This document shows positions 1-64,000 of a stretch of 64,000 nucleotides of DNA, one piece after another. Every line of letters starts with the position of its first letter. Within the stretch, counting starts at the first letter, position 1. A program made the translations under genes and the position numbers. The notes under the pieces are model-generated. The model made no database searches. It had not been told where the DNA came from and saw nothing but the letters and a program-made list of their open reading frames with translations. This stretch comes from Halomonas sp. (GTDB lineage Bacteria > Pseudomonadota > Gammaproteobacteria > Pseudomonadales > Halomonadaceae), in the NCBI RefSeq assembly GCF_017515565.1, contig NZ_JAFWFN010000026.1, positions 16,126 to 80,125 of the forward strand, read 5' to 3'.

Positions 1-1199
1 AGACCACCTCTTTCTCTTTTGATAATGCGCAGCACGCAGCGGACCTGTTTGATTTGAAAGTAGAAGGAAATATTTACTCGCGCATCATGAACCCCACCTG
101 CGCGGTGCTGGAGCAACGGGTAGCCGCGTTGGAAGGCGGAATTGCGGGCCTTGCGGTAGCCTCTGGCATGGCGGCGATTACCTATGCCATTCAAACCATT
201 GCCGAGGCGGGCGATAATATCGTCTCAATTAGCGAACTGTATGGAGGCACTTATAACCTGTTCGCCCACACGCTGCCGCGCCAAGGTATCCAAGTACGCT
301 TTGCCAATAAAGATGATATCAACGGCATTGAAGCCCTGATTGATGAGCGCACTAAAGCGGTGTTCTGCGAGAGTATTGGTAACCCATCCGGTGGGGTGGT
401 GGATCTTAAAAAGCTTTCTGAAGCAGCCCATCGTCATGGGGTGCCGGTCATTGTTGATAACACCACCGCAACGCCGTTTTTGTGTCGACCCATTGAGCAC
501 GGGGCGGATATCGTCGTCCATTCGGCGACTAAATATATCGGTGGCCACGGCACCACAGTGGGGGGTGTAATCGTTGATTCAGGCAAATTCCCCTGGGCGG
601 AAAACGCTAGCCGTTTCCCGCTACTCAACGAGCCCGATATCTCCTATCACGGTGTTAGCTATACTCGCGATGTCGGGGAGGCGGCCTTTATTGCTCGTGC
701 CCGCGTTGTGCCACTGCGCAACATGGGGGCAGCGCTCTCTGCCCAAGCCGCCTGGAATCTATTGCAGGGGTTAGAAACACTGTCGCTGCGCATCGAGCGG
801 ATTTGTGCCAACGCCTTAGCGGTCGCCAAGCATTTGGAGAACCACCCTCAGGTAGAGTGGGTGCACTATGCAGGGCTGGAAAGCCACCCCGATCATGCAC
901 TGGCCCAGCACTATATGCAGGGCCAAGCGTCCGGCATTTTAAGCTTTGGCATTGCGGGCGGCCAAGCGGCGGGTGAGCGCTTTTATGATGCGCTGTCACT
1001 GATTCTGCGTTTGGTTAATATCGGCGATGCCAAGAGCTGTTCTTCTATTCCCGCATCCACCACGCACCGTCAGTTGAACGAGCAAGAGCTAAAGGCCGCT
1101 GGTGTTACGCCAGATATGGTGCGGCTGTCGATTGGTATAGAGCATATTGACGACCTACTGGCAGATATCGACCAAGCACTAGCTGCCTCCCAAGGGTAG
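1..1199 (+). CDS. metY: O-acetylhomoserine aminocarboxypropyltransferase (sulfhydrylase), 5'-truncated by window edge
   Basis: PLP-dependent Cys/Met-metabolism family enzyme that makes homocysteine from O-acetylhomoserine and sulfide. The open frame runs back to base 3 without a stop and reads TTSFSFDNAQHAADLF just before the first internal start-like codon (TTG at 54), a typical MetY N-terminal stretch, so the true start lies left of the window. The PLP-lysine motif SATKYIGGHGTTVGG and the substrate-side motif SIGIEHIDDL near the C-terminus are present. The catalytic portion is nearly complete. It converges on the ureohydrolase gene. A cystathionine-type relative is possible, but the KVEGNIYSRIMNPT segment fits MetY best. 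Confidence 0.92.
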   Translation, partial: TTSFSFDNAQHAADLFDLKVEGNIYSRIMNPTCAVLEQRVAALEGGIAGLAVASGMAAITYAIQTIAEAGDNIVSISELYGGTYNLFAHTLPRQGIQVRFANKDDINGIEALIDERTKAVFCESIGNPSGGVVDLKKLSEAAHRHGVPVIVDNTTATPFLCRPIEHGADIVVHSATKYIGGHGTTVGGVIVDSGKFPWAENASRFPLLNEPDISYHGVSYTRDVGEAAFIARARVVPLRNMGAALSAQAAWNLLQGLETLSLRIERICANALAVAKHLENHPQVEWVHYAGLESHPDHALAQHYMQGQASGILSFGIAGGQAAGERFYDALSLILRLVNIGDAKSCSSIPASTTHRQLNEQELKAAGVTPDMVRLSIGIEHIDDLLADIDQALAASQG

Positions 1200-1201
1200 A
1201 A

Positions 1202-1258
1202 AGGCCGCCGTTGATGGGTTGCCGCGTGTTGGCTCAGTCAGCTAATACGCGGCGGCCT
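1202..1258. terminator. Convergent hairpin region between metY and ureohydrolase
   Basis: The short gap between two convergent genes holds an inverted repeat AGGCCGCCG (1202-1210) / CGGCGGCCT (1250-1258), and an alternative inner pair GCCGCGT (1221-1227) / ACGCGGC (1247-1253). Only one of the two stems can form at a time. There is no clear T-tract, so an intrinsic terminator role is plausible but not proved. Confidence 0.4.
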
Positions 1259-1267
1259 AGGGGGAAG

Positions 1268-2212
1268 CTAACGGTTATAAGCGCTTTTAGACGCGGCCAG
1301 CGTGTATAAAAACTCAAGCCCCAGCGTGGCCGCGGCGAGGGACGTGATGTCACCGTGGTCGTAAGCGGGGTTCACTTCCACTACGTCCATCCCTACCAAG
1401 TCCATCCCTACCATGCCGCGAATCACTTTCAGCATTAAATCGGTGGACATACCACCGCAGACGGGTGTGCCAGTGCCGGGTGCATAGGCGGGGTCTAAGC
1501 CGTCGATGTCCAAGCTCACATAGGCCGGGTGATGACCCACGCGGGCTCGGATGCGCTCCAGCACCGCAGCGGCGCCGTGGTCGTTCACCCAGTCGGCATC
1601 CAACACGTCGTAAGGGTGATTGTGACGGTCGTAGCTGGTGCGAATGCCAATTTGTAGTGAGTGCTCAGGCACTACCAGCCCCTCTTTTAGGGCGTGGTGG
1701 AAAATGGTGCCGTGGTCAAAGCGTGTGCCTTGCTCATAGGTGTCGGTATGGGCATCAAAATGTATCAGTGCCAGTGGGCCATGTTCCCGGGCGTGAGCGC
1801 GCAGCAGTGGGAGGCTGATGTAGTGGTCGCCCCCCAGCGTCAGCATTTTTTTACCCGCTTTTAGCCAACGCATCGCATGAGTTTCAAGGTTGTCTACCAA
1901 GCTTTCCGGCTCGCCGTAGGCATAGTCCAGATTGCCCGCATCGCACACCCGCAGACGCTCTTCCAGGGCGAAATCCCAAGGCCAGCGCTTGCCTTCCCAA
2001 ATTAAATTGGCGGTACTTTGGCGAATGGCATTGGGCCCCATGCGGGTACCCGATCGGCCAGAACATGCCAAGTCGAAGGGTACACCGCTTACCACTACCT
2101 CAGCATCGGTCGTTTTGGGATCAATAGCTTTGGGTACGCCCATAAAAGTAGAGATAACATCGCCATACAAGCTGGGCATGGTGGGTGCAGAGAGAGTTTG
2201 CGGGAGTGTCAC
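1268..2212 (-). CDS. speB: Ureohydrolase of the agmatinase/guanidinobutyrase type
   Basis: Manganese-dependent arginase-family enzyme that splits a guanidino compound into urea and an amine or amino acid (agmatine to putrescine, or 4-guanidinobutyrate to GABA). The metal-binding motifs are all visible: GGDHYIS, HFDAHTDT and SLDIDGLDPAYAPGTGTP. The length of 314 residues is normal. The start is a GTG at 2212 preceded by AGGAGA. It is divergent from a LysR regulator gene. In Pseudomonas such a pair is gbuA/gbuR, and a GABA catabolic operon exists at 58-61 kb here, so guanidinobutyrase is a real alternative to agmatinase. The family is certain; the substrate is not. Confidence 0.85.
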   Translation of the reverse strand: MTLPQTLSAPTMPSLYGDVISTFMGVPKAIDPKTTDAEVVVSGVPFDLACSGRSGTRMGPNAIRQSTANLIWEGKRWPWDFALEERLRVCDAGNLDYAYGEPESLVDNLETHAMRWLKAGKKMLTLGGDHYISLPLLRAHAREHGPLALIHFDAHTDTYEQGTRFDHGTIFHHALKEGLVVPEHSLQIGIRTSYDRHNHPYDVLDADWVNDHGAAAVLERIRARVGHHPAYVSLDIDGLDPAYAPGTGTPVCGGMSTDLMLKVIRGMVGMDLVGMDVVEVNPAYDHGDITSLAAATLGLEFLYTLAASKSAYNR

Positions 2213-2316
2213 TGCGGGCGTCTCCTGACGTACTTAAAAAGGAGGTGACATCGCCTATAGAGGCGAAAGAGGGGTGACGATAAGGCGTTTTTGGTAATGA
2301 ATGAAATGAATGTTTA

Positions 2317-2330
2317 GAATGAAACCATTC
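2317..2330. promoter_or_regulatory. Inverted repeat in the ureohydrolase/LysR divergent promoter region
   Basis: GAATG-AAAC-CATTC is a perfect inverted repeat that ends 22 bases before the LysR start, in the 140-base gap between two divergent genes. GAATG-like units also recur just upstream (around 2300-2312). This is where an autoregulated LysR protein would bind; assigning it as an operator is inference. Confidence 0.4.
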
Positions 2331-2352
2331 GTACTACAAATAGTGAGTCGCC

Positions 2353-3291
2353 ATGCGTTCGCTCCGCCACTTCGATCTAAATTTACTCTTGGTATTTGAG
2401 GCGTTAATGCGCGAACGCCATGTAACGCGGGCGGCAGAAAAGCTGCACCTAAGTCAGCCAGCGCTTAGTCACGCCTTAAAGCGGCTGCGAGAAGCGCTAG
2501 ACGACCCGCTGTTAATACGTACGGGTAATGGCTTGCAGCCAACCCCAAGAGCGCTGGCGCTGCTGCCGGTGGTGCAGCAAGCATTGGCACTGCTGCAAGC
2601 AGGCTTGGCCCCGCCAGAATCGTTCACCCCGGCGACCAGCACGCGGCGCTTTACCCTGGCCACTACCGATTACTTTGAAGAGGTGATGTATCCGGCATTT
2701 CTGAGTCAATTGCTGACTTACGCGCCGGGGATCAGCTTTTCGATAGAGTTAATTACGCCTGACGTGCTTAGCGGTGCACTAGAGCAGCGCCAGGTAGATA
2801 TGGTGGTGGGGTTAGACAGCCAGAACGTATTGCCCAGTGGCGTCATCCAAACGCCGTGGATGGATGAAGCGTTGGTCTGCTTAGCCGCAGCGGATAATGA
2901 CTGCGTGGGAGAGGCGCTGACCATTGAGCAGTTTGCCCGTCAGCCCCATGTTGAGTTAGCCGATATCAGCGGTTTATTACCCAGTAATATCGAAAATTGC
3001 TTAGCACAGCATAAGTTAAGCCGCCGCGTTATTTCAAAAAATCTAAACTACATCGCGGCGGCCAGAGTCGTGTCATTAACCGATGCCATTATGACCCTGC
3101 CGAGGCAAATGGCTGAGCGGTTTATCACGATGCTACCGGTGCGCATCGTTGCCCCGCCTCAAGAGCTGCCCACGCTCAACATGACGCTGATCCAGCATGG
3201 GCTGTATGCCAATGATCCTGCGATAGCTTGGCTCAAACACTCACTGCTTGAATATGCCTGCCTATTTAAGCAAAAGTTACCACCGCTCTGA
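2353..3291 (+). CDS. LysR-family transcriptional regulator
   Basis: DNA-binding regulator of 312 residues with an N-terminal winged helix-turn-helix (RDFD-like start RHFDLNLLLVFEAL, then HVTRAAEKLHLSQPALSHALKRL) and a C-terminal effector-binding domain. The opening resembles the NodD/GbuR branch of LysR proteins. It is divergently transcribed from the ureohydrolase gene with 140 bases between them, the usual layout for a LysR protein and its target. Its probable job is control of that gene in response to the guanidino substrate; the inducer is unknown. Confidence 0.88.
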   Translation: MRSLRHFDLNLLLVFEALMRERHVTRAAEKLHLSQPALSHALKRLREALDDPLLIRTGNGLQPTPRALALLPVVQQALALLQAGLAPPESFTPATSTRRFTLATTDYFEEVMYPAFLSQLLTYAPGISFSIELITPDVLSGALEQRQVDMVVGLDSQNVLPSGVIQTPWMDEALVCLAAADNDCVGEALTIEQFARQPHVELADISGLLPSNIENCLAQHKLSRRVISKNLNYIAAARVVSLTDAIMTLPRQMAERFITMLPVRIVAPPQELPTLNMTLIQHGLYANDPAIAWLKHSLLEYACLFKQKLPPL

Positions 3292-3415
3292 GTGGATATG
3301 TATGAGGCGTTAGGAAGTTGTAATAGAAGTTGCTTCAATAAAAGCGGGTGACTTAGTAGAGTGTTAAAACAGAAGTAGAAAGCGAGATTTAGCTTAACCA
3401 TAGGCAACCATAATA

Positions 3416-4087
3416 ATGACAGAAACGTATAAATTCCTGATTGCCGACGATCATCCCCTGGTGCGCGATGCCGTAGCGCGAGTGATCCGCGAAGCATACG
3501 CAGATGCCGACGTCATTGAAGTCGAAGACTTTGATATGGCACTCGCTCACGCCCAACAAGACCCCGATATCGATTTGATTTTGCTGGATTTAAATATGCC
3601 CGGCATGAGCGGGTTAACGGGGCTTTTGCAGCTACGCAACGAGCAACCGACGATTCCGGTGGTGATTGTCTCTGCGGAAGAGGATAAGCAGATTATTCTG
3701 CAGGCGGTTTCCTGTGGCGCAGCAGGCTTTATCACCAAATCATTGCCCCGTGATCAGATGCGCCACGCCATTGCCCAAGTGCTGGAAGGCAATATCTATC
3801 TGCCTGCGGATGCCATGCGCGCACCGGATAGCATTCGTAAACGTCGTCACCAGGATCAGGGGTTTACAGCGGAACAGCTGCGCTTGTTGACCCGCAAACA
3901 GCTGCAGGTGTTGGAGCATATGACCCGTGGTGAATCCAACAAGATGATTGCTTATCATCTCAATATTGCGGAAACAACGGTGAAAGCCCATGTGTCGGCC
4001 ATTTTGCGCAAGCTGGGGGTAACCAGCCGTGTACAGGCCATTTTATCCGCCAACGATATCGATTTTTCCCAGTTCCTCAATCGCTGA
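3416..4087 (+). CDS. NarL/LuxR-type response regulator (AgmR/ErbR-like)
   Basis: Two-domain response regulator of 223 residues. The receiver domain has acidic pocket D11-D12 and phospho-acceptor D58 in [14 protein letters not shown]. The C-terminal LuxR-type helix-turn-helix spans about residues 155-215 ([40 protein letters not shown]). It ends only 5 bases from the convergent pqqF gene and sits beside a hybrid sensor kinase and an ErcA-like dehydrogenase. That is the gene set that in Pseudomonas (ErbR/AgmR, ErcS', ErcA) controls PQQ-dependent ethanol oxidation. The inferred role is activation of the quinoprotein dehydrogenase and pqq genes. No strong ribosome-binding site is seen before the ATG. 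Confidence 0.87.
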
Positions 4088-4092
4088 CTTCC

Positions 4093-6315
4093 TCAGTCGT
4101 TAAATTGTTGATAGTGGCCAGCGCTATTCAGCCAGTGGGTCTGCCAACGGCCGTGGGTGTTTACCTGGGTTAGTAACTCGGTAACTGTTCGTTGATCAGT
4201 CTGTTCCTTATCCAGCCGATGCAGCGGCTGCGTGGTGCCTGCCAAAAGGCTTTGCCACTGAATAATCAGCGCAGCAATCGGCGTTTCAGGCGGTGTTAGC
4301 GTCGGCAGTTGCGCCTGCAGAATTTTATCGGAGGTCTGCCAGAGGGCGTCGGTAATCGATAGTAGCTTTTCTTCTATCCGTTTTTCCCCTGCCGGGCCAG
4401 CGCCTTCGCTGGTTTGCACCCCGTTGCTAGTTTGCACCACATAGCCAAGTGAGCAGGGCGCACCGTCGCCCCTGCGAACCGCCGCCACATACCCCAGGCG
4501 ATGTTCATACCGTGCCTGCTGAAAAAACGTTGCGCTGTGATACTTTTCAGCGGCCGCCAATAGCCAGCGTTGAGCGGGCGAGCCCGGTAAGCTCAGCGTG
4601 CGCATCACTGCTACATTCGCTGGTTGTGTATCGGCGGCTGACGGAGCAGCTCTTGGTGTGTTTCCATCAGCAGTTGTCAGTGAGCGACAGGTCAGGGCGG
4701 CCAGTGCCTGCGAAATGGCGTCTAACTCTGCTTGGTGAGAGACCCACACTGCGGGTGTGGCAGGCAGAGGCGTTAAGCGCTGAACCAACTGCTGAGCCAG
4801 CAGCCCTTCCTGGGCGTCGGAGGCTGATAAAACGGCGTCTTCCAACAACGCCAACATGGCGTTGTTGGCTTTGCTACCCACCACTATCACCCAACTGCCG
4901 TGGGGAGAGTTTTGCTGTTTGAAGACAATGCCCTGTAGCGCCAGCCGCTGAGCGGTGAGCGGTCCGGGTACGATCACTGCCTCGGGCACAAAGCAGGCCG
5001 CCCAGGCATCATCGGCAAGTGCATTGAAGTCCTCATCAACAGAGTACTGGCCGCACCAGCACTGCACGGCGGGGGAAGGCGCTGGGGAAGCATCAACAGC
5101 GCGAGGTGAAGCCGGTGTAGGCGCGTTGCCGATTAGCCAACGGACGTTGCCAGCGGAGAACGGGCTTGGGGCCGGTTGATGTTCAGAGGGCGGCGTAGCG
5201 AAACGACGAGCAAGCGCTTGGCGGCGGGCGTGTGCAAACCAAGCAGGGGCTAACTGCACCGTATCAGCGGGTGGCTGCCAAATAGTGTCGTGATCGTTAG
5301 GTGTTGTCCCAGGCAGGGTTGTGAAGAAGGTTGCTAAGCGCTCACTTAGAGCAGCCGCAAGGGCTTTCACCTGTTCCTGTGTTGCAGTGCCACTTAACAT
5401 TAAGCTAAAGGCGTCTGTCGCCCCGCTAGGGGCCAGAGTTGCGCGGTAGTCGGTAATCGAATCAGGAAATTGTTCTACAAAATAGCCTTGCTGTACCGAA
5501 TCAGCTAAGCCGCTAAGGGCGATAAGCTGATGACGTGCAATGGTCGAGGGCAGCGGCCACAGTAGCTCAACGGTATTGCCCGTACTGGCTACCTTCGCGC
5601 TGAGCTGGCGGCTCCAACGAGGCGCAATGGAAAGCGAAGGAGCGTTGGGTGGTGATGGACTAAACCGCGCTGCCATGTGTTGGGCAAGGCGCGTCATGTC
5701 TACTATCTCCCAGGGGCTGATAATGGCGATGCTAACGCGGCCGCCATGGTAATAGGCGCGATGAAACGTGGTGAGCGCTTTAAGTAGCAGCGTCGTGTCA
5801 CTGCATAGGGTTTGCGCGTTGCCATGGCGGCAGCCTGCACCAACATGCTGTGGGTCAGCAAGTGCCGCGAGGGCATCCAGACGTTGCATTTGGGCGCTGT
5901 TCTGACGGGCGTTCCACTCGGCATCGATAGCCGCCACTTCAGCGCGAATAGTCGATAAGGGCAGCGGTGGCCTAGCGAGCTGACGGGCAACGGTGAGCGC
6001 TGCTGCTTTTAGTTTGTTTGCTGGTATCGAGAAGTGCACATCAGTGACGTAGTCATCAGTATGGGCATTCAGGCTGCCCTGGTGCTGGGCAAACCAGGTG
6101 AGCAGGCTGGTGTTAGAAGAGGCTTCCAGTGGCGCTGTGGTCAGCACGTGCTCTAACAGGTGGGCCAGCCCAGGCAGGGCGGTTGGCTCATCCAAATAGC
6201 CCGCTGCAACAGCAATACTGATGTGGGCGCGGGTGATGTGTGGTGCGTGAGCCAACACGCCCTGCGCCCCGTTAGGCAGGGAGATACAGGTCTGTGGGAA
6301 GCTCAGATTAGCCAT
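4093..6315 (-). CDS. pqqF: PQQ biosynthesis peptidase PqqF (M16 family)
   Basis: Zinc protease of the insulinase/pitrilysin family, thought to help cut the PqqA peptide during PQQ synthesis. The inverted zinc motif HLLEH is at residues 52-56, with the distal glutamate region EVAAIDAE at 126-133. The length of 740 residues suits PqqF, which carries degenerate repeat domains after the catalytic one. It is the last gene of a seven-gene minus-strand operon and its start overlaps the end of the sensor kinase gene by 8 bases, so the two are probably translationally coupled. It is separated from the other pqq genes by about 10 kb. The middle part is rich in alanine and proline, as in other PqqF proteins. 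Confidence 0.88.
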   Translation of the reverse strand: MANLSFPQTCISLPNGAQGVLAHAPHITRAHISIAVAAGYLDEPTALPGLAHLLEHVLTTAPLEASSNTSLLTWFAQHQGSLNAHTDDYVTDVHFSIPANKLKAAALTVARQLARPPLPLSTIRAEVAAIDAEWNARQNSAQMQRLDALAALADPQHVGAGCRHGNAQTLCSDTTLLLKALTTFHRAYYHGGRVSIAIISPWEIVDMTRLAQHMAARFSPSPPNAPSLSIAPRWSRQLSAKVASTGNTVELLWPLPSTIARHQLIALSGLADSVQQGYFVEQFPDSITDYRATLAPSGATDAFSLMLSGTATQEQVKALAAALSERLATFFTTLPGTTPNDHDTIWQPPADTVQLAPAWFAHARRQALARRFATPPSEHQPAPSPFSAGNVRWLIGNAPTPASPRAVDASPAPSPAVQCWCGQYSVDEDFNALADDAWAACFVPEAVIVPGPLTAQRLALQGIVFKQQNSPHGSWVIVVGSKANNAMLALLEDAVLSASDAQEGLLAQQLVQRLTPLPATPAVWVSHQAELDAISQALAALTCRSLTTADGNTPRAAPSAADTQPANVAVMRTLSLPGSPAQRWLLAAAEKYHSATFFQQARYEHRLGYVAAVRRGDGAPCSLGYVVQTSNGVQTSEGAGPAGEKRIEEKLLSITDALWQTSDKILQAQLPTLTPPETPIAALIIQWQSLLAGTTQPLHRLDKEQTDQRTVTELLTQVNTHGRWQTHWLNSAGHYQQFND

Positions 6316-8005
6316 TAAGAAGGCTACGCAGCAGCGCGCGCAGTTTGCCGGGTCGTACCGGCTTGTTTAACTGTGGTACACCAGCATGGCGTAGGCGGCG
6401 CTGCCAGTGGTCGGAGCGGTCGGCACTGATAATGGCCGCTGGCAAGCGCGGGTCGTGCCAGTGTTGGCGCAACTGTCGAATGGCCTCTAGGCCAGTGACG
6501 TTATCATCCAGATGCAGGTCAACCAACAGCATATCCGGTGCCTCCGGGCAGGCTTTGGCAGCATCGATCTCCAGGGCGGTGTCACAGCTGATCTGCCATT
6601 CACTTAGCAGCAGTGACATACCTTCCAGAATCGTTGGCTCGTTATCCAGGATCAGTACGCGAAGTCCTTTGAACTCAGCTTCAGCGGAGGGCGGCGTGGT
6701 GGGCGCGGGAGCTTGGCTGAAGGAGATGCCGCTGGCTCGGGGCACCTCAACCGCAAAACAAGAGCCTCTGCCGGCTGCTGAACGAACAGAAAGCGGGTGC
6801 TCCAGGCGCTGGCTAATTCGCTCCACAATGGCAAGCCCCAGGCCAACGCCCTGGCGATCCCGCGCGCGGGTGGCGTTGAGCTGGTGAAACTCGCGGAAAA
6901 TAAGCTGGTAGTCGCTTTCGGGAATGCCGATACCACTATCGACTACTTGAATAGCTAGGCTGTCGTCATTCTGGCGGCGAACGCCCAGGCAGATGCCGCC
7001 ACGCTGGGTATAGCGGCAGGCGTTAGCAAGGAAGTTGCGCACAATGCGGCTGAGTAGGTAAGGGTCGCTGGTCACTGCTTGATGAGAAGGCACATAGCGC
7101 AGCGTTAGCCCTTTACGTTGCGCCACTGGAGCAAACTCATCGACAAGATTGCTAAGAATGTCATCGAGCTTAAAGTGGCGTAGCTGAGGCTGTACCTGGC
7201 CGTGATCCAGACGGGAGATATCGAGCAGGTCGGAAAGTATTGCTTCAGCGCCTTCTAGTGAGTTTTGCACGCTCTCAATCAGGGCTAAATTATCGCTGTC
7301 GGTCAGCCGCTCCTGCAGTGAGGCTACCAGTAGTCGTGCAGCGTTCATGGGTTGCAGCAGGTCATGGCTAGCGGCGGCTAGGTAGCGGTCTTTGCTTTGG
7401 TTTGCAAACTCAGCGGCGTCGCGTGCGCTTCTAAGCGCCTCATTGAGCCGCTCAAGCTCCTGGGTGCGTTCAGCAACCCGGGCTTCCAAGTGGGCGTTTA
7501 GTGTTTCTAAGTGCTGGCGGGCGCGCTCACGCTCGGTGATATCTGCTACAAAGCCTTCGATGAGATCTTCATCTCCGGCAAGCTCGGCGGGTTTTTTTAT
7601 CAGCGTAACGGCTACTGGTACTTGGCGGCCAGAGGCCGCCTGCAGCAAAGTGGTGTGGCCCGTTACGTGGCCGTGGGCGAGCAGTAGGTCGCGCAGCTGC
7701 TGGCCAGTTGTGCTACTGACAAATAGGGCATCGAAACGTGCGCAGCGCTCTAAAGTATGCGTCACGCAGGGGTCGTCGAGCATGGCGGCAAGCGCCGGGT
7801 TAGCGGCGCGCAGTTTGCCGGAAAGCGACGCCTGGAAAATACCGTGTAACGCGTTTTCAAATAGCCACTTATAGCGATTGCGCTCGACTTCAAGCTCTTC
7901 TAAACGCACAGAAAGCTCGCGATAGTAACTTTTACGCGCCGACTGCTGACCTAGCCCGAGCAGGTCGCTGACCGAAAAGCCCGAGGGGTCGCTGGCTTTT
8001 TTCAT
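6308..8005 (-). CDS. PAS-containing hybrid sensor histidine kinase (ErcS'/NahK-like)
   Basis: Sensor kinase of 565 residues without membrane segments, so cytoplasmic. Order of domains: N-terminal coiled coil (about 25-45), PAS (about 45-160), second coiled coil (160-205), dimerisation domain with phospho-acceptor H214 in AAASHDLLQPM, ATPase domain with N box NFLANACRYT, G1 box VVDSGIGIP and G2 box GVGLGLAI, and a C-terminal receiver domain with D496. Its ATG overlaps the stop of the ercA-like gene (ATGA) and its end overlaps pqqF. The context points to the alcohol/PQQ signalling kinase that feeds the response regulator at 3.4 kb. The signal is unknown. Confidence 0.87.
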   Translation of the reverse strand: MKKASDPSGFSVSDLLGLGQQSARKSYYRELSVRLEELEVERNRYKWLFENALHGIFQASLSGKLRAANPALAAMLDDPCVTHTLERCARFDALFVSSTTGQQLRDLLLAHGHVTGHTTLLQAASGRQVPVAVTLIKKPAELAGDEDLIEGFVADITERERARQHLETLNAHLEARVAERTQELERLNEALRSARDAAEFANQSKDRYLAAASHDLLQPMNAARLLVASLQERLTDSDNLALIESVQNSLEGAEAILSDLLDISRLDHGQVQPQLRHFKLDDILSNLVDEFAPVAQRKGLTLRYVPSHQAVTSDPYLLSRIVRNFLANACRYTQRGGICLGVRRQNDDSLAIQVVDSGIGIPESDYQLIFREFHQLNATRARDRQGVGLGLAIVERISQRLEHPLSVRSAAGRGSCFAVEVPRASGISFSQAPAPTTPPSAEAEFKGLRVLILDNEPTILEGMSLLLSEWQISCDTALEIDAAKACPEAPDMLLVDLHLDDNVTGLEAIRQLRQHWHDPRLPAAIISADRSDHWQRRLRHAGVPQLNKPVRPGKLRALLRSLLNG

Positions 8006-9198
8006 AGTGCCTCTTCGTACACCACCGCCACGTCCCGTGAGTTGGAGCGACGAGGGTTAGTCAGAATGCAGGGGTCGCCCAGCGCGTGGTTGGTGAGAAA
8101 CGGAACGTCGCTGCGTGAGACGCCCATTATCCCTAGGGTTCCTCCCAGGCCCACGGCATGTTTTAAATCGACTAAGTACTGAAACAGCGCTTTTTTGACC
8201 TGCTGCTGTGACAGCCCCCGACAGTCGATACCGACGGCTTCGGCAACCCGCTTAAAACGATCAGGAGCGGCTTCGTAGTTATAGGCCACCACATGCTCCA
8301 ACAGCATGGCGTTGCACAACCCGTGGGGTAAATCTAAGAAGCCGCCCAAGCTATGCGACATCGCATGTACCGCGCCCAAAATCGCGTTTGAGAACGCCAG
8401 CCCCGCTTGCATACTGCCCAGCATTACCTGGGCGCGCAGCTCGCCATCGGTGGGGTTCGCCACCAGTGCTTCGAGATGACTGCTAATTAAGCGCATGGCT
8501 TCTAACGCGTGGGCATCGGTGAGCGGGCCGCTGCCGGTTGAAACAAACGCTTCGATGGCATGCACTAGCGCGTCGACCCCGGTACACGCGGTCAGGTAGG
8601 GCGACATGGTCATGGTGACTTCGGGGTCGATCAGCGACACATCCGGCACCACGGCCTTGCTGATAATCGAGAATTTCATGCGCCGCTGCTGGTCGGAAAT
8701 AATTGCAAACTGGGAAATATCCGCCGAGGTGCCCGCTGTTGAGGGAATAAAAATTAGCGGAGGAATGGGCACGCGAATCGTATCCACACCTTCGAAATCG
8801 AGAATGTGGCCGCCGTGGGCGGTGACGATGCCAATCCCTTTGGCGCAGTCCATGGGGCTGCCACCGCCTATCGCTACAATCGCCTTGCAGCCAGTTTCTC
8901 GGTAGATCTCGGCACCAGCCATAATTTCATCTACCCGTGGGTTGGGCGATACGGCGGTAAAGCGCTCAACAGCAATGTTGGCTTCCAGCAGTTTGGCTTC
9001 AATATCGGCAACCCAACCCGCCAGCAGTACGCCAGGGTCGGAGACCAGTAGTACTTTTTCTGCCCCGAAAGTAGTGACGTAGTTGCCTGCAGCGTGGCGC
9101 GCCCCGTCGCCAAAAATAATTTCAGGAGCGACAAACTTACGAAGTTGTGTGAGCGGCGAAGTCATGGGGCGGTCTCGTTTATAGTTATTAACCATCAT
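8002..9198 (-). CDS. ercA: Iron-containing alcohol dehydrogenase, ErcA-like
   Basis: Group III (Fe-type) alcohol dehydrogenase of about 398 residues with the NAD-binding signature GGGSPMDCAKGIG and iron ligands in the region ACTGVDALVHAIEAF and HAMSHSLGGFLDLPHGLCNA. In Pseudomonas the homologue ErcA sits with PQQ genes and is needed for regulation of ethanol oxidation rather than bulk catabolism; the same job is inferred here. The start is uncertain: ATG at 9198 or 9195 follows AAGGTG, whereas homologues suggest the later ATG at 9165 (MTSPLTQLRKF). It is coupled to the downstream kinase by a 4-base overlap. Confidence 0.85.
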   Translation of the reverse strand: MMVNNYKRDRPMTSPLTQLRKFVAPEIIFGDGARHAAGNYVTTFGAEKVLLVSDPGVLLAGWVADIEAKLLEANIAVERFTAVSPNPRVDEIMAGAEIYRETGCKAIVAIGGGSPMDCAKGIGIVTAHGGHILDFEGVDTIRVPIPPLIFIPSTAGTSADISQFAIISDQQRRMKFSIISKAVVPDVSLIDPEVTMTMSPYLTACTGVDALVHAIEAFVSTGSGPLTDAHALEAMRLISSHLEALVANPTDGELRAQVMLGSMQAGLAFSNAILGAVHAMSHSLGGFLDLPHGLCNAMLLEHVVAYNYEAAPDRFKRVAEAVGIDCRGLSQQQVKKALFQYLVDLKHAVGLGGTLGIMGVSRSDVPFLTNHALGDPCILTNPRRSNSRDVAVVYEEAL

Positions 9199-9260
9199 CT
9201 TAAGCACCTTAGAGGATTGTTGCGCTACGACCTTGGTGCTGTCGTTAGGAGTAAGCCGTC

Positions 9261-11012
9261 TTATTGATAAAAGGCCAGCTCGCGGGCCAGCATTGTCTGA
9301 CGAGCTTTGGGGTGGCGAATGCCGTGACGTTCGTTATCAAACTGCAGTGTTTGTGCTTCGCCACCATGGTGCTCAATATGTCGCGCCATGGCGTGTGTCT
9401 GCTCTGGTACCACCACAGCGTCTTTGCCACCTTGAATAAACAGCGCCTGAATAGGTCGCGTACAGAGGGTGACCTGATAGGCAGGGCTGCGCTGAGCAAG
9501 CAGGAAATCATCGCCGATTAACCAACCCAGGTAGCCAGACTCAAAGCGGTGCGTTTGTGCTGCTAGCGTAAGGGCATTGGTCACGCCGTACAGGCTGGTG
9601 GCCGCAGCAAACAGTGACGTGGTTGCCAGCGCATTGAGGGCGGTGAATCCCCCGGCGCTTTGGCCGCGAATAAAGCAGCGCGCTGTGTCAATCGCAAAGC
9701 GTGTGCAAGCGGCGTTCACCAGAGCAATCACGTCGTCAGTATCGCTGATGCCCCATTGGCCCGCTAAGCACTCACGGTAGTGTCGGCCAAAGTTACCGCT
9801 GCCCCGTGGGTTGATATCCAGCACATGAAAGCCCTGCTGCTGCCAATAAGCCACCAGCGGGTCGTAGATGGGATAGGTGGCGGCGGTTGGCCCGCCGTGA
9901 ACGCGCACAATCATCGGCGCAGCGCGGTTGGCTGAGGCTGAGTAGAAAAAGCCGTGAACCCTTGCCCCCTCACTGCCAACCGGGGCTTCAAGCCACTGGG
10001 CGGTGGCAGAAGCTTTTGCCACTATGTTACCCACTAAGCAGCGGCGTGGGCGGTTCTCCGCGAAGTGGATAAGCTGGGCGCCGCTAGTGTCGCTTTGCAC
10101 GATGGCGTAATCGCCGTGTTCTGCCAGCGCGACACTTGCCACGCGGCCGGGGGTTGGTAGCAGTGCTTCCACCTGCTCGCCGGTACGGCGATATAGCTGA
10201 GCTGCGCCCTGGTGCAGCTGGCAGTAAACCTGCCGATTGTTTCGCCAGGCGTGCTGGCGCTCACCCAGTTGCCACGGCGTGGTGGCATGATCAACGGGGG
10301 CGCTGCTCAGGCACATGGGGGCGACTAAGTTAACCTGCCAGGGTTGCCACCAGCCAGCATGATCGCTCATGCAGATCAGCGCGTTGTGCGGACCAAACTG
10401 TGGCTGGCTAATTGCGGCGCCGAAATCCCAGCGCTCAAAGGCCTTAAGCCTACCGTTAGCCGTCACCTGAGCGAGGTGCAACTGACTACGCTGCCAAGGC
10501 ATGTGAGGCAGTGACCAGCTCACCCAGGCTAGATAGTTGCCATCGTCGCTTATTATTGGCGCGCCGTAGAAGTCGGCACCTTCTGCCAATACCTGCCGAT
10601 TGCTGTCAGTGATGGCGACCAATCGCTGACCGTGGGCATCTTCCTCCACCGCTAATACGCGCTGCCGCTTAGGGTCTGCACACAGCCCTCCGTAGGCTGT
10701 TTGTGGGCGCTTCTGCCAGCAGTGGCTGGCAGCGTGGTAGTCGAGGTGCATGATGGCCTGGTCGTGCTGGCGCACCCATACGACGCCCCCACGCAGTGGT
10801 GTATAGCTGCCGCCGCCGTACTGGTTCACGTGGCTACCTACCGCATCTTCTACTAAACAGTGCGGCGGTTCGCTGCTGTTGGCGCGCCACTGCCAAAGCT
10901 GCAAGGAGCCTGCCAGTTGGCAGCGAGCGAGCCAGTAAACGGCCTGGGTGTCGCTGTGCAGTTCGCTCAGGGTATCGGTGGGTTCGGCGGCATCTGCCAG
11001 GGTAAGCAGCAT
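9261..11012 (-). CDS. S9-family prolyl oligopeptidase-like protein of the PQQ locus
   Basis: Serine hydrolase of 583 residues: an N-terminal beta-propeller-like part and a C-terminal alpha/beta hydrolase domain with nucleophile elbow GQSAGG, acid in GGKDAVV and histidine in ERHGI. Oxyanion-side motif HGGPTAATYP is also clear. The position next to ercA matches the pqqH gene of Pseudomonas, a peptidase of uncertain role in PQQ production. The ATG at 11012 follows GGAGCACGCCT immediately after the stop of the metallohydrolase gene, which favours it over the in-frame upstream codon. No signal peptide is seen, so it is probably cytoplasmic. Confidence 0.83.
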   Translation of the reverse strand: MLLTLADAAEPTDTLSELHSDTQAVYWLARCQLAGSLQLWQWRANSSEPPHCLVEDAVGSHVNQYGGGSYTPLRGGVVWVRQHDQAIMHLDYHAASHCWQKRPQTAYGGLCADPKRQRVLAVEEDAHGQRLVAITDSNRQVLAEGADFYGAPIISDDGNYLAWVSWSLPHMPWQRSQLHLAQVTANGRLKAFERWDFGAAISQPQFGPHNALICMSDHAGWWQPWQVNLVAPMCLSSAPVDHATTPWQLGERQHAWRNNRQVYCQLHQGAAQLYRRTGEQVEALLPTPGRVASVALAEHGDYAIVQSDTSGAQLIHFAENRPRRCLVGNIVAKASATAQWLEAPVGSEGARVHGFFYSASANRAAPMIVRVHGGPTAATYPIYDPLVAYWQQQGFHVLDINPRGSGNFGRHYRECLAGQWGISDTDDVIALVNAACTRFAIDTARCFIRGQSAGGFTALNALATTSLFAAATSLYGVTNALTLAAQTHRFESGYLGWLIGDDFLLAQRSPAYQVTLCTRPIQALFIQGGKDAVVVPEQTHAMARHIEHHGGEAQTLQFDNERHGIRHPKARQTMLARELAFYQ

Positions 11013-11023
11013 AGGCGTGCTCC

Positions 11024-11968
11024 TTAGTGTGGGGCGCCCCACAGCAGCCGTGCTTCATAGCGTGGGTAAAGTTGCATCACGCTGCGGGTGTACTCGTACT
11101 CGGTGAGTGCCATGGTGCTAAAGGCGTCGGGAAGTTCAATGGTCAAGGCGTGATTGGCGCCCAGCCCTTCGCTAGCCACATCACTTAAGCGCTGGTCTAG
11201 CCAGGTAAGGTAGTGAGCCGTTTGCTCTAAAACCGTGTCGGACGGTGCGCTGGGGCCATGGCCGGGCACCGCGATTCTGGCGTCGAGCGCGCGTAGGTCG
11301 CTCAGTTCTTCCAGCCACTGTTGAAGGCCAGGGGTGTGAGCGGTGGCGGCAGTGCGTTGGTAGAAACCCATGTCGCCCAAAAACAGCACGCCGGTGGCGT
11401 GATCCATAATCACCAGATCCCCTCCGCTATGGCCGCCCATGGCATATAGGGTGAGAGGGTAGCTGCCCAGTGTTATATCACCGGCCTCGATTGCATCAGG
11501 TAGGGCAATGAGCGAGCGCTCTAGGCTGCGACCAGTCAGCCGTTCTACATTATCGATTAGCGCGTCTCGGTCGCGGGCCATCAGCGCACGGGTCGTGGTG
11601 AGAGTGAGATGCTGTGCCTCGTCAAAGGCGGCATTGCCAAAAAAATGGTCGGGGTGGTGGTGAGTATTCAAGACCCAGCGTACGGGTTGAGAGGAGTGCT
11701 GAGCAATCAGCGTTTTTAGCGCCTCGCCAAAGTGTGGGCTACTGCCGCTGTCGATGAGGATGACGCCGCTGGGCGTGGCAATAAACGCTTGGTTACCGAT
11801 ATGGCCGCAGTTGCTGGCGGAAAGCTCTTCTTTTAAGCCTTCCACCATCCAGGTGTTTTTCGCGACCGGCTGAGCCACTAGCGGGCGTTCGCAGAACATC
11901 ACCGGTTCGCTGGCCATCAGCGGTGGAGCTAGCAGCGCCGCTAGGCTAACAAAGAAGTGCGCTTTCAT
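11024..11968 (-). CDS. Quinoprotein relay system zinc metallohydrolase (metallo-beta-lactamase fold)
   Basis: Exported protein of 314 residues. A signal peptide (MKAHFFVSLAALLAPPLMAS) precedes a metallo-beta-lactamase domain with the zinc motif THHHPDHFFGN, a GGHSGGD loop and LFLGDMGF. It resembles the SoxH-related hydrolases that accompany quinoprotein dehydrogenases and SoxYZ-like carriers. The ATG overlaps the stop of the SoxYZ-like gene (ATGA). The substrate is unknown; hydrolysis of a thioester or persulfide on the neighbouring carrier is a guess based on Sox chemistry. Confidence 0.83.
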   Translation of the reverse strand: MKAHFFVSLAALLAPPLMASEPVMFCERPLVAQPVAKNTWMVEGLKEELSASNCGHIGNQAFIATPSGVILIDSGSSPHFGEALKTLIAQHSSQPVRWVLNTHHHPDHFFGNAAFDEAQHLTLTTTRALMARDRDALIDNVERLTGRSLERSLIALPDAIEAGDITLGSYPLTLYAMGGHSGGDLVIMDHATGVLFLGDMGFYQRTAATAHTPGLQQWLEELSDLRALDARIAVPGHGPSAPSDTVLEQTAHYLTWLDQRLSDVASEGLGANHALTIELPDAFSTMALTEYEYTRSVMQLYPRYEARLLWGAPH

Positions 11969-12786
11969 GGCTGCAGGCCTATGGAAAAACGATTGCCGTT
12001 GTTGTCCCGCGCACCAATCACATAGCCACCCGGCGAGGGGCGCATATGCAGCCCTAAGGTAGGGTTGGCGCTTACCGATGCTTCGATATCCAAGGTGGCC
12101 ACTTGCTGACCCTGGTGGTCGAGCATTTCAAAGGACTGCACGTAAAAGGCCGGTTGGCTGGGTATTAAGCCGCTGTCCATGGGGTGAGAAAGGCGCACCC
12201 GCAGGCGCTGTTCATCCTCACCAGCAAATAGGCGGCCTTGCAGCTCGCCGAAGGTGTTTTCCCAGCCAGTGTCAGCGGTGGCAATGCCAGGAGTGGAGCA
12301 ACCGCCGCCTTCTGCTTCAATGTAGGTGCCGCCTACATGCCAGGTGCCCCCCTGCTTTACTGCTACACGCACGGCGGAGGCTTGTTCTAAGCGAATATTT
12401 AACGAAAGCTTGGCTAAGCCATGGCTCATAGGGGAATAGCGGAACAAGCGGGGTATCGGGTTGAGATCCACCCAAGCGATGATGTCGGTTATCGGCTCGC
12501 CGCTGGCTTCCAGGGCGCTGGCATCTAGTTCAAGGGGCACTTGACCTGAGTCTTCGGCAAACCCTGGTGCGCTAACGATGACTCGCTCATCAAATACTAC
12601 GGGGGCATCGCCCAGGAAGCGCTCGCGGTGCACAGGCCACATAAAGGAATTAAGCGGATCTTTCTCGGCGGTATTCATTGTCGCCGCGTGAGTGGCGGGG
12701 GGCAACACGGTGGTCAACAAGCAGGCAAGTGCCGCGAGGGCTGTGGCGAGCCGCTGAGGGATAAACGTCTGCATTAATAAAGCCAT
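11965..12786 (-). CDS. Quinoprotein dehydrogenase-associated fused SoxYZ-like carrier
   Basis: Periplasmic protein of 273 residues with an N-terminal signal segment (hydrophobic core ALAALACLLTTVLPP, cut near THAAT). A SoxY-like domain ends in GGGCSTPG; this cysteine corresponds to the swinging-arm carrier cysteine of SoxY. It is followed by a SoxZ-like immunoglobulin domain (RVRLSHPMDSGL to the end). In sulfur oxidation SoxY and SoxZ are separate proteins; here they are fused. The partner enzymes are presumably the metallohydrolase downstream and the CxxxCW protein at 16.3 kb. The start follows GGAGAGG. The cargo on the cysteine is not known. Confidence 0.85.
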   Translation of the reverse strand: MALLMQTFIPQRLATALAALACLLTTVLPPATHAATMNTAEKDPLNSFMWPVHRERFLGDAPVVFDERVIVSAPGFAEDSGQVPLELDASALEASGEPITDIIAWVDLNPIPRLFRYSPMSHGLAKLSLNIRLEQASAVRVAVKQGGTWHVGGTYIEAEGGGCSTPGIATADTGWENTFGELQGRLFAGEDEQRLRVRLSHPMDSGLIPSQPAFYVQSFEMLDHQGQQVATLDIEASVSANPTLGLHMRPSPGGYVIGARDNNGNRFSIGLQP

Positions 12787-12807
12787 GATGCCTCTCCGCT
12801 ATGCGCG

Positions 12808-13305
12808 TTATTGGCCCTGAGTGGTTTCCATGCTGACTGTTTCCAGCCAGGCGCGAATGGCCCAGAGGCCTTCTTGGCTAACGTAGTCGGACATACGTGG
12901 CATCAGTACGCGGCCGTTACGTTCAGCACCGTTGGTGACCAGCTCTTTGTACCACTCATCGCCCCATGCGCCGTTTTCTAGCTCACGTAGGTCGGGGGCA
13001 ATGCCTCCGGATTTTGCCTCTAGGCCGTGGCAGGCCGCGCAGTTGCTGTTGTAGGCACGGGCACCGATATCCACGGCTAGTTCGTGCTGAGGATGATCTT
13101 CACGGTAGGGGTTCTCTGCTAGCCATTCGTCTCCTAGAAGCTCTAACCCTTTAATATCGACTGGCTGGGGGGTGACATCGCCATGTGACCAAGCCAGCGG
13201 CGACGCAAGCAAAGCAACGAGGGCGAGAGCACCCGCTTGGCCGCAGAAGCGTAAAGAGGTTGTTGTTAGGGCGGTTTGTGTCAGCACGTTTTTTGTAATG
13301 GCCAT
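12808..13305 (-). CDS. pedF: Cytochrome c550 (PedF/ExaB-like), electron acceptor of the quinoprotein dehydrogenase
   Basis: Single-haem exported cytochrome c of 165 residues. A signal peptide ending near LAWSHG precedes the haem site NCAACHG and the likely axial methionine in VLMPRMSDY. The ATG at 13305 is preceded by GAGGAGC and is preferred to an in-frame TTG 15 bases upstream. It opens the seven-gene minus-strand operon and is divergent from the quinoprotein alcohol dehydrogenase, matching the exaA-exaB functional pairing. Role: takes electrons from PQQ in the periplasm and passes them to the respiratory chain. Confidence 0.88.
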   Translation of the reverse strand: MAITKNVLTQTALTTTSLRFCGQAGALALVALLASPLAWSHGDVTPQPVDIKGLELLGDEWLAENPYREDHPQHELAVDIGARAYNSNCAACHGLEAKSGGIAPDLRELENGAWGDEWYKELVTNGAERNGRVLMPRMSDYVSQEGLWAIRAWLETVSMETTQGQ

Positions 13306-13472
13306 GGGAAAGCTCCTCAAGGGGTCGGTGTTACGTCACTTGAGTGAGCATAGGCAGACAGGCCACCAGCCCCTATAGCACCTTAGGCATCGCTAGCCTC
13401 CTCCTTTGGAAGTAGTGCTAAATCAGGATGAGAACGCGACTGGAGGGGTAGGTTGGTTTTTTATCCGAGCTT

Positions 13473-13487
13473 CTAAGCTGAGCTTAG
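13473..13487. promoter_or_regulatory. 15-base perfect palindrome in the cytochrome/quinoprotein divergent promoter region
   Basis: CTAAGCT-G-AGCTTAG is a perfect dyad about 80 bases before the dehydrogenase ATG, in the 262-base region (13306-13567) between the two divergent operons of the PQQ island. A GAGCTT copy also precedes it at about 13467. Its symmetry and position fit an operator for the local LuxR-type response regulator, but binding is inferred only. No sigma-54 pattern was found in this region. Confidence 0.5.
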
Positions 13488-13567
13488 TCTTGCAAGCCCC
13501 CCATGCAAGCAGCAGCTTGGCCGCTTTATAGCCATTGCATTGTGATCATTACTCGGATGGAAAACCC

Positions 13568-15469
13568 ATGACATACGCTACCAATAACAACACGTCAGCT
13601 CGTAACATTTCGTGGCCCTTTCGCCTGCGTACGCTCACCGCCGCCGTTGCTTATGCCTCTGCACTAGGTATAGGCGGTGTTGCGATGACGGCTAATGCCG
13701 GTCAAGTGACCTGGGATGACATTCTCAATGACCATAACAACACTGAAACTGTGTTGATGTATGGCATGGGCGTGAAAGCGCAGCGCTACAGCCCGCTCGA
13801 CCAAATTAATGCTGACAACGTAGAGATGCTTTCCCCCGCGTGGTCGCACTCCTTCGGTGATGAAATGCAGCGTGGCCAGGAATCCCAAGCGCTGATTCAT
13901 GAAGGGGTGATTTATGTCACCGGCTCTTATTCACGTATTTTTGCCATTGATGCGCGTACCGGTCAGCGCCTGTGGTCCTACAATCACCGTCTGCCCAGCG
14001 ATATTCGCCCCTGCTGTGATGTTGTTAACCGTGGTGCGGCCATTTACGGCGATAAGGTGTTCTTCGGCACCCTGGATGCAGGCATCGTAGCGTTGAATAA
14101 AGATACCGGGGATGTGGTGTGGCGCGAGCGCTTTGGTGACCACCGTTCGGGTTACACCATGACCGGCGCGCCGACTATTGTGGAAGACCAGGAAACGGGT
14201 CGTGTAATGCTCATACATGGCTCTTCGGGGAATGAGTTTGGCATTGTCGGTAAGCTCTATGCCCGTGATGTGGAAACCGGCGAAGAGATCTGGATGCGGC
14301 CCTTTGTTGAAGGCCACGTGGGCCGCTTGAATGGCGAAGAGAGCACGCCCACAGGTGATGCCAGCGCACCTTCCTGGCCTGATGACCCCGATAGCGAAAC
14401 CGGTAAAGTGCAAGCCTGGAGCCAAGGTGGTGGTGCGCCGTGGCAGAGTGCCAGCTTTGATCCCGATACCAATACCATCATCATTGGGGCAGGCAACCCC
14501 GCGCCTTGGAACGGCTGGGCACGCACCTCAGAAGATGGCGACCCGTCTGACTACGACAGTCTTTATACCTCTGGCCAGCTAGGGGTTGACCCCTCCACCG
14601 GTGAAGTGAAGTGGTTCTACCAACACACCCCCAATGACACCTGGGATTTCTCAGGCAATAACGAGATCGTGTTGTTCGAGTACGAAGATGAAAACGGCGA
14701 AATGGTCAACGCAGGTGCCCACGCTGACCGTAACGGTTTCTTCTATATCACTGACCGTACCAACGGTGAGTTGATTAATGCCTTCCCGTTTGTCGATAAC
14801 ATCACTTGGGCAACCCACATTGACCTGGAAACAGGTCGCCCGGTAGAGGTGGAAGGCCAGCGTCCAGCTCGCCTGGAAGAGGGTGAAACCCGCTCTGAAG
14901 TCGTTGAGGTGTCGCCACCGTTCCTTGGCGGAAAGAACTGGAACCCCATGGCCTATAGCCAAGACACGGGACTGTTCTACGTGCCTGGCAACCACTGGAA
15001 GGAAGATTACTGGACAGAAGAAGTCGACTACGTAGAAGGAGCGGCTTACCTGGGAATGGGCTTCCGTATTAAGCGTATGTATGACGACCACGTCGGTATT
15101 TTACGTGCCGTTGACCCGCTGACCGGCGAGTTTGCCTGGGAGCATAAAGAGCCAATGCCGCTATGGGCAGGTGTCTTGGCGACCCACGGTAATCTGGTGT
15201 TTACCGGCACAGGGGATGGCTACTTCAAAGCCTTCCATGCTGAAACTGGCGAAGAGCTTTGGAAGTTCCAGGTAGGCACCGGCATCATCTCGCCACCGAT
15301 TACCTGGGAGATGGATGGTGAGCAGTACATTGGTGTTACTGCAGGCTACGGCGGCGCAGTCCCGCTATGGGGTGGCGATATGGCTGACCTGACACGGCCG
15401 ATTGCACAGGGCGGCTCGTTCTGGGTCTTTAAACTGCCTTCCTTCGTTCAAGACCTGGCTAATCGTTAA
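13568..15469 (+). CDS. exaA: PQQ-dependent alcohol dehydrogenase, calcium type (ExaA/PedE-like)
   Basis: Periplasmic quinoprotein of 633 residues that oxidises primary alcohols with PQQ as cofactor. Visible: signal peptide (hydrophobic part TAAVAYASALGIGGVAMTANAG), the adjacent cysteine pair C149-C150 of the disulfide ring over PQQ, beta-propeller tryptophan-docking repeats, and the catalytic aspartate D360 in WDFSGNNE. The residue two places after it is serine (S362), as in calcium enzymes, rather than the aspartate typical of lanthanide-dependent XoxF/PedH. The ATG at 13568 is favoured by the signal peptide; the ribosome site (GGATGG) is weak. A strong terminator follows. The substrate range (ethanol or other alcohols) cannot be read from sequence. 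Confidence 0.92.
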   Translation: MTYATNNNTSARNISWPFRLRTLTAAVAYASALGIGGVAMTANAGQVTWDDILNDHNNTETVLMYGMGVKAQRYSPLDQINADNVEMLSPAWSHSFGDEMQRGQESQALIHEGVIYVTGSYSRIFAIDARTGQRLWSYNHRLPSDIRPCCDVVNRGAAIYGDKVFFGTLDAGIVALNKDTGDVVWRERFGDHRSGYTMTGAPTIVEDQETGRVMLIHGSSGNEFGIVGKLYARDVETGEEIWMRPFVEGHVGRLNGEESTPTGDASAPSWPDDPDSETGKVQAWSQGGGAPWQSASFDPDTNTIIIGAGNPAPWNGWARTSEDGDPSDYDSLYTSGQLGVDPSTGEVKWFYQHTPNDTWDFSGNNEIVLFEYEDENGEMVNAGAHADRNGFFYITDRTNGELINAFPFVDNITWATHIDLETGRPVEVEGQRPARLEEGETRSEVVEVSPPFLGGKNWNPMAYSQDTGLFYVPGNHWKEDYWTEEVDYVEGAAYLGMGFRIKRMYDDHVGILRAVDPLTGEFAWEHKEPMPLWAGVLATHGNLVFTGTGDGYFKAFHAETGEELWKFQVGTGIISPPITWEMDGEQYIGVTAGYGGAVPLWGGDMADLTRPIAQGGSFWVFKLPSFVQDLANR

Positions 15470-15486
15470 ATTATTGGCGTGTGTTT

Positions 15487-15510
15487 GGGCGGCATTTGCC
15501 GCCCTTTTTT
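15487..15510 (+). terminator. Intrinsic terminator after the quinoprotein dehydrogenase
   Basis: Stem GGGCGGC / GCCGCCC with ATTT loop followed by six T. It lies only 17 bases before the next start codon, so the downstream pentapeptide gene is probably expressed by read-through at a lower level than the dehydrogenase. Confidence 0.88.
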
Positions 15511-15527
15511 AGATGGAGAGAATAATA

Positions 15528-16271
15528 ATGAAAAATCGTATCGCTCAGCGCCCCCACCGTCGTGTCATCATCCGTCGAGCAGCCCATCGCACAGCCCGCC
15601 GCAGCGCTCGACAAATAGCAGGCCTGTTACTCTGCATGGGAGTGGCGGGTGCGGTTGCCACTGCCTCGGCAGATAGCAGCTATGATGAATTTGAGCCCCC
15701 TGTATTTAACGGCTGCGAGCTGGTGCCCGGCACCCAGTGCGCCAACATGGACTTATCCGGCGGCGACTTTTCCAACCTTGACCTGCAAGGGGCTAACTTT
15801 GCGGGTAGCAATTTAGATAATGCGGACTTTCGTCACAGCAATTTACGCAGCGTTGATTTCGAAGGTGCATCGCTGCGGCATGCCAACCTTAATCGCGCGC
15901 GTATGCCAAACACGCATCTGCGTGGCGCAGACCTTTCCCATGCGAGTTTGATTGGGCTAGATAGTTGGAGTATTTACGCCCAAGGCGCGACCTTTGACTA
16001 TGCCGACTTAACCGGCGCCAACCTTGAATTTGCCAGGCTAACAGGTGCCAGTATGCAAGAGGCTATTTTACTGGGCAGTAACTTAGAGATGGCCTGGATG
16101 AATAAGGTAAACCTTATTGGTGCTGACCTGCGGGATGCCAATCTACAAGAGTCTAAAATGAATATTACTCGCCTGAATAATGCCGATATGACAGGTGCGC
16201 GTATCCACTACGGGAACTTTCAGCTAGCGCAAATGGAGGGATGTACCGCCTGCCCATTTGATTGGGATTGA
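15528..16271 (+). CDS. Exported pentapeptide-repeat protein of the quinoprotein locus
   Basis: Protein of 247 residues with a long basic N-region and a hydrophobic segment (IAGLLLCMGVAGAVATASAD) that looks like a signal peptide. From about residue 65 to 240 it is built of A(D/N)Lxx-type pentapeptides that fold as a right-handed quadrilateral beta-helix. A cysteine pair caps the start (CELVPGTQC) and a CxxC pair lies at the end (GCTACPFDWD). The ATG at 15528 follows GGAGAG and is better than the ATG 15 bases upstream. It lies between the dehydrogenase and the CxxxCW gene. Function unknown; a periplasmic scaffold or partner of the dehydrogenase is a guess from position. Confidence 0.82.
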   Translation: MKNRIAQRPHRRVIIRRAAHRTARRSARQIAGLLLCMGVAGAVATASADSSYDEFEPPVFNGCELVPGTQCANMDLSGGDFSNLDLQGANFAGSNLDNADFRHSNLRSVDFEGASLRHANLNRARMPNTHLRGADLSHASLIGLDSWSIYAQGATFDYADLTGANLEFARLTGASMQEAILLGSNLEMAWMNKVNLIGADLRDANLQESKMNITRLNNADMTGARIHYGNFQLAQMEGCTACPFDWD

Positions 16272-16278
16272 ATGACGC

Positions 16279-16878
16279 ATGTTGACCAAACGCACGGCGC
16301 ACGTAGTGCGCCATTACGCTGCGCTGGTTGTTTGGCTAAGTGGAATGCTCATCAATCCGACCACGATTGCCGAAGAACCCTCAGGGCTCTTTAACCAGCA
16401 AGGCTACCGCTTACCGCCCTATCGTACGTCTGTGACTGCGCCGATACCTGGCGTTACTGCGCTGAATGATGGTGCTTTTAGCGCGTTAGTGGCGTCACCG
16501 CCAGCAATCTTAGTAGACGTTTACGCGCTGACCTGGCACGACGGCATGTTTTTACAAGATAGCCCCCACCTAACTATCCCCGGCAGTGTTTGGCTGCCCA
16601 ACGTTGGCGCGCCTACGTTGGAAGAGGAGTGGATCGGCTATTTCGCCGATGCACTTGATGCGCTTCGCGAGTATGAAGAGGGAGCACCGTTGGTATTTTT
16701 CTGCCGTGCCGACTGCTGGCTTGCCTGGAACGCTGCCCGGCGTGCCCAGGCAATGGGCTATGAAGGACTGTATTGGTACCCCAATGGGGTGGATGGCTGG
16801 CAGGCGAGCGGTGGTGCGTTAGAGGCGGTTTGCCCGCAACTACCCGCTCATGCTGAGTGGGTAACCTGCGAGCCTTAA
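16279..16878 (+). CDS. PQQ-dependent catabolism-associated CXXCW-motif (rhodanese-like) protein
   Basis: Exported protein of 199 residues with an N-terminal hydrophobic segment and a rhodanese-like fold (SPPAILVDVYAL, then FFCRADCWLAWNAARRAQAMGY, ending GVDGWQASGG). The diagnostic cysteine-containing element CRADCW is complete. The family occurs almost only beside PQQ dehydrogenases; its biochemical role is undefined. The gene starts 7 bases after the pentapeptide gene, so they are co-transcribed. With the SoxYZ-like carrier and metallohydrolase it forms a likely periplasmic thiol/sulfur relay. Converges on pqqE. Confidence 0.82.
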   Translation: MLTKRTAHVVRHYAALVVWLSGMLINPTTIAEEPSGLFNQQGYRLPPYRTSVTAPIPGVTALNDGAFSALVASPPAILVDVYALTWHDGMFLQDSPHLTIPGSVWLPNVGAPTLEEEWIGYFADALDALREYEEGAPLVFFCRADCWLAWNAARRAQAMGYEGLYWYPNGVDGWQASGGALEAVCPQLPAHAEWVTCEP

Positions 16879-16880
16879 TG

Positions 16881-16937
16881 GGTTTATTACCGATAACTAG
16901 ATTTATTACAAATAAATAGGTTTATTGCCGATAAATC
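16881..16937. repeat. Three-copy 19-base tandem repeat across the pqqE 3' end
   Basis: GGTTTATTACCGATAA (16881), GATTTATTACAAATAA (16900) and GGTTTATTGCCGATAA (16919) recur at an exact 19-base period. Copies 1 and 3 differ at one of 16 bases; the middle copy is more diverged. The third copy contains the last codons and stop of pqqE. Confidence 0.75.
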
Positions 16938-18145
16938 AGCTCGGGTAGTTGGCGGGGCGAAGGTGCTGCCAAACTACTCTGACTTTCAGCCTGACCCTGT
17001 AACTGCTTTGTTTGCAACAGCTTTGACTGGCGAGCATTGCGGGGAATCAGGGTCGCTTGATCAGAAGTGATTGTGGCATTTTCTGTGATCAGGCTCTCTA
17101 ACAACCCATGTTGAGGAGAGTGCTGGCACACGGGGTCGGTAGCGTTCATATCGCCGGTTAACAAGTATGCCTGACAACGGCAGCCGCCATGGTCTTTATC
17201 ACGGTCGTCGCACTGCTGGCAGAGCGTTGGCATCCACTGGGTGCCGCGAAAACGGTTGAAGGCATCGCTCTGGTACCAAATGTCCTGCAGCGATGTCTCT
17301 TGTACGTTGGGAAACGTCATCGGCAGCTCTCTGGCGCTATGGCAGGGCAATACGGCGCCATCTGGAGCAACGGTCATAAAAATACTGCCCCAACCGCCCA
17401 TGCACGCTTTAGGCGCTTGTTCAAAGTAGTCCGGCACCACAAACAGCAACGACATATCGCGGCCCCGTGCCGCCAGTGTTTCCCGCCAGCGGTTGGTTTC
17501 CGCCTCGGCGCGAACCAGCTGTTCACGGGTGGGCATCAGCGCCTTACGGTTCAAAAACGCCCAGCCGTAATATTGGCAGTTGGCCAGTTCAACAGCATCC
17601 GCGCCTAGTTCATCGCAGAGGGCAATCAGGTCGCCAATTTGATCGATATTGTGCCGATGCAACACCACATTCAATACCATGGGGTAGCCTGCCGCTTTGA
17701 CGGCTTTGGCCATGGCCAGCTTGTTAGCGTGGGCCTTGGCAGAGCCTGCCAGCGCCTGGGCCAGTTCGGGATCGGCAGCTTGTAGGCTAATCTGGATATG
17801 ATCCAGACCTGCTTCTGCCAGGGCGTCTACCCGCTGAGCAGTAAGACCCACGCCGGAAGTCAGCAGGTTGGTATAAAAGCCTAGCTGGCGTGCTTCGCTT
17901 ACCAGTGCTTCTAGGTCTTGGCGAATCAGCGGCTCGCCGCCGGAAAACCCCAGCTGAGCCGCGCCCATGGCCCGGGCCTGGCGCAGAACGCTAAACCACG
18001 CCTCGGTATCCAACTCGTTTTGGTAGCGGGTAAATGCCAGGGGATTAGAGCAGTAAGCGCACTGCAGCGGGCAGCGGTAGGTGAGTTCCGCCAGCAGCCA
18101 TAAGGGTGGTGAGGTCGCTTCAGCGGCTGGGTTAAGATTAACCAC
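16922..18145 (-). CDS. pqqE: PqqA peptide cyclase PqqE (radical SAM)
   Basis: Radical SAM enzyme of 407 residues that links the glutamate and tyrosine side chains of PqqA. The [4Fe-4S]-SAM cysteines are C25, C29 and C32 in [18 protein letters not shown] follows. C-terminal SPASM-type auxiliary cluster cysteines are visible ([32 protein letters not shown]). The start is a GTG at 18145 with GGAGGTG just upstream, overlapping the end of pqqD by 8 bases. The last codons lie in a 19-base tandem repeat, which may have altered the C-terminal tail. Confidence 0.94.
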
Positions 18146-18440
18146 AATGCACCTCCTTCACAGCTAGCCAGCCGTTGCTGCGCGCTTCATCGATAAACTG
18201 CACGACGTCATCTGCTAAGGTCTCTGCGCCTGGGTAGCGCTGCTGTAGGATGGCAGTAATGTCGCCGATAGTTTGGTGGCCATCGACCTGTTCAAGAATC
18301 GCGCCGGCAGTCGCGCTGAGCTTGACCATGCCCTCGGGGTAGAGAATAACGTGGCAGCCCTGAATGGCTTCCCACTGTAAGCGCCAGCCGCGTCGCAGCT
18401 GGTAAATATCGTGATGTGACATGGCGAGTTGCTGTGACAT
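18138..18440 (-). CDS. pqqD: PqqA-binding chaperone PqqD
   Basis: Small protein of 100 residues that binds the PqqA peptide and presents it to PqqE. The typical PqqD core is visible: [27 protein letters not shown], then the [13 protein letters not shown] helix and a C-terminal NGWLAV strand. It lies 31 bases after pqqC and overlaps pqqE. A second in-frame ATG at 18422 is an alternative start; the first has GGGGAA upstream. Confidence 0.93.
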
Positions 18441-18471
18441 GGTGAATTCCCCAACGCTGGTCGATCATGGC

Positions 18472-19260
18472 CTAGTAATGTGAGTGCTCAAGCCCACGGT
18501 GATATACCGCTTCGCGGGTGACGGTGTGGTAAGGCGGCCGATCTAACTGGTAGGCCATGGTCATGGCATCCAACATGCTCCACAGCACATCGAGCTTAAA
18601 TTGCAGAATGTCCAGCGCGCGCTGCTGCAGCGCCACTGTCGTACATACGCCTAAGGCGATTTCCAGGCCGTGCTCAACGTCTCGGCGGGCTTCGCTGAGC
18701 CGCTTGCGGAAATAGCGATAGCCCTGCTCGTTTATCCATGGGTAGTGCTGGGGCCAGGTATCCAAGCGGTTTTGGTGGGCAAGTGGCGCAAACAGTTCAG
18801 TCAGCGATGAGATCGCTGCCTCCTGCCAGGGGGCACGGGCGACAAAGTTGCGGTAGGCATCAACTGCAAAGCGCACGCCGGGTAACACATGCTCCTGGGA
18901 AAGCAGTGTATGACGCGGTAAACTTACGGCTTCACCGAGCGCCAACCATGCTTCAATTCCGCCTTCATCTTCAGCGTGGCCGTCGTGGTCAAGCAGGCGT
19001 TGTACCCATCGCCTGCGGGTAGCGGCATCGGGGCAGTTGGCCAGCAGCGCGGCGTCTTTTTGGGGAATCATCAGCTGGTAGTAAAAGCGGTTAGCCACCC
19101 AGCCCTGCAGCTGTTCCCGGGTAAGTTCGCCATTGGCCATCGCCTGCTGAAAGGGGTGGTTAAGGTGGTAGTACTGCCCTTTATTCATCAGCGCTTCACG
19201 AAACGCCTCCCGGCTGAGCGGGGTGGCAGAAGCGCAGGGCGTAATCGCTGTCAGCGCCAT
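18472..19260 (-). CDS. pqqC: Pyrroloquinoline-quinone synthase PqqC
   Basis: Cofactor-free oxidase of 262 residues that carries out the last ring closure and eight-electron oxidation to PQQ. It has the all-helical haem-oxygenase-like fold, with conserved active-site stretches [34 protein letters not shown] and [13 protein letters not shown]. Length is a little above the usual 250. It lies between pqqB and pqqD in the standard order. Confidence 0.95.
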
Positions 19261-19325
19261 GATCTATCTCCTGATTGTTATTGTTAGTGCTGCTGATGTC
19301 AGTGCTCTATAAAGAAAAAGGTCGG

Positions 19326-20261
19326 CTATAGGGTAAGTTTCATACCGTCGTAAGCGGTTTCGATGCCTGCGGCCTGCAGTGTTTTCGCTGCATCGCTAGC
19401 GCAGTCCAATATCGGATTAGTGTTGTTGATATGAATCAAAATGCGCCGCGTGCTGCTGGGTAGGGCGTTCAGAAGCTCACACATACCGCCGATACCGTTG
19501 AGCGCGAGGTGACCCATCTGCTGGCCTGTCGAGGTGCCAACGCCTAGCGCCTGCATTTCATCGTCTTCCCACAGAGTGCCATCGACCATCACCACATCTG
19601 CGGCGTTTAAGAAACGCATGGCCAGCGGTGTGGGGTTGCCAAGCCCAGGGGCATAGCAAAGCGACTTGCCGCTGCGGCGGTCGACCATATACAGGCCTAA
19701 ATTATCGCCACAGGAAGGTGCGCCGCGCCGTGGTGAGTAGGGCGGGGCATTGCTATGCAGCGCAAAGGCGGTGATTGCGATATCGGGCAGGAAGGGAATC
19801 GAAAACTCGACAACCTCTTGATTGCCTTCCAAGCCAATCGGCTGCCAGCGTAGTCCGCCCCAGTGCTCCAGCATCGGGAATAGCGGAAAGCCGGTAGATA
19901 AATCGCGATGCACATTGGGCGTGCACCATACATCCAGTGGACAGCCCTCTCTTAGGGAAAGTAGCCCAGTAACATGGTCGATCTGGGCATCCACCAGCAG
20001 CACGCCGCGAACACCGCTGCCACGGAGCTTGTTTGGCCATCGTTCTGGGCATAGTTCCGGATTGGCATTGAGCTGGGCGCGAATGTCAGGGGACGCATTG
20101 CATAGTAACCACTGTTTGCCATCCACGCTTAACGCAATCGATGACTGGGTGCGCGGCTGATGGTCGGTACTGCCCTGGCGAGCGTGATAGCAGTTCGGGC
20201 AGTTGCAATTCCACTGGGGAAAGCCGCCGCCTGCGGCAGCCCCAAGCACTAAAACCTGCAT
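19326..20261 (-). CDS. pqqB: PQQ biosynthesis protein PqqB
   Basis: Metallo-beta-lactamase-fold protein of 311 residues, proposed to hydroxylate the tyrosine ring of the cross-linked intermediate. The family N-terminus VLVLGAAAGGGFPQWNCNCPNC is complete, with the zinc-site cysteines. Also seen: LLVDAQIDHVTGLLSLREG, GTLWEDDEM and ILIHINNTNPIL. First large gene after pqqA. Confidence 0.95.
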   Translation of the reverse strand: MQVLVLGAAAGGGFPQWNCNCPNCYHARQGSTDHQPRTQSSIALSVDGKQWLLCNASPDIRAQLNANPELCPERWPNKLRGSGVRGVLLVDAQIDHVTGLLSLREGCPLDVWCTPNVHRDLSTGFPLFPMLEHWGGLRWQPIGLEGNQEVVEFSIPFLPDIAITAFALHSNAPPYSPRRGAPSCGDNLGLYMVDRRSGKSLCYAPGLGNPTPLAMRFLNAADVVMVDGTLWEDDEMQALGVGTSTGQQMGHLALNGIGGMCELLNALPSSTRRILIHINNTNPILDCASDAAKTLQAAGIETAYDGMKLTL

Positions 20262-20353
20262 AGGCTGGCCTCCTACGTTGGTGCTGTGGTGAAAGCCCCT
20301 GCCAAGTACGAACGAGTTGATAAAGACAGGGGCCGCGGCTCGGTTGCTAGAGA

Positions 20354-20425
20354 TTAGCGGGTAGAGATATACAGCGTTACTTCAAAGCCAAGGCGCATGT
20401 CTTGATAAGTCGGTTTAGTCCACAT
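20354..20425 (-). CDS. pqqA: PQQ precursor peptide PqqA (23 residues)
   Basis: A 24-codon open frame reads [20 protein letters not shown] followed by three residues and TAA. It carries the conserved glutamate E15 and tyrosine Y19 spaced as E-x3-Y, the two residues that PqqE joins to become PQQ. The ATG at 20425 follows a GGAG site at the normal distance. It lies 92 bases before pqqB, in the usual position. The 261-base gap upstream to pilY1 must hold the pqq promoter; an imperfect dyad AGCGTTATAGCGCT at 20581-20594 is the only structure noticed there. Confidence 0.95.
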
Positions 20426-20686
20426 AAGAGACTCTCCTGCGTTGTTAAGCATGTTGTTGTGAGTGTTAGCGCGAGCGTTATCGCTAGCCCGCACTTTCAG
20501 TTAATCACTGGTGGGGCTAGCTGCCTGCAGTACTTTGGGAGTAGTTTTCTCGCCATTTTGGCGGGGGGAAGGTGTCTTTAAGCGTTATAGCGCTGGAATG
20601 AGCATAAGAAAACAGACCAATACTCAAGGTGGGATCATTTCGCATAGCGCTTTCCGCTTACTAGGATTCAACGAGGGTAGGTGGCT

Positions 20687-23600
20687 TTAAGTGCCGGTTT
20701 CTTCATCGGCCTCTTCTTCAAACAGCTGACGCCATGAGCGGCGGCCTAAGTGGTCATCGCTAAAGCCAATAGCTATTGACCCATCCCCATTAGGTGAAGC
20801 GTTGTGGTCATCGGGGTTGCCGATAAACAAGCGCTCTACCTGCCCATCGTTAACGCCCACTAAGCGCTCACCTGTGCCGGCTTGAAGGCCGGTGATGGCA
20901 TCGCCGTTGATAGTCTCATCGCTGTCCGGATTTCCGTCGCCACTGAGGTCAAAGGTAGTTGTGCCGCCGCTGCCGCCGGTATCGGCTAATAGCGACATGA
21001 AGAAACCGCTACGCCCGCCGCCACAGGGGTCGGACTCATCGGGGAGTAGCGTAGAGAAGCGCACTCGGCGCGGCAAGCTGCTGGAGATCGAAGGGGCAGC
21101 GATCACACGCTCGCCTGCGGGCAGCTTTATGAGCCACCCGCGCTGATTGCCGGAAGGGGCAAGATTGGTGCTCGCACGTAGATTGAAACCATCCCGTGTC
21201 GCGTTGCCGGTAATGTGCTGCTCAACCAGATCAGATGTGCCGTAGGACGCGGTGCGCCCTACACGATCCTGAATACCCAGGAATTGCTGAGGCGCGCTAT
21301 CACCGATATCACTGTTACGGAAATAGCTGCCGGTGCCAAATAGCACCATCAGCGTGTCAGGAGAGCCACTGCTCATCGTCACAGCCGGGGCGGAAGTGAT
21401 CGGCTGGTTGGCGCTGCCCGAGTAGAGTTGGTTGACACTGCTTCCCTCGGTCAGTGGGAAGCGCCACATATTGCCCGCAAGATCCCCTGCGTAGGCAAAG
21501 CGTGCGCCCGCAAAGCTTGGCCAAGCGGTAATGGTAGGCGTGGCAAGGCCGTTAGGGACTTCGGCACTACCTGCGTTTGTTTTTAAATGGTAAAGCAGTT
21601 TGCCATCTTTAAGACTAACCACGAACAGCGACGCTTGGTAGCTAGTGCTATTGTAGCCGTTGCTAAAAATAGCGACCCAGGTCCAGTTGTCATTATACTT
21701 GAGCTGAGTAATGGTGGGTTCGCTTACTCCTGTGCCGAGTTCGGGGTGGCGGAACTCCCATAGTACCTTGCTCGGCCCCATGTTAGTTGGGTCGCTGACG
21801 TCCAGAGCAAACACTGTTCGCCCGCCTGCGCCCATGGCGCCGACGGCGACCGCACTAGGGCCCCCCGGAATATTGACCTCACGTACGGCGGGGGTGCCGT
21901 CCATAAAGTAGCGGTGGCTATAACCTTCTTGGGTTAACGGGCGCAGGGCGGGTTCTTCACCTTGGGTTAGCTCGGCAGGCAGGTAAGCAAATAGCTCTTG
22001 GCCGGTAGCTGCGTCAAAACCATGGAGCATGCCGTCATTCGCGGCTGCCAATAACAGCGGCGCGCGGCCCTGCTTACCCTGCAGCACGACGGGGTTGGCA
22101 TTGATAATATCGCCCAGCAGCGATTGGCGTGACCTTAGGCCAGAAACACTTTCACCCTGAAACCAGCGCACCTCGTCATCGGTTAAGCCGGTGCTTTCAG
22201 CCTTAAGTAATACGCCAGTGCGCGTGCCATCTTCGAGCCGCTGAGAAGTCAGCAAGTGACGACTACCTGCCTGTTGAGCAAGCTCTGTTTCAGCATTCCA
22301 GCGACTGCTCCTGCTGCCGTCTGCCTGAATGGCAAAGGCGGCCAGGCGGCCCGACCAATCTTCACTTCTAAACCCAGCCGTATAGAGCAGATTGCCGTCT
22401 TCCACGCCAAACTCATCGCTATTCACTGCGGCTGAAGTGTTCGATTGAGAAGCGGCAATAATATTACCGAATACTTGCTGCATGACTCGGTTAAGGGAGG
22501 CTTCGTCATTGGCAAAGTAGGCACGCCCCGTGCCGCCTGCACGGGCTAAATCCCCTAGCGGGTCTTCAGATACATTGGGCAGGTTGGCAATATCTGGTGG
22601 CAGGTTAAAGCCCACCACATACGTTTTAACTGGGTTGGGAAGCTGGGCATTTGTATCATCATATAGCCGCTTAATAGCGTCTTCAGCGCTGTTGAGTGCC
22701 CCGCTAACGTTGCTGCCTAGCGAATTACCAGAGCGGTCTACGGAGGGTAAGCCATCGGTTAGCCATATATTGGCATTGACCAGACACTGTTGAGCATCGG
22801 GATTGTTGCTATTCGGAATCGTAATTCCTGCACGCTGCCCCTGCGCGTTCCGAAAGGCGCTGCCTGTGCCAGTGTTGTTTAAGAAGTAATCTCGCGCGGT
22901 ATACATGGTGCCTTCGATAGGCGTTAGCCCAGCTGCAACAAGCGGCCAGCTTGGGTCGGTCATGGGGTTGCCGTTGCCGTTCCACTCGTGTCGCTGGGTG
23001 CCTAGCTTGGTCTCGATAGCTGCCCAGTGTGCATTGTTAACAGTACCATCCGCATTGAGGCCGCCTATTGGCACATGTAAATAACCAAGCCCTGGTGAAG
23101 TAGTGGTACGCCATTCCCACTGGTTGAGCTGTATCGAAGCCGTATGGGCACCCCAGTTTGGAATGCCGCGTTGGCGTAGGCTGTCAACTAATGGAAGCGT
23201 AAAGTTAGAGTTCACTGGGTTGCTGTAGGAGACGCCATCGCCAATAGAGGGAGAGTTTGAAAAGCCTGTGGTTAATCCACGAAAGCGCTCAGAAAGCTGG
23301 TCAGAGGTGGCGGTTGGGTTAGATATACGACGCCAATACTCTGTAACGTCGTTACGCGGTAAACCCGTCGAGAAATTTTCCTCGAACATATAGCCGGGCA
23401 CGCCAACGTTGAAGAATGCATAGATATCGGTACCCGGAAGCCTTGCGCGATAGCGTTTGGTGCTGGCGTTCCAGGCTCCATCAAAGTCCGAATCGTACCA
23501 ACTGGGATTGGCGTTGCTAGAGTAGCGCGCTGCCAAGGCACGTTCGGTTAGTCGCCACACAACGGTATTTCCACTAAAAGCATCATTACGTGTTAGTGAC

Positions 23601-24154
23601 GCTGGGTTCTGCTGGTAAGCCATGAGGCCCATATTGATATCGCTCTGGTAACGTTCTACCAAGTCGCGGCCAACCCGTTTCATAATGCTGGATTTACTCA
23701 GCGGTGAGCGGGCACCTGCGGGGCAAAGTGTGGCATTAAATGTATTGGGCTGGCAGGCCGCTAGGGTGTCACGATCCCCTGTTTCTGTACCAACTGCTAC
23801 ACGGCCATCAAGCCCTTCTTGGCCGCTTTCGGAGTTGTCGAGTATCAGCAGTACGTTAGGGGGCACGCGACTAACGACGTTTAAGGGCGCTGTCGAAATA
23901 CCTGTTTGGTCATCTGGTATTTCATAATCCTCATCAATAGGATCGTCACCACCGCCAATGGGGGGCTCGGGGTCTGGCGTAGGCTCCGGTTCCGGTTCCG
24001 GCTCTGGTTCCTGAGGGGGCTGTGGCTCTGGCTCAGAGGGAGGGTCAGGGGGAGTCGGGGGAGGGCGGTTGCCCATTCCATAGGCTGTATGATCAACATA
24101 GCCAAGTAGTAGCGTTAGCGCTAAAAGGGCAACCGATAACCGATAACACATCAT
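20687..24154 (-). CDS. pilY1: Type IV pilus tip-associated adhesin PilY1
   Basis: Large exported protein of 1155 residues, close to the usual PilY1 length. An N-terminal signal peptide is followed by a Pro/Glu-rich low-complexity linker (residues about 31-66), a von Willebrand A-like region with MIDAS motif DNSES at 106-110, and a C-terminal beta-propeller (from about residue 690, ANDGMLHGFDAATGQELFAYLP). A calcium-loop-like segment DLSGDGNPDSDE lies near the end. PilY1 promotes pilus extension and adhesion. The gene overlaps pilX by 4 bases and ends the minor-pilin operon. Confidence 0.92.
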   Translation of the reverse strand: MMCYRLSVALLALTLLLGYVDHTAYGMGNRPPPTPPDPPSEPEPQPPQEPEPEPEPEPTPDPEPPIGGGDDPIDEDYEIPDDQTGISTAPLNVVSRVPPNVLLILDNSESGQEGLDGRVAVGTETGDRDTLAACQPNTFNATLCPAGARSPLSKSSIMKRVGRDLVERYQSDINMGLMAYQQNPASLTRNDAFSGNTVVWRLTERALAARYSSNANPSWYDSDFDGAWNASTKRYRARLPGTDIYAFFNVGVPGYMFEENFSTGLPRNDVTEYWRRISNPTATSDQLSERFRGLTTGFSNSPSIGDGVSYSNPVNSNFTLPLVDSLRQRGIPNWGAHTASIQLNQWEWRTTTSPGLGYLHVPIGGLNADGTVNNAHWAAIETKLGTQRHEWNGNGNPMTDPSWPLVAAGLTPIEGTMYTARDYFLNNTGTGSAFRNAQGQRAGITIPNSNNPDAQQCLVNANIWLTDGLPSVDRSGNSLGSNVSGALNSAEDAIKRLYDDTNAQLPNPVKTYVVGFNLPPDIANLPNVSEDPLGDLARAGGTGRAYFANDEASLNRVMQQVFGNIIAASQSNTSAAVNSDEFGVEDGNLLYTAGFRSEDWSGRLAAFAIQADGSRSSRWNAETELAQQAGSRHLLTSQRLEDGTRTGVLLKAESTGLTDDEVRWFQGESVSGLRSRQSLLGDIINANPVVLQGKQGRAPLLLAAANDGMLHGFDAATGQELFAYLPAELTQGEEPALRPLTQEGYSHRYFMDGTPAVREVNIPGGPSAVAVGAMGAGGRTVFALDVSDPTNMGPSKVLWEFRHPELGTGVSEPTITQLKYNDNWTWVAIFSNGYNSTSYQASLFVVSLKDGKLLYHLKTNAGSAEVPNGLATPTITAWPSFAGARFAYAGDLAGNMWRFPLTEGSSVNQLYSGSANQPITSAPAVTMSSGSPDTLMVLFGTGSYFRNSDIGDSAPQQFLGIQDRVGRTASYGTSDLVEQHITGNATRDGFNLRASTNLAPSGNQRGWLIKLPAGERVIAAPSISSSLPRRVRFSTLLPDESDPCGGGRSGFFMSLLADTGGSGGTTTFDLSGDGNPDSDETINGDAITGLQAGTGERLVGVNDGQVERLFIGNPDDHNASPNGDGSIAIGFSDDHLGRRSWRQLFEEEADEETGT
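23960..24034. repeat. Low-complexity Glu-Pro repeat in pilY1
   Basis: Codons for alternating Glu-Pro (EPEPEPEPEPTPDPEPP) give a GGTTCCGGTTCC-like simple repeat on the plus strand. The tract forms a rigid linker after the signal peptide and could vary in length between strains by slippage. Confidence 0.7.
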
Positions 24155-24594
24155 GGCAATACCACCTCAGCCTGCTGTTGGCGAACGTAGAGGGCTTCGA
24201 GGGTGACACTGGTGTCGGCGGCGTTGCCAAAACCTTGTGCTTCAATACGATATAGTGCCTCTACTACTTCACCAGTCTCGTTGCTGGAGTGTGAGCCGAC
24301 AGGGCCGAGCGTTTGTATAAGGTAGCGTGGGCTACGCGCAAGCTGCTCAACATTCATTGTATAGGTTACCCACCCAGTCGCTGGCGTTGTGCCATTTTGA
24401 AGTTGATTTTCAGCATCGCGTAAGGCGGCTTCTGCGGCTTGAAAAGCCACCGTGTGGTCACGCTGGCTAGAAGCCATGCGATCCTGAGTAAGAGCGCCCT
24501 GCATAGAGGAGACGCTAAGAATGGTCACAATGGCGAGGAAAATCAGGCTGAGCACCAGCGCCATGCCTCGCTGTGAGGCTACCCTTTCATGCAT
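24151..24594 (-). CDS. pilX: Minor pilin-like protein PilX
   Basis: Protein of 147 residues with a short basic leader ending in glycine (SQRG) and a hydrophobic helix MALVLSLIFLAIVTILSVSSMQGAL, as in PilX. Position 5 of the mature helix is leucine rather than glutamate, a feature tolerated in the PilX/GspK-like group. It overlaps pilY1 by 4 bases and starts 2 bases after pilW. It takes part in the priming complex that starts pilus assembly. Confidence 0.88.
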   Translation of the reverse strand: MHERVASQRGMALVLSLIFLAIVTILSVSSMQGALTQDRMASSQRDHTVAFQAAEAALRDAENQLQNGTTPATGWVTYTMNVEQLARSPRYLIQTLGPVGSHSSNETGEVVEALYRIEAQGFGNAADTSVTLEALYVRQQQAEVVLP

Positions 24595-24596
24595 CC

Positions 24597-25679
24597 TTAA
24601 CGGTTCCTCAGTGTCACAGTAGTGGTAAATGCTTGATACAGGCGACCATCCTCAGCCCTAAAGGCGTCATCGCCGCGAAAGTTGCCCACGTTAAGGATGG
24701 TATCGGCACGGCGAAGGTTATCTTGATCACTTTGTACGATGAGGCTGATTCTGATGGCGCGAACGTCTGCCCACTGAGCTTGGTCGAGATCGTCAGGAGA
24801 TAGGTACTGCTCATCAACTAAAAAGCGGGTTCGCATCGCGACAACATTGCTGGCTAACACCTCGTTTCGAGGAGTTGTTTGACTTATATCTAGTCGCATT
24901 AATGCAGCGGCATTAGCGTTATTAACATCCTGACCGATATAGTAAATAGCGCTGCTGAGCGCGCTGAGCGAAACATTTTGCTCAGCGCTATAGGCTAACC
25001 CACCCGCGTTACCCCACGGACTATTATTTGCTGCTACGTTACCCAGCCACCATCCACTGGAGGATTTTTGCAATAGGCTGGGGTTAGCGGCGGTATTGTA
25101 GAAAATATCGCAGCTCTGCATACCTTGCAGAAGCACCAGCTGGCCGCTTAATAGGTTGTGATCGCGGTTTAAGGTGAGCTGTTGGGCGCTATCAACACTG
25201 CTAATTTCCAGCGACTCATCGGCAAAGCCCGTGCGAGTTATCAATGCGCCGCGAAACCCCAGGCTGTGCTGGCCCGCTACTGGGTTGCTGAGGTGGCTAG
25301 CAAATGTCGTCGTACTGGTATCACTCCACGCTTCTAATGCGTGAGGTGTGCTACCAGCGCTGGCAATATTTCGCAGATGAACTGTAGTCTGGGTAGGCGC
25401 GCAGCCGCCGCTATAGTCAGCTTGACGCAGCTCACGCGACAGCGTATCTAGCGCAAACCGGCCGGTGTCTTGCATATCCGCAAGCGCTGATTGAAAGCGA
25501 AAGCTTTGCTGGGAGGAAATGAAGAGCTGAGCGGCACCGGCCATAACCAATAGACCTATCACCATGGCCACTAGTAGCTCTACCAGCGTAAAGCCCGCCT
25601 GTGGTGAAAAAAGCGGTCGCTTGTAGGCATGCCATGCGCTTATGTTATGAAGGTTAGGCATGCCAGCAGGGTGATGCAT
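24597..25679 (-). CDS. pilW: Minor pilin PilW
   Basis: Type IV minor pilin with prepilin motif QAGFTLVELLVAMVIGLLVM, cut after glycine, with glutamate at position 5. The ATG at 25679 directly follows the pilV stop and has GGAG at the right distance, although the open frame extends 25 codons further into pilV. From this start the leader is unusually long (about 27 residues); a later ATG (MPNLHN) would shorten it. About 360 residues in total, normal for PilW. Confidence 0.88.
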   Translation of the reverse strand: MHHPAGMPNLHNISAWHAYKRPLFSPQAGFTLVELLVAMVIGLLVMAGAAQLFISSQQSFRFQSALADMQDTGRFALDTLSRELRQADYSGGCAPTQTTVHLRNIASAGSTPHALEAWSDTSTTTFASHLSNPVAGQHSLGFRGALITRTGFADESLEISSVDSAQQLTLNRDHNLLSGQLVLLQGMQSCDIFYNTAANPSLLQKSSSGWWLGNVAANNSPWGNAGGLAYSAEQNVSLSALSSAIYYIGQDVNNANAAALMRLDISQTTPRNEVLASNVVAMRTRFLVDEQYLSPDDLDQAQWADVRAIRISLIVQSDQDNLRRADTILNVGNFRGDDAFRAEDGRLYQAFTTTVTLRNR

Positions 25680-25680
25680 A

Positions 25681-26085
25681 TTATAGCTCCGAGACGAGTT
25701 CGATTTGACGCACATCATCAGGTGCCGATGTGTCAGCCCAGCGAACGGTAACACGCATACGATTACTGCTGATGGAGATGCCGCCCTCGCCGCTTGGCAG
25801 CGTAGTGGCTAGATCTTCCGCCCACTCGCTACGGTCAACAGCAGATAAGCTACTCCCAATGACTTCGCTTCCTACCCCAAGTGCATAGGTTGACGCGTTG
25901 TCACTATTGGCGCGTATTCGATCCAGCATGTCTTGAGCCATATTGGTGGCCTGGGTTTCAAAGTACGCTGCACGGTTATGAATAAGCGACTGGGTTTGCA
26001 AACCTACAACGCCTAATAAGCCAATCGATAGCACAAAAAGTGCAATCAGCGACTCTAATAACGAAATTCCTTGCTGCTTATACAT
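25681..26085 (-). CDS. pilV: Minor pilin PilV
   Basis: Prepilin of 134 residues with motif QQGISLLESLIALFVLSIGLLG (glycine at -1, glutamate at +5) and the PilV helix TQATNMAQDMLDRIRAN. ATG at 26085 begins one base after the fimT stop; an in-frame TTG four codons upstream is less likely. Part of the minor-pilin priming complex. Confidence 0.88.
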   Translation of the reverse strand: MYKQQGISLLESLIALFVLSIGLLGVVGLQTQSLIHNRAAYFETQATNMAQDMLDRIRANSDNASTYALGVGSEVIGSSLSAVDRSEWAEDLATTLPSGEGGISISSNRMRVTVRWADTSAPDDVRQIELVSEL

Positions 26086-26086
26086 G

Positions 26087-26572
26087 TTATTGCTCAACGC
26101 TTGGCTGGCATGCTTGGCGGTCGGTTAGTACGCGCGCCATACCGCTTGGTTCAACCCGAACGCAGCGGCCCCGCTCATCCAGCGTAATAGAAACTTGTGG
26201 TGCGATAAATGTGTCGGTTACTAGCCGCCCTTGGCTATTGAAGGTAAAGCTGTCGGGTGCGCCGGTGATGGTGATGCTGGAGCGCAATTGCGGCCAAGTG
26301 CGTAAGGTGGTTGTACTGCTAGCCGCTTCCCAGCCGGTGCTCCACCCGTTTGATGATGGACGAAGGTTGACGGGTTGGTTGCGTTTAACCGCTTCGCTGC
26401 GAGCAAAGCTCAGCCCGGTTTTTAAGTCATTGGCAGCGGTAATAACGCGGTTTTCTTGAATAATTCGTGAGAAATTCGGAACCGCTATGGTGGCTAATAC
26501 GGCAAATAGTGCAAGCGTCACCAGCAGCTCTAACAGCGTGAAGCCTAAGGGGGTGCGTTTTGCCGTGAACAT
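26087..26572 (-). CDS. fimT: FimT/GspH-family pseudopilin
   Basis: Protein of 161 residues with prepilin motif PLGFTLLELLVTLALFAVLATIAVP and a GspH-type body (NDLKTGLSFARSEAVKRNQPVNL, then a C-terminal disulfide-like cysteine pair GRCVRV and QACQP). FimT is the first gene of minor-pilin operons; in some species it binds DNA during uptake. No pilE-like gene is found at the other end of this operon. Confidence 0.87.
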   Translation of the reverse strand: MFTAKRTPLGFTLLELLVTLALFAVLATIAVPNFSRIIQENRVITAANDLKTGLSFARSEAVKRNQPVNLRPSSNGWSTGWEAASSTTTLRTWPQLRSSITITGAPDSFTFNSQGRLVTDTFIAPQVSITLDERGRCVRVEPSGMARVLTDRQACQPSVEQ

Positions 26573-29138
<2,566 letters not shown>

Positions 29139-29174
29139 TCATTACACGCTTTATTTGTCTTAAATAGAGTGCTC

Positions 29175-29204
29175 AGCCCGCATCGAAAGATGCGGGCTTT
29201 TTTT
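29175..29204 (+). terminator. Intrinsic terminator of katG
   Basis: Perfect 10-base stem AGCCCGCATC / GATGCGGGCT with a GAAA tetraloop followed by a T-rich tract. Confidence 0.93.
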
Positions 29205-29243
29205 GCGGTTGAAGTAACACACAATTTTAATCGTAGTGTCACT

Positions 29244-29260
29244 AATACTTCATGAGTATT
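29244..29260. promoter_or_regulatory. Inverted repeat upstream of the PhoX-like gene
   Basis: AATACT-TCATG-AGTATT is a perfect inverted repeat 69 bases before the start codon. A weak Pho-box-like pair of heptamers (GTGTCAC, four bases, ACTTCAT) overlaps it at 29236-29253. Either could be a regulator site; neither is a strong match. Confidence 0.35.
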
Positions 29261-29328
29261 GCTGATGCTTATCTCCTGGTTTTGTCGGTGCTGTAGGCCG
29301 CACACGTTTATTGAAAGGGAGATTTTTT

Positions 29329-31350
29329 ATGACGCAGCGTACTTTTCCAGGTGAGGTTTCATCAGTTCTGGCGGAAGGTGATGAGCCGCTTAGCAACGCC
29401 TCTAACAATGCTTATTTTGGCGATGTTCTCGAAAAGCGTTTGAGTCGACGGGGCGTGCTGAAGGGAAGCCTGGCAACGGTTATTGCTGGTTTGATGGCAA
29501 CGAAGCTTCCCTTTACTAATGCTTTCGCAGCCCAAGAGGGTGTGTCATCTCCCAGTCTAGGGTTTAAGCCAGTTGCTATCAGCGCCGCGGATAATGTGGT
29601 GGTCCCTGAAGGTTATCGTGTACAGAGCTTTATTCCGTGGGGCACGCCTGTCAGTGGGGATATGCCTGCCTTTACCCAGAATGCCAGTGGCGATGACCAG
29701 GCGCATCAGGTGGGAAGTCACCATGATGGCATGCACTTTTTCCCGTTAAACGGTAGTTCCACTGATGGCTTGCTAGTGCTTAATCATGAGTATGTAGAGC
29801 CACGCTTTTTACATGCGGCTGCCAGCGGGTTAGCACTGGATCGAAATGGCTTCCCACAGCATGAGGATGGCAGCCGGGATACTGACCAGGTGATTAAGGA
29901 GATGAATGCTCACGGTGTCACGATTGTACGTATCCGCCAAGGTGAGGGTGGTGAGTGGGAGGTGGTACCAGACGCTCACAATCGCCGTATTACTGGGCAA
30001 ACGCCAATGCGTCTTGCTGGGCCAGTGGCCGAGACAGGTCATGTGAAAACCAAATATAGCCCTGGCGGCACCATGACACGGGGAACGCTTAATAACTGTG
30101 CCCATGGCGTTACGCCGTGGAACACATATTTGGCTGCAGAAGAGAACTGGGCGGGTTACTTCGCCAATGAAGATACTGACATTGATCGCCGTCAGGCTCG
30201 CTATGGGATCGAGACGCGCGACACTGGGCGCTATCAATGGCATCGCGCTGACCGCGCTGATGACATGTTCACCCGCTTTGATGCGAGCAGCAAAGGGGCA
30301 AGTGCCGCTGATGATTTCCGCAACGAGCCCCATGCCTTTGGCTGGATGGTGGAAATTGATCCTATGGCACCCGAGGCAGATCCCATCAAGCGCACGCACC
30401 TTGGTCGCTTTGCTCATGAAGGGGTTATTTTCGCGCCAGCGGTGGAAGGGCAGCCCGTGGTCGCCTACTCGGGAGATGATGCCCGCTTCGAATACATCTA
30501 TAAATTTGTTTCTAGCCAGCCGTTTCACTCTGCCACTGCGGACGGCTCGCTGTTGGATGAGGGGATTCTCTACGTTGCTAAATTTAATGAAGATGGCAGC
30601 GGTGAGTGGCTGGCACTCGCACCCGGTCAGCATGACCTAACGCCAGAAAATGGCTTTGCAGATTTGGCCGATATCCTAGTCAATACCCGTAGCGCTGCAG
30701 ATTTTGCAGGTGCCACTAAGATGGATCGCCCCGAGTGGGGCGCGGTCGATCCGGTAACCGGGCAGGTTTATTTCACCCTGACCAATAACACCCGCCGGGA
30801 AGAGGGGGACGAGCACCCCGCCAACCCACGTGCTAACAACAGCTTTGGGCATATCATTCGCTGGCAAGAAGAGGGTTCCCACGCGGGGGAGCGTTTTGAG
30901 TGGGATCTGTTTGTGATTGCTGGGGATCATGAAGACAGTCGTGATTTAGCAGGTAACTCACTGGACGATGACAATATTTTCTGTAGTCCAGATGGTTTAT
31001 GGATTGATCCTGATCGTCGGGTATGGATACAAACGGATATCAGTGAATCCGTCATGAATACCGGTATCTTTGAGGTGTTCGGTAATAACCAAATGTTGGT
31101 CGCTAATCCTGAAACGGGCGAGATCAAGCGTTTCCTGACGGGGCCTGTGGGGCAAGAAATTACTGGCGTGGTGACAACGCCAGACCAGCGCACCATGTTC
31201 GTCAACGTACAACACCCAGGCGCAACCACCACCGCTGAAGACTTTGCCAATGGCACTCTTACTAGCTATTGGCCAGAGGGTAGCGGCGCTATTCCTCGTT
31301 CGGCAACACTGGTCATTACCCGTGAGGACGGCGGTATTATCGGTGCCTAA
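29329..31350 (+). CDS. phoX: PhoX-family (DUF839) phosphatase-like protein, Tat-exported
   Basis: Protein of 673 residues with a twin-arginine signal in LSRRGVLKGSLATVIAG, so folded in the cytoplasm before export. The PhoX body is recognisable: LVLNHEYVEPRFLH, GTLNNCAHGVTPWNTYLAAEENWAGYF, and a C-terminal GEIKRFLTGPVGQEITGV segment. PhoX enzymes are Ca/Fe-dependent alkaline phosphatases, but many DUF839 members are untested, so the activity is inferred. The ATG at 29329 follows GGGAG and is preferred to an in-frame codon 18 bases upstream. Confidence 0.87.
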   Translation: MTQRTFPGEVSSVLAEGDEPLSNASNNAYFGDVLEKRLSRRGVLKGSLATVIAGLMATKLPFTNAFAAQEGVSSPSLGFKPVAISAADNVVVPEGYRVQSFIPWGTPVSGDMPAFTQNASGDDQAHQVGSHHDGMHFFPLNGSSTDGLLVLNHEYVEPRFLHAAASGLALDRNGFPQHEDGSRDTDQVIKEMNAHGVTIVRIRQGEGGEWEVVPDAHNRRITGQTPMRLAGPVAETGHVKTKYSPGGTMTRGTLNNCAHGVTPWNTYLAAEENWAGYFANEDTDIDRRQARYGIETRDTGRYQWHRADRADDMFTRFDASSKGASAADDFRNEPHAFGWMVEIDPMAPEADPIKRTHLGRFAHEGVIFAPAVEGQPVVAYSGDDARFEYIYKFVSSQPFHSATADGSLLDEGILYVAKFNEDGSGEWLALAPGQHDLTPENGFADLADILVNTRSAADFAGATKMDRPEWGAVDPVTGQVYFTLTNNTRREEGDEHPANPRANNSFGHIIRWQEEGSHAGERFEWDLFVIAGDHEDSRDLAGNSLDDDNIFCSPDGLWIDPDRRVWIQTDISESVMNTGIFEVFGNNQMLVANPETGEIKRFLTGPVGQEITGVVTTPDQRTMFVNVQHPGATTTAEDFANGTLTSYWPEGSGAIPRSATLVITREDGGIIGA

Positions 31351-31395
31351 TGACGTAAGCACGCCGCTATTTCGCAACTAGTGTCTGTCCTGCAT

Positions 31396-31420
31396 TAAGG
31401 CACCCTTAATAGGTGCCTTA
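31396..31420. terminator. Hairpin between convergent phoX and pxpC
   Basis: Perfect 9-base stem TAAGGCACC / GGTGCCTTA with a 7-base loop, between two convergent genes. The T-tract is poor on both strands, so efficiency is uncertain. Confidence 0.6.
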
Positions 31421-31426
31421 GTGTTA

Positions 31427-32362
31427 TTAGCGCGAATGCCACACGCTCAGCTGGCGCCGATAAGCCTCCTGCGCTTGGCTGGCGCTCATCGGCGTTAGCC
31501 ACACCTCGGTACCGGGCAGGCACTGGGCCAGGGTGGCGCAGGCGATGGGTGTTAGCGCGCCTAAGCGCGGGTAGCCGCCGATGGTTTGACGGTCATTCAT
31601 CAGCACAATAGGTTGCCCATCGGGGGGGATTTGCACCGCGCCAAGGGGAATGCCTTCAGAAACGATACCGGCCTGTGTACTCAGTAGCGGCTGGCCGGTT
31701 AGACGGATGCCCATGCGGTCAGCGCGGTTATCTACTTTCCATGGCTGATTAAACGCTCGAAAAAGCCCCCGGCCACTGAAAGAGGCGATTTGCGAGCCGA
31801 GTACGATGGGTAAGTGGCAGTCTGAGCCTGGCATCGACAGGCCATGATGTTCAGGGATACGACGCACCGCCGGTGCGTTGCCTTTCCAAGTTAAGCAGTC
31901 GCCTACTTGCAGTGGTTTACCATCTTCGTGCAGGCCGCCGACTTGCTCCCGTGCGGTGCAGGCGCGGCTGCCCAGTACTTCGGGTGCATGTAAGCCGCCG
32001 GGAAAGGCCAAATAGGCGCGTAAACCTTTGCGTGGCTGGCGAAACACTAAAGACTGCCCTGGCTGGAGCTTAAAGCTTATGTTAGGCGCCAGCGGCTTGC
32101 CGTCGAGGGTAGCGGCCAAATCAGCACCGGTGAGCGCCAAGCGAACCTCGCTGTTGGTTTCTAGCGTTAGGTTACCGCCCATGACGATTTCCAGCGCGGC
32201 GCTATCTGGCGCATTGCCAAGCAGCCAGTTGGCCCAGCGAAACGCTATCCAATCGGCGGCACCACCTTGAGTAAATCCCAGGTGGCCCACGCCAAAGCGC
32301 CCAAGGTCTTGAACGAGTGCGAGCGGCCCTGCCTGTTTGACGGTCAGCATTGCTTGGCTCAT
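31427..32362 (-). CDS. pxpC: 5-oxoprolinase subunit PxpC (biotin-dependent carboxyltransferase family)
   Basis: Protein of 311 residues, third subunit of the ATP-dependent bacterial 5-oxoprolinase that opens 5-oxoproline to glutamate. Family features: GPLALVQDLGRFGVGHLGFTQGGAAD at the N-terminus, RAYLAFPGG, and NDRQTIGGYPRLGALT. It overlaps pxpB by 4 bases and ends the pxpABC operon. Older names are KipA or urea amidolyase-like. Confidence 0.93.
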   Translation of the reverse strand: MSQAMLTVKQAGPLALVQDLGRFGVGHLGFTQGGAADWIAFRWANWLLGNAPDSAALEIVMGGNLTLETNSEVRLALTGADLAATLDGKPLAPNISFKLQPGQSLVFRQPRKGLRAYLAFPGGLHAPEVLGSRACTAREQVGGLHEDGKPLQVGDCLTWKGNAPAVRRIPEHHGLSMPGSDCHLPIVLGSQIASFSGRGLFRAFNQPWKVDNRADRMGIRLTGQPLLSTQAGIVSEGIPLGAVQIPPDGQPIVLMNDRQTIGGYPRLGALTPIACATLAQCLPGTEVWLTPMSASQAQEAYRRQLSVWHSR

Positions 32363-33063
32363 GGACGCTCCTCCATAGGCGAGGTGTCACCACCCGATGC
32401 TTCGAACTCAGCCTTGGTAATCGCTTTAAAACGCACTTTATCGCCTGGGCGCAATAAAGGTTCGCCCCGTTTGGCGTAGTCAAACAGCGGCACGGATGTT
32501 CGCCCTAAAATATTCCACCCTCCTGGGGATGGCAGCGGGTAAATAGCCGTTTGGCGTTCGGCAATCCCAACACTACCTGCCGTCACCCGGCGGCGTGGTG
32601 TTTTCAGCCTGGGTGTGGCTAAGCTTTCATCCACTAAGCCCATAAAGCCGTAGCCGGGCGCGAAGCCAAGCGCGAAGACACAGTAGTCGTGGTTACAGTG
32701 ACGCTCAATGAGGGCAGCAACACTCAGCCCTGCACGTTCAGCGACCAGCGGTAGCTCTGGGCCGACGCTTTCGTCATACCAAACGGGGATTTCGTGCAGT
32801 TGGCCCTGCTGGTTCTCAGCAGGCGTTAAATGGCGTAAGGCGTTGCGGATCAGCGTGGTGGCCTGGGCAAAGGGTAGCTGTTGACAGTCGTAGTGCACCA
32901 GCAACGTGGTGTAGGAGGGAATCAGGTCGATGAGGGCATTACCAAAGGCCTCGCGTAAGGCGTGATCAGCGGCAATAATCCACGCCATATTGGTTTCGTC
33001 GATCTCATCGAATAGGCGCACGGTAAGTGCGTCCATTGCCGCTGTTTCTAAACGCAGCTTCAC
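32359..33063 (-). CDS. pxpB: 5-oxoprolinase subunit PxpB
   Basis: Protein of 234 residues of the KipI/PxpB family. Typical segments: [45 protein letters not shown], and [33 protein letters not shown]. Overlaps both neighbours by 4 bases, so the three subunits are translationally coupled. Confidence 0.94.
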
Positions 33064-33812
33064 GCGGACTCCAGCGCTGTAAAGGCCTCTCGGATAGCAC
33101 GAACGGCGGCAACGGATTCAGGGTTATCGCCATGAACACATAATGTGTCGCAGGGAAGGTTGAGCGCTGTGCCATCGAGGGCCGTCAACGCTTCCCCTTT
33201 CGCGAGCGCCACGGCCTGAGCGACGATGGTCGCTTGATCGTGGTGAACGGCGCCTGGTAGGCGGCGTGAGGCAAGGTGACCGCTGGCTTCATAGGCGCGA
33301 TCGGCAAAGGTTTCAAACCAAAGAGTTACCCCCATCTTGGCGGCTAGTTCACGGTGAGGCTCAGGGTTGGCAGTGGCCATGACCATCAGGGGAAGGCGGG
33401 CGTTGTAAGCACGAACGGCGCGCATGACACCCTCCAAGAGTTCAAGATTTGCCGCCATGTCGTTATACATTGCCCCGTGGGGTTTTATATAGCTAAGCGA
33501 GGCACCTTCTGCTTGGCAAATCCCCGCCAGCGCCCCCACTTGGTAAAGCACCATATCTTCCACTTCAGCGGGCGAGCAGGCCATGGAACGGCGGCCAAAG
33601 CCCATCAAGTCAGGATAACCAGGGTGTGCGCCGATGCGCACGTTATGTTTGGCAGCGAGAGCAACGGTACGACGCATAACGTGGGGGTCAGAGGCGTGGT
33701 AGCCGCAGGCAATGTTGGCACAGTCAACGTGGGGCATTACCTCAGCATCAAGGCCAATCGACCAGTTGCCGAAGCTTTCGCCCATATCGCAGTTAAGCAG
33801 CGGGATTGCCAT
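33060..33812 (-). CDS. pxpA: 5-oxoprolinase subunit PxpA (LamB/YcsF family)
   Basis: Protein of 250 residues with the family signature [31 protein letters not shown], and [16 protein letters not shown]. It contributes the hydrolytic part of 5-oxoprolinase. AGGAGAC lies before the ATG. It opens the pxpABC operon and is divergent from a LysR-TRAP transporter unit. Confidence 0.95.
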
Positions 33813-33839
33813 AACGTCTCCTGGGTGTGGGGGTTTATT

Positions 33840-33853
33840 AGCTCTTAAGAGCT
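33840..33853. promoter_or_regulatory. Perfect 14-base palindrome in the pxpA leader
   Basis: AGCTCTTAAGAGCT lies 28 bases before the pxpA start codon, in the divergent region shared with the LysR gene. It is a candidate operator for control of the 5-oxoprolinase operon. No regulator has been shown. Confidence 0.4.
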
Positions 33854-34261
33854 TTTATTAATTAAAAGTAGTTAAAAAACAGTGTAAGAAAACAGCGTTA
33901 TTAGTTGTTATTTGTAAATGGCTAATATAGTAAGCGCAGTTAGTTAATTAACAGTGTAAAGCCAATATATGGAGCTGGCTCGCTAAGTGCCAATCGTTTT
34001 TAGCGATATTAAGTATCGGCACTTTCTATCATGCTGTTATTTAGTGGAAAAATAGTTGACGCTGAGGCTCTATACGATTATCAACTAAATAAAGCGTTTC
34101 AATAAAAAGACAAAAAAGAAGCGCATACGCCAGCCAGACACCGCAGAGCCAACGCCTGAACAGGCGAGGTGCTGCATCATGGAACGGTAAGGTAAGCCAG
34201 TGCATCGGCGCCTGTGCAGGATCCTAGAAAATGTATTTAAAAATGCTGGTTAGGCAAGATT
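33854..34261. other. Divergent regulatory region between pxpA and the LysR-TRAP unit
   Basis: No gene seen in about 400 bases. The pxpA side is very AT-rich. A candidate plus-strand promoter is TTGACG (34056-34061), 17 bases, TATCAA (34079-34084). It would give a leader of about 170 bases with hairpins GCG-CATA-CGC (34121-34130), CGCCTG-AA-CAGGCG (34153-34166) and CCTG-TG-CAGG (34211-34220). The leader matches no riboswitch class I recognise. Confidence 0.5.
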
Positions 34262-35251
34262 ATGCTCGATTTTAAAGAACTCGAAGCGTTTGTGTGGGCA
34301 GTGCGGTTCGGCTCCTTTCGTAAGGCGGCAGTGCGCTTACATATTACTCAGCCTTCTGTATCTGAGCGTATATCACGCTTGGAAACGACGGTGGGAGAGC
34401 TGCTGCTTGAGCGCTCGGCCCGGCCTATTCAGCCTACGATGCGCGGTCGGGAGTTCTTCTTGCACGCAGAGCGCATGTTGGAGCAACGCGATGAAGCGCT
34501 GAAGTTATTTGATAGTAAAGAAGCATTTTCAGCACCGCTAAGGCTCGGCACGATTGAAACTATTGTTCACAGTTGGTTTCCGGTATTTATGCAGCGCCTT
34601 ACCGAGCGCTACCCAAAGTTGATGATTGAGCTCACTGTTGACTACTCGCCTGCGCTGAATGATCGGCTGATGAGTAACGAGCTGGATATTTTATTGGCGA
34701 TGAATGGCTACTTATCGCCCGAGCATATTGAGTACGACACGCTAAGCCCTTATGAGATGGGGATGTTTGTAGCCCCTCGTCACGCCGAAATGCTTAGTGA
34801 AAGTGCTCATGCGTGGTGCCGCACGCTACCTTTTATCTCCTTTGGTAAATTAGCCAGGCCTTATGAAGAGCTTGTCCGCTATTTGGCCGACCAAGGCCTG
34901 AAACAGCCGCGTATTCATAGCGTTAGTACGTTAATGACGATAGTGCGGTTAACTATCGAAGGATTGGGTATAGGGGCACTACCAGTGGCCACGGTGCTGG
35001 ATGAGTGGCGACGAGGAGAGCTATACCGCCTCGCGCTGCCCAAGCCTTTGCCGCCAATGAACTATGATGTGATATGGCGCAGCGCCAGCCACCCGCGCTT
35101 TTGCCGCAGCGTAGGACGCCTTGCCCAGGAGTGTGCCACCCAGTATGCAAGCGCTAGGCACGCTGAAATGACAACGTCGCATTTTACGGGGCTCTGGGTG
35201 CCGCCCAATGCCTCCGTTTTTACCCCCGAAGCAACACCTCCACTAATATGA
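34262..35251 (+). CDS. LysR-family transcriptional regulator of the TRAP/pxp locus
   Basis: Regulator of 329 residues: N-terminal helix-turn-helix (LEAFVWAVRFGSFRKAAVRLHITQPSVSERISRLE) and an effector domain beginning near APLRLGTIETIVHSW. Its stop overlaps an ATG in front of the TRAP binding-protein gene, so it is co-transcribed with the transporter. It is divergent from pxpABC. The inferred role is induction of uptake and cleavage of 5-oxoproline. The C-terminal tail after about residue 300 is longer than usual and looks unstructured. Confidence 0.87.
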   Translation: MLDFKELEAFVWAVRFGSFRKAAVRLHITQPSVSERISRLETTVGELLLERSARPIQPTMRGREFFLHAERMLEQRDEALKLFDSKEAFSAPLRLGTIETIVHSWFPVFMQRLTERYPKLMIELTVDYSPALNDRLMSNELDILLAMNGYLSPEHIEYDTLSPYEMGMFVAPRHAEMLSESAHAWCRTLPFISFGKLARPYEELVRYLADQGLKQPRIHSVSTLMTIVRLTIEGLGIGALPVATVLDEWRRGELYRLALPKPLPPMNYDVIWRSASHPRFCRSVGRLAQECATQYASARHAEMTTSHFTGLWVPPNASVFTPEATPPLI

Positions 35252-35268
35252 ATAAGAGGACTTTCCCC

Positions 35269-36252
35269 ATGCGTACACGCATTTTTACTCCGCTGCTTTT
35301 AGCCACTGCCTGTAGTCTCGCTGCCACGGCACATGCCGCCCAGTGGACAATGGCGACTCCCTACGGCGATGCCAGCTTCCATACCCAAAACACCAAGCAG
35401 TTTGCAGAGGATGTGGCGGAAGCGACCAATGGCGAGCTGACCATTACGGTTCACAGCGGTGGTTCGCTAGTCTCCCATGGTGAAATTAAACCATCGGTAC
35501 GCCGTGGCACGATTGACGCGGGAGAGGTGTTCCTTTCGGTACTCTCTAACGATGATCCGATTTTTGAAGTTGACACGTTGCCGGGCGTGGCGGGTAGCTA
35601 CGAAGATGCCTACGCCTTATGGGAAGCCACTAAGCCAATGATTACCGAGCTGTTCGCTTATGAAGGACTGGTTCCTTTATACGCCGTTGCTTGGCCTGCC
35701 CAGGGCATTTACACCGCTAAGCCGCTAACAGACCCCGCGCAGTTTGAAGGCTTACGCGTTCGAGCGCCGAACATCAATACCCAGCGCTTTGTGAATAACC
35801 TGGGCGGCAGCCCAACCGAAACCGAAGAGTCTGATATCCCCACGGCATTTAGCACCGGCCGCGTAGACGCCATGATTACGTCAAGCGCGACCGGCAACGC
35901 CATGGCTGCCTGGGATTATGTATCCGACTACACCGACGCCAACCTGTGGCTGCCTAAGAATATTGTGTTCATGAGTCAGCGTAGCTTTGACCGTTTAGAC
36001 GATGCCACGCAAGAAGCACTGCTGGAAGCAGCTGCGCGGGCTGAAAAGCGTGGCTGGCAGATGAGCCGCGATAACAATGACACCAGTACGGCAGCGCTCA
36101 TTGACAACGGCGTCACGGTTTCTGAACCGAATGAAGCCGTTGCCGATGCGTTACGAGCCGCTGGCGCAGAGCTATTTGCCGACTGGGAAGCGCGTGCTGA
36201 TGACGAAGCCAAGCAAGCGTTAGAAGCCTACCGCGAGCAGCTTTCGAACTAA
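35269..36252 (+). CDS. dctP: TRAP transporter substrate-binding protein DctP
   Basis: Periplasmic binding protein of 327 residues with a clear signal peptide (LLLATACSLAATAHAA). DctP core: SGGSLVSHGEIKPSVRRGTIDAGE, LRVRAPNINTQRFVNNLGGSP, and the ligand-side stretch GRVDAMITSSATG. AGAGGA lies 8 bases before the ATG at 35269, so this start is chosen over the ATG at 35248 that overlaps the LysR stop. Linked to pxpABC, it may belong to the pyroglutamate-binding DctP group described in Bordetella (DctP6/DctP7). The ligand is inferred, not seen. Confidence 0.9.
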   Translation: MRTRIFTPLLLATACSLAATAHAAQWTMATPYGDASFHTQNTKQFAEDVAEATNGELTITVHSGGSLVSHGEIKPSVRRGTIDAGEVFLSVLSNDDPIFEVDTLPGVAGSYEDAYALWEATKPMITELFAYEGLVPLYAVAWPAQGIYTAKPLTDPAQFEGLRVRAPNINTQRFVNNLGGSPTETEESDIPTAFSTGRVDAMITSSATGNAMAAWDYVSDYTDANLWLPKNIVFMSQRSFDRLDDATQEALLEAAARAEKRGWQMSRDNNDTSTAALIDNGVTVSEPNEAVADALRAAGAELFADWEARADDEAKQALEAYREQLSN

Positions 36253-36268
36253 GCCGTTAGCGACGTTA

Positions 36269-36293
36269 AAGAGGCGGCGTTTTGCCGTCTCTT
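36269..36293 (+). terminator. Intercistronic hairpin between dctP and dctQ
   Basis: Stem AAGAGGCGGC / GCCGTCTCTT (one G-U pair) with a GTTTT loop and no T-tract. In TRAP operons such a hairpin probably protects the abundant dctP message and lowers permease expression rather than fully ending transcription. Confidence 0.6.
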
Positions 36294-36322
36294 CCATCCA
36301 CGCGCTCTAAGAGGCTGCGAAC

Positions 36323-36886
36323 ATGACGTTTAAATTCGACAAACTCTACCGCCTTGGTGCTTGGGGTGCTGCGGCGTGCATGGTCGCTATCTGTGCGCTA
36401 ATTGCACTTCAAGTCACCTTTCGCCTGATTGATGCGCTGCTGATTTTGGTAGGGTTAGGCCGCTTGGGCCTTAGCATCACGGGTGTGTCAGAAATGGCGG
36501 CCTACCTACTGGTCGGTGCTACCTTTCTCGGGCTTGCCTACACTTTCGTGCATCACGCGCATATTCGCGTGACGCTGTTGATTTCGCGGTTGCCATCGGC
36601 AATTCGTGTTTGGTTTGAAGTATTTGGCTTGATTGTTGCCTTAGCTATCGGCCTGCTACTCGGTTACGGCTTGATTGAGTTGGCGCGAGAGAGCCTTCAG
36701 TACAACGATGTCTCATCGGGCTTTTTATCGATTCCCCTATGGATTCCCCAAACTGTTCTGGCTACCAGCGTAGGGCTACTGTGCTTGGCGCTTGCTGAAG
36801 CCCTGTTGATGGCGCTGCGTATCGCCGCTCGTGACCCCTCTAGTTTTCGTGAGGCCACAGCGATTGATGACAGCGAGACGCACTAA
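36323..36886 (+). CDS. dctQ: TRAP transporter small permease DctQ
   Basis: Membrane protein of 187 residues with four predicted helices (about 12-38, 55-75, 95-120, 138-165), the normal DctQ topology. Typical features are SITGVSEMAAYLLVGATFLGLAYTFVHHAHIRV and the loop before SIPLWIPQTVLA. It lies between dctP and dctM. Confidence 0.88.
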   Translation: MTFKFDKLYRLGAWGAAACMVAICALIALQVTFRLIDALLILVGLGRLGLSITGVSEMAAYLLVGATFLGLAYTFVHHAHIRVTLLISRLPSAIRVWFEVFGLIVALAIGLLLGYGLIELARESLQYNDVSSGFLSIPLWIPQTVLATSVGLLCLALAEALLMALRIAARDPSSFREATAIDDSETH

Positions 36887-36916
36887 GCCTGAGCCTTCTA
36901 CCCTGGAGAATCTCCC

Positions 36917-38221
36917 GTGTTACTACTAAGTTTAGCGACTGTTTTTACCCTGGTACTGCTCCTGGGCAGTGGGGTGTGGATCGCCATCGCGCTGATGGGG
37001 ACTGCATGGATTGCGTTGGAGTTTTTTAGCCCCTTTTCACCGGGTCCGATTTTAGCCTCCGATTTTTGGGGCGCAAGCTACGGCTGGGATCTAACCGCGC
37101 TGCCGATGTTTATCTGGATGGGTGAGATACTGTTTCGCTCTGGGCTTGCTGACAATATGTTCCGGGGGCTCTCCCCTTGGCTTAACCGGTTACCGGGACG
37201 CTTGCTACATACCAATATTATTGGCAGCGGCATGTTTGCAGCAGTGTGTGGTTCGTCAGCGACGACCTGCGCAACTGTGGGCAAAATGACCTTGCCAGAG
37301 CTTGAGCGCAGAGGCTACGACAGCAATATGGCGATTGGTACGTTAGCCAGCGCCTCTACCCTGGGGCTATTAATCCCCCCCTCTATCGTGTTGATTGTTT
37401 ACGGCGTGGTCACTGAGCAGTCTATTTCGCGCTTGTTTATGGCGGGTATCGGGCCGGGTCTGATGATCCTTGCCATGTTTATGACGTATCTGGTTCTCTG
37501 GGCCTTATTGAAAGGTAACCGAAACGGCTTAACCGGCGCTGATGAATCAAGCATGAGCTTCGCTGAAAAGCTGCGCAATACCTGGGCGTTGTTACCTATT
37601 TTGCTGCTAATTGGCGGAATCATTGTATCGATTTATGGGGGGCTTGCGTCGCCTACGGAAGCGGCGGCGGTGGGCGTTGTGCTATCCATGGTCATCGCCC
37701 GGTTTAACGGCCATTTTAATCGCGAGATATTTACCAGCTCGCTATTCGCCGCCGTGCGTACCGCGTGCATGATTGGGTTTATTATTGCGGGTGCTTCGTT
37801 TCTCACCTCCGCCATGGGCTTTACCCAGGTGCCCATGCAACTGGCGCGCACCATCGGTGAGATGGGGCTTTCGCCGACCATGTTGCTGATAGCGTTAACG
37901 CTGTTACTGCTAATCATGGGCTGCTTTCTTGACGGTATTTCACTGATTCTGCTGGTTACCGCGATTATTATGCCAGTGGTGAGTGCGGCTGGGTTTGATC
38001 TGATTTGGTTCGGTATTTACCTGGTGATCGTCGTGGAAATGTCGCAGATAACGCCCCCCGTAGGGTTTAACCTGTTTGTTATCCAGGGGTTAACGGGTAA
38101 AGATATTTTTACGATTACCAAAGCGACGCTGCCTTTCTTCCTGCTCATGGCACTGGCTATTGCGCTAATGCACATCTTTCCGGAGATCGCGCTTTATCTA
38201 CCCCAGGCCATGAATCGTTAG
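36917..38221 (+). CDS. dctM: TRAP transporter large permease DctM
   Basis: Membrane protein of 434 residues with about 12 helices that carries solute with sodium ions. Family motifs: CGSSATTCATVGKMTLPELERRGYD, LGLLIPPSIVLIVYGVVTEQSI, SPTEAAAVGVV and a C-terminal SQITPPVGFNLFVIQG. The start is GTG at 36917 after TGGAGAA. Last gene of the LysR-dctPQM unit. Confidence 0.93.
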   Translation: MLLLSLATVFTLVLLLGSGVWIAIALMGTAWIALEFFSPFSPGPILASDFWGASYGWDLTALPMFIWMGEILFRSGLADNMFRGLSPWLNRLPGRLLHTNIIGSGMFAAVCGSSATTCATVGKMTLPELERRGYDSNMAIGTLASASTLGLLIPPSIVLIVYGVVTEQSISRLFMAGIGPGLMILAMFMTYLVLWALLKGNRNGLTGADESSMSFAEKLRNTWALLPILLLIGGIIVSIYGGLASPTEAAAVGVVLSMVIARFNGHFNREIFTSSLFAAVRTACMIGFIIAGASFLTSAMGFTQVPMQLARTIGEMGLSPTMLLIALTLLLLIMGCFLDGISLILLVTAIIMPVVSAAGFDLIWFGIYLVIVVEMSQITPPVGFNLFVIQGLTGKDIFTITKATLPFFLLMALAIALMHIFPEIALYLPQAMNR

Positions 38222-38234
38222 CCGTTAGTGGCGC

Positions 38235-39767
38235 TCACTCCTCACCATAGATAGCAATGCCGCCCCGGCCAGAGCGTTTGATGAAGTACATGCTCTTGTC
38301 GGCGGCATCTATTAGTTCGCGTTCATTACCAAAGTCGCCATCACATAAGCAGGCCACGCCGATGGAGACCGACACATAAATCGGTTGTTGGTCAACGTTG
38401 GCCATTGGACGCTCTTGGAGGTGCTGGGTAATGCGTTGGGAGAAAAGCTTGGCCGATTGGGCCGTCTCGTCAGGCAGGATAATTAAAAACTCTTCACCGC
38501 CGTAACGTCCGGCTAAATCACCTGCGCGAATCAGTGATGACAGGGTGTGGCCAAAGTGCTCAAGTACTTGGTCGCCGGTGCGGTGGCCATGCCGGTCGTT
38601 GAGCGACTTAAAGTGATCAAGGTCGATAAATACCACTGACATGGTTCGATTGTTTTCTCGGCAAAATGCAAAGCGCTCTCGTAATTGCTCCTCTAGCCAA
38701 GCGCGATTGGCAAGCTGGGTCAATGGGTCGAGACGGCTCTGTTTTTCAAGCGTTGCGTATTGCTGGTGCAAGCTTTCTAACCGCTGGCTCTGTTCGTCAA
38801 GCCGGGCGCTAAGGGTAAGCGTGTGCTGAAAAAGCAGTTGCTGCGCTTCAATGAGCAGTGCATGACTATCCATGTCAATGGGCTGAGCAAGCTGCAGTGT
38901 GTCAGCGACTATCGCTAAGTCTTCCTGCAAGCGTTGCAGTAAGTTGTCTAGCGTCAGTATGGGAGAGTTTTCCACCGCTGAGAGCTGGCGTAGCAGGGTG
39001 GCAAATGCACTGATCGGTTCCTCTGACAGCCAAGCATCGGCAATTGGCCCAGATAAACGTACACATAGTGTTGCCAGCTGATCAGTTAAAAAGCCATTGT
39101 GGCTTTGGTAAATCGCATCCACGAGGGAGGTGGGCATGCCCCATTTAGCCGCTAGCCAAGCGCCTACCAAGGTGTGGTCGCAACCAAACTGTTGCCGTTC
39201 AGTGCGGGCTGTTTGCTGGTGGGGAGCTTCACTATTAACGTAGAGCTTTTCCATTTCCTGAGGATAAGCTGCCTGCAGGGCTAAGATGCCAATATCCTGC
39301 AACAATGCCGCAGTAAAAGCGCTGCCCCTATGTGCAGGGCAAAGCTGGTGGGCTAAGCGACTTGCCACAATGGCCGAGATGATCGCGCGCTGCCAGATGC
39401 GAACTTGAGTTTTGTTCCCCTGGGCGTGGCGCAGCAGGCTAAAGCTCAAAACAGTGGCTAGGGTGGCATCAAGCCCCAGCCGTTGGGTGGCTTCGAGGCT
39501 GGTGTCTACAGGTTGACTGGAGTGAATAAAGTGCACGCTATTCGCCACCGCTATGAGCCGTGCGGTTAACGCCGGATCGTACTCAATTGTTTGTGCATAA
39601 TCGTGGAGAGTGGCATTCGGTGTGCGGGCAATCTCTAATATTTTTAACGCCACTGCTGGTAGCGTTGGCAGGCTTGAGCACCGTAAAAGTGCTTGACTGA
39701 CTAAACAGGGAAGCTCGTCAGTAAGCGCTATGTAGCGTGTTTTATCCACTGCTGAAAGGCTTGTCAT
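38235..39767 (-). CDS. HDOD-GGDEF protein, probable diguanylate cyclase
   Basis: Protein of 510 residues. An HDOD domain occupies about 20-215 (LPTLPAVALKILEIARTPNATLHDYAQTIEYDPALTARLI). After a coiled-coil helix comes a C-terminal GGDEF domain with intact active site GRYGGEEFLIILP and an inhibitory-site RAGD five residues before it. It should make cyclic di-GMP with product inhibition. The ATG at 39767 follows GGGAG; the frame extends 36 codons upstream without a good site. Divergent from the GGDEF-EAL gene. Confidence 0.87.
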   Translation of the reverse strand: MTSLSAVDKTRYIALTDELPCLVSQALLRCSSLPTLPAVALKILEIARTPNATLHDYAQTIEYDPALTARLIAVANSVHFIHSSQPVDTSLEATQRLGLDATLATVLSFSLLRHAQGNKTQVRIWQRAIISAIVASRLAHQLCPAHRGSAFTAALLQDIGILALQAAYPQEMEKLYVNSEAPHQQTARTERQQFGCDHTLVGAWLAAKWGMPTSLVDAIYQSHNGFLTDQLATLCVRLSGPIADAWLSEEPISAFATLLRQLSAVENSPILTLDNLLQRLQEDLAIVADTLQLAQPIDMDSHALLIEAQQLLFQHTLTLSARLDEQSQRLESLHQQYATLEKQSRLDPLTQLANRAWLEEQLRERFAFCRENNRTMSVVFIDLDHFKSLNDRHGHRTGDQVLEHFGHTLSSLIRAGDLAGRYGGEEFLIILPDETAQSAKLFSQRITQHLQERPMANVDQQPIYVSVSIGVACLCDGDFGNERELIDAADKSMYFIKRSGRGGIAIYGEE

Positions 39768-39971
39768 GTTTTCTCCCGTTGCACTCATCAGCGTGGCGGC
39801 TAGCACCAAGGCATGTTCTTTGCGTTTAATCATATACCCATGATGAGTAATCGTCCTCATTTGTAAGCATTGCAAAGTCGTAAAGTTGCTGTTTATCCTT
39901 AGTTATTCGCTGTGCTCTATCGATACAGCGTACATTGCTTAGCGGCTTCAAAATAATAAGGCGAGTGCGAT

Positions 39972-42668
39972 ATGCACAAACGTAATGATGCGGCAGATAC
40001 CTTCCGACAGCTAGCGGAAGGGTTATCGCTAAGCGGTACGCCTAATTTTTTTAAGGCGCTGGTGAGGCAGCTGGCTCACCTGTTACACGTTGATCACGTC
40101 CTGATAGCATCTGTTGTCTCTGACGGGCGTATAGCAGACACCTTGGCCGTTTGGTCGGCGGGGGAGCTGCAAGCCAATTTCACCTACCCTCTGCTGGGTA
40201 CGCCCTGCGAAACGGTGGTGGGTCGCGAGTCCTGCCTATATCCCTGCGACGTCCAGTCGCGCTTTCCTAGAGATGAACTGCTGGGCCAGCTAGGGGCCGA
40301 GAGCTATTTGGGAGTGCCGCTATTTGCATCAGACGGGTCTGCCATCGGCTTGCTCGCCATCTTGCATAATCGGCCAATGCAAGTTGACGCTGTTGAAAAC
40401 GACATTATTCGCATTGCGGCCGCCCAAGCGGGGGCAGAATTGGGGCGTCGCCAAGCCGAAGATGCATTGCGAAGAAGTGAGTTAACGTCTCGGGAGAGTG
40501 AGCGACGCTTAAATACGCTGCTGAATCATCTGCCGGGTATGGCTTACCGCTGTTTAAATGATAGTGATTGGACCATTCAGCTGGTAAGTCAGGGGGCCGA
40601 GGCGTTGATTGGCTACCGGCCAGATGAATTGGAAGGCAGTCGCTTAGTGAGTTTCGCCTCCCTTGTTCACCCAGAGGATAAACCGCGCCTTGAGCAGGAA
40701 GTAGAAGCGTCGATTCGTCAGCGGCGCCCTTATCAAATTGTCTATCGCAATCGCCACCGGAACGGCAATTACCGCTGGGTGTGGGAGCAAGGACATGCGC
40801 TATTTGATGATGCGGGCGAGGTTGTCTGTTTAGAAGGCTTTATTACGGATGTTACCGACCAGCATGAGGCCCAGCGCGTGCAGAGCGCCGTGGTTCAGGT
40901 GGCCTCCACGGTGACCTCACGGGCGGGGGATGGCTACTTTCAACAGCTGATTGCCACCCTGGTGGAGTTGTTAGAAGCAGACGCAGGTTTTATCGGGCTG
41001 CTCAATCATCCCGTCGCCATGGAGAGGACTGCACCCACAAAAGCGCTACTTGCTAACGCGACAATGAGCACTGTAAGCCTAGTGGCTTCCCATACAACGC
41101 TCGATAATCTGACGTTTATGTTGCCTGGCACACCCGCTGAGCGCGTTGTGCTAGAGCAAGAGAGCGTTGTTTATCAAGGTGAGGAACTCACCTTCCCCGG
41201 TGTGCCACTTCGAGCCAAAGCCTGGATAGGGCGTCGTCTTGATAACGCCCGTGGAGAAGCCATTGGGGTCATGATGGTGTTCTACCGGAAGCCCCTAACG
41301 ACGAATGCATTTGCGAGGTCGGTACTGCAAATTCTCTCCACAGGTGCTGCTGCTGAATTAGAGCGTCGTCGCGACCACCGGCACATGCATCGCCTTGCCT
41401 ATACCGATGGCATCACGGGGTTGCCCAACCGCATTCGTTTTATGGAGCTGCTCGCCAGTATGAGCGAAGAGGCGGTGGCGTTAGGGCACTCCCTTTCGCT
41501 GCTGTTGGTGGATATTCGCCGCTTTAAAGAGATCAACGACCTGCATGGGCATTACGTAGGTGACCAGCTGTTAGCCACGGTGGCTGGGCGTATACAGAAC
41601 TACGAACTCCCCCAGCGAGCGGTTGCAAGGCTATCGGGAGACGAGTTTGCCTTACTGCTACCGCTGGCCGATGAGGCGCGGCTATTGGAAACCGTCAGGG
41701 AGCTAGGCGTTGTCATTAAGCAGCCTATTCAACTAGATCATCGCGTGTTTAATCTGGAGGTTAGTATCGGGTTTGCCCGCTACCCGAATAATGTGCCGGA
41801 CGTGGGTGAATTGTTTAACGCCGCCAGCATCGCCCTGCATCATGCAAAAAGGGGCGAAGCCACTCACTGCCCCTATACCCATGCGATGCGCCATGCCTTA
41901 GAGCGCCGGCAATGGATGACTGAGCGGCTCCATCTCGCCATCCTAGAGGGCCGGTTAGAACTCTATTTTCAGCCTCAGGTTGACCTCGCCAGCTACACAC
42001 TAACAGGTGCCGAGGCGCTATGCCGTTGGCACGATGCTGAGTGGGGGTGGATAAGCCCAAGCGAGTTTATCCCGCTGGCAGAAGAGCGTGGGTTGATTCG
42101 TATGCTGGGTGACTGGGTGCTAGAAGAGGCAGCCCGCCAGCTTTCTAGTTGGCAAGCTTGTGATACGCCACTACCGGGCAGGTTGTCGATCAACATGTCG
42201 GCCCAGCAGTTTGCCGACCCCCAATTGACGACGCATGTGGGCGAGCTAACCGCCAGCGTGGCGCCAAGTGCCATTGCCCTCGAACTCACTGAAAGCGATT
42301 TTATGCGTGACCCCGATCAAGCGGTCATTATTACCCAAGCCATGCGGCGAGCGGGCTACGCGCTGTTTATTGATGATTTTGGTACCGGCTACTCATCGCT
42401 TGCCTATTTGCGCCGGTTTGCCGCCGATGCGCTTAAAATCGACATCTCTTTCGTTCGTGACATGCTTGATAACCATCACGACCGAGCCATCGTACAAACC
42501 ATCATCGCCATGGCCGATAACCTGGAAATGAAAACCTTGGCCGAAGGTGTAGAAAGCGCCGCCCAAGCCGAGCTGTTAGCGAAAATGGGCTGCAACCAAG
42601 CCCAAGGTTACTGGTTTGGCCGCCCGCTTCCCGCAGATGAGTTTGCCGCGAAGTGGTTAACGACTTAA
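39972..42668 (+). CDS. GAF-PAS-GAF-GGDEF-EAL cyclic di-GMP signalling protein
   Basis: Soluble protein of 898 residues. Order: GAF (about 10-165), PAS with PAC (about 180-300), second GAF (about 310-460), GGDEF (about 475-630) and EAL (about 645-890). The GGDEF site reads RLSGDEFALLLP, with serine in the first position, so cyclase activity is uncertain. The EAL domain keeps GAEALCRW, NMSAQQF, ALELTESDF and DDFGTGYSSL, so it is probably an active cyclic di-GMP phosphodiesterase. Sensory input is through the GAF and PAS domains. Confidence 0.9.
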   Translation: MHKRNDAADTFRQLAEGLSLSGTPNFFKALVRQLAHLLHVDHVLIASVVSDGRIADTLAVWSAGELQANFTYPLLGTPCETVVGRESCLYPCDVQSRFPRDELLGQLGAESYLGVPLFASDGSAIGLLAILHNRPMQVDAVENDIIRIAAAQAGAELGRRQAEDALRRSELTSRESERRLNTLLNHLPGMAYRCLNDSDWTIQLVSQGAEALIGYRPDELEGSRLVSFASLVHPEDKPRLEQEVEASIRQRRPYQIVYRNRHRNGNYRWVWEQGHALFDDAGEVVCLEGFITDVTDQHEAQRVQSAVVQVASTVTSRAGDGYFQQLIATLVELLEADAGFIGLLNHPVAMERTAPTKALLANATMSTVSLVASHTTLDNLTFMLPGTPAERVVLEQESVVYQGEELTFPGVPLRAKAWIGRRLDNARGEAIGVMMVFYRKPLTTNAFARSVLQILSTGAAAELERRRDHRHMHRLAYTDGITGLPNRIRFMELLASMSEEAVALGHSLSLLLVDIRRFKEINDLHGHYVGDQLLATVAGRIQNYELPQRAVARLSGDEFALLLPLADEARLLETVRELGVVIKQPIQLDHRVFNLEVSIGFARYPNNVPDVGELFNAASIALHHAKRGEATHCPYTHAMRHALERRQWMTERLHLAILEGRLELYFQPQVDLASYTLTGAEALCRWHDAEWGWISPSEFIPLAEERGLIRMLGDWVLEEAARQLSSWQACDTPLPGRLSINMSAQQFADPQLTTHVGELTASVAPSAIALELTESDFMRDPDQAVIITQAMRRAGYALFIDDFGTGYSSLAYLRRFAADALKIDISFVRDMLDNHHDRAIVQTIIAMADNLEMKTLAEGVESAAQAELLAKMGCNQAQGYWFGRPLPADEFAAKWLTT

Positions 42669-42783
42669 GCCTTTTGAAGAGCAACAAGGAGCAGCAACTC
42701 TACTTTCAGCACTGGCGTCATCGTCCTGTCATCATCCTTGGCATACCCTACGCGCCGCCGAACTCGCGAAAAAGGAGTGCCTT

Positions 42784-43488
42784 ATGCGCCTCGCTCTGTT
42801 TGACCTTGATGACACCCTCCTGGATGGAGACTGCAGCGACCGCTGGAATTTATGGATGATAGAGCAAGGTTGGATTAGCGATGCCGAGACCTTTATGGCC
42901 CGCGCGGAGCAGATGCAGCGAGCCTATCATGCCGGCAAGTTAAAGCTGGAAGAGTACTTGTCCATGACCCTGGCCCCCCTGCGAGGCCGCCGAGTGGCAG
43001 ATGTTCAAAAAGAGGTCGAGCGCTTTGCTGCCACGCATCTACAGCCGCGTATTTTTGAACAAGCCTGGACCTGCCTAGAAACACATCGCCAGGCAGGCGA
43101 TACCCTGCTACTGATTTCCGCTTCATCGCGCCACTTAGTAGAGCCTGTTGCGACCATCTTGGGCATTGAGCACGTGCTGGCAGTAGAGCTAAGCGTGGAG
43201 CGCGGCATCAATGAAGAAGCGCGCTATACCGGCCAAAGTGAAGGCATATTTTCTTATCGCGGTGGCAAAGTGCTGCGTTTGAAACAGTGGCTGGCCGAAC
43301 AGCAGGTCACACCCAGTCACACCACGTTCTACTCTGATTCACGCAACGACTTACCGTTACTGCAATATGTCGATTGCCCCGTGGCGGTTAACCCAGACCC
43401 GGTACTCGCCGAGGTGGCTAGCGTTGAAGGGTGGCGGCGCTTAGATTGGCGAATATCAGCGCTTACCTTAGCTGACGGCTCATGCTAA
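42784..43488 (+). CDS. HAD-IB family phosphatase
   Basis: Protein of 234 residues of the phosphoserine-phosphatase-like HAD-IB group. Motif I FDLDDTLLDGD, motif II SASS (LLISASSRHLV), and motif III lysine/aspartate region FYSDSRNDLPLL are present. AAAAAGGAG lies before the ATG. Substrate unknown; related proteins act on phosphoserine or histidinol phosphate. Confidence 0.88.
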   Translation: MRLALFDLDDTLLDGDCSDRWNLWMIEQGWISDAETFMARAEQMQRAYHAGKLKLEEYLSMTLAPLRGRRVADVQKEVERFAATHLQPRIFEQAWTCLETHRQAGDTLLLISASSRHLVEPVATILGIEHVLAVELSVERGINEEARYTGQSEGIFSYRGGKVLRLKQWLAEQQVTPSHTTFYSDSRNDLPLLQYVDCPVAVNPDPVLAEVASVEGWRRLDWRISALTLADGSC

Positions 43489-43577
43489 ATGGCCTGCCAG
43501 ATTAAGTTTATGCCCACCAAGATCATGGCTAGGATTACCAAGCGGTAAAATAGCGCTTCATTGACGCGGCTTTGCAG
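43485..43577 (-). pseudogene. Remnant of the C-terminal end of a TSUP (TauE/SafE-like) membrane protein
   Basis: On the minus strand 30 codons read LQSRVNEALFYRLVILAMIL followed by ten more residues and TAG. The pattern of a short basic stretch and then a single hydrophobic helix at the extreme C-terminus resembles the last helix of TSUP transporters. An in-frame TAG lies directly before it, and no start is available, so only the gene tail survives. It overlaps the stop of the HAD gene by 4 bases. The family match is from memory of the family pattern and is moderate. Confidence 0.42.
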
Positions 43578-43634
43578 CTATAACGCGTCAAGGCCTCTTT
43601 GGAGGGTTGCGGAGTATTAGGTAGATTAAGTAAC

Positions 43635-43982
43635 TCAGTGCCGCGTCTCAAACGCCACGCGAACGCCGTATGCCATGCGCTGTTGAGCGGTAACTGGCGG
43701 GGTGTCGTTGCCAACCATCTCATCGGTGGCTTCTGCCCAGGTGAGTACACCGTGGGTAAAGCCTAGCGGCGCCAGTGCGCGGCTGACCCACTGTGTGCCG
43801 CTAAAACGCTGGGCTTCACCCTGGGCATCGACCAGTAGACTCACAGAGTCATGGTGATGAAGACGCACAATATACCAGCCCATATCAAGGCCATGTAGCT
43901 CTACGTCGGGAAGCGGCGTTGAGGTTTTGGTGCGCTGTGACAGTTCTTCAAGGGTCAGGCGCGGGGGGAGTGTAGACGACAT
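43635..43982 (-). CDS. DUF6482-like small protein
   Basis: Cytoplasmic protein of 115 residues with no known activity. The second half (LLVDAQGEAQRFSGTQWVSRALAPLGFTHGVLTWAEATDEMVG) resembles small Pseudomonas/Halomonas proteins grouped as DUF6482, which share the final acidic DEM element. The start has GAGGTG upstream. It stands alone between two gene remnants. Confidence 0.65.
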   Translation of the reverse strand: MSSTLPPRLTLEELSQRTKTSTPLPDVELHGLDMGWYIVRLHHHDSVSLLVDAQGEAQRFSGTQWVSRALAPLGFTHGVLTWAEATDEMVGNDTPPVTAQQRMAYGVRVAFETRH

Positions 43983-44075
43983 GGCATCACCTCAATAGAC
44001 GGTAAACTTATATTTCAAAGTCTAAAGTTTGTGATGTTTTTGTACAGTTGTTTTTGGCGTCATTGTCACCGCCGT

Positions 44076-44144
44076 TTACGCGTTGATAACGCCCTGTATC
44101 GCGCCAAAGAGAAAGGGCGGGATCGTGTGGAGTTTGAATCTTAG
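44076..44144 (+). pseudogene. Remnant of the C-terminal end of a GGDEF domain gene
   Basis: The frame reads LRVDNALYRAKEKGRDRVEF, two more residues and TAG. D-x-ALYRAK-x-x-GR(N/D)RV is the standard end of GGDEF domains. Nothing upstream in this frame looks like the rest of the domain and there is no start codon. A terminator with its T-tract on this strand follows at 44163, which the lost gene probably used. Confidence 0.65.
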
Positions 44145-44162
44145 TATTAAGCCAGCAGAGAT

Positions 44163-44187
44163 AAAGGGGCCCACGAGCCCCTTTTTA
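44163..44187. terminator. Intrinsic terminator between the GGDEF remnant and dadA
   Basis: Stem AAAGGGGC / GCCCCTTT with a 6-base loop, continuing into a T-tract on the plus strand. On the minus strand the tract is shorter (TTTAT), yet it is the only hairpin available to end the dadA message. Confidence 0.8.
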
Positions 44188-44193
44188 AATTGA

Positions 44194-45432
44194 TTAGCGC
44201 ATCGCGACGGAGGCCGCCTGAGAGGTATCCACTGCATCTGCTAGCATTTCGGCGGTGATGGCCGAGAGTGTCCAACCTAGATGACCGTGGCCGGTGTTGT
44301 AGAACACCGTAGGTAGTTTGCCGGGGCCAACTTTAGGCAGCATGTTGGGCATCATCGGGCGCAAGCCCGCCCAAGGCACTACCCGCTGGGTGCTAACACC
44401 CGGGAAGCACTCTTCTACCCAGCGAATGAGCGGCTGAATACGATCGTTGCGAATATCGCGGTTCGCGCCGTTAAATTCGGCGGTACCCGCTATTCGGAAA
44501 CGGTCGTTACCCAGGCGGCTGGTGACCAGCTTGGTTTCGTCATCCAGCAGGCTGACGGTGGGCGCTGCCTGCTGTGAGGCTTCATCATCCAACTGCACGG
44601 TGATGGAGTAGCCTTTAACCGGGTAAATGTTAACTCGGTCGCCCAACTTCGCGGCAATGGCGCGGCTGCCTACGCCTGCGCATACCACAACGCTGTCAAA
44701 GCTTTGGCTGATGGTTTCGTCATCCACTGCCGCCGTCACCCAGGCACCGTTTTCATCCGCGCCAATATCAGTGATCTGGTGGCCGTAATTAAGCGTTACG
44801 CCGCGCTTTGCAGCCGCTTGGGCGAGACCGTTGGTGTACTTGTGGATGTCGCCGGTGGCGTCGCTCTCAGTAAAAAAGCCGCCGTAGTAGGTGCCCGCAA
44901 GCGTAGGTTCAATGGCACGCATTTCATCGGGGGTAACTGCCCGGCGCTCAAGCCCGCCTTTGCTAAGCAGTTGCGATACCTTGGCGGCGTGGTCGTAGCC
45001 TGCTTTATCGCGGTAAATATGCAGAATACCTTTCTGCTTCACATCGAAATCAATCTGCTCGTCTTTCGCCCACTGAAATAGGTGCTCTCGGGCAGCAATG
45101 GCGAGGCGGGTCGTTTCCGTGGTGTTGTCGGCATAGCGGGGAATGGCGGCGATAAACTCAGCAAACCAGCTCAGTTTATGCCAGCTCGGGCGAGGATTGA
45201 CCAGCAGTGGCGCGTCGTTTTTTAACATCCAACGCATACCTTTAATCACTGTTGGCCAGTGGTTCCACACTTCTGCGTTCGAGGCCGATAGCTGCCCGCC
45301 GTTAGCAAAAGAGGTTTCCATCGCCGCGTAGCGGTGTTTTTCAAATACGGTGACATCAAAGCCGCGTTTGACGAGGGCGTAGGCGCTAGTAATACCGGTA
45401 ATGCCACCGCCGATAACTGCAATGCGTTGCAT
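44194..45432 (-). CDS. dadA: D-amino acid dehydrogenase-like FAD oxidoreductase (DadA family)
   Basis: FAD enzyme of 412 residues that oxidises D-amino acids, or in some relatives glycine, to the 2-oxo acid and ammonia. The dinucleotide-binding start IAVIGGGITGITSAYAL and the C-terminal FAD motif GLRPMMPNMLPKVG, NTGHGHLGWTLS are complete. The ATG at 45432 follows GGAGAAC. A tandem glycine riboswitch covers its leader, so expression answers to glycine. This makes a role in glycine disposal plausible; a DadA annotation based on D-alanine could be misleading. No alanine racemase gene is next to it. Confidence 0.88.
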   Translation of the reverse strand: MQRIAVIGGGITGITSAYALVKRGFDVTVFEKHRYAAMETSFANGGQLSASNAEVWNHWPTVIKGMRWMLKNDAPLLVNPRPSWHKLSWFAEFIAAIPRYADNTTETTRLAIAAREHLFQWAKDEQIDFDVKQKGILHIYRDKAGYDHAAKVSQLLSKGGLERRAVTPDEMRAIEPTLAGTYYGGFFTESDATGDIHKYTNGLAQAAAKRGVTLNYGHQITDIGADENGAWVTAAVDDETISQSFDSVVVCAGVGSRAIAAKLGDRVNIYPVKGYSITVQLDDEASQQAAPTVSLLDDETKLVTSRLGNDRFRIAGTAEFNGANRDIRNDRIQPLIRWVEECFPGVSTQRVVPWAGLRPMMPNMLPKVGPGKLPTVFYNTGHGHLGWTLSAITAEMLADAVDTSQAASVAMR

Positions 45433-45498
45433 GAAGTTCTCCACAGATTGTATGAGCGTCGGGCGATACCCCCAGCAGCGTGTTTGCTAGGCGTACCC

Positions 45499-45697
45499 CT
45501 TCCGTCATGGAACCTGAGAGATTCACGCATCAATTGAGGCGCTTGCTCCTTCGGTGGGCTGAGTGACGCAGTCATCAACCGCTCTTCGGAACGTACTGGT
45601 AACGATGTTTGCCGTCGCGGTCCGTTGGCCTGAGAGTTTCCGGGGTCGTTGCTCCTTCGGCGCTGGTGTCGTGCACCAGTCTCTCCCGCGATGGCAG
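45499..45697 (-). ncRNA. Tandem glycine riboswitch upstream of dadA
   Basis: On the minus strand two aptamers follow one another. Aptamer 1 (about 45697-45609) has GCGGGAGAGAC, GCCGAAGGAGCAA and CTCTCAGGCC, closed by TGCCATCGCGG / CCGCGACGGCA. Aptamer 2 (about 45595-45499) has GAAGAGCGG, ACCGAAGGAGCAAG and CTCTCAGG, closed by CCG / CGG arms. These are the conserved elements of the glycine riboswitch, which in most cases turns on its gene when glycine binds. About 65 bases separate it from the dadA start. Confidence 0.95.
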
Positions 45698-45829
45698 AGT
45701 TAGACGTTGTAACGCGTTAAACGGTTCATGGGAATAAGGCTAACGTCGTAGAGAGCTGGCAGCATTGCTTTGCCAGGGATGACATTTTGGTCGAAAATGC
45801 CCCACACCTTACAGCGATGGACGAAATGC

Positions 45830-46123
45830 ATGCAGGCGAACGGATTTTTTAGTGAAGCGGGACAAATAATTGGCGATATCATTCGCGCGGTAGTCGAGTT
45901 TTTACTGGCGATATTTACCAATTTCTTCGGCGCGCTTGAAGACTTTGTCGATGGGCTGAGCCGATCACTGGGTATCAACGCCTCATTTTTCAGTATTCTT
46001 GTACTGGTGATCGGCCTTTGGCTATTGTGGCGCGGTATCCGTGCGCTGCTGCGAGGCTCCTTGCTGGGCGCCATTGTGCGTATTGTGCTGGGGCTGGTTA
46101 TCCTGTCGTGGCTGATGGTGTAG
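45830..46123 (+). CDS. Small two-helix membrane protein of unknown function
   Basis: Hypothetical protein of about 97 residues if it starts at the ATG at 45830; in-frame ATGs at 45779 and 45797 are alternatives. Two hydrophobic stretches (IIRAVVEFLLAIFTNFFGAL and FFSILVLVIGLWLLWRGI, with a further one SLLGAIVRIVLGLVILSWLM) suggest two or three membrane segments. Its 3' end overlaps the convergent DMT transporter gene by 26 bases. No family recognised. Confidence 0.6.
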   Translation: MQANGFFSEAGQIIGDIIRAVVEFLLAIFTNFFGALEDFVDGLSRSLGINASFFSILVLVIGLWLLWRGIRALLRGSLLGAIVRIVLGLVILSWLMV

Positions 46124-47021
46124 CTACCCGGCCGCCTAACCACGCTTGGGCAATGCCGCTGGCAAGCACCAGCGAGCACCCGGCCAACTGAAGCGGCGTG
46201 AGTGCTTCACCAAACAGACTCCAGCCAAAGATCACCACTGCCACCGGCTCGCAGTAGGCTAACGTACCGTATAGGGCAGTAGGCAGCCGGTTAATTGCCA
46301 TAACAGCGCACAGCAGCGCTAAAAACCCCGGTACTAAGCCCGCCGCCAATAGCCACGGCCACTGCCAGGTAGCGGCGGTTAGCCCTTCGGGCTGCCATAG
46401 GGCAAACGGAAGAATCGCCAGCGCCCCAACCAGCAACTGCCAAAAGGCGCAGGTGCGGTCATCTAAGTGACTGGGTAAGCGGCGGTTGGTGAGTATAAAG
46501 CCGCTATAGGCCAGCATGGCTGCTAGGCCAAACCCCATCCCAATCACGTCTTGGCGGTCTTCTAGGTTAAGGCGAAACTCTTGCATCATGGCAAACCCAA
46601 ATAGCGCCAAGCCAATCAACACCACCTGTTGGGGCGTAAGGCGCTCGGCAAACAGCGTATGCGCGACCACGGCGGCAAAAATTGGCGCGAGATACACCAT
46701 CAAAATAGCGTTGGCCATTTGGGTGTAGTTCATGGCCTGCACGTAAAACAGAATAAATGCCGCTAAGAACAGCCCGCTAAGCACCACTTGACGCCCCGGC
46801 AGCGCTTTAAGCGATGCGTGGCGTTTTGTCAGAACCAAGTAAATAAGTAAAAACGCAGCCCCTAGGCCCAGGCGATAAAAGGTAATGCTTTCGGCACTTA
46901 GTTCGGTAATACGTGAGATAACGCCAATGGTCGCCATACCCACGGCGGCGACGACAGCAAGCACTAAACTCGAAGGAGCGATGCTGGGTGTGCTAGGGGA
47001 GAGTACTGCTTGACGGGTCAT
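46098..47021 (-). CDS. EamA/DMT-superfamily transporter
   Basis: Membrane protein of 307 residues with about ten helices and two EamA repeats (first about 15-140, second about 165-290; for example NYTQMANAILMVYLAPIFAAVVAHTLFAERL and LPTALYGTLAYCEPVAVVIFGWSLFGEAL). Such carriers export amino acids or other small metabolites. It is coupled to chaC by a 4-base overlap. The substrate is unknown. Confidence 0.87.
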   Translation of the reverse strand: MTRQAVLSPSTPSIAPSSLVLAVVAAVGMATIGVISRITELSAESITFYRLGLGAAFLLIYLVLTKRHASLKALPGRQVVLSGLFLAAFILFYVQAMNYTQMANAILMVYLAPIFAAVVAHTLFAERLTPQQVVLIGLALFGFAMMQEFRLNLEDRQDVIGMGFGLAAMLAYSGFILTNRRLPSHLDDRTCAFWQLLVGALAILPFALWQPEGLTAATWQWPWLLAAGLVPGFLALLCAVMAINRLPTALYGTLAYCEPVAVVIFGWSLFGEALTPLQLAGCSLVLASGIAQAWLGGRVATPSATTG

Positions 47022-47602
47022 CGCTTATGCATCCTTTCGGCAAGGCTAAAGACGTGCTCATCTTCGATGCACAATTCGCGCAGCGCCTGGGCTAAATTCA
47101 ACAAATAGGCTTTATTCGAGCCGCTCGGGCCGTGGGAGTGGGCAATTTGGTAGGCGATATCCTCCAGCGGCGCATCGCCTAAAAAAGCAGGGTTATCTTC
47201 AGTGGCTAAGTAAATTAACCCCTTGGTTTGAGTCTTACTCTCCTGCGCTTCACCACGCTCCCCTAGAAACGTGAGCGGTACTTTTTCTCGCAGGTAGCCG
47301 TTTTTTTCCCGTACATCCAGCGGTGCCAGCACATCGGGGGTAATGCGGTACGCCATGCCGTGACACACAGCACCTTGGGCACGAATCAGCGTAGCCACCC
47401 GGCCCGGTGCGTCAGGTGTGCCACGGTGATCGTGGGAGCCTTGCCAGAACCGTCGTGCCCAGCCGGTAATGTAGGCGGGCTGCCGTTCTAGGTAGGCAAA
47501 GTCAGCCTTCCAAATCAGCGAGCCGTAACCAAAAAGCCATATATCCTCATGGCCATCGAAGAAGTTTCTTTGCTGGTTTAAAGCAGTGGTATCAAGCAAC
47601 AT
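47018..47602 (-). CDS. chaC: ChaC-family gamma-glutamylcyclotransferase
   Basis: Enzyme of 194 residues that releases 5-oxoproline and Cys-Gly from glutathione. The substrate-loop motif WLFGYGSLIWKADF and later segment YLREKVPL are typical, with the catalytic glutamate expected in DVREKNGY. Its product is the substrate of the 5-oxoprolinase encoded at 31-34 kb. The first gene of a two-gene unit with the DMT carrier; only 38 bases separate it from the divergent HDAC-like gene. Confidence 0.88.
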   Translation of the reverse strand: MLLDTTALNQQRNFFDGHEDIWLFGYGSLIWKADFAYLERQPAYITGWARRFWQGSHDHRGTPDAPGRVATLIRAQGAVCHGMAYRITPDVLAPLDVREKNGYLREKVPLTFLGERGEAQESKTQTKGLIYLATEDNPAFLGDAPLEDIAYQIAHSHGPSGSNKAYLLNLAQALRELCIEDEHVFSLAERMHKR

Positions 47603-47640
47603 AAGCTATCTATATTTATGACCAAAGTGGCTGCACGCGC

Positions 47641-48555
47641 ATGGCGTTAACGGTTGTTCATCATCCGGGTTATACAATTGATTTACCAGCCAACCATCCT
47701 TTCCCCATGGAGAAATTCCGGTTGCTTCGCCAACTGCTTGGCGAACAGTTGCTGGCGTGCCCCATTGCGTGGCTAACGCCTGAGCCTGCACCCATTAATA
47801 CCCTTGCCCGGGTGCATACCCGCGATTATCTGAATGCTTTTTTGCAGGGCCGTTTAGAGCGTGCTGCCGAACGGCGCAGTGGGTTTGCCTGGTCGGCGGC
47901 GCTAGTGGAGCGTGTGCGGCTAGAAATCGGCGGTACCCTGCTTACGTTAGAAGCGGCGCTTACCACTGGGCTGGCCTGTAATTCAGCAGGGGGGACGCAT
48001 CACGCCCATGCCGATGCCGCTAGCGGTTATTGCCTGATTAATGATCTGGCAGTGGCCGCCGCCCATGCCCTGGCGCTAGGTTGGGTAGAGCGGGTGCTTA
48101 TCGTTGACTGCGATGTTCATCAAGGAGATGGCACCGCTCGGCTATTTGCTAACGAGCCCGGTGTGTTTACCTTTTCTATGCACGCGGCGCGTAATTTCCC
48201 AGCGCGCAAGGCCATAAGCGATTTGGACGTTGCGCTGCCTAATGGGATGGGCGATGACGCCTACCTCGCCGAGCTTGCGTCACGGTTGCCGGGGATCCTG
48301 GCAGCTTATCAACCTGATGTAGTGCTGTATGACGCGGGGGTTGATGTCCATCAAGATGATCGCCTGGGCTATTTAGCATTAAGCAACCAGGGGCTGTATG
48401 CCCGCGACCATTATGTGCTTAGCTGCTGCCTAGACGCGGATATTCCCGTGGCGGCGGTGATTGGCGGCGGCTATGACCGGGATATTCTCGCGCTGGCAGG
48501 GCGCCACGCCCAGTTGCACCGTGCGGCAGCGGATGTGTTGACGTTGAACGCATAA
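47641..48555 (+). CDS. Histone deacetylase-family protein
   Basis: Zinc amidohydrolase of 304 residues related to acetylpolyamine amidohydrolases and HDACs. The metal and proton-relay motifs are GGTHHAHADAASGYC, VDCDVHQGDGTA, and DAGVDVHQDDRLG. Probably deacetylates a small amine or an acyl-lysine; bacterial targets are mostly unknown. The ATG has no strong ribosome-binding site. First in a plus-strand run with the CbiX-like gene. Confidence 0.88.
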   Translation: MALTVVHHPGYTIDLPANHPFPMEKFRLLRQLLGEQLLACPIAWLTPEPAPINTLARVHTRDYLNAFLQGRLERAAERRSGFAWSAALVERVRLEIGGTLLTLEAALTTGLACNSAGGTHHAHADAASGYCLINDLAVAAAHALALGWVERVLIVDCDVHQGDGTARLFANEPGVFTFSMHAARNFPARKAISDLDVALPNGMGDDAYLAELASRLPGILAAYQPDVVLYDAGVDVHQDDRLGYLALSNQGLYARDHYVLSCCLDADIPVAAVIGGGYDRDILALAGRHAQLHRAAADVLTLNA

Positions 48556-48577
48556 ATTCAGAACTAAAGGAAACCCA

Positions 48578-49444
48578 ATGCGCGCTATTTTTCTGGTCGA
48601 TAACGGCTCTTTACGGCCCCAGGCAACCCATAACCTACGCCGCGTGGCGCTTGAACTCAGCCATCATCTGGGCGAAGCCGTACAAGCGGCCTCACTGCTG
48701 CACTCCAATAAGATCCCCCCTGAAGAGGTCGACGGCATCCCTGCGATTACCCTTGGCCCAGCCGCTGAACGCAGCGCTGAGCAGGGGGCCACAGAGATTG
48801 TTGTGCTGCCGTTCTTCTTTGGGCCAAGCAAAGCACTGACCGGCTACCTGCCAGAGCGCATGGCCGCGCTACAGGCGCGTTTTCCCGAGGTGAGCGTTCG
48901 TGTGGCCCAGCCGCTGGTGGATGAGCGGGGCAATAACGACCTGCGTTTGGCCAAGCTATTGGCCGACAACGTGCGCGAAAAACTGCAGGCAGGGACGACG
49001 CCACAGGTGGCGCTGGTGGATCACGGTAGCCCGATTCCTGAAGTGACAGCCGTGCGCAATCGCTTAGCCGGGCAGTTAAGTGTGCTCTTGGCAGATGAGG
49101 TGAGCTGTGTGGCGGCAGCATCCATGGAGCGCCGTGAAGGCGACGAATACCGCTTTAACGAGCCTCTGTTGGAGCATTTGCTGGATACGCCGGAGTTCCA
49201 ATCTGGCCCGGTCATCTTAGCGATGCTGTTTCTCTCGCCTGGGCGCCATGCGGGTGAAGGCGGCGATATCGCCGAGATTTGCGCTGCCGCTGAACAGCGC
49301 CACCCAGGGTTGACTGTAACCACCACGGCGCTGGTTGGTGAGCATCCGGGCATCGTCGAGATACTACACGCGCGGCTGCGCCAAGCGCTTGATGGAGAAC
49401 GCTTTCTGCTAGAACTCCCGGCACTACATCACGATGCTGGTTAG
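48578..49444 (+). CDS. CbiX-family (sirohydrochlorin chelatase-like) protein
   Basis: Protein of 288 residues with two CbiX-like halves ([16 protein letters not shown] at the start and [19 protein letters not shown] in the middle). Typical CbiX chelatases have histidines in HGS; here the first half has NGS and the second DHGS, so one site may be degenerate. Cobalt or iron insertion into sirohydrochlorin is possible, but no other tetrapyrrole gene is nearby. AAAGGAAAC lies before the ATG. Confidence 0.75.
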
Positions 49445-49527
49445 GCGGGAGGTGTAACGCCGCCCAAAGGCGCGTAGAATCGCGAGCCTTTGCACGCGCA
49501 CTCTCTACGTTAACCAGGGCTTACATC

Positions 49528-51117
49528 TTGATCGCAACCGCCAATATCACCATGCAGTTTGGGGCCAAGCCCCTGTTTGAAAATGTTTCCGTCAAATTTA
49601 ATAACGGCAATCGCTACGGTTTGATTGGCGCCAATGGTTGCGGTAAGTCCACCTTTATGAAGATTTTGGGGGGTGAACTTGAGCCTTCTTCCGGGCAGGT
49701 GATGCTGGATAGCGCCACGCGGCTGGGTAAGCTGCGCCAGGATCAGTTCGCCTATGAGAATGACCGGGTCATCGACACCGTTATCATGGGTAACGCTGAG
49801 CTGTGGAAAGTCGCCGCCGAACGCGAGCGAATCTACTCCCTGGCAGAAATGAGCGAAGCCGACGGCATGGCGGTGGCTGACCTAGAAGTGCGCTTTGCTG
49901 AACTCGACGGCTATACCGCCGAGTCCCGCGCAGGGGAGCTGCTGCTGGGCCTAGGTATTCCCATCGAGCAGCATACCGGCCCCATGAGCGAAGTTGCCCC
50001 AGGCTGGAAGCTGCGAGTACTGCTGGCCCAGGCGCTGTTCTCCGACCCTGATGTTCTGCTGCTCGACGAGCCCACCAACCATCTGGATATCAACACGATT
50101 CGCTGGCTGGAAGACATCCTCAAAGCGCGTAGCAGCACCATGGTGATCATCTCCCACGACCGCCACTTCCTGAACAGCGTGTGCACGCACATGGCGGATC
50201 TGGATTACGGGGAAATTACCCTGTTCCCAGGCAACTACGATGACTACATGACCGCGGCCACCGCGGCGCGTGAGCGTCAGCATTCGGATAATGCCAAGAA
50301 AAAAGCCCAAATTGCTGAACTCCAGCAGTTTGTTAGCCGCTTCTCGGCCAACGCCTCCAAAGCTAAACAGGCCACGTCGCGGGCGCGCCAGATCGATAAA
50401 ATTAAGCTGGAAGATATCAAGCCGTCCAGCCGGGTAAGCCCGTTTATCCGCTTTGAGCAGAATAAAAAGATCCATCGCAATGCCGTGAATGTTGATGCGA
50501 TTACCAAAGGCTACGGCGATGAGAAGCCGCTTTTCGAGCGTTTTTCAATGACCGTCGAAGCGGGCGAACGCATTGCGATTATCGGCCCTAACGGCATTGG
50601 TAAAACCACCCTGCTGAAAACCCTGGCGGGTGATTTACACCCCGATGCCGGTGAAGTGAAGTGGACCGATGCTGCTGAGATTGGCATGTTTGGTCAAGAT
50701 CACACCGACGACTTTCCTGTTGATGCCACGCTCTTCGAGTGGATGAGCCAATGGACCAAAGGCGGCGAGCAGATAGTGCGCGGTGCGCTGGGTCGGATGC
50801 TGTTCTCCAGCGATGACATTGGTAAATCGGTGAAGGTGATTTCCGGTGGCGAGCAGGGGCGGATGCTGTTTGGCAAGCTAACGCTCACCAACCCCAACGT
50901 GCTGTTAATGGATGAGCCAACCAACCACTTGGATATGGAGTCCATCGAAGCGCTGAACCTAGCGCTGGAAAACTACCCAGGCACGCTGATATTTGTCAGC
51001 CACGACCGGGAGTTTGTCTCAAGCCTCGCGACCCGGATTATTGATATGCAGCCCGAGGGGCTTGTCGACTTCAGCGGTAGCTATGACGACTACCTGCGTA
51101 GCCAGGGTGTGGTTTAA
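49528..51117 (+). CDS. ybiT: ABC-F family ATPase YbiT
   Basis: Soluble protein of 529 residues with two ABC ATPase domains and the ABC-F linker (about 240-300, [34 protein letters not shown]). Walker A motifs GANGCGKST and GPNGIGKTT, signature SGGEQGRM in the second domain, and Walker [12 protein letters not shown] / [10 protein letters not shown]. It is very close to E. coli YbiT along its length. The start is TTG at 49528: it aligns with the E. coli start ([12 protein letters not shown]) and AGGG lies upstream. ABC-F proteins act on the ribosome. Confidence 0.94.
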
Positions 51118-51121
51118 AACG

Positions 51122-51718
51122 TTAACCAATGATCTGTGTGTAGGTAGACTCGGTGGCCGGCGCTCGGTCGGCATCGAGCACGTCGCCACTGAAGGTTTCG
51201 TTCATCTCTTTAGCCAGCGCTACATAAACGTGCATCTGCTGATTGCGGCGTTTACGCAACGGCGGCTTCACTAGTAAGCTAACGCCGCGAATCGGCTCGT
51301 GGGTCTCGCCACCGAGTAAGTCGGGCATATCCCCGGGCGGAAAGGCGTTGGCTACGGTAACCGGGTTAGAGGGCTGCTGGCCGTCGATTAAAAAGACCTT
51401 CTTGATGGCGTCAAAGCGGGCGTTCTTACTCCGCAGCCACTCGGTTAAGCGCTCATCGGTGGTGGCATCAGGCTTGGAAAAAATGACGAACAGCGAGTGC
51501 TGTTTTACCTTTTTTGCCTGTTTTGGCGCTGGGGGCGCTTCGGGTTCCTGCGCTGGCTCTGCAGGGGGCGGCGTTGGTGCCAAAGGCACTGCCGCTGCCG
51601 CTTTCTCTTTAGCGCGTCGGCGCCTTGGCACCACGATCTACACAAAAATAGCGGCTGCCAACATGCCTAATATCAGCGAAGCAAACGCGAGCAAAACAGG
51701 AAGGGAAGTATCGTCCAT
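51122..51718 (-). pseudogene. ZipA-like membrane-anchored protein interrupted by an in-frame TAG
   Basis: Reading from the ATG at 51718, 26 codons give MDDTSLPVLLAFASLILGML and six more residues, a single membrane helix. Codon 27 is TAG (51640-51638). The same frame then continues as IVVPRRRRAKEKAAAA, a Pro/Ala-rich linker, and a 120-residue domain (HSLFVIFSKPD to TQIIG) that looks like the FtsZ-binding domain of ZipA. A single TGG to TAG change would explain the break. Without read-through the soluble domain could start at a GTG at 51634 but would lose its anchor. It lies 25 bases after tspO. A sequencing error is possible. Confidence 0.72.
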
Positions 51719-51743
51719 TCGCTTGAACCCTATTGATTGGCGC

Positions 51744-52211
51744 TTAGGCCTTATTTAATCTCAAGATGGATGTGTTAAGTGCTAATGCAAGCGCCACCCA
51801 TAACCAGCAGGGCACCATCAGCCAAGCGGCTAGCGTACTTACATTAACGAATAACCCAATCGTTAGCGTAATTAAACCCAGCAGTAGAGCAATATCCACC
51901 AATGCTGCACCCATCTGCTTACGGCCAAAAAATAGCCACGACCACGCCGCATTAGCCACTAGCTGCAGCCCATATACCACAAGGCCTGCCGTGCGTAGCG
52001 GCGACGCATCGGCCATATAGACACGCCAAGCGGCTATCGCCATCAATAAATACAGGATGCCCCACACAATAGGGAAAGCGATGTCTGGCGGTGTCCAGCT
52101 GGGTTTACGTAGCTCGCGGTACCAGCCATCAGGCCGAAAGCGTGCGCCGGTGGTGGCCGTGGCGCCTACCAGCAGCAGCGATACCAATAATGCGAGCAGC
52201 GAACCTAACAT
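51744..52211 (-). CDS. tspO: TspO/MBR-family tryptophan-rich sensory protein
   Basis: Membrane protein of 155 residues with five helices. Family motifs: RELRKPSWTPPDIAFPIVWGILYLLMAIAAWRV and ANAAWSWLFFGRKQMGAALVDI. TspO binds porphyrins and other hydrophobic ligands and is linked to stress responses. It is followed by the interrupted ZipA-like gene in the same direction. Confidence 0.92.
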   Translation of the reverse strand: MLGSLLALLVSLLLVGATATTGARFRPDGWYRELRKPSWTPPDIAFPIVWGILYLLMAIAAWRVYMADASPLRTAGLVVYGLQLVANAAWSWLFFGRKQMGAALVDIALLLGLITLTIGLFVNVSTLAAWLMVPCWLWVALALALNTSILRLNKA

Positions 52212-52288
52212 GCTTCACCCTAATGTTAAAATTAAAGAATCAATAGCCTAGCAGCGTTTTAAAGCGTTTTGGCATAAAAATGTTGAGA

Positions 52289-52315
52289 TAAAAAAAGCAC
52301 CACCGAAGTGATGCT
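52289..52315 (-). terminator. Intrinsic terminator after nemA
   Basis: On the minus strand GCATCAC-TTCG-GTGGTGC (one T-G pair) is followed by a run of T. It lies about 55 bases after the nemA stop and 80 bases before tspO. Confidence 0.82.
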
Positions 52316-52340
52316 TAATTTGCTAAATACTTAGCCCTTC

Positions 52341-52374
52341 AACGTTAGCTTAGCTTTTTAACGTTAGCTTAGCT
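52341..52374. repeat. 19-base tandem duplication across the nemA stop codon
   Basis: AACGTTAGCTTAGCT occurs at 52341 and again at 52360, a period of 19 bases. The second copy contains the TAA stop of nemA on the minus strand. Confidence 0.8.
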
Positions 52375-53487
52375 GAGGCGGTCGTAGCCGTTATCCATAA
52401 AAGGGTAGTCGGTGTAGCCTTTTTCGTCGCCGCCATAGAAGGTTTCATGGTTTGGCTTGGTAAGCGGCGCGTTAACCCGAAAGCGTTCAGCTAAATCAGG
52501 GTTGGCAATATAGGGGCGGCCAAAGGCCACGGCATCCGTGGTGTTATCGCCAATTCGTGCCTCAGCGCGCTCTGCGTCATAGTTGCCACAGTAGATCAAG
52601 CTGCCGCTAAAGCGCTCGCGCATCTGCTCACGAAAACCATCAGGGAAAGTGATATCGCCACCGGCCCAGTTAGGCTCGTTTAAGTGCAGGTAAGCTAGGC
52701 CGCGCTGAGACAGCTGCTCTGCCATATAAAAGGCCATGGCTTCCGGCTCGTCGTCGGTTAAGTCAAAGAGTTCGATAAACGGGGTCATACGAATGCCAAC
52801 GCGGTCGGCACCGAAAACCTCAACCACTGCATCGACGACTTCCAGCGGGAAGCGGGCGCGGTTTTCTAACGAGCCACCATACTGGTCGGTGCGCTGGTTG
52901 GTGCCGGTGGCTAAAAACTGGTTTAGCAGATAAGCGTTAGCCGCGTGTACTTCCACCATGTCAAAGCCAGCACGTTTGGCGCGAACAGCTGCTTGGCGGT
53001 AGTCATCGACGATGCCGGGGATCTCATTGGTTTCCAGCGCGCGGGGCGTACTGGTGGGGTGCTGCCCAGCGGTGCCATCTCCAAACTCGACAAAGCACTG
53101 GGCGCCTTCGCCTTTCAGCGCGCTAGGCGCGACCGGCTGCTGTCCGTCAGGTTGCACCATCTCATGAGAAACACGGCCAACGTGCCACAGCTGCAGTGCG
53201 ATACGGCCACCTTTGGCGTGCACTGCGTTCACCACACCTTTCCAGCCGGCTTCCTGTTCATCCGTCCAAATGCCGGGGGTGTATACATAGCCGCGGGCAG
53301 TGGGGGAGATGTTGGTTGCTTCGCTGATAATCAACCCTGCGCCGGTGCGCTGGCCGTAATAGGCTTCTTGCATTGTGCCCGGCACGCTGTCGGGTGTGCG
53401 TGAGCGAGTCAGCGGCGCCATAATCACGCGGTTAGGAATCGACAAGCTGCCAAGCTGAATAGGGGAAAACAGCGTTTCATACGCCAT
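52369..53487 (-). CDS. nemA: Old yellow enzyme-family alkene reductase (NemA-like)
   Basis: FMN- and NADPH-dependent reductase of 372 residues acting on electrophilic alkenes, nitro compounds and N-ethylmaleimide-type substrates. Family motifs: PNRVIMAPLTRSR, VALQLWHVGRVSH, AKRAGFDMVEVHAANAYLLNQFLATGTNQRTDQYGGSLENRARF, and VAFGRPYIANPDLAERF. AAAGGAG precedes the ATG. The promoter region contains TAGACC next to TATATAAT, which might be an operator, but no repressor gene is adjacent. Confidence 0.93.
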   Translation of the reverse strand: MAYETLFSPIQLGSLSIPNRVIMAPLTRSRTPDSVPGTMQEAYYGQRTGAGLIISEATNISPTARGYVYTPGIWTDEQEAGWKGVVNAVHAKGGRIALQLWHVGRVSHEMVQPDGQQPVAPSALKGEGAQCFVEFGDGTAGQHPTSTPRALETNEIPGIVDDYRQAAVRAKRAGFDMVEVHAANAYLLNQFLATGTNQRTDQYGGSLENRARFPLEVVDAVVEVFGADRVGIRMTPFIELFDLTDDEPEAMAFYMAEQLSQRGLAYLHLNEPNWAGGDITFPDGFREQMRERFSGSLIYCGNYDAERAEARIGDNTTDAVAFGRPYIANPDLAERFRVNAPLTKPNHETFYGGDEKGYTDYPFMDNGYDRLS

Positions 53488-53762
53488 TGGGCAAACTCCT
53501 TTTAAATAGAGACGGTTAAGCGATTTATATAATAGACCAGTTTACTACAAAATGCTGAGTAGTGTCATTAATGCCGCAGAGCCACTGCTGGAGAGGGGAT
53601 GTCGACAGTTGCATCATTAGCCTGAAAAATTTCTAGTTAAATAACCTGTTTGCTTGATGCATATCAACTGAGCGAATTTAGTTAAAAAAAGTTAACGCGT
53701 AAAATAACCGTGACTTTGAAGTGTTAAATCAAACGCCATGCGCAGAGGCGCCGAGAGCTATT

Positions 53763-55465
53763 ATGTTGAGAATGACAATTAAAAAACGCCTGATCTTAAT
53801 GGTTATCGTTATGTTAGTGCTGATGTTAATCATTGGTGCCTTGGGTTTTAGCGGTATGGCTTCCTCTAATCGTGCAGTTGATACGATTTATCAAGATAAT
53901 TTGCGAGATACACAGCGGATTGCTCAGCTTAATGAGCATTCCAAAGATATGGTGATGGAGCTATCGCTGGCGGGCCAGCATGATCCTATGTTGGCCGTTA
54001 GTGCACTGCATGACCACTCTGTGCAGATGCACATGGATAATATCATTCAAAATATTTCACAGATTGATGCTATATGGCACCATATTCGTCTAATGAAATG
54101 ACTGCCGAAACTGAAGCGTTAGCAGCACGTTTTAGAGAAAGTTATCAACGGCTATTAGTGACGGTAGCGCCGACGATGCCCCTCTACTCAATGGGTAACT
54201 ACGACGAAGCCAATGAGATGGCCTTCACTCAAGCGTTGCCTGCCTACCGCCAGATGCATGCTACGTTGAATGAGCTGATTGCACAGGAAGAGCGCGAGGC
54301 GAATGCAGGCTATGAAGGAGCGGTGTCCCGTGCGGCAATGATGAGGAATTTGATGATTGGGGCGCTGCTGATAGCCATCGTTCTGGCGGGCATACTTAGC
54401 TGGCTGCTCATTCAGCGCATTCTGCAGCCGCTGGTGCAGGCGCGCCAACACTTCCACGCCATGGCTGAAGGTGATCTGACCCAGAAAATCCACCATGCCC
54501 ACCGTGATGAAATTGGCGACATGCTCGATGAGTTAGGTGATATGCAGGGCAAGTTGCAGGGGCTTATCGGCAGTATTCAGGCCTCGGCGGGCGCCATCTC
54601 CAGCGCCTCTAGCCAAATCTCATCAGGCAACATTGACCTTTCCCAGCGTACCGAGCAGCAGGCCTCAAGCCTTCAAGAAACCGCCGCCAGTATGGAGCAG
54701 GTGGCCGCGACGGTAAAAAATAATACCCAGCACACCGGCGAAGCGAACCAGCTGGCGCATACGGCCAGTCGCTCGGCGAGCTACGGCGGCGAAAAAGTCA
54801 AAGAAGCCGTCAATAAAATGGATGAACTCAACAACAGTTCGGAAAAAATTAGCGGCATTGTCTCCCTTATTGACGGTATTGCGTTCCAAACCAACATTCT
54901 TGCTCTAAATGCCTCAGTAGAAGCTGCCCGTGCGGGGGAGCAAGGGCGTGGCTTTGCTGTTGTGGCCCAAGAAGTCAGGAGCCTGGCACAGCGCAGCGCC
55001 GATGCGGCCAAGCAAATTCAAGGCCTGATTGCCGAGAATAACAGCGTGGTTGAACAGGGGAGTGACCTAGTGAAAGCCGTTGGTGATTCAATGGCACAGA
55101 TAGTCACGAACATCGGCAAGGTGTCGGATCTTATGGAGGACGTTAGCCGGGCATCCGACGAGCAAACATCCGCCATTGATCAAATGAGCATTGCGATTAA
55201 CCAAATGGATGATGTCACTCAGCAGAACGCGTCGCTGGTAGAGCAGACAGCTACCGCATCGGCCTCCCTGGGGGATCAAGCCCGTGACCTTGCAAGCGCG
55301 GTTGCTTTCTTCAAAGTTGTTGACGGCCAGCAGCCTCACTCTGCACCGCAGAGCCTAGCGTCTCCGCAAGAAGAGCACGCGCTATTCGCCGCCGAGCTTA
55401 CGCATACTCAGAAGAAACCCGTAAAAAAGGCCGAGGCAACAGTGGACGAGTGGGAGACGTTCTAG
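53763..55465 (+). pseudogene. Methyl-accepting chemotaxis protein with a frameshift in the ligand-binding domain
   Basis: Two overlapping frames together make one chemoreceptor. Part 1 (53763-54101) has the first membrane helix (LILMVIVMLVLMLIIGALGF) and the first helices of the four-helix periplasmic domain. Part 2 is open from before 54074 and continues with [17 protein letters not shown], the second membrane helix near 54350-54415, HAMP, and a full signalling domain ([33 protein letters not shown]). The switch, within about 54065-54100, fits loss of one base (or gain of two). The C-terminal EWETF matches the xWxxF tether for CheR/CheB. As read it is non-functional; sequencing error must be excluded. 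Confidence 0.85.
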
Positions 55466-55475
55466 CGTTTTGCTA

Positions 55476-55847
55476 TTAGCGCCGCAGCCAAGGCCAGCGG
55501 CGCTTGGCTGGCGTGTTAATTTGCTCAATAACGTTGGTCAGCGGCAGCATAATAGCGCCCAGTTGGCGGTAACAAACGGTGCTGCTGAGCACGCCCGGGC
55601 ACTGTTTGAGAAGTAAGTCGCACTGTTGCGAGGCGATATAAAGCTGCTCGGTAACGGCAGGCGTAAACAGCGGCTTGGCGTGCTCGCAGCAGCGGGTGAG
55701 CTCTCGTGACAGCATCGTAAGCATACTGGTATCCAGCCAGCAGGGCAGTGGATCATCTAGACGCCCTGCGATCGAATGCTGAATGGCTTCGAAAGAAGTT
55801 CGCAAAAACAGCAGTGTTTGACGAAGCTGGCGCTGCTCACTGGTCAT
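55476..55847 (-). CDS. Hypothetical protein downstream of the chemoreceptor
   Basis: Predicted helical cytoplasmic protein of 123 residues, not recognised. It contains several cysteines (ELTRCCEHAKPLF, QQCDLLLKQCPGV) and ends in a basic tail RRWPWLRR. The ATG at 55847 follows AGGA and is preferred to one five codons upstream. It converges on the chemoreceptor with 10 bases between stops. Confidence 0.65.
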   Translation of the reverse strand: MTSEQRQLRQTLLFLRTSFEAIQHSIAGRLDDPLPCWLDTSMLTMLSRELTRCCEHAKPLFTPAVTEQLYIASQQCDLLLKQCPGVLSSTVCYRQLGAIMLPLTNVIEQINTPAKRRWPWLRR

Positions 55848-55983
55848 GTAATTTCCTATCACCCCACCGGCGTGTGGCCTCGCACCAATGGGAATCGTTA
55901 AAGATAGTGCTTCTCATTTGTATCTTTGCTGACAATAGCGGGCACTAACTACGCTGTCAATCTCTGGCGGTGTGCAGCCTATG

Positions 55984-56667
55984 TTAGCCGCCGCGACAAA
56001 ACGGCCATACCTGATAAAACCTGCTGCATTGAAACTCTGCTTCACAGCTGTTGAGTTGGGCTTGATAGCGGTTAGCGCGTGCCGACACTTGGCTGCCCGC
56101 CCGCAGTACATGGGGTTTATTACGGTAGGTGCCCCGTTGGTAGCCGCCAGCGCCCTCATGATAAGCGTAGTAGAGATGTTGAGGGTTGTTCAGCGAGATG
56201 CCCGTTTGGGCGCGGGTACGGGTGTTGTACCAGCCAATAAAATCAGTGGCGTGCTTCATATGGGTACGCCGTGCAAAGGTGCTGCCTGCCTGCTCCCGGT
56301 ATTCGCCCCAAACCGGGTCTTGCGCTTGGGCGTAGCCTCTGGCGGATGAGGGCCGAGGGCCAGGAATGAAGCCTAGGTAGCGCTTTCGGTCTGGGCGCAC
56401 GTGGCTTCTAAACGACGACTCTTGCTGAATAAACGACATCTGCGTTGCAATGGGTGTGCCCCACTTCTCTTGGGAGTCTCGGGCGTAGTCGTACCAACTA
56501 GGCTGCTCGCGGAATATCTCGCAGATATTGCTTTGATCCTGCGGCGGGTTCGGTGCAAACGTGGCGCAGCCTGAAAGAAACAGCATAAGGCCTAGGATGG
56601 CCCATAGTCGCCACGTTGTGAGCATAGATGGGGAGCGTGTATCAAAACGATCAACAGGGCAGTGCAT
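55984..56667 (-). CDS. Lipoprotein with a lytic transglycosylase (SLT) domain
   Basis: Protein of 227 residues. A hydrophobic segment ends in lipobox LSGC (LGLMLFLSGCATF), so it is an outer- or inner-membrane lipoprotein in the periplasm. The rest is an SLT-like lysozyme domain with catalytic glutamate in MSFIQQESSFRS, RGYAQAQDPVW, and YYAYHEGAGGYQRG. It cleaves peptidoglycan glycan strands. The ATG at 56667 follows AAGGA and gives a long N-region; an ATG at 56625 lacks a ribosome site. Confidence 0.85.
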   Translation of the reverse strand: MHCPVDRFDTRSPSMLTTWRLWAILGLMLFLSGCATFAPNPPQDQSNICEIFREQPSWYDYARDSQEKWGTPIATQMSFIQQESSFRSHVRPDRKRYLGFIPGPRPSSARGYAQAQDPVWGEYREQAGSTFARRTHMKHATDFIGWYNTRTRAQTGISLNNPQHLYYAYHEGAGGYQRGTYRNKPHVLRAGSQVSARANRYQAQLNSCEAEFQCSRFYQVWPFCRGG

Positions 56668-56780
56668 GGAAAATCCTTGTGGATAAGTTTTTAAGAAAAG
56701 CTTTTTATGAATAAACGTTTATCGATATATTTTATCAATATGGTAATCGAGTCGCTTACATCTCTCTTCTAAAACCTCGA

Positions 56781-58199
56781 CTAGCGAAGTAGCCCCTCTA
56801 AACAGCGGCGCAGCCGCTGAGCTTCACGTGCCAAGGTTTCCCCTGACAGCATGCCTACGCCCATGACCAGCCCAACCCTCTGGTCTGTTTTAGCACATAC
56901 GGGGCTAAGCGGACGCACAATCAAATGCTCTTTCATCAGTGCCTGAGCAAGCGCAACGTCGTTCACGCCGGGTTCAAATTCGATACATAAACTGATTGCA
57001 CTACAAGGTGGCGATACGTGGCGCACCCTAGGCAGTGAACGTAGCTGATCATGCAACACTTGCTGGCGACCCAAATAATCCGGATGAATACGACGACACC
57101 AAGCGTCTAAATCGCCGTCAAAAATAAACTGCGCTAGTACCGCTTGTTCAAGCATACGACCTTCACGGAATAGCTCGCTGCGCAGTCGGTTCATAGGGGC
57201 GGCCAAATGCCGTGGCACGACTAAGTAGCCAAGCCGTAAGCCTGGAAACATCATTTTGGAGAATGAGCCCACCAATAAATGGCGTTCCGAGTGTGGATCA
57301 AACAGCAGATTAGTATGATCGTCGCGGGTGAATTCGTAGTCATCTTCCACCACATAAGTGGGCGATAACGCATCACAGAACTGCTGCTTATGAGCCGCGC
57401 GGGTGGGCACGCTGAGTGGGTAGTGATGAGAGCCGGTCAAATAAGCGAGGGAAATGTTGCCAGCCGCCTTCGGAAAAGCATGCCCCTTATCAGGAAACCA
57501 GGGCACCATCTCAACCGTTAAGCCCGCGGCGGTAAACACATTGCGTGCCCCCCAGTAGCAGGGCGACTCCATCGCCACGGTGTCACCCACATCGGCCAAT
57601 GCCATGGCGCATAGCTCAATGCCGTTATGAGTACCGTCGGTGATGATAATCTGCTCAATATCACAATGAATATTGCGCCAGCGCGCCAGAAATTCACAGA
57701 TTGCGCGCTTAAGCGGCCCATAACCGCCGGTGGAATACGACAGCAACAAGGCATTTTGCGGCACGGTGACACTGGCATAGAGCTGACGCCACTTGCGCAT
57801 TGGAAACTGGGCGATATCCGGTATGCCAGGGACAAAGGCACCACTTTGCACCGTGCTCGCCCCTGGCCAGCGCAACACTTGTTGAGCACGTTTTGAAAGC
57901 TGAACGCTGGATGATGTGGGCGCGACAGATGCCTCTTTCTTACAGCTCCAAGTGCCCTTGCCATGAAACGTCGTCAACAGGCCTTCTTCAATAAGCGACG
58001 CAATGGCAAGAGACAGCGTGTGTCGAGCAACGCCCAACGTTGCTGCTAGCTGCCGGTGTGACGGCAGGCGAGTTTGGTTCGGCCACGCCTGGGTGACCGC
58101 CTGCCTCAAGGCTTGCTCTAACCGCACCTGTTTACTCAAGCGCTCAGGTTGCTGTGCATAGTGTTTTACGAGCTGTTGTAACACGTCCTGGCAAACCAT
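56781..58199 (-). CDS. gabR: MocR/GabR-type regulator (GntR helix-turn-helix fused to aminotransferase-like domain)
   Basis: Regulator of 472 residues. N-terminal GntR-type winged helix (TRLPSHRQLAATLGVARHTLSLAIASLIEEGLL) is joined to a class I aminotransferase-like domain with PLP lysine in GSFSKMMFPGLRLGYLVVP. In Bacillus, GabR of this family binds GABA through PLP and activates gabTD. Here it is divergent from gabD-gabT with a 9-base direct repeat between them, so the same role is strongly suggested. Other MocR proteins sense taurine or ectoine, so the effector is inferred. Confidence 0.87.
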   Translation of the reverse strand: MVCQDVLQQLVKHYAQQPERLSKQVRLEQALRQAVTQAWPNQTRLPSHRQLAATLGVARHTLSLAIASLIEEGLLTTFHGKGTWSCKKEASVAPTSSSVQLSKRAQQVLRWPGASTVQSGAFVPGIPDIAQFPMRKWRQLYASVTVPQNALLLSYSTGGYGPLKRAICEFLARWRNIHCDIEQIIITDGTHNGIELCAMALADVGDTVAMESPCYWGARNVFTAAGLTVEMVPWFPDKGHAFPKAAGNISLAYLTGSHHYPLSVPTRAAHKQQFCDALSPTYVVEDDYEFTRDDHTNLLFDPHSERHLLVGSFSKMMFPGLRLGYLVVPRHLAAPMNRLRSELFREGRMLEQAVLAQFIFDGDLDAWCRRIHPDYLGRQQVLHDQLRSLPRVRHVSPPCSAISLCIEFEPGVNDVALAQALMKEHLIVRPLSPVCAKTDQRVGLVMGVGMLSGETLAREAQRLRRCLEGLLR

Positions 58200-58246
58200 T
58201 CGTATCCTCTTACCGTCACGATACTTCCCGTTTAGTTAGTAAAACA

Positions 58247-58320
58247 GAAAAGTGGTCTGGTTGAACGAAAAAGTGGTGCATTCGCCTGCCAGCACATTAC
58301 TGCTAGTGTGCAGGTAATGT
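58247..58320. promoter_or_regulatory. Direct-repeat operator and inverted repeat in the gabR-gabD region
   Basis: AAAAGTGGT occurs at 58248-58256 and 58269-58277, exactly 21 bases apart (two helical turns), on the same face of the helix, as in known GabR/MocR operators. A perfect inverted repeat ACATTAC (58294-58300) / GTAATGT (58314-58320) follows and ends about 20 bases before the gabD start. Regulator binding is inferred. Confidence 0.65.
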
Positions 58321-58339
58321 TGTAAACCAGGAGAAGATC

Positions 58340-59791
58340 ATGAGCTTTATCGAAAAGTGGTTACACGATGCCGTCCCTGCCCTGGTGGGCGACGAGTGGC
58401 GCAAGGGCCAGCAGACCTTTGCCGTCGATAACCCCGCTACCGGCGAGACGATTGCCCGCGTTGCCGATTTAGGCGCTGATGACGCCCGCGACGCGGTGGC
58501 TGCCGCGTATGCCGCTGGGCCTGCCTGGCGCGCTACGCCAGTAAAACAGCGCTCAGCACTGCTGCGTCGCTGGTTTGAGTTAATCAATGAACACGCCGAC
58601 GACCTAGCCCGCCTGATGACCCTAGAGCAGGGCAAGCCCCTGGCGGAAGCCAAAGGCGAAGTGACTTACGGCGCCTCGTTTATTGAGTTTTTTGCCGAAG
58701 AAGCCAAGCGCATGGCCGGGGAAACCCTGCCCAGCCACGGTGCGGACAAGCGGCTACTGGTACTGCGCGAGCCGGTGGGTGTCGTCGCGGCGATTACCCC
58801 CTGGAACTTCCCGCTGGCAATGATTACCCGCAAGTGCGCTCCGGCCCTGGCCGCGGGCTGCACCGTAGTGATCAAACCTGCCGAAGCCACGCCGTTAACG
58901 GCGCTTGCCGCTGCTTACCTAGCCTTGGAAGCAGGCCTGCCTGCGGGCACCATTAACGTCATTACTGCATCAAAACCGGCAGCAGTGGGCGAAGTGCTCA
59001 CCACGGATTCACGGGTGCGCAAAGTCTCGTTTACCGGCTCGACTCCGGTGGGTAAACACTTGCTTGCCCAGTGCGCCAGCACGGTGAAGAAAACCGCTAT
59101 GGAACTGGGCGGCAACGCGCCTTTTATCGTTTTTGACGATGCCGATGTGGACGCCGCTGTAAACGGTGCCATTGCCTCCAAATTCCGCAACGCCGGGCAA
59201 ACCTGCGTGTGTACCAACCGCTTCCTGGTGCAGGACGGCGTTTACGATGCGTTCGTCAGCAAGCTCACCGAGCGCGTTAGCGCGCTGAAGGTAGGCGATG
59301 GTTTAACACAAGACAGCACCATTGGCCCGCTGATTAACCAAGCGGCGGTGGAGAAAGTGCAGCGCCATGTAGATGACGCAGTGAATCAAGGCGCGCGGCT
59401 ACTCTGCGGCGGCAAGCCCCACGCCGCAGGTGAGCGCTTCTTCACGCCCACGGTGCTTGCAGATGTCACCACCAAGATGGCGGTGGCCGATGAAGAGACC
59501 TTCGGCCCAGTCGCTCCCGTATTCCGTTTCCATCGTGATGAAGAGGCGATTGAAATGGCCAACGATACGCCGTTTGGCCTAGCGGCCTACTTCTACGCCA
59601 CGGATTATCGCCGCATCTGGCGCACCATGGAGCAGTTGGAGTACGGCATGGTCGGCGTCAATGAAGGGTTGATCTCCACCGAGCTTGCGCCCTTTGGCGG
59701 TGTGAAAGAGTCCGGGTTGGGCCGTGAAGGTTCTCACCACGGGTTGGATGAGTTTACTGAGCTGAAATACGTCTGCGTTGGCGGTTTATAA
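58340..59791 (+). CDS. gabD: Succinate-semialdehyde dehydrogenase GabD
   Basis: NAD(P)-dependent aldehyde dehydrogenase of 483 residues that oxidises succinate semialdehyde, the second step of GABA breakdown, to succinate. Cofactor-site segment VAAITPWNFPLAMITRKCAPALAAGC, catalytic glutamate in MELGGNAPF and catalytic cysteine in NAGQTCVCTNRF are present. CAGGAGAAG precedes the ATG. It lies 8 bases before gabT in a two-gene operon. Confidence 0.94.
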   Translation: MSFIEKWLHDAVPALVGDEWRKGQQTFAVDNPATGETIARVADLGADDARDAVAAAYAAGPAWRATPVKQRSALLRRWFELINEHADDLARLMTLEQGKPLAEAKGEVTYGASFIEFFAEEAKRMAGETLPSHGADKRLLVLREPVGVVAAITPWNFPLAMITRKCAPALAAGCTVVIKPAEATPLTALAAAYLALEAGLPAGTINVITASKPAAVGEVLTTDSRVRKVSFTGSTPVGKHLLAQCASTVKKTAMELGGNAPFIVFDDADVDAAVNGAIASKFRNAGQTCVCTNRFLVQDGVYDAFVSKLTERVSALKVGDGLTQDSTIGPLINQAAVEKVQRHVDDAVNQGARLLCGGKPHAAGERFFTPTVLADVTTKMAVADEETFGPVAPVFRFHRDEEAIEMANDTPFGLAAYFYATDYRRIWRTMEQLEYGMVGVNEGLISTELAPFGGVKESGLGREGSHHGLDEFTELKYVCVGGL

Positions 59792-59799
59792 AGAGAACG

Positions 59800-61074
59800 A
59801 TGATGACTAACCAAGAATTGAATGACCTGAAAATCCGTTATGTAGCCAACGGTGCCGCCACGCCGACCACTCAGTTTGCCGAGCGTGCTGAAAACGCCGA
59901 GCTATGGGACGCCGACGGCAATCGCTGGATCGATTTCGCCGGCGGTATTGGCGTATTGAACCTGGGCCACCGCCACCCGAAAATCGTTGCTGCCGTCGAA
60001 GCGCAGCTTAAAAAAGTCATGCACACCAGTGCGGCGGTGATCTCCTACGCGCCCTACGTGCAGCTGTGCCAAAAGCTCTGCGAACTAAGCCCGGTGCGCG
60101 GCCCAGAGCGCAAAGCGATGCTGGTCAATACCGGTGCCGAAGCGCTGGAAAACGCCGTGAAGATTGCCCGCGCCGCCACTGGCCGCACCGGCATCATTAC
60201 GTTTGATGGTGCCTTCCACGGCCGCACCATGATGACCTTAGCCATGACCGGCAAGGTGCTGCCCTACAAGAACGACTTCGGCCCGATGCCGGGTGATGTC
60301 TTCCGCGCACCGTTCCCGAACCCCTTGCACGGCATCAGCGAAGAAGCCTCGCTGAACGCCATTCGCACGCTGTTCAAGACCGATATTGCCCCGCACCGCA
60401 CGGCGGCCATCGTGATTGAGCCGGTACAGGGCGAAGGCGGTTTCTACATTGCCTCACCGGACTACCTCAAAGCGCTGCGCGCACTGTGCGACGAGCACGG
60501 CATTCTGCTGATCGCCGACGAAGTGCAGTCTGGCTTTGCCCGTACCGGCAAGCTGTTTGCGCTGGAACACAGCGGCATTGAGGCGGACATCCTCACCACC
60601 GCCAAGAGCCTCGCTAACGGCATGCCGCTCTCTGCGGTGGTCGGCACCGCTAAGGTGATGGACGCTTCCGGCCCCAACTCCCTGGGCGGCACCTACAGCG
60701 GCAACCCGCTCTCCTGCGCCGCGGCGCTGGCGGTGATTGAGGTGATCGAAGAAGAGAACATCCTGGCGCGCAGCGAGCAGATGGGCAAAATGCTGGCCGA
60801 ACGTTTCGCCGTATGGGAAGAGCGCTTCCCTGCCGTAGCCCACGGTCGCCAGCTCGGCGCCATGGCCGCGTTCGAACTGCTCAATAGCGAAGGCAAGCCG
60901 GATACTCAGATGACCGGAGCGCTGTGCGCCAAAGCCCGCGAGAACGGCCTGATCCTGCTTTCTTGTGGTTTCTACGGCAACAGCATTCGGATTCTGGTGC
61001 CGCTGACGGTGTCGTCTGCGGTGTTGGAGGAAGGGTTGAGTATTATTGAGCAGTCGTTGGAAGCGCTTAGTTAA
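59800..61074 (+). CDS. gabT: 4-aminobutyrate aminotransferase GabT
   Basis: Class III PLP transaminase of 424 residues moving the amino group of GABA to 2-oxoglutarate. Motifs: FAGGIGVLNLGHRHPK, FDGAFHGRTMMTLAMTGK, VIEPVQGEGGFY, LIADEVQSGFARTGK, and the PLP-lysine stretch ILTTAKSLANGMPLSAVVG. Starts at one of two adjacent ATGs (59800 or 59803). Ends with a strong terminator, after which base composition changes. Confidence 0.95.
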   Translation: MMTNQELNDLKIRYVANGAATPTTQFAERAENAELWDADGNRWIDFAGGIGVLNLGHRHPKIVAAVEAQLKKVMHTSAAVISYAPYVQLCQKLCELSPVRGPERKAMLVNTGAEALENAVKIARAATGRTGIITFDGAFHGRTMMTLAMTGKVLPYKNDFGPMPGDVFRAPFPNPLHGISEEASLNAIRTLFKTDIAPHRTAAIVIEPVQGEGGFYIASPDYLKALRALCDEHGILLIADEVQSGFARTGKLFALEHSGIEADILTTAKSLANGMPLSAVVGTAKVMDASGPNSLGGTYSGNPLSCAAALAVIEVIEEENILARSEQMGKMLAERFAVWEERFPAVAHGRQLGAMAAFELLNSEGKPDTQMTGALCAKARENGLILLSCGFYGNSIRILVPLTVSSAVLEEGLSIIEQSLEALS

Positions 61075-61096
61075 TATCGTTTAGGTAGTACTAAGC

Positions 61097-61145
61097 CCGC
61101 CCATCGTTAGGCAGCGTAAGCTGTTGGCGATGGGCGGTTTTTTTT
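61097..61145 (+). terminator. Intrinsic terminator of the gabDT operon
   Basis: Long stem CCGCCCATCG / CGATGGGCGG with an inner CAGC / GCTG hairpin, followed by eight T. Confidence 0.93.
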
Positions 61146-61386
61146 GTGGGTGTTGAAAGCCTTTGGCTGAGATTGTCGGTTGCTATCGGTGCCGTATGCT
61201 AAGCTGGGTTTGGTGCGATAAATGCCCAAAGAAAACTTTTCGACAAATACAGCAGAAGCGCGAGTTTTGGATATGCAGGATTGTAAATATAAGAGACAAA
61301 TATTTGGGAGAATATGGCAGGCTGTGTTTTTCGGACAATCATGCCAGCGCGATCATCCAGTCATAGAACGCGCTGTCTAATACATG

Positions 61387-63034
61387 TTATGAGTAAAATT
61401 GATCACGAGTAAGGATAGGAAATGGCCCAAAAATTATTTTTAGATGCGCTTATTGGTAGGGATGACTTTGAGGTTCAAGATCAAGCTCACAATTCACAAG
61501 GTCCACATAAAACTACACTTAGTTACGGTGACTTTGAAATTCCGGGATTCTTCTTTTCTTCATTGAGGAAGCCTGATTTCCAGCGTGAAACAAACGAATG
61601 GGATGCTGAGAAGGTTAAGGATCTTGTTGAAAGTTTCTTAGATGGTGATTTGGTTCCAGCAATTATTCTATGGAAGTATGCTGACAGCTATACATTTGTG
61701 ATTGATGGAGCGCATAGAATTAGCGCAATTGCGGCATGGGTAAATGATGATTACGGTGATGGTAAAATTTCTAGAAAATTTTTCGATAATGCGATACCTG
61801 AGCAACAATTAGAGACCGCAAAGAAAGCTCGTCAAATCATTAATCAAGATATTGGTTCATATAAAGACTTCAAAGACACATTATTTGAACCAGAAATTGC
61901 TGCAGAGCATGTAAAGAAAAGGCTTAAGAACTTCGGTACAAGAGCTCTCCAGCTGCAATGGGTTGATGGAGATTCAAAAAAGGCTGAAAGTAGCTTTTTT
62001 AAAATTAATCAGAAATCAACGCCTATCAGTGATACAGAAATAGCAATATTGGAAGCTAGGAGAATGCCAGCGGGGTTATGCTCAAGAGCCATTTTGCGTG
62101 GCGGCCAAGGCTATAAATATTGGAATGTATTTAAGCCAGAATTATCTGAAAAAATTCAAAGTGAAGCAGAAACAATCAATGATTTAATTTTTAAGCCAGA
62201 ACTAATTACTCCTATAAAAACATTGGATCTACCTTTGGGTGGCAAAAATCACGCAAGCAATTCATTGGCTATGGTTTTTGAATTAGTAAAAATGCTCGGT
62301 GCTAATGCAAAGGATGAAGATACAAGTGGAGAGGAAACTCTTAAGGCGCTTTCCGGAATAAGAAAGTCACTTCAAAGAGTTAATGATATTCACCCTTCTT
62401 CGCTAGGTCTTCACCCAGCAATTTATATTTACAGCCAATCTGGTAATTTCAGGGTTAGTTGTTTTCATGCAGTAATTGTTTTCACTAAAGAATTAGTGGC
62501 TTCAAAAAAGCTGGATGTTTTTACTAAACATAGACAAGCATTTGAAAACACCATAATAAAATCAGACATGGTGATTCAACAGATTGTCAGAAAAGCTAGG
62601 CAAGCTAATAAAGCTGTAGTGCCTCTAGTTAGTTTTTTTCATGCCATTCTTGAAAAGCTCACCTTGCAAACTAACGCAGATGATGTTTTGAACGAATTAA
62701 GCAAGACTAATGAGTTTTCATACATTAACTTGGATGAAGTGAGCCATTCGGCAACAATTACATCATCGTTTTCGAAATCAACTAAAAGCGCAGCATATAT
62801 ATCTGAGGCTATAGTTAACGCACCAAAGTGCAAAATCTGTGGCGGTATTCTCCATAATAAATCGACCTCTATTGATCATAAGGTTCGTAAAGAAGATGGA
62901 GGTAATGGTTGTGTGAGTAATGCACAGCTATCTCATCCGTATTGTAATAGCACTTATAAGAACTAAAGCTTATAACAAAGCGCTGCTACGGAAAGCTTGG
63001 TCGCTGTACTCCCAAGTTGCTACAGAGCGCGGCG
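61387..63034 (+). mobile_element. Single integron-type gene cassette (nuclease gene plus attC), no integrase in the window
   Basis: The gene at 61422-62966 is tightly framed in the way of an integron cassette. It begins 36 bases after a G/TTATGA boundary (61386-61392). Its stop lies 3 bases before an attC-like site ending in G/TTAGGC (63034-63040). The cassette would run from one cut point to the other. Base use inside is visibly more AT-rich than the flanks. The left flank shows CAGCGCG-N17-CGCGCTG (61331-61372 area) but no convincing attC, so this may be an insertion at a secondary GTT site. No intI gene is present within the window. Confidence 0.7.
61422..62966 (+). CDS. DUF262-like/HNH nuclease protein, candidate anti-phage effector
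   Basis: Protein of 514 residues. The N-terminal part has the DUF262/ParB-like hallmarks: PDFQRETNEW at 51-60, VIDGAHRISAIAAW around 92-106 (the DGxxR nucleotide-handling motif), and FFKINQKSTPISDTEIAIL near 197-215. The C-terminal 45 residues form an HNH endonuclease with a zinc-like CKIC pair (470, 473), IDH (H486), N500 and SHPYCN (H505, C508). The same two modules build GmrSD type IV restriction enzymes and SspE, which attack modified or phage DNA. The ATG follows AAGGATAGGAA. The gene is AT-rich unlike its neighbours, a sign of transfer. The target is unknown. Confidence 0.82.
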   Translation: MAQKLFLDALIGRDDFEVQDQAHNSQGPHKTTLSYGDFEIPGFFFSSLRKPDFQRETNEWDAEKVKDLVESFLDGDLVPAIILWKYADSYTFVIDGAHRISAIAAWVNDDYGDGKISRKFFDNAIPEQQLETAKKARQIINQDIGSYKDFKDTLFEPEIAAEHVKKRLKNFGTRALQLQWVDGDSKKAESSFFKINQKSTPISDTEIAILEARRMPAGLCSRAILRGGQGYKYWNVFKPELSEKIQSEAETINDLIFKPELITPIKTLDLPLGGKNHASNSLAMVFELVKMLGANAKDEDTSGEETLKALSGIRKSLQRVNDIHPSSLGLHPAIYIYSQSGNFRVSCFHAVIVFTKELVASKKLDVFTKHRQAFENTIIKSDMVIQQIVRKARQANKAVVPLVSFFHAILEKLTLQTNADDVLNELSKTNEFSYINLDEVSHSATITSSFSKSTKSAAYISEAIVNAPKCKICGGILHNKSTSIDHKVRKEDGGNGCVSNAQLSHPYCNSTYKN

Positions 63035-63040
63035 TTAGGC
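62970..63040 (+). other. attC-like recombination site
   Basis: The 71-base imperfect dyad starts TTATAAC-AAA-GCGCT and ends AGCGC-GGC-GTTAGGC. The outer arms pair as TTATAAC/GTTAGGC and GCGCT/AGCGC, with unpaired spacer bases. The next arm pairs as GCTACGG with GCTACAG after a one-base offset. The tip is CTTGG (62996-63000) / CCAAG (63011-63015). This is the folded R''-L''-L'-R' layout of attC sites, resembling Vibrio-type repeats. Confidence 0.75.
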
Positions 63041-63248
63041 ACTTACCTGTTAACTGAGTAAGTAAATGTCGGTCGTTCCACAAATGAGACGTATGAGAGA
63101 TATCGATTGGCTGCATGACTGAAAAAGTTCGACAAGAAAGTCAGTAACGTGGCGAATAATGGGCTCCTTCTCATGGCGCATATGTTATGCCGTGCTGTTC
63201 CCTCGATGTGGTTGGGCCCTCTACTGACAAGCTAGCTAAGCACAACAG
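63041..63248. other. Unassigned 208-base segment between the attC-like site and the photolyase gene
   Basis: No gene longer than 18 codons starts here on the plus strand after the site (an ATG at 63067 opens a frame closed by TGA). A second GTTATGC heptamer lies at about 63187, but no matching left arm was found. It may be the remains of another cassette or the original chromosomal flank. Confidence 0.4.
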
Positions 63249-64000
63249 CTACATATCCCCCAACCCGCCCTCATCAAACAGCGAAAGCTGCTGACGATTG
63301 TCGGCCTTCGCTTTTTTAGCCCGCCGAGCAGGCGGCCGCCTCTGGCTAGCCAGCTTATCCACAATCGCTTGGCTTGATACCCTTGCTTCTGGCGTGCGGC
63401 GCAGCTCATACAACATCTTCTTCCAGTGGCGCGCCTCGGCTTCAAAATCGTTGGGGATGGGGTAGTCGATGCCGGGCTGGAAGCCGAAGCGTTTTTGCAG
63501 GCTTTCCGGCAGCGTCCAGGGTTTGGCGCGCCATTCCATGGGTAGGGGCGAAAGCTCTGGCACCCAGCGGGCGATGAACTCGCCGGTGGGGTCGTTATCT
63601 TCTGCTTGTTTAATCGGGTTATACACCCGCAGCGCGTTAGTGCCGGTGGCGCCTGCTTGCATCTGCACCTGGGGGTAGTGAATGCCCGGTTCATAATCAG
63701 TAAACAGCCGCGCTAAGTGCAATGCTGGCTCGTACCAGTGCAGCCCAAGGCCAAAGGTGGCGTGGGAGAGCAACATCGCGCGCATGCGAAAGTTGATCCA
63801 GCCGGTGGCGGTCAGGCTGCGCATGCAGGCATCCACCAGCGGCACGCCGGTTTGGCCACGTTTCCAAGCGATAAGGTTGGGATGCTCGGGGTCGCGTTCA
63901 CGTAGGCCGCGTAGCGCCGGGTGCAGCGTTTGCGACTCTATGCTCGGCTCACTTTCAAGCTTTTGAATAAAGTGGCAGTGCCAGTAAAGCCGTGAGGTAA
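63249..64000 (-). CDS. Cryptochrome/photolyase-family protein, 5' part beyond the window edge
   Basis: The C-terminal 250 residues of a FAD-binding photolyase-like protein; the frame is open to base 64000. FAD-domain motifs are clear: SRLYWHCHFIQKLESEP, WKRGQTGVPLVDACMRSLTATGWINFRMRAMLLSHATFGL, and YNPIKQAEDNDPTGEFIARWVPEL. The tail is basic (RRPPARRAKKAKADNR) and ends LFDEGGLGDM. It is either a DNA photolyase or a cryptochrome-like photoreceptor; the N-terminal antenna domain would decide and is not in view. Confidence 0.88.
   Translation of the reverse strand, partial: TSRLYWHCHFIQKLESEPSIESQTLHPALRGLRERDPEHPNLIAWKRGQTGVPLVDACMRSLTATGWINFRMRAMLLSHATFGLGLHWYEPALHLARLFTDYEPGIHYPQVQMQAGATGTNALRVYNPIKQAEDNDPTGEFIARWVPELSPLPMEWRAKPWTLPESLQKRFGFQPGIDYPIPNDFEAEARHWKKMLYELRRTPEARVSSQAIVDKLASQRRPPARRAKKAKADNRQQLSLFDEGGLGDM

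Follow-up and report, generated by a model that had tools for sequence, protein, structure and literature searches.

In the window, the 64,000-nucleotide stretch of Halomonas DNA analysed here, a gene encoding a DUF262-HNH protein lies between an aminotransferase gene and part of a photolyase-like gene (Table 1). Its reading frame starts with ATG and is uninterrupted, and its GC content is 0.370 compared to 0.608 in the neighbouring gabT-like gene, in agreement with the AT-rich frame of 514 residues described in the first-pass annotation. The sequence elements that this annotation had pointed out (PxFQRxxxW, DGAHR, INxxxxPISxxEI and an HNH site with CxxC) were all located in the protein as PDFQRETNEW (residues 51-60), VIDGAHR (93-99) and INQKSTPISDTEI (195-207), with CKIC (470-473) and DH...GG...NxQxxHxxCN (485-509) at the C-terminus. 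Promoter and terminator scans gave one promoter-like site, on the minus strand, and no terminator-like site; a stem followed by a T-run was seen by eye at about 61097-61146. The sole Rfam match in 60000-64000 was a sub-threshold snoRNA. Elsewhere in the window, positions 36001-39000 showed an unusual AT skew (-0.21, -0.18) compared to the rest.

Table 1. Features of the cassette locus, in window positions.
Feature	Position	Strand	Basis
Left flank: GabT/DavT-kind aminotransferase gene, 424 aa (name inferred from sequence)	59800..61074	+	ORF
attI-like site, no integrase gene adjacent, ends CTAATACATG/TTA	61242..61389	+	Model R1, 116 bits at 61242-61390
Left crossover point G/TT	61386..61387	+	Congener homology stops here; Cycloclasticus copy alike from here
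Cassette gene: DUF262-HNH protein, 514 aa	61422..62966	+	ORF, translation, Pfam matches, family alignment
DUF262 / GmrSD_N domain, residues 48-207, predicted ParB/Srx-like fold	61563..62042	+	PF03235; structural matches BrxU, Noc, SspE
Zinc-type HNH nuclease domain, residues 470-513	62829..62960	+	PF01844, 4h9d superposition, conserved columns
attC-like site	62970..63040	+	Right homology with six genomes starts here; predicted fold
Right flank, 3' half of landing site, TTAGGCACTT..., common to other genomes	63035..63240	.	Congener alignment
Right flank: photolyase/cryptochrome-like gene part, one ORF (name inferred from sequence)	63249..63845	-	Conserved in congeners

Pfam searches of the 514-aa protein identified PF03235 with an E value of 2e-13 and 51.3 bits, above the cut-off of 33.2, and PF01844 with an E value of 0.0016 and 19.0 bits, just under the cut-off of 21.4. 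At E ≤ 0.01, PF01844 was found in 29 of 30 family members (best 6.3e-8) and GmrSD_N in 25. Because PF03235 exceeds its cut-off and both domains recur through the family, the motifs are not due to chance. DUF1524 (PF07510) gave no match at E ≤ 1 in the 514-aa protein and none at E ≤ 0.01 in the 30 members, bearing out the earlier proposal that the HNH end differs from DUF1524. NCBIfam gave no match to the protein, and a sequence search of the PDB returned nothing meaningful (best match enolase, E 0.39). In the predicted structure, the N-terminal module has the ParB/Srx fold of the DUF262/GmrS module, and both models match BrxU, SspE and ParB/Noc, with Foldseek E values against the PDB that do not reach ≤ 0.001 for either model. 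ACE2 chains, which filled several of the top Foldseek rows of the first model, were rejected as chance matches. At the HNH end, 49 residues were superposed on 4h9d at 2.4 Å. Structure prediction therefore left the DUF262-like fold and the HNH site standing.

To define the family, we aligned 30 members over their length (alignment A2), consisting of the 514-aa protein and 29 intact sequences from its 41 genome relatives. A near-duplicate (L022), two sequences without the N-terminus (L023, L036), one at a contig end (L050) and eight interrupted frames (L025, L026, L034, L040-L043, L045) were left out. Alignment A4, of 41 sequences, adds L022 and ten viral loci; two more of the 12 viral loci, L147 and L150, were dropped as interrupted or truncated. 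Across the 30 members, whose identity falls to 30%, F53 Q54 R55, D95 G96 H98 R99, W106, N108-D113 (NDDYGD) and I195 N196 were invariant, as were C470 C473 D485 H486 G493 G494 N500 Q502 H505 C508 N509 K513 at the C-terminus. The DUF262/GmrS module is characterized by QR, DGQQR and FxxxN motifs (passages of PMC12137116); in the present family QR is kept, the second motif becomes DG[AS]HR, and in the third N196 is invariant and F192 nearly so. The key residues of the HNH domain are C470, C473, D485, H486, N500, H505, C508 and N509. In A4, H486, N500, H505, C508 and N509 were invariant and D485 nearly so, with D485, H486, N500 and N509 supplying the catalytic pattern D/E-H ... N ... H/N. We conclude that the fold class is as predicted by the models and that the putative active-site residues are conserved.

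The closest of the 41 relatives found by the genome scan, at 83-91% identity, were in Cycloclasticus, Bowmanella and Psychrobacter records, followed by a Symplocastrum MAG (61% over the best segment). Other relatives, at roughly 30-52%, came from cyanobacteria, Clostridia, Nitrosomonas, Desulfobulbaceae, archaea-labelled MAGs and others. Among four close copies, dN/dS could be calculated for four of the six pairs and was 0.025-0.048; dS was near or past saturation except in the Cycloclasticus pair (1.04). These ratios indicate that the gene is under purifying selection. Relatives were also carried by 47 plasmid records: six at 35-38% identity (Microvirga, Enterobacter, two of Burkholderia glumae and two of Pantoea) and 41 of Acinetobacter, at about 25% among the matches listed. 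Four phage records represent two phages, the inovirus Pf8 (44%) and the P2-like KL3 (37%), and 12 viral contigs had members. The gene is mobile. The Pf8 relative (L151 8523-10061) is annotated as "putative repressor C", a label that looks wrong.

We then examined the genomic company of the family. Annotated contexts were viewed for eight of the 51 plasmid and phage records (H1-H5, H7, H41, H43), H1 having no annotation there. On the two B. glumae plasmids, effectively one locus, the gene adjoins a CBASS operon, and in prophage KL3 it lies 3' of an EcoRII methylase, Vsr and an EcoRII-C endonuclease. The viewed contexts of the Enterobacter, Pantoea and Acinetobacter plasmids held no known defence neighbour. 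Around the genome loci, 137 of 277 computed neighbours at 36 loci were scanned (viral loci, L010-L012 and L022 left out). PADLOC at E ≤ 1e-8 gave, among the matches listed, type I specificity, type II restriction endonuclease and methyltransferase, and Vsr proteins, in a tally of the first 25 of 58 families without a matched control; Pfam on the same set gave RecA and VIT/VWA proteins as well. We claim defence company for the two independent annotated cases only. The first-pass annotation had expected homologues beside defence genes and outside core contexts: some do adjoin defence genes, and their presence on plasmids and phages argues against confinement to core regions, though some contexts are core-like. 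Its suggestion of an undescribed subfamily holds only within the libraries searched, which contain no NCBIfam model and only weak, partial PADLOC matches; in plasmid records, members already bear the names "DUF262 domain-containing protein" or "HNH endonuclease".

The likeliest role of the DUF262-HNH protein is that of a compact anti-phage and anti-plasmid weapon, judged from GmrSD, BrxU and SspE, whose mechanisms are reviewed in passages of PMC10952713, and from GrwAB (passages of PMC12137116). The N-terminal module would bind and hydrolyse a nucleoside triphosphate through a pocket formed by FQR and DGxHR, and would sense foreign, probably base-modified, DNA. Sensing would then free the C-terminal zinc-HNH domain to nick or cut that DNA, which may protect the cell from phages. 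The cassette carries no methyltransferase, and this suits a modification-dependent enzyme. At about 1.5 kb, a single-gene DNA nuclease found on an integron cassette, plasmids and phages would let a cell gain restriction at very low cost.

The main rival, which we regard as unlikely, is an anti-plasmid or abortive effector, activated by incoming or replicating plasmid or phage DNA, whose DNA breakage harms the carrier too; selection would then act on plasmid carriage or cell death and not on clearance of modified phage DNA. Its precedent is PFLU4242 of Pseudomonas fluorescens, a DUF262-DUF1524 protein whose loss-of-function mutations were the principal ones relieving plasmid cost and SOS induction (passages of PMC8544851), and members are present on plasmids and in phages. 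Interruption of eight of the 41 genome relatives is what costly genes would be expected to show, but the interruptions may be assembly errors or ordinary decay, and nothing in the sequence separates such an effector from type-IV restriction. Considerably less probable is control between mobile elements, that is superinfection immunity or prophage regulation in place of general host defence. Members on 12 viral contigs and in two phages, and the repressor label in Pf8, point this way; the label is annotation only, the HNH residues H486, N500 and N509 are invariant throughout A4, and the copies on plasmids, in the integron and on chromosomes do not depend on a prophage.

The boundaries of the inserted DNA were determined by comparison with 82 genomes of the genus. 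The full gene was found in one of them, the host, with weak local matches in three others, whereas the region 60700-61360 has a match in 77 of the 82, some to paralogues. BLAST homology with congeners that keep the left site stops at 61382-61395, mostly at 61389. On the right, homology resumes at 63019-63035 in some congeners and only at about 63235-63275 in others, with other DNA in between. A more sensitive comparison located the right junction GCGTTAGGNACTT in six other genomes (G069, G007, G047, G049, G028 and G077); these copies carry differences, most in G049, and each is preceded by a different sequence. In G069 the right junction is present and the left site is no longer kept there. 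The right crossover G/TT accordingly falls at 63034/63035, as its counterpart does at 61386/61387; the right GTTAGGC fits the consensus GTTRRRY, and the left GTTATGA departs from it in two letters. The Cycloclasticus copy (L010) is alike from the same GTTATGAG as the 514-aa cassette, and 3' of its gene lies ACTCATAAC, the reverse complement of GTTATGAG, followed by another attC-like site. A circular cassette that brings its own R'' and R' predicts this boundary pattern.

The attC-like site contains R'' TTATAAC (five of the seven letters of RYYYAAC), L''/L' GCGCT/AGCGC and R' GTTAGGC. Predicted folding of the bottom strand brings the L and R boxes into pairs, with a stability not above that of shuffled sequences (z +1.58 including flanks, +1.36 after trimming, +1.28 on the top strand); the corresponding stretches gave z +2.17 in G077 and -1.70 in G049. 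An empty landing site, sought as the joined pattern with up to three mismatches, was found in none of the 82 genomes. Inserts were compared between the window and 12 other genomes, in most of which the left junction alone was located, and the thirteen 900-base segments downstream of the left site contained one similar pair, over 78 bases. Inspection of the other inserts by eye suggested SIR2-like and HNH proteins, GNAT, toxin-antitoxin-like pairs, LysE and an NTPase (names inferred). Many conflict-like genes, of SIR2-like, HNH, toxin-antitoxin-like, NTPase and HerA-like kinds, were seen by eye in the interval between gabT and the photolyase gene in G007, G009, G029, G031, G044, G049, G066 and G077. 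This hotspot is a place to seek new defence genes.

A sequence-only model of the left site (R1) was built from 16 copies, none of which was picked for nearness to an integron integrase. Integrase (intI) matches at E ≤ 1e-60 occurred in 21 of the 82 genomes, and the loci of 10 of these were fetched, plus the host's own. In nine of the ten, R1 matched on the divergent strand at a distance of 57-82 bp from intI, and in the tenth at 967 bp; because of this association, the R1 site is taken as the attI of the genus. R1 at E ≤ 1e-10 was found in at least 63 of the 82 genomes, with one to ten copies each, and had no match among 35 genomes sampled elsewhere in the class. When the R1 and intI tables are combined, 44 of those 63 genomes lack an intI match and 19 have one, so many attI copies stand without intI, that of the window among them. 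A complete integron has intI adjacent to attI, and no integrase lies at the 61242-61389 locus. The sole intI match above the cut-off in the host assembly is on another contig (G000 C18:95384-96322; L100:5376-6314), scores 376 bits against TIGR02249, has one in-frame TAG and lacks a neighbouring attI match. Near this remnant, at L100:3616-4650, is a transposase-like gene (kind inferred from sequence).

The two junctions of the insert show the 514-aa gene to be, as far as sequence comparison can establish, an integron gene cassette, so that the stand-alone cassette of the first-pass annotation proves to be one in the literal sense. Insertion by a transposon or homologous recombination, with GTTA and GTTAGGC occurring by chance, is very improbable. 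In its favour, the assembly has no intact integrase, the attC fold is no better than shuffles, no empty site was found and R'' and the left boundary depart from consensus. Against it, homology ends within a few bases of G/TTA and resumes at or just before G/TTAGG with differing inserts, the left site corresponds to the attI next to intI in nine of ten loci and is confined to the genus in the sample, and the Cycloclasticus copy has the same 5' boundary and a complementary R''; chance boundaries are contradicted by the junctions.

In G000, G049 and G069, attI copies also recur at a second place, close to a PAS-type gene of 625 aa. At G000 C17:20809-21600 (L105:8810-9601), a pair of attI-like copies with matching orientation is separated by about 0.5 kb, and a 522-aa frame begins at the end of the second copy. 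In G049, an attI-like copy lies about 90 bp from a divergent tyrosine recombinase (L098:1942-2077, 2169-2804; L107:6027-6171, 6259-6894). This protein of 211 aa (PF00589) is shorter than IntI, and copies or remnants of it were seen in L117, L119, L120, L126, L105 and L108; it could be a second recombinase that uses the attI-like site. The attI copies may be products of attI recombination or integrons from which intI was lost. A tentative reading, to which we give somewhat less than even odds, is that the integron of the genus is dispersed along the chromosome: full-length attI copies that lack an integrase would serve as fixed landing sites, one between the gabT-like and photolyase-like genes and another near the PAS-type gene, each receiving different, often conflict-like, cassettes through an integrase acting in trans and now lost in most members, and the cassette in the window would add a new DUF262-HNH subfamily. 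Cassettes would then occupy first positions at several places at once in place of lying silent in one long array, which would offer another explanation for the expression of cassettes that lie far from a promoter. Such sites would make trans action of integron integrases on distant chromosomal sites testable. Among these findings, the dispersal of attI copies is the most novel; no description of it, or of the DUF262-HNH cassette family, was found in the open-licence literature searched.

Taken together, we put a probability of about 0.6 on an integron cassette that entered an integrase-less chromosomal attI copy, apparently by attI x attC recombination, and that would encode, by analogy with characterized enzymes, a compact restriction nuclease of type-IV-like kind from a stand-alone gene.

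Darracq and Kieffer (both 2025) reportedly described phage-defence cassettes in integrons, chromosomal and mobile. Integron defence cassettes, including compact type IV enzymes that are smaller in integrons, appear in passages of PMC12409362, and the defence-cassette passages of PMC12409362 and PMC13092281 do not name the DUF262-HNH family. The present locus resembles such cassettes in carrying a putative defence gene as a cassette, and differs in that its attI copy has no integrase. It resembles CALIN elements, attC clusters without an integrase (passages of PMC7923331), in having cassettes away from intI, and attI-type cassettes (passages of PMC12901181) in having attI copies outside their usual place; unlike in either, full-length attI-like sites recur here genus-wide as putative chromosomal landing sites.

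The pairing of DUF262 and a His-Me nuclease has precedent (passages of PMC4619093), and the DUF262-HNH family probably works like GmrSD. GmrSD, Eco94GmrSD, BrxU and GrwA/TgvB end in DUF1524, whereas the 514-aa protein ends in a short zinc-type PF01844 HNH domain, CxxC...HxxC; because DUF1524 is absent, the family is not GmrSD in the strict sense. DG[AS]HR also stands in place of the DGQQR of GmrSD, and the family has signatures of its own, W[VI]NDDYGD and, near the N-terminus, LDALIxR(E/D)D. The phosphorothioation-sensing effectors SspE and DndI work together with Ssp/Dnd modification genes, of which inspection by eye showed none in the cassette or among the ORFs of 56000-64000. In PADLOC, the protein has partial DUF262 matches only, over residues 50-134, to NsnA (34 bits, 60 of 385 profile positions) and PD-T4-2_A (15.7 bits), and NsnA matches all 30 members weakly and in part. 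PFLU4242 likewise joins DUF262 to a His-Me nuclease domain (passages of PMC8544851), but its C-terminus is DUF1524. What appears new here is that a PF01844 HNH domain replaces DUF1524 on a kept DUF262 sensor, and comparison with GmrSD and BrxU would show whether DUF262 drives a different HNH module, that is, a nuclease swap on a common sensor.
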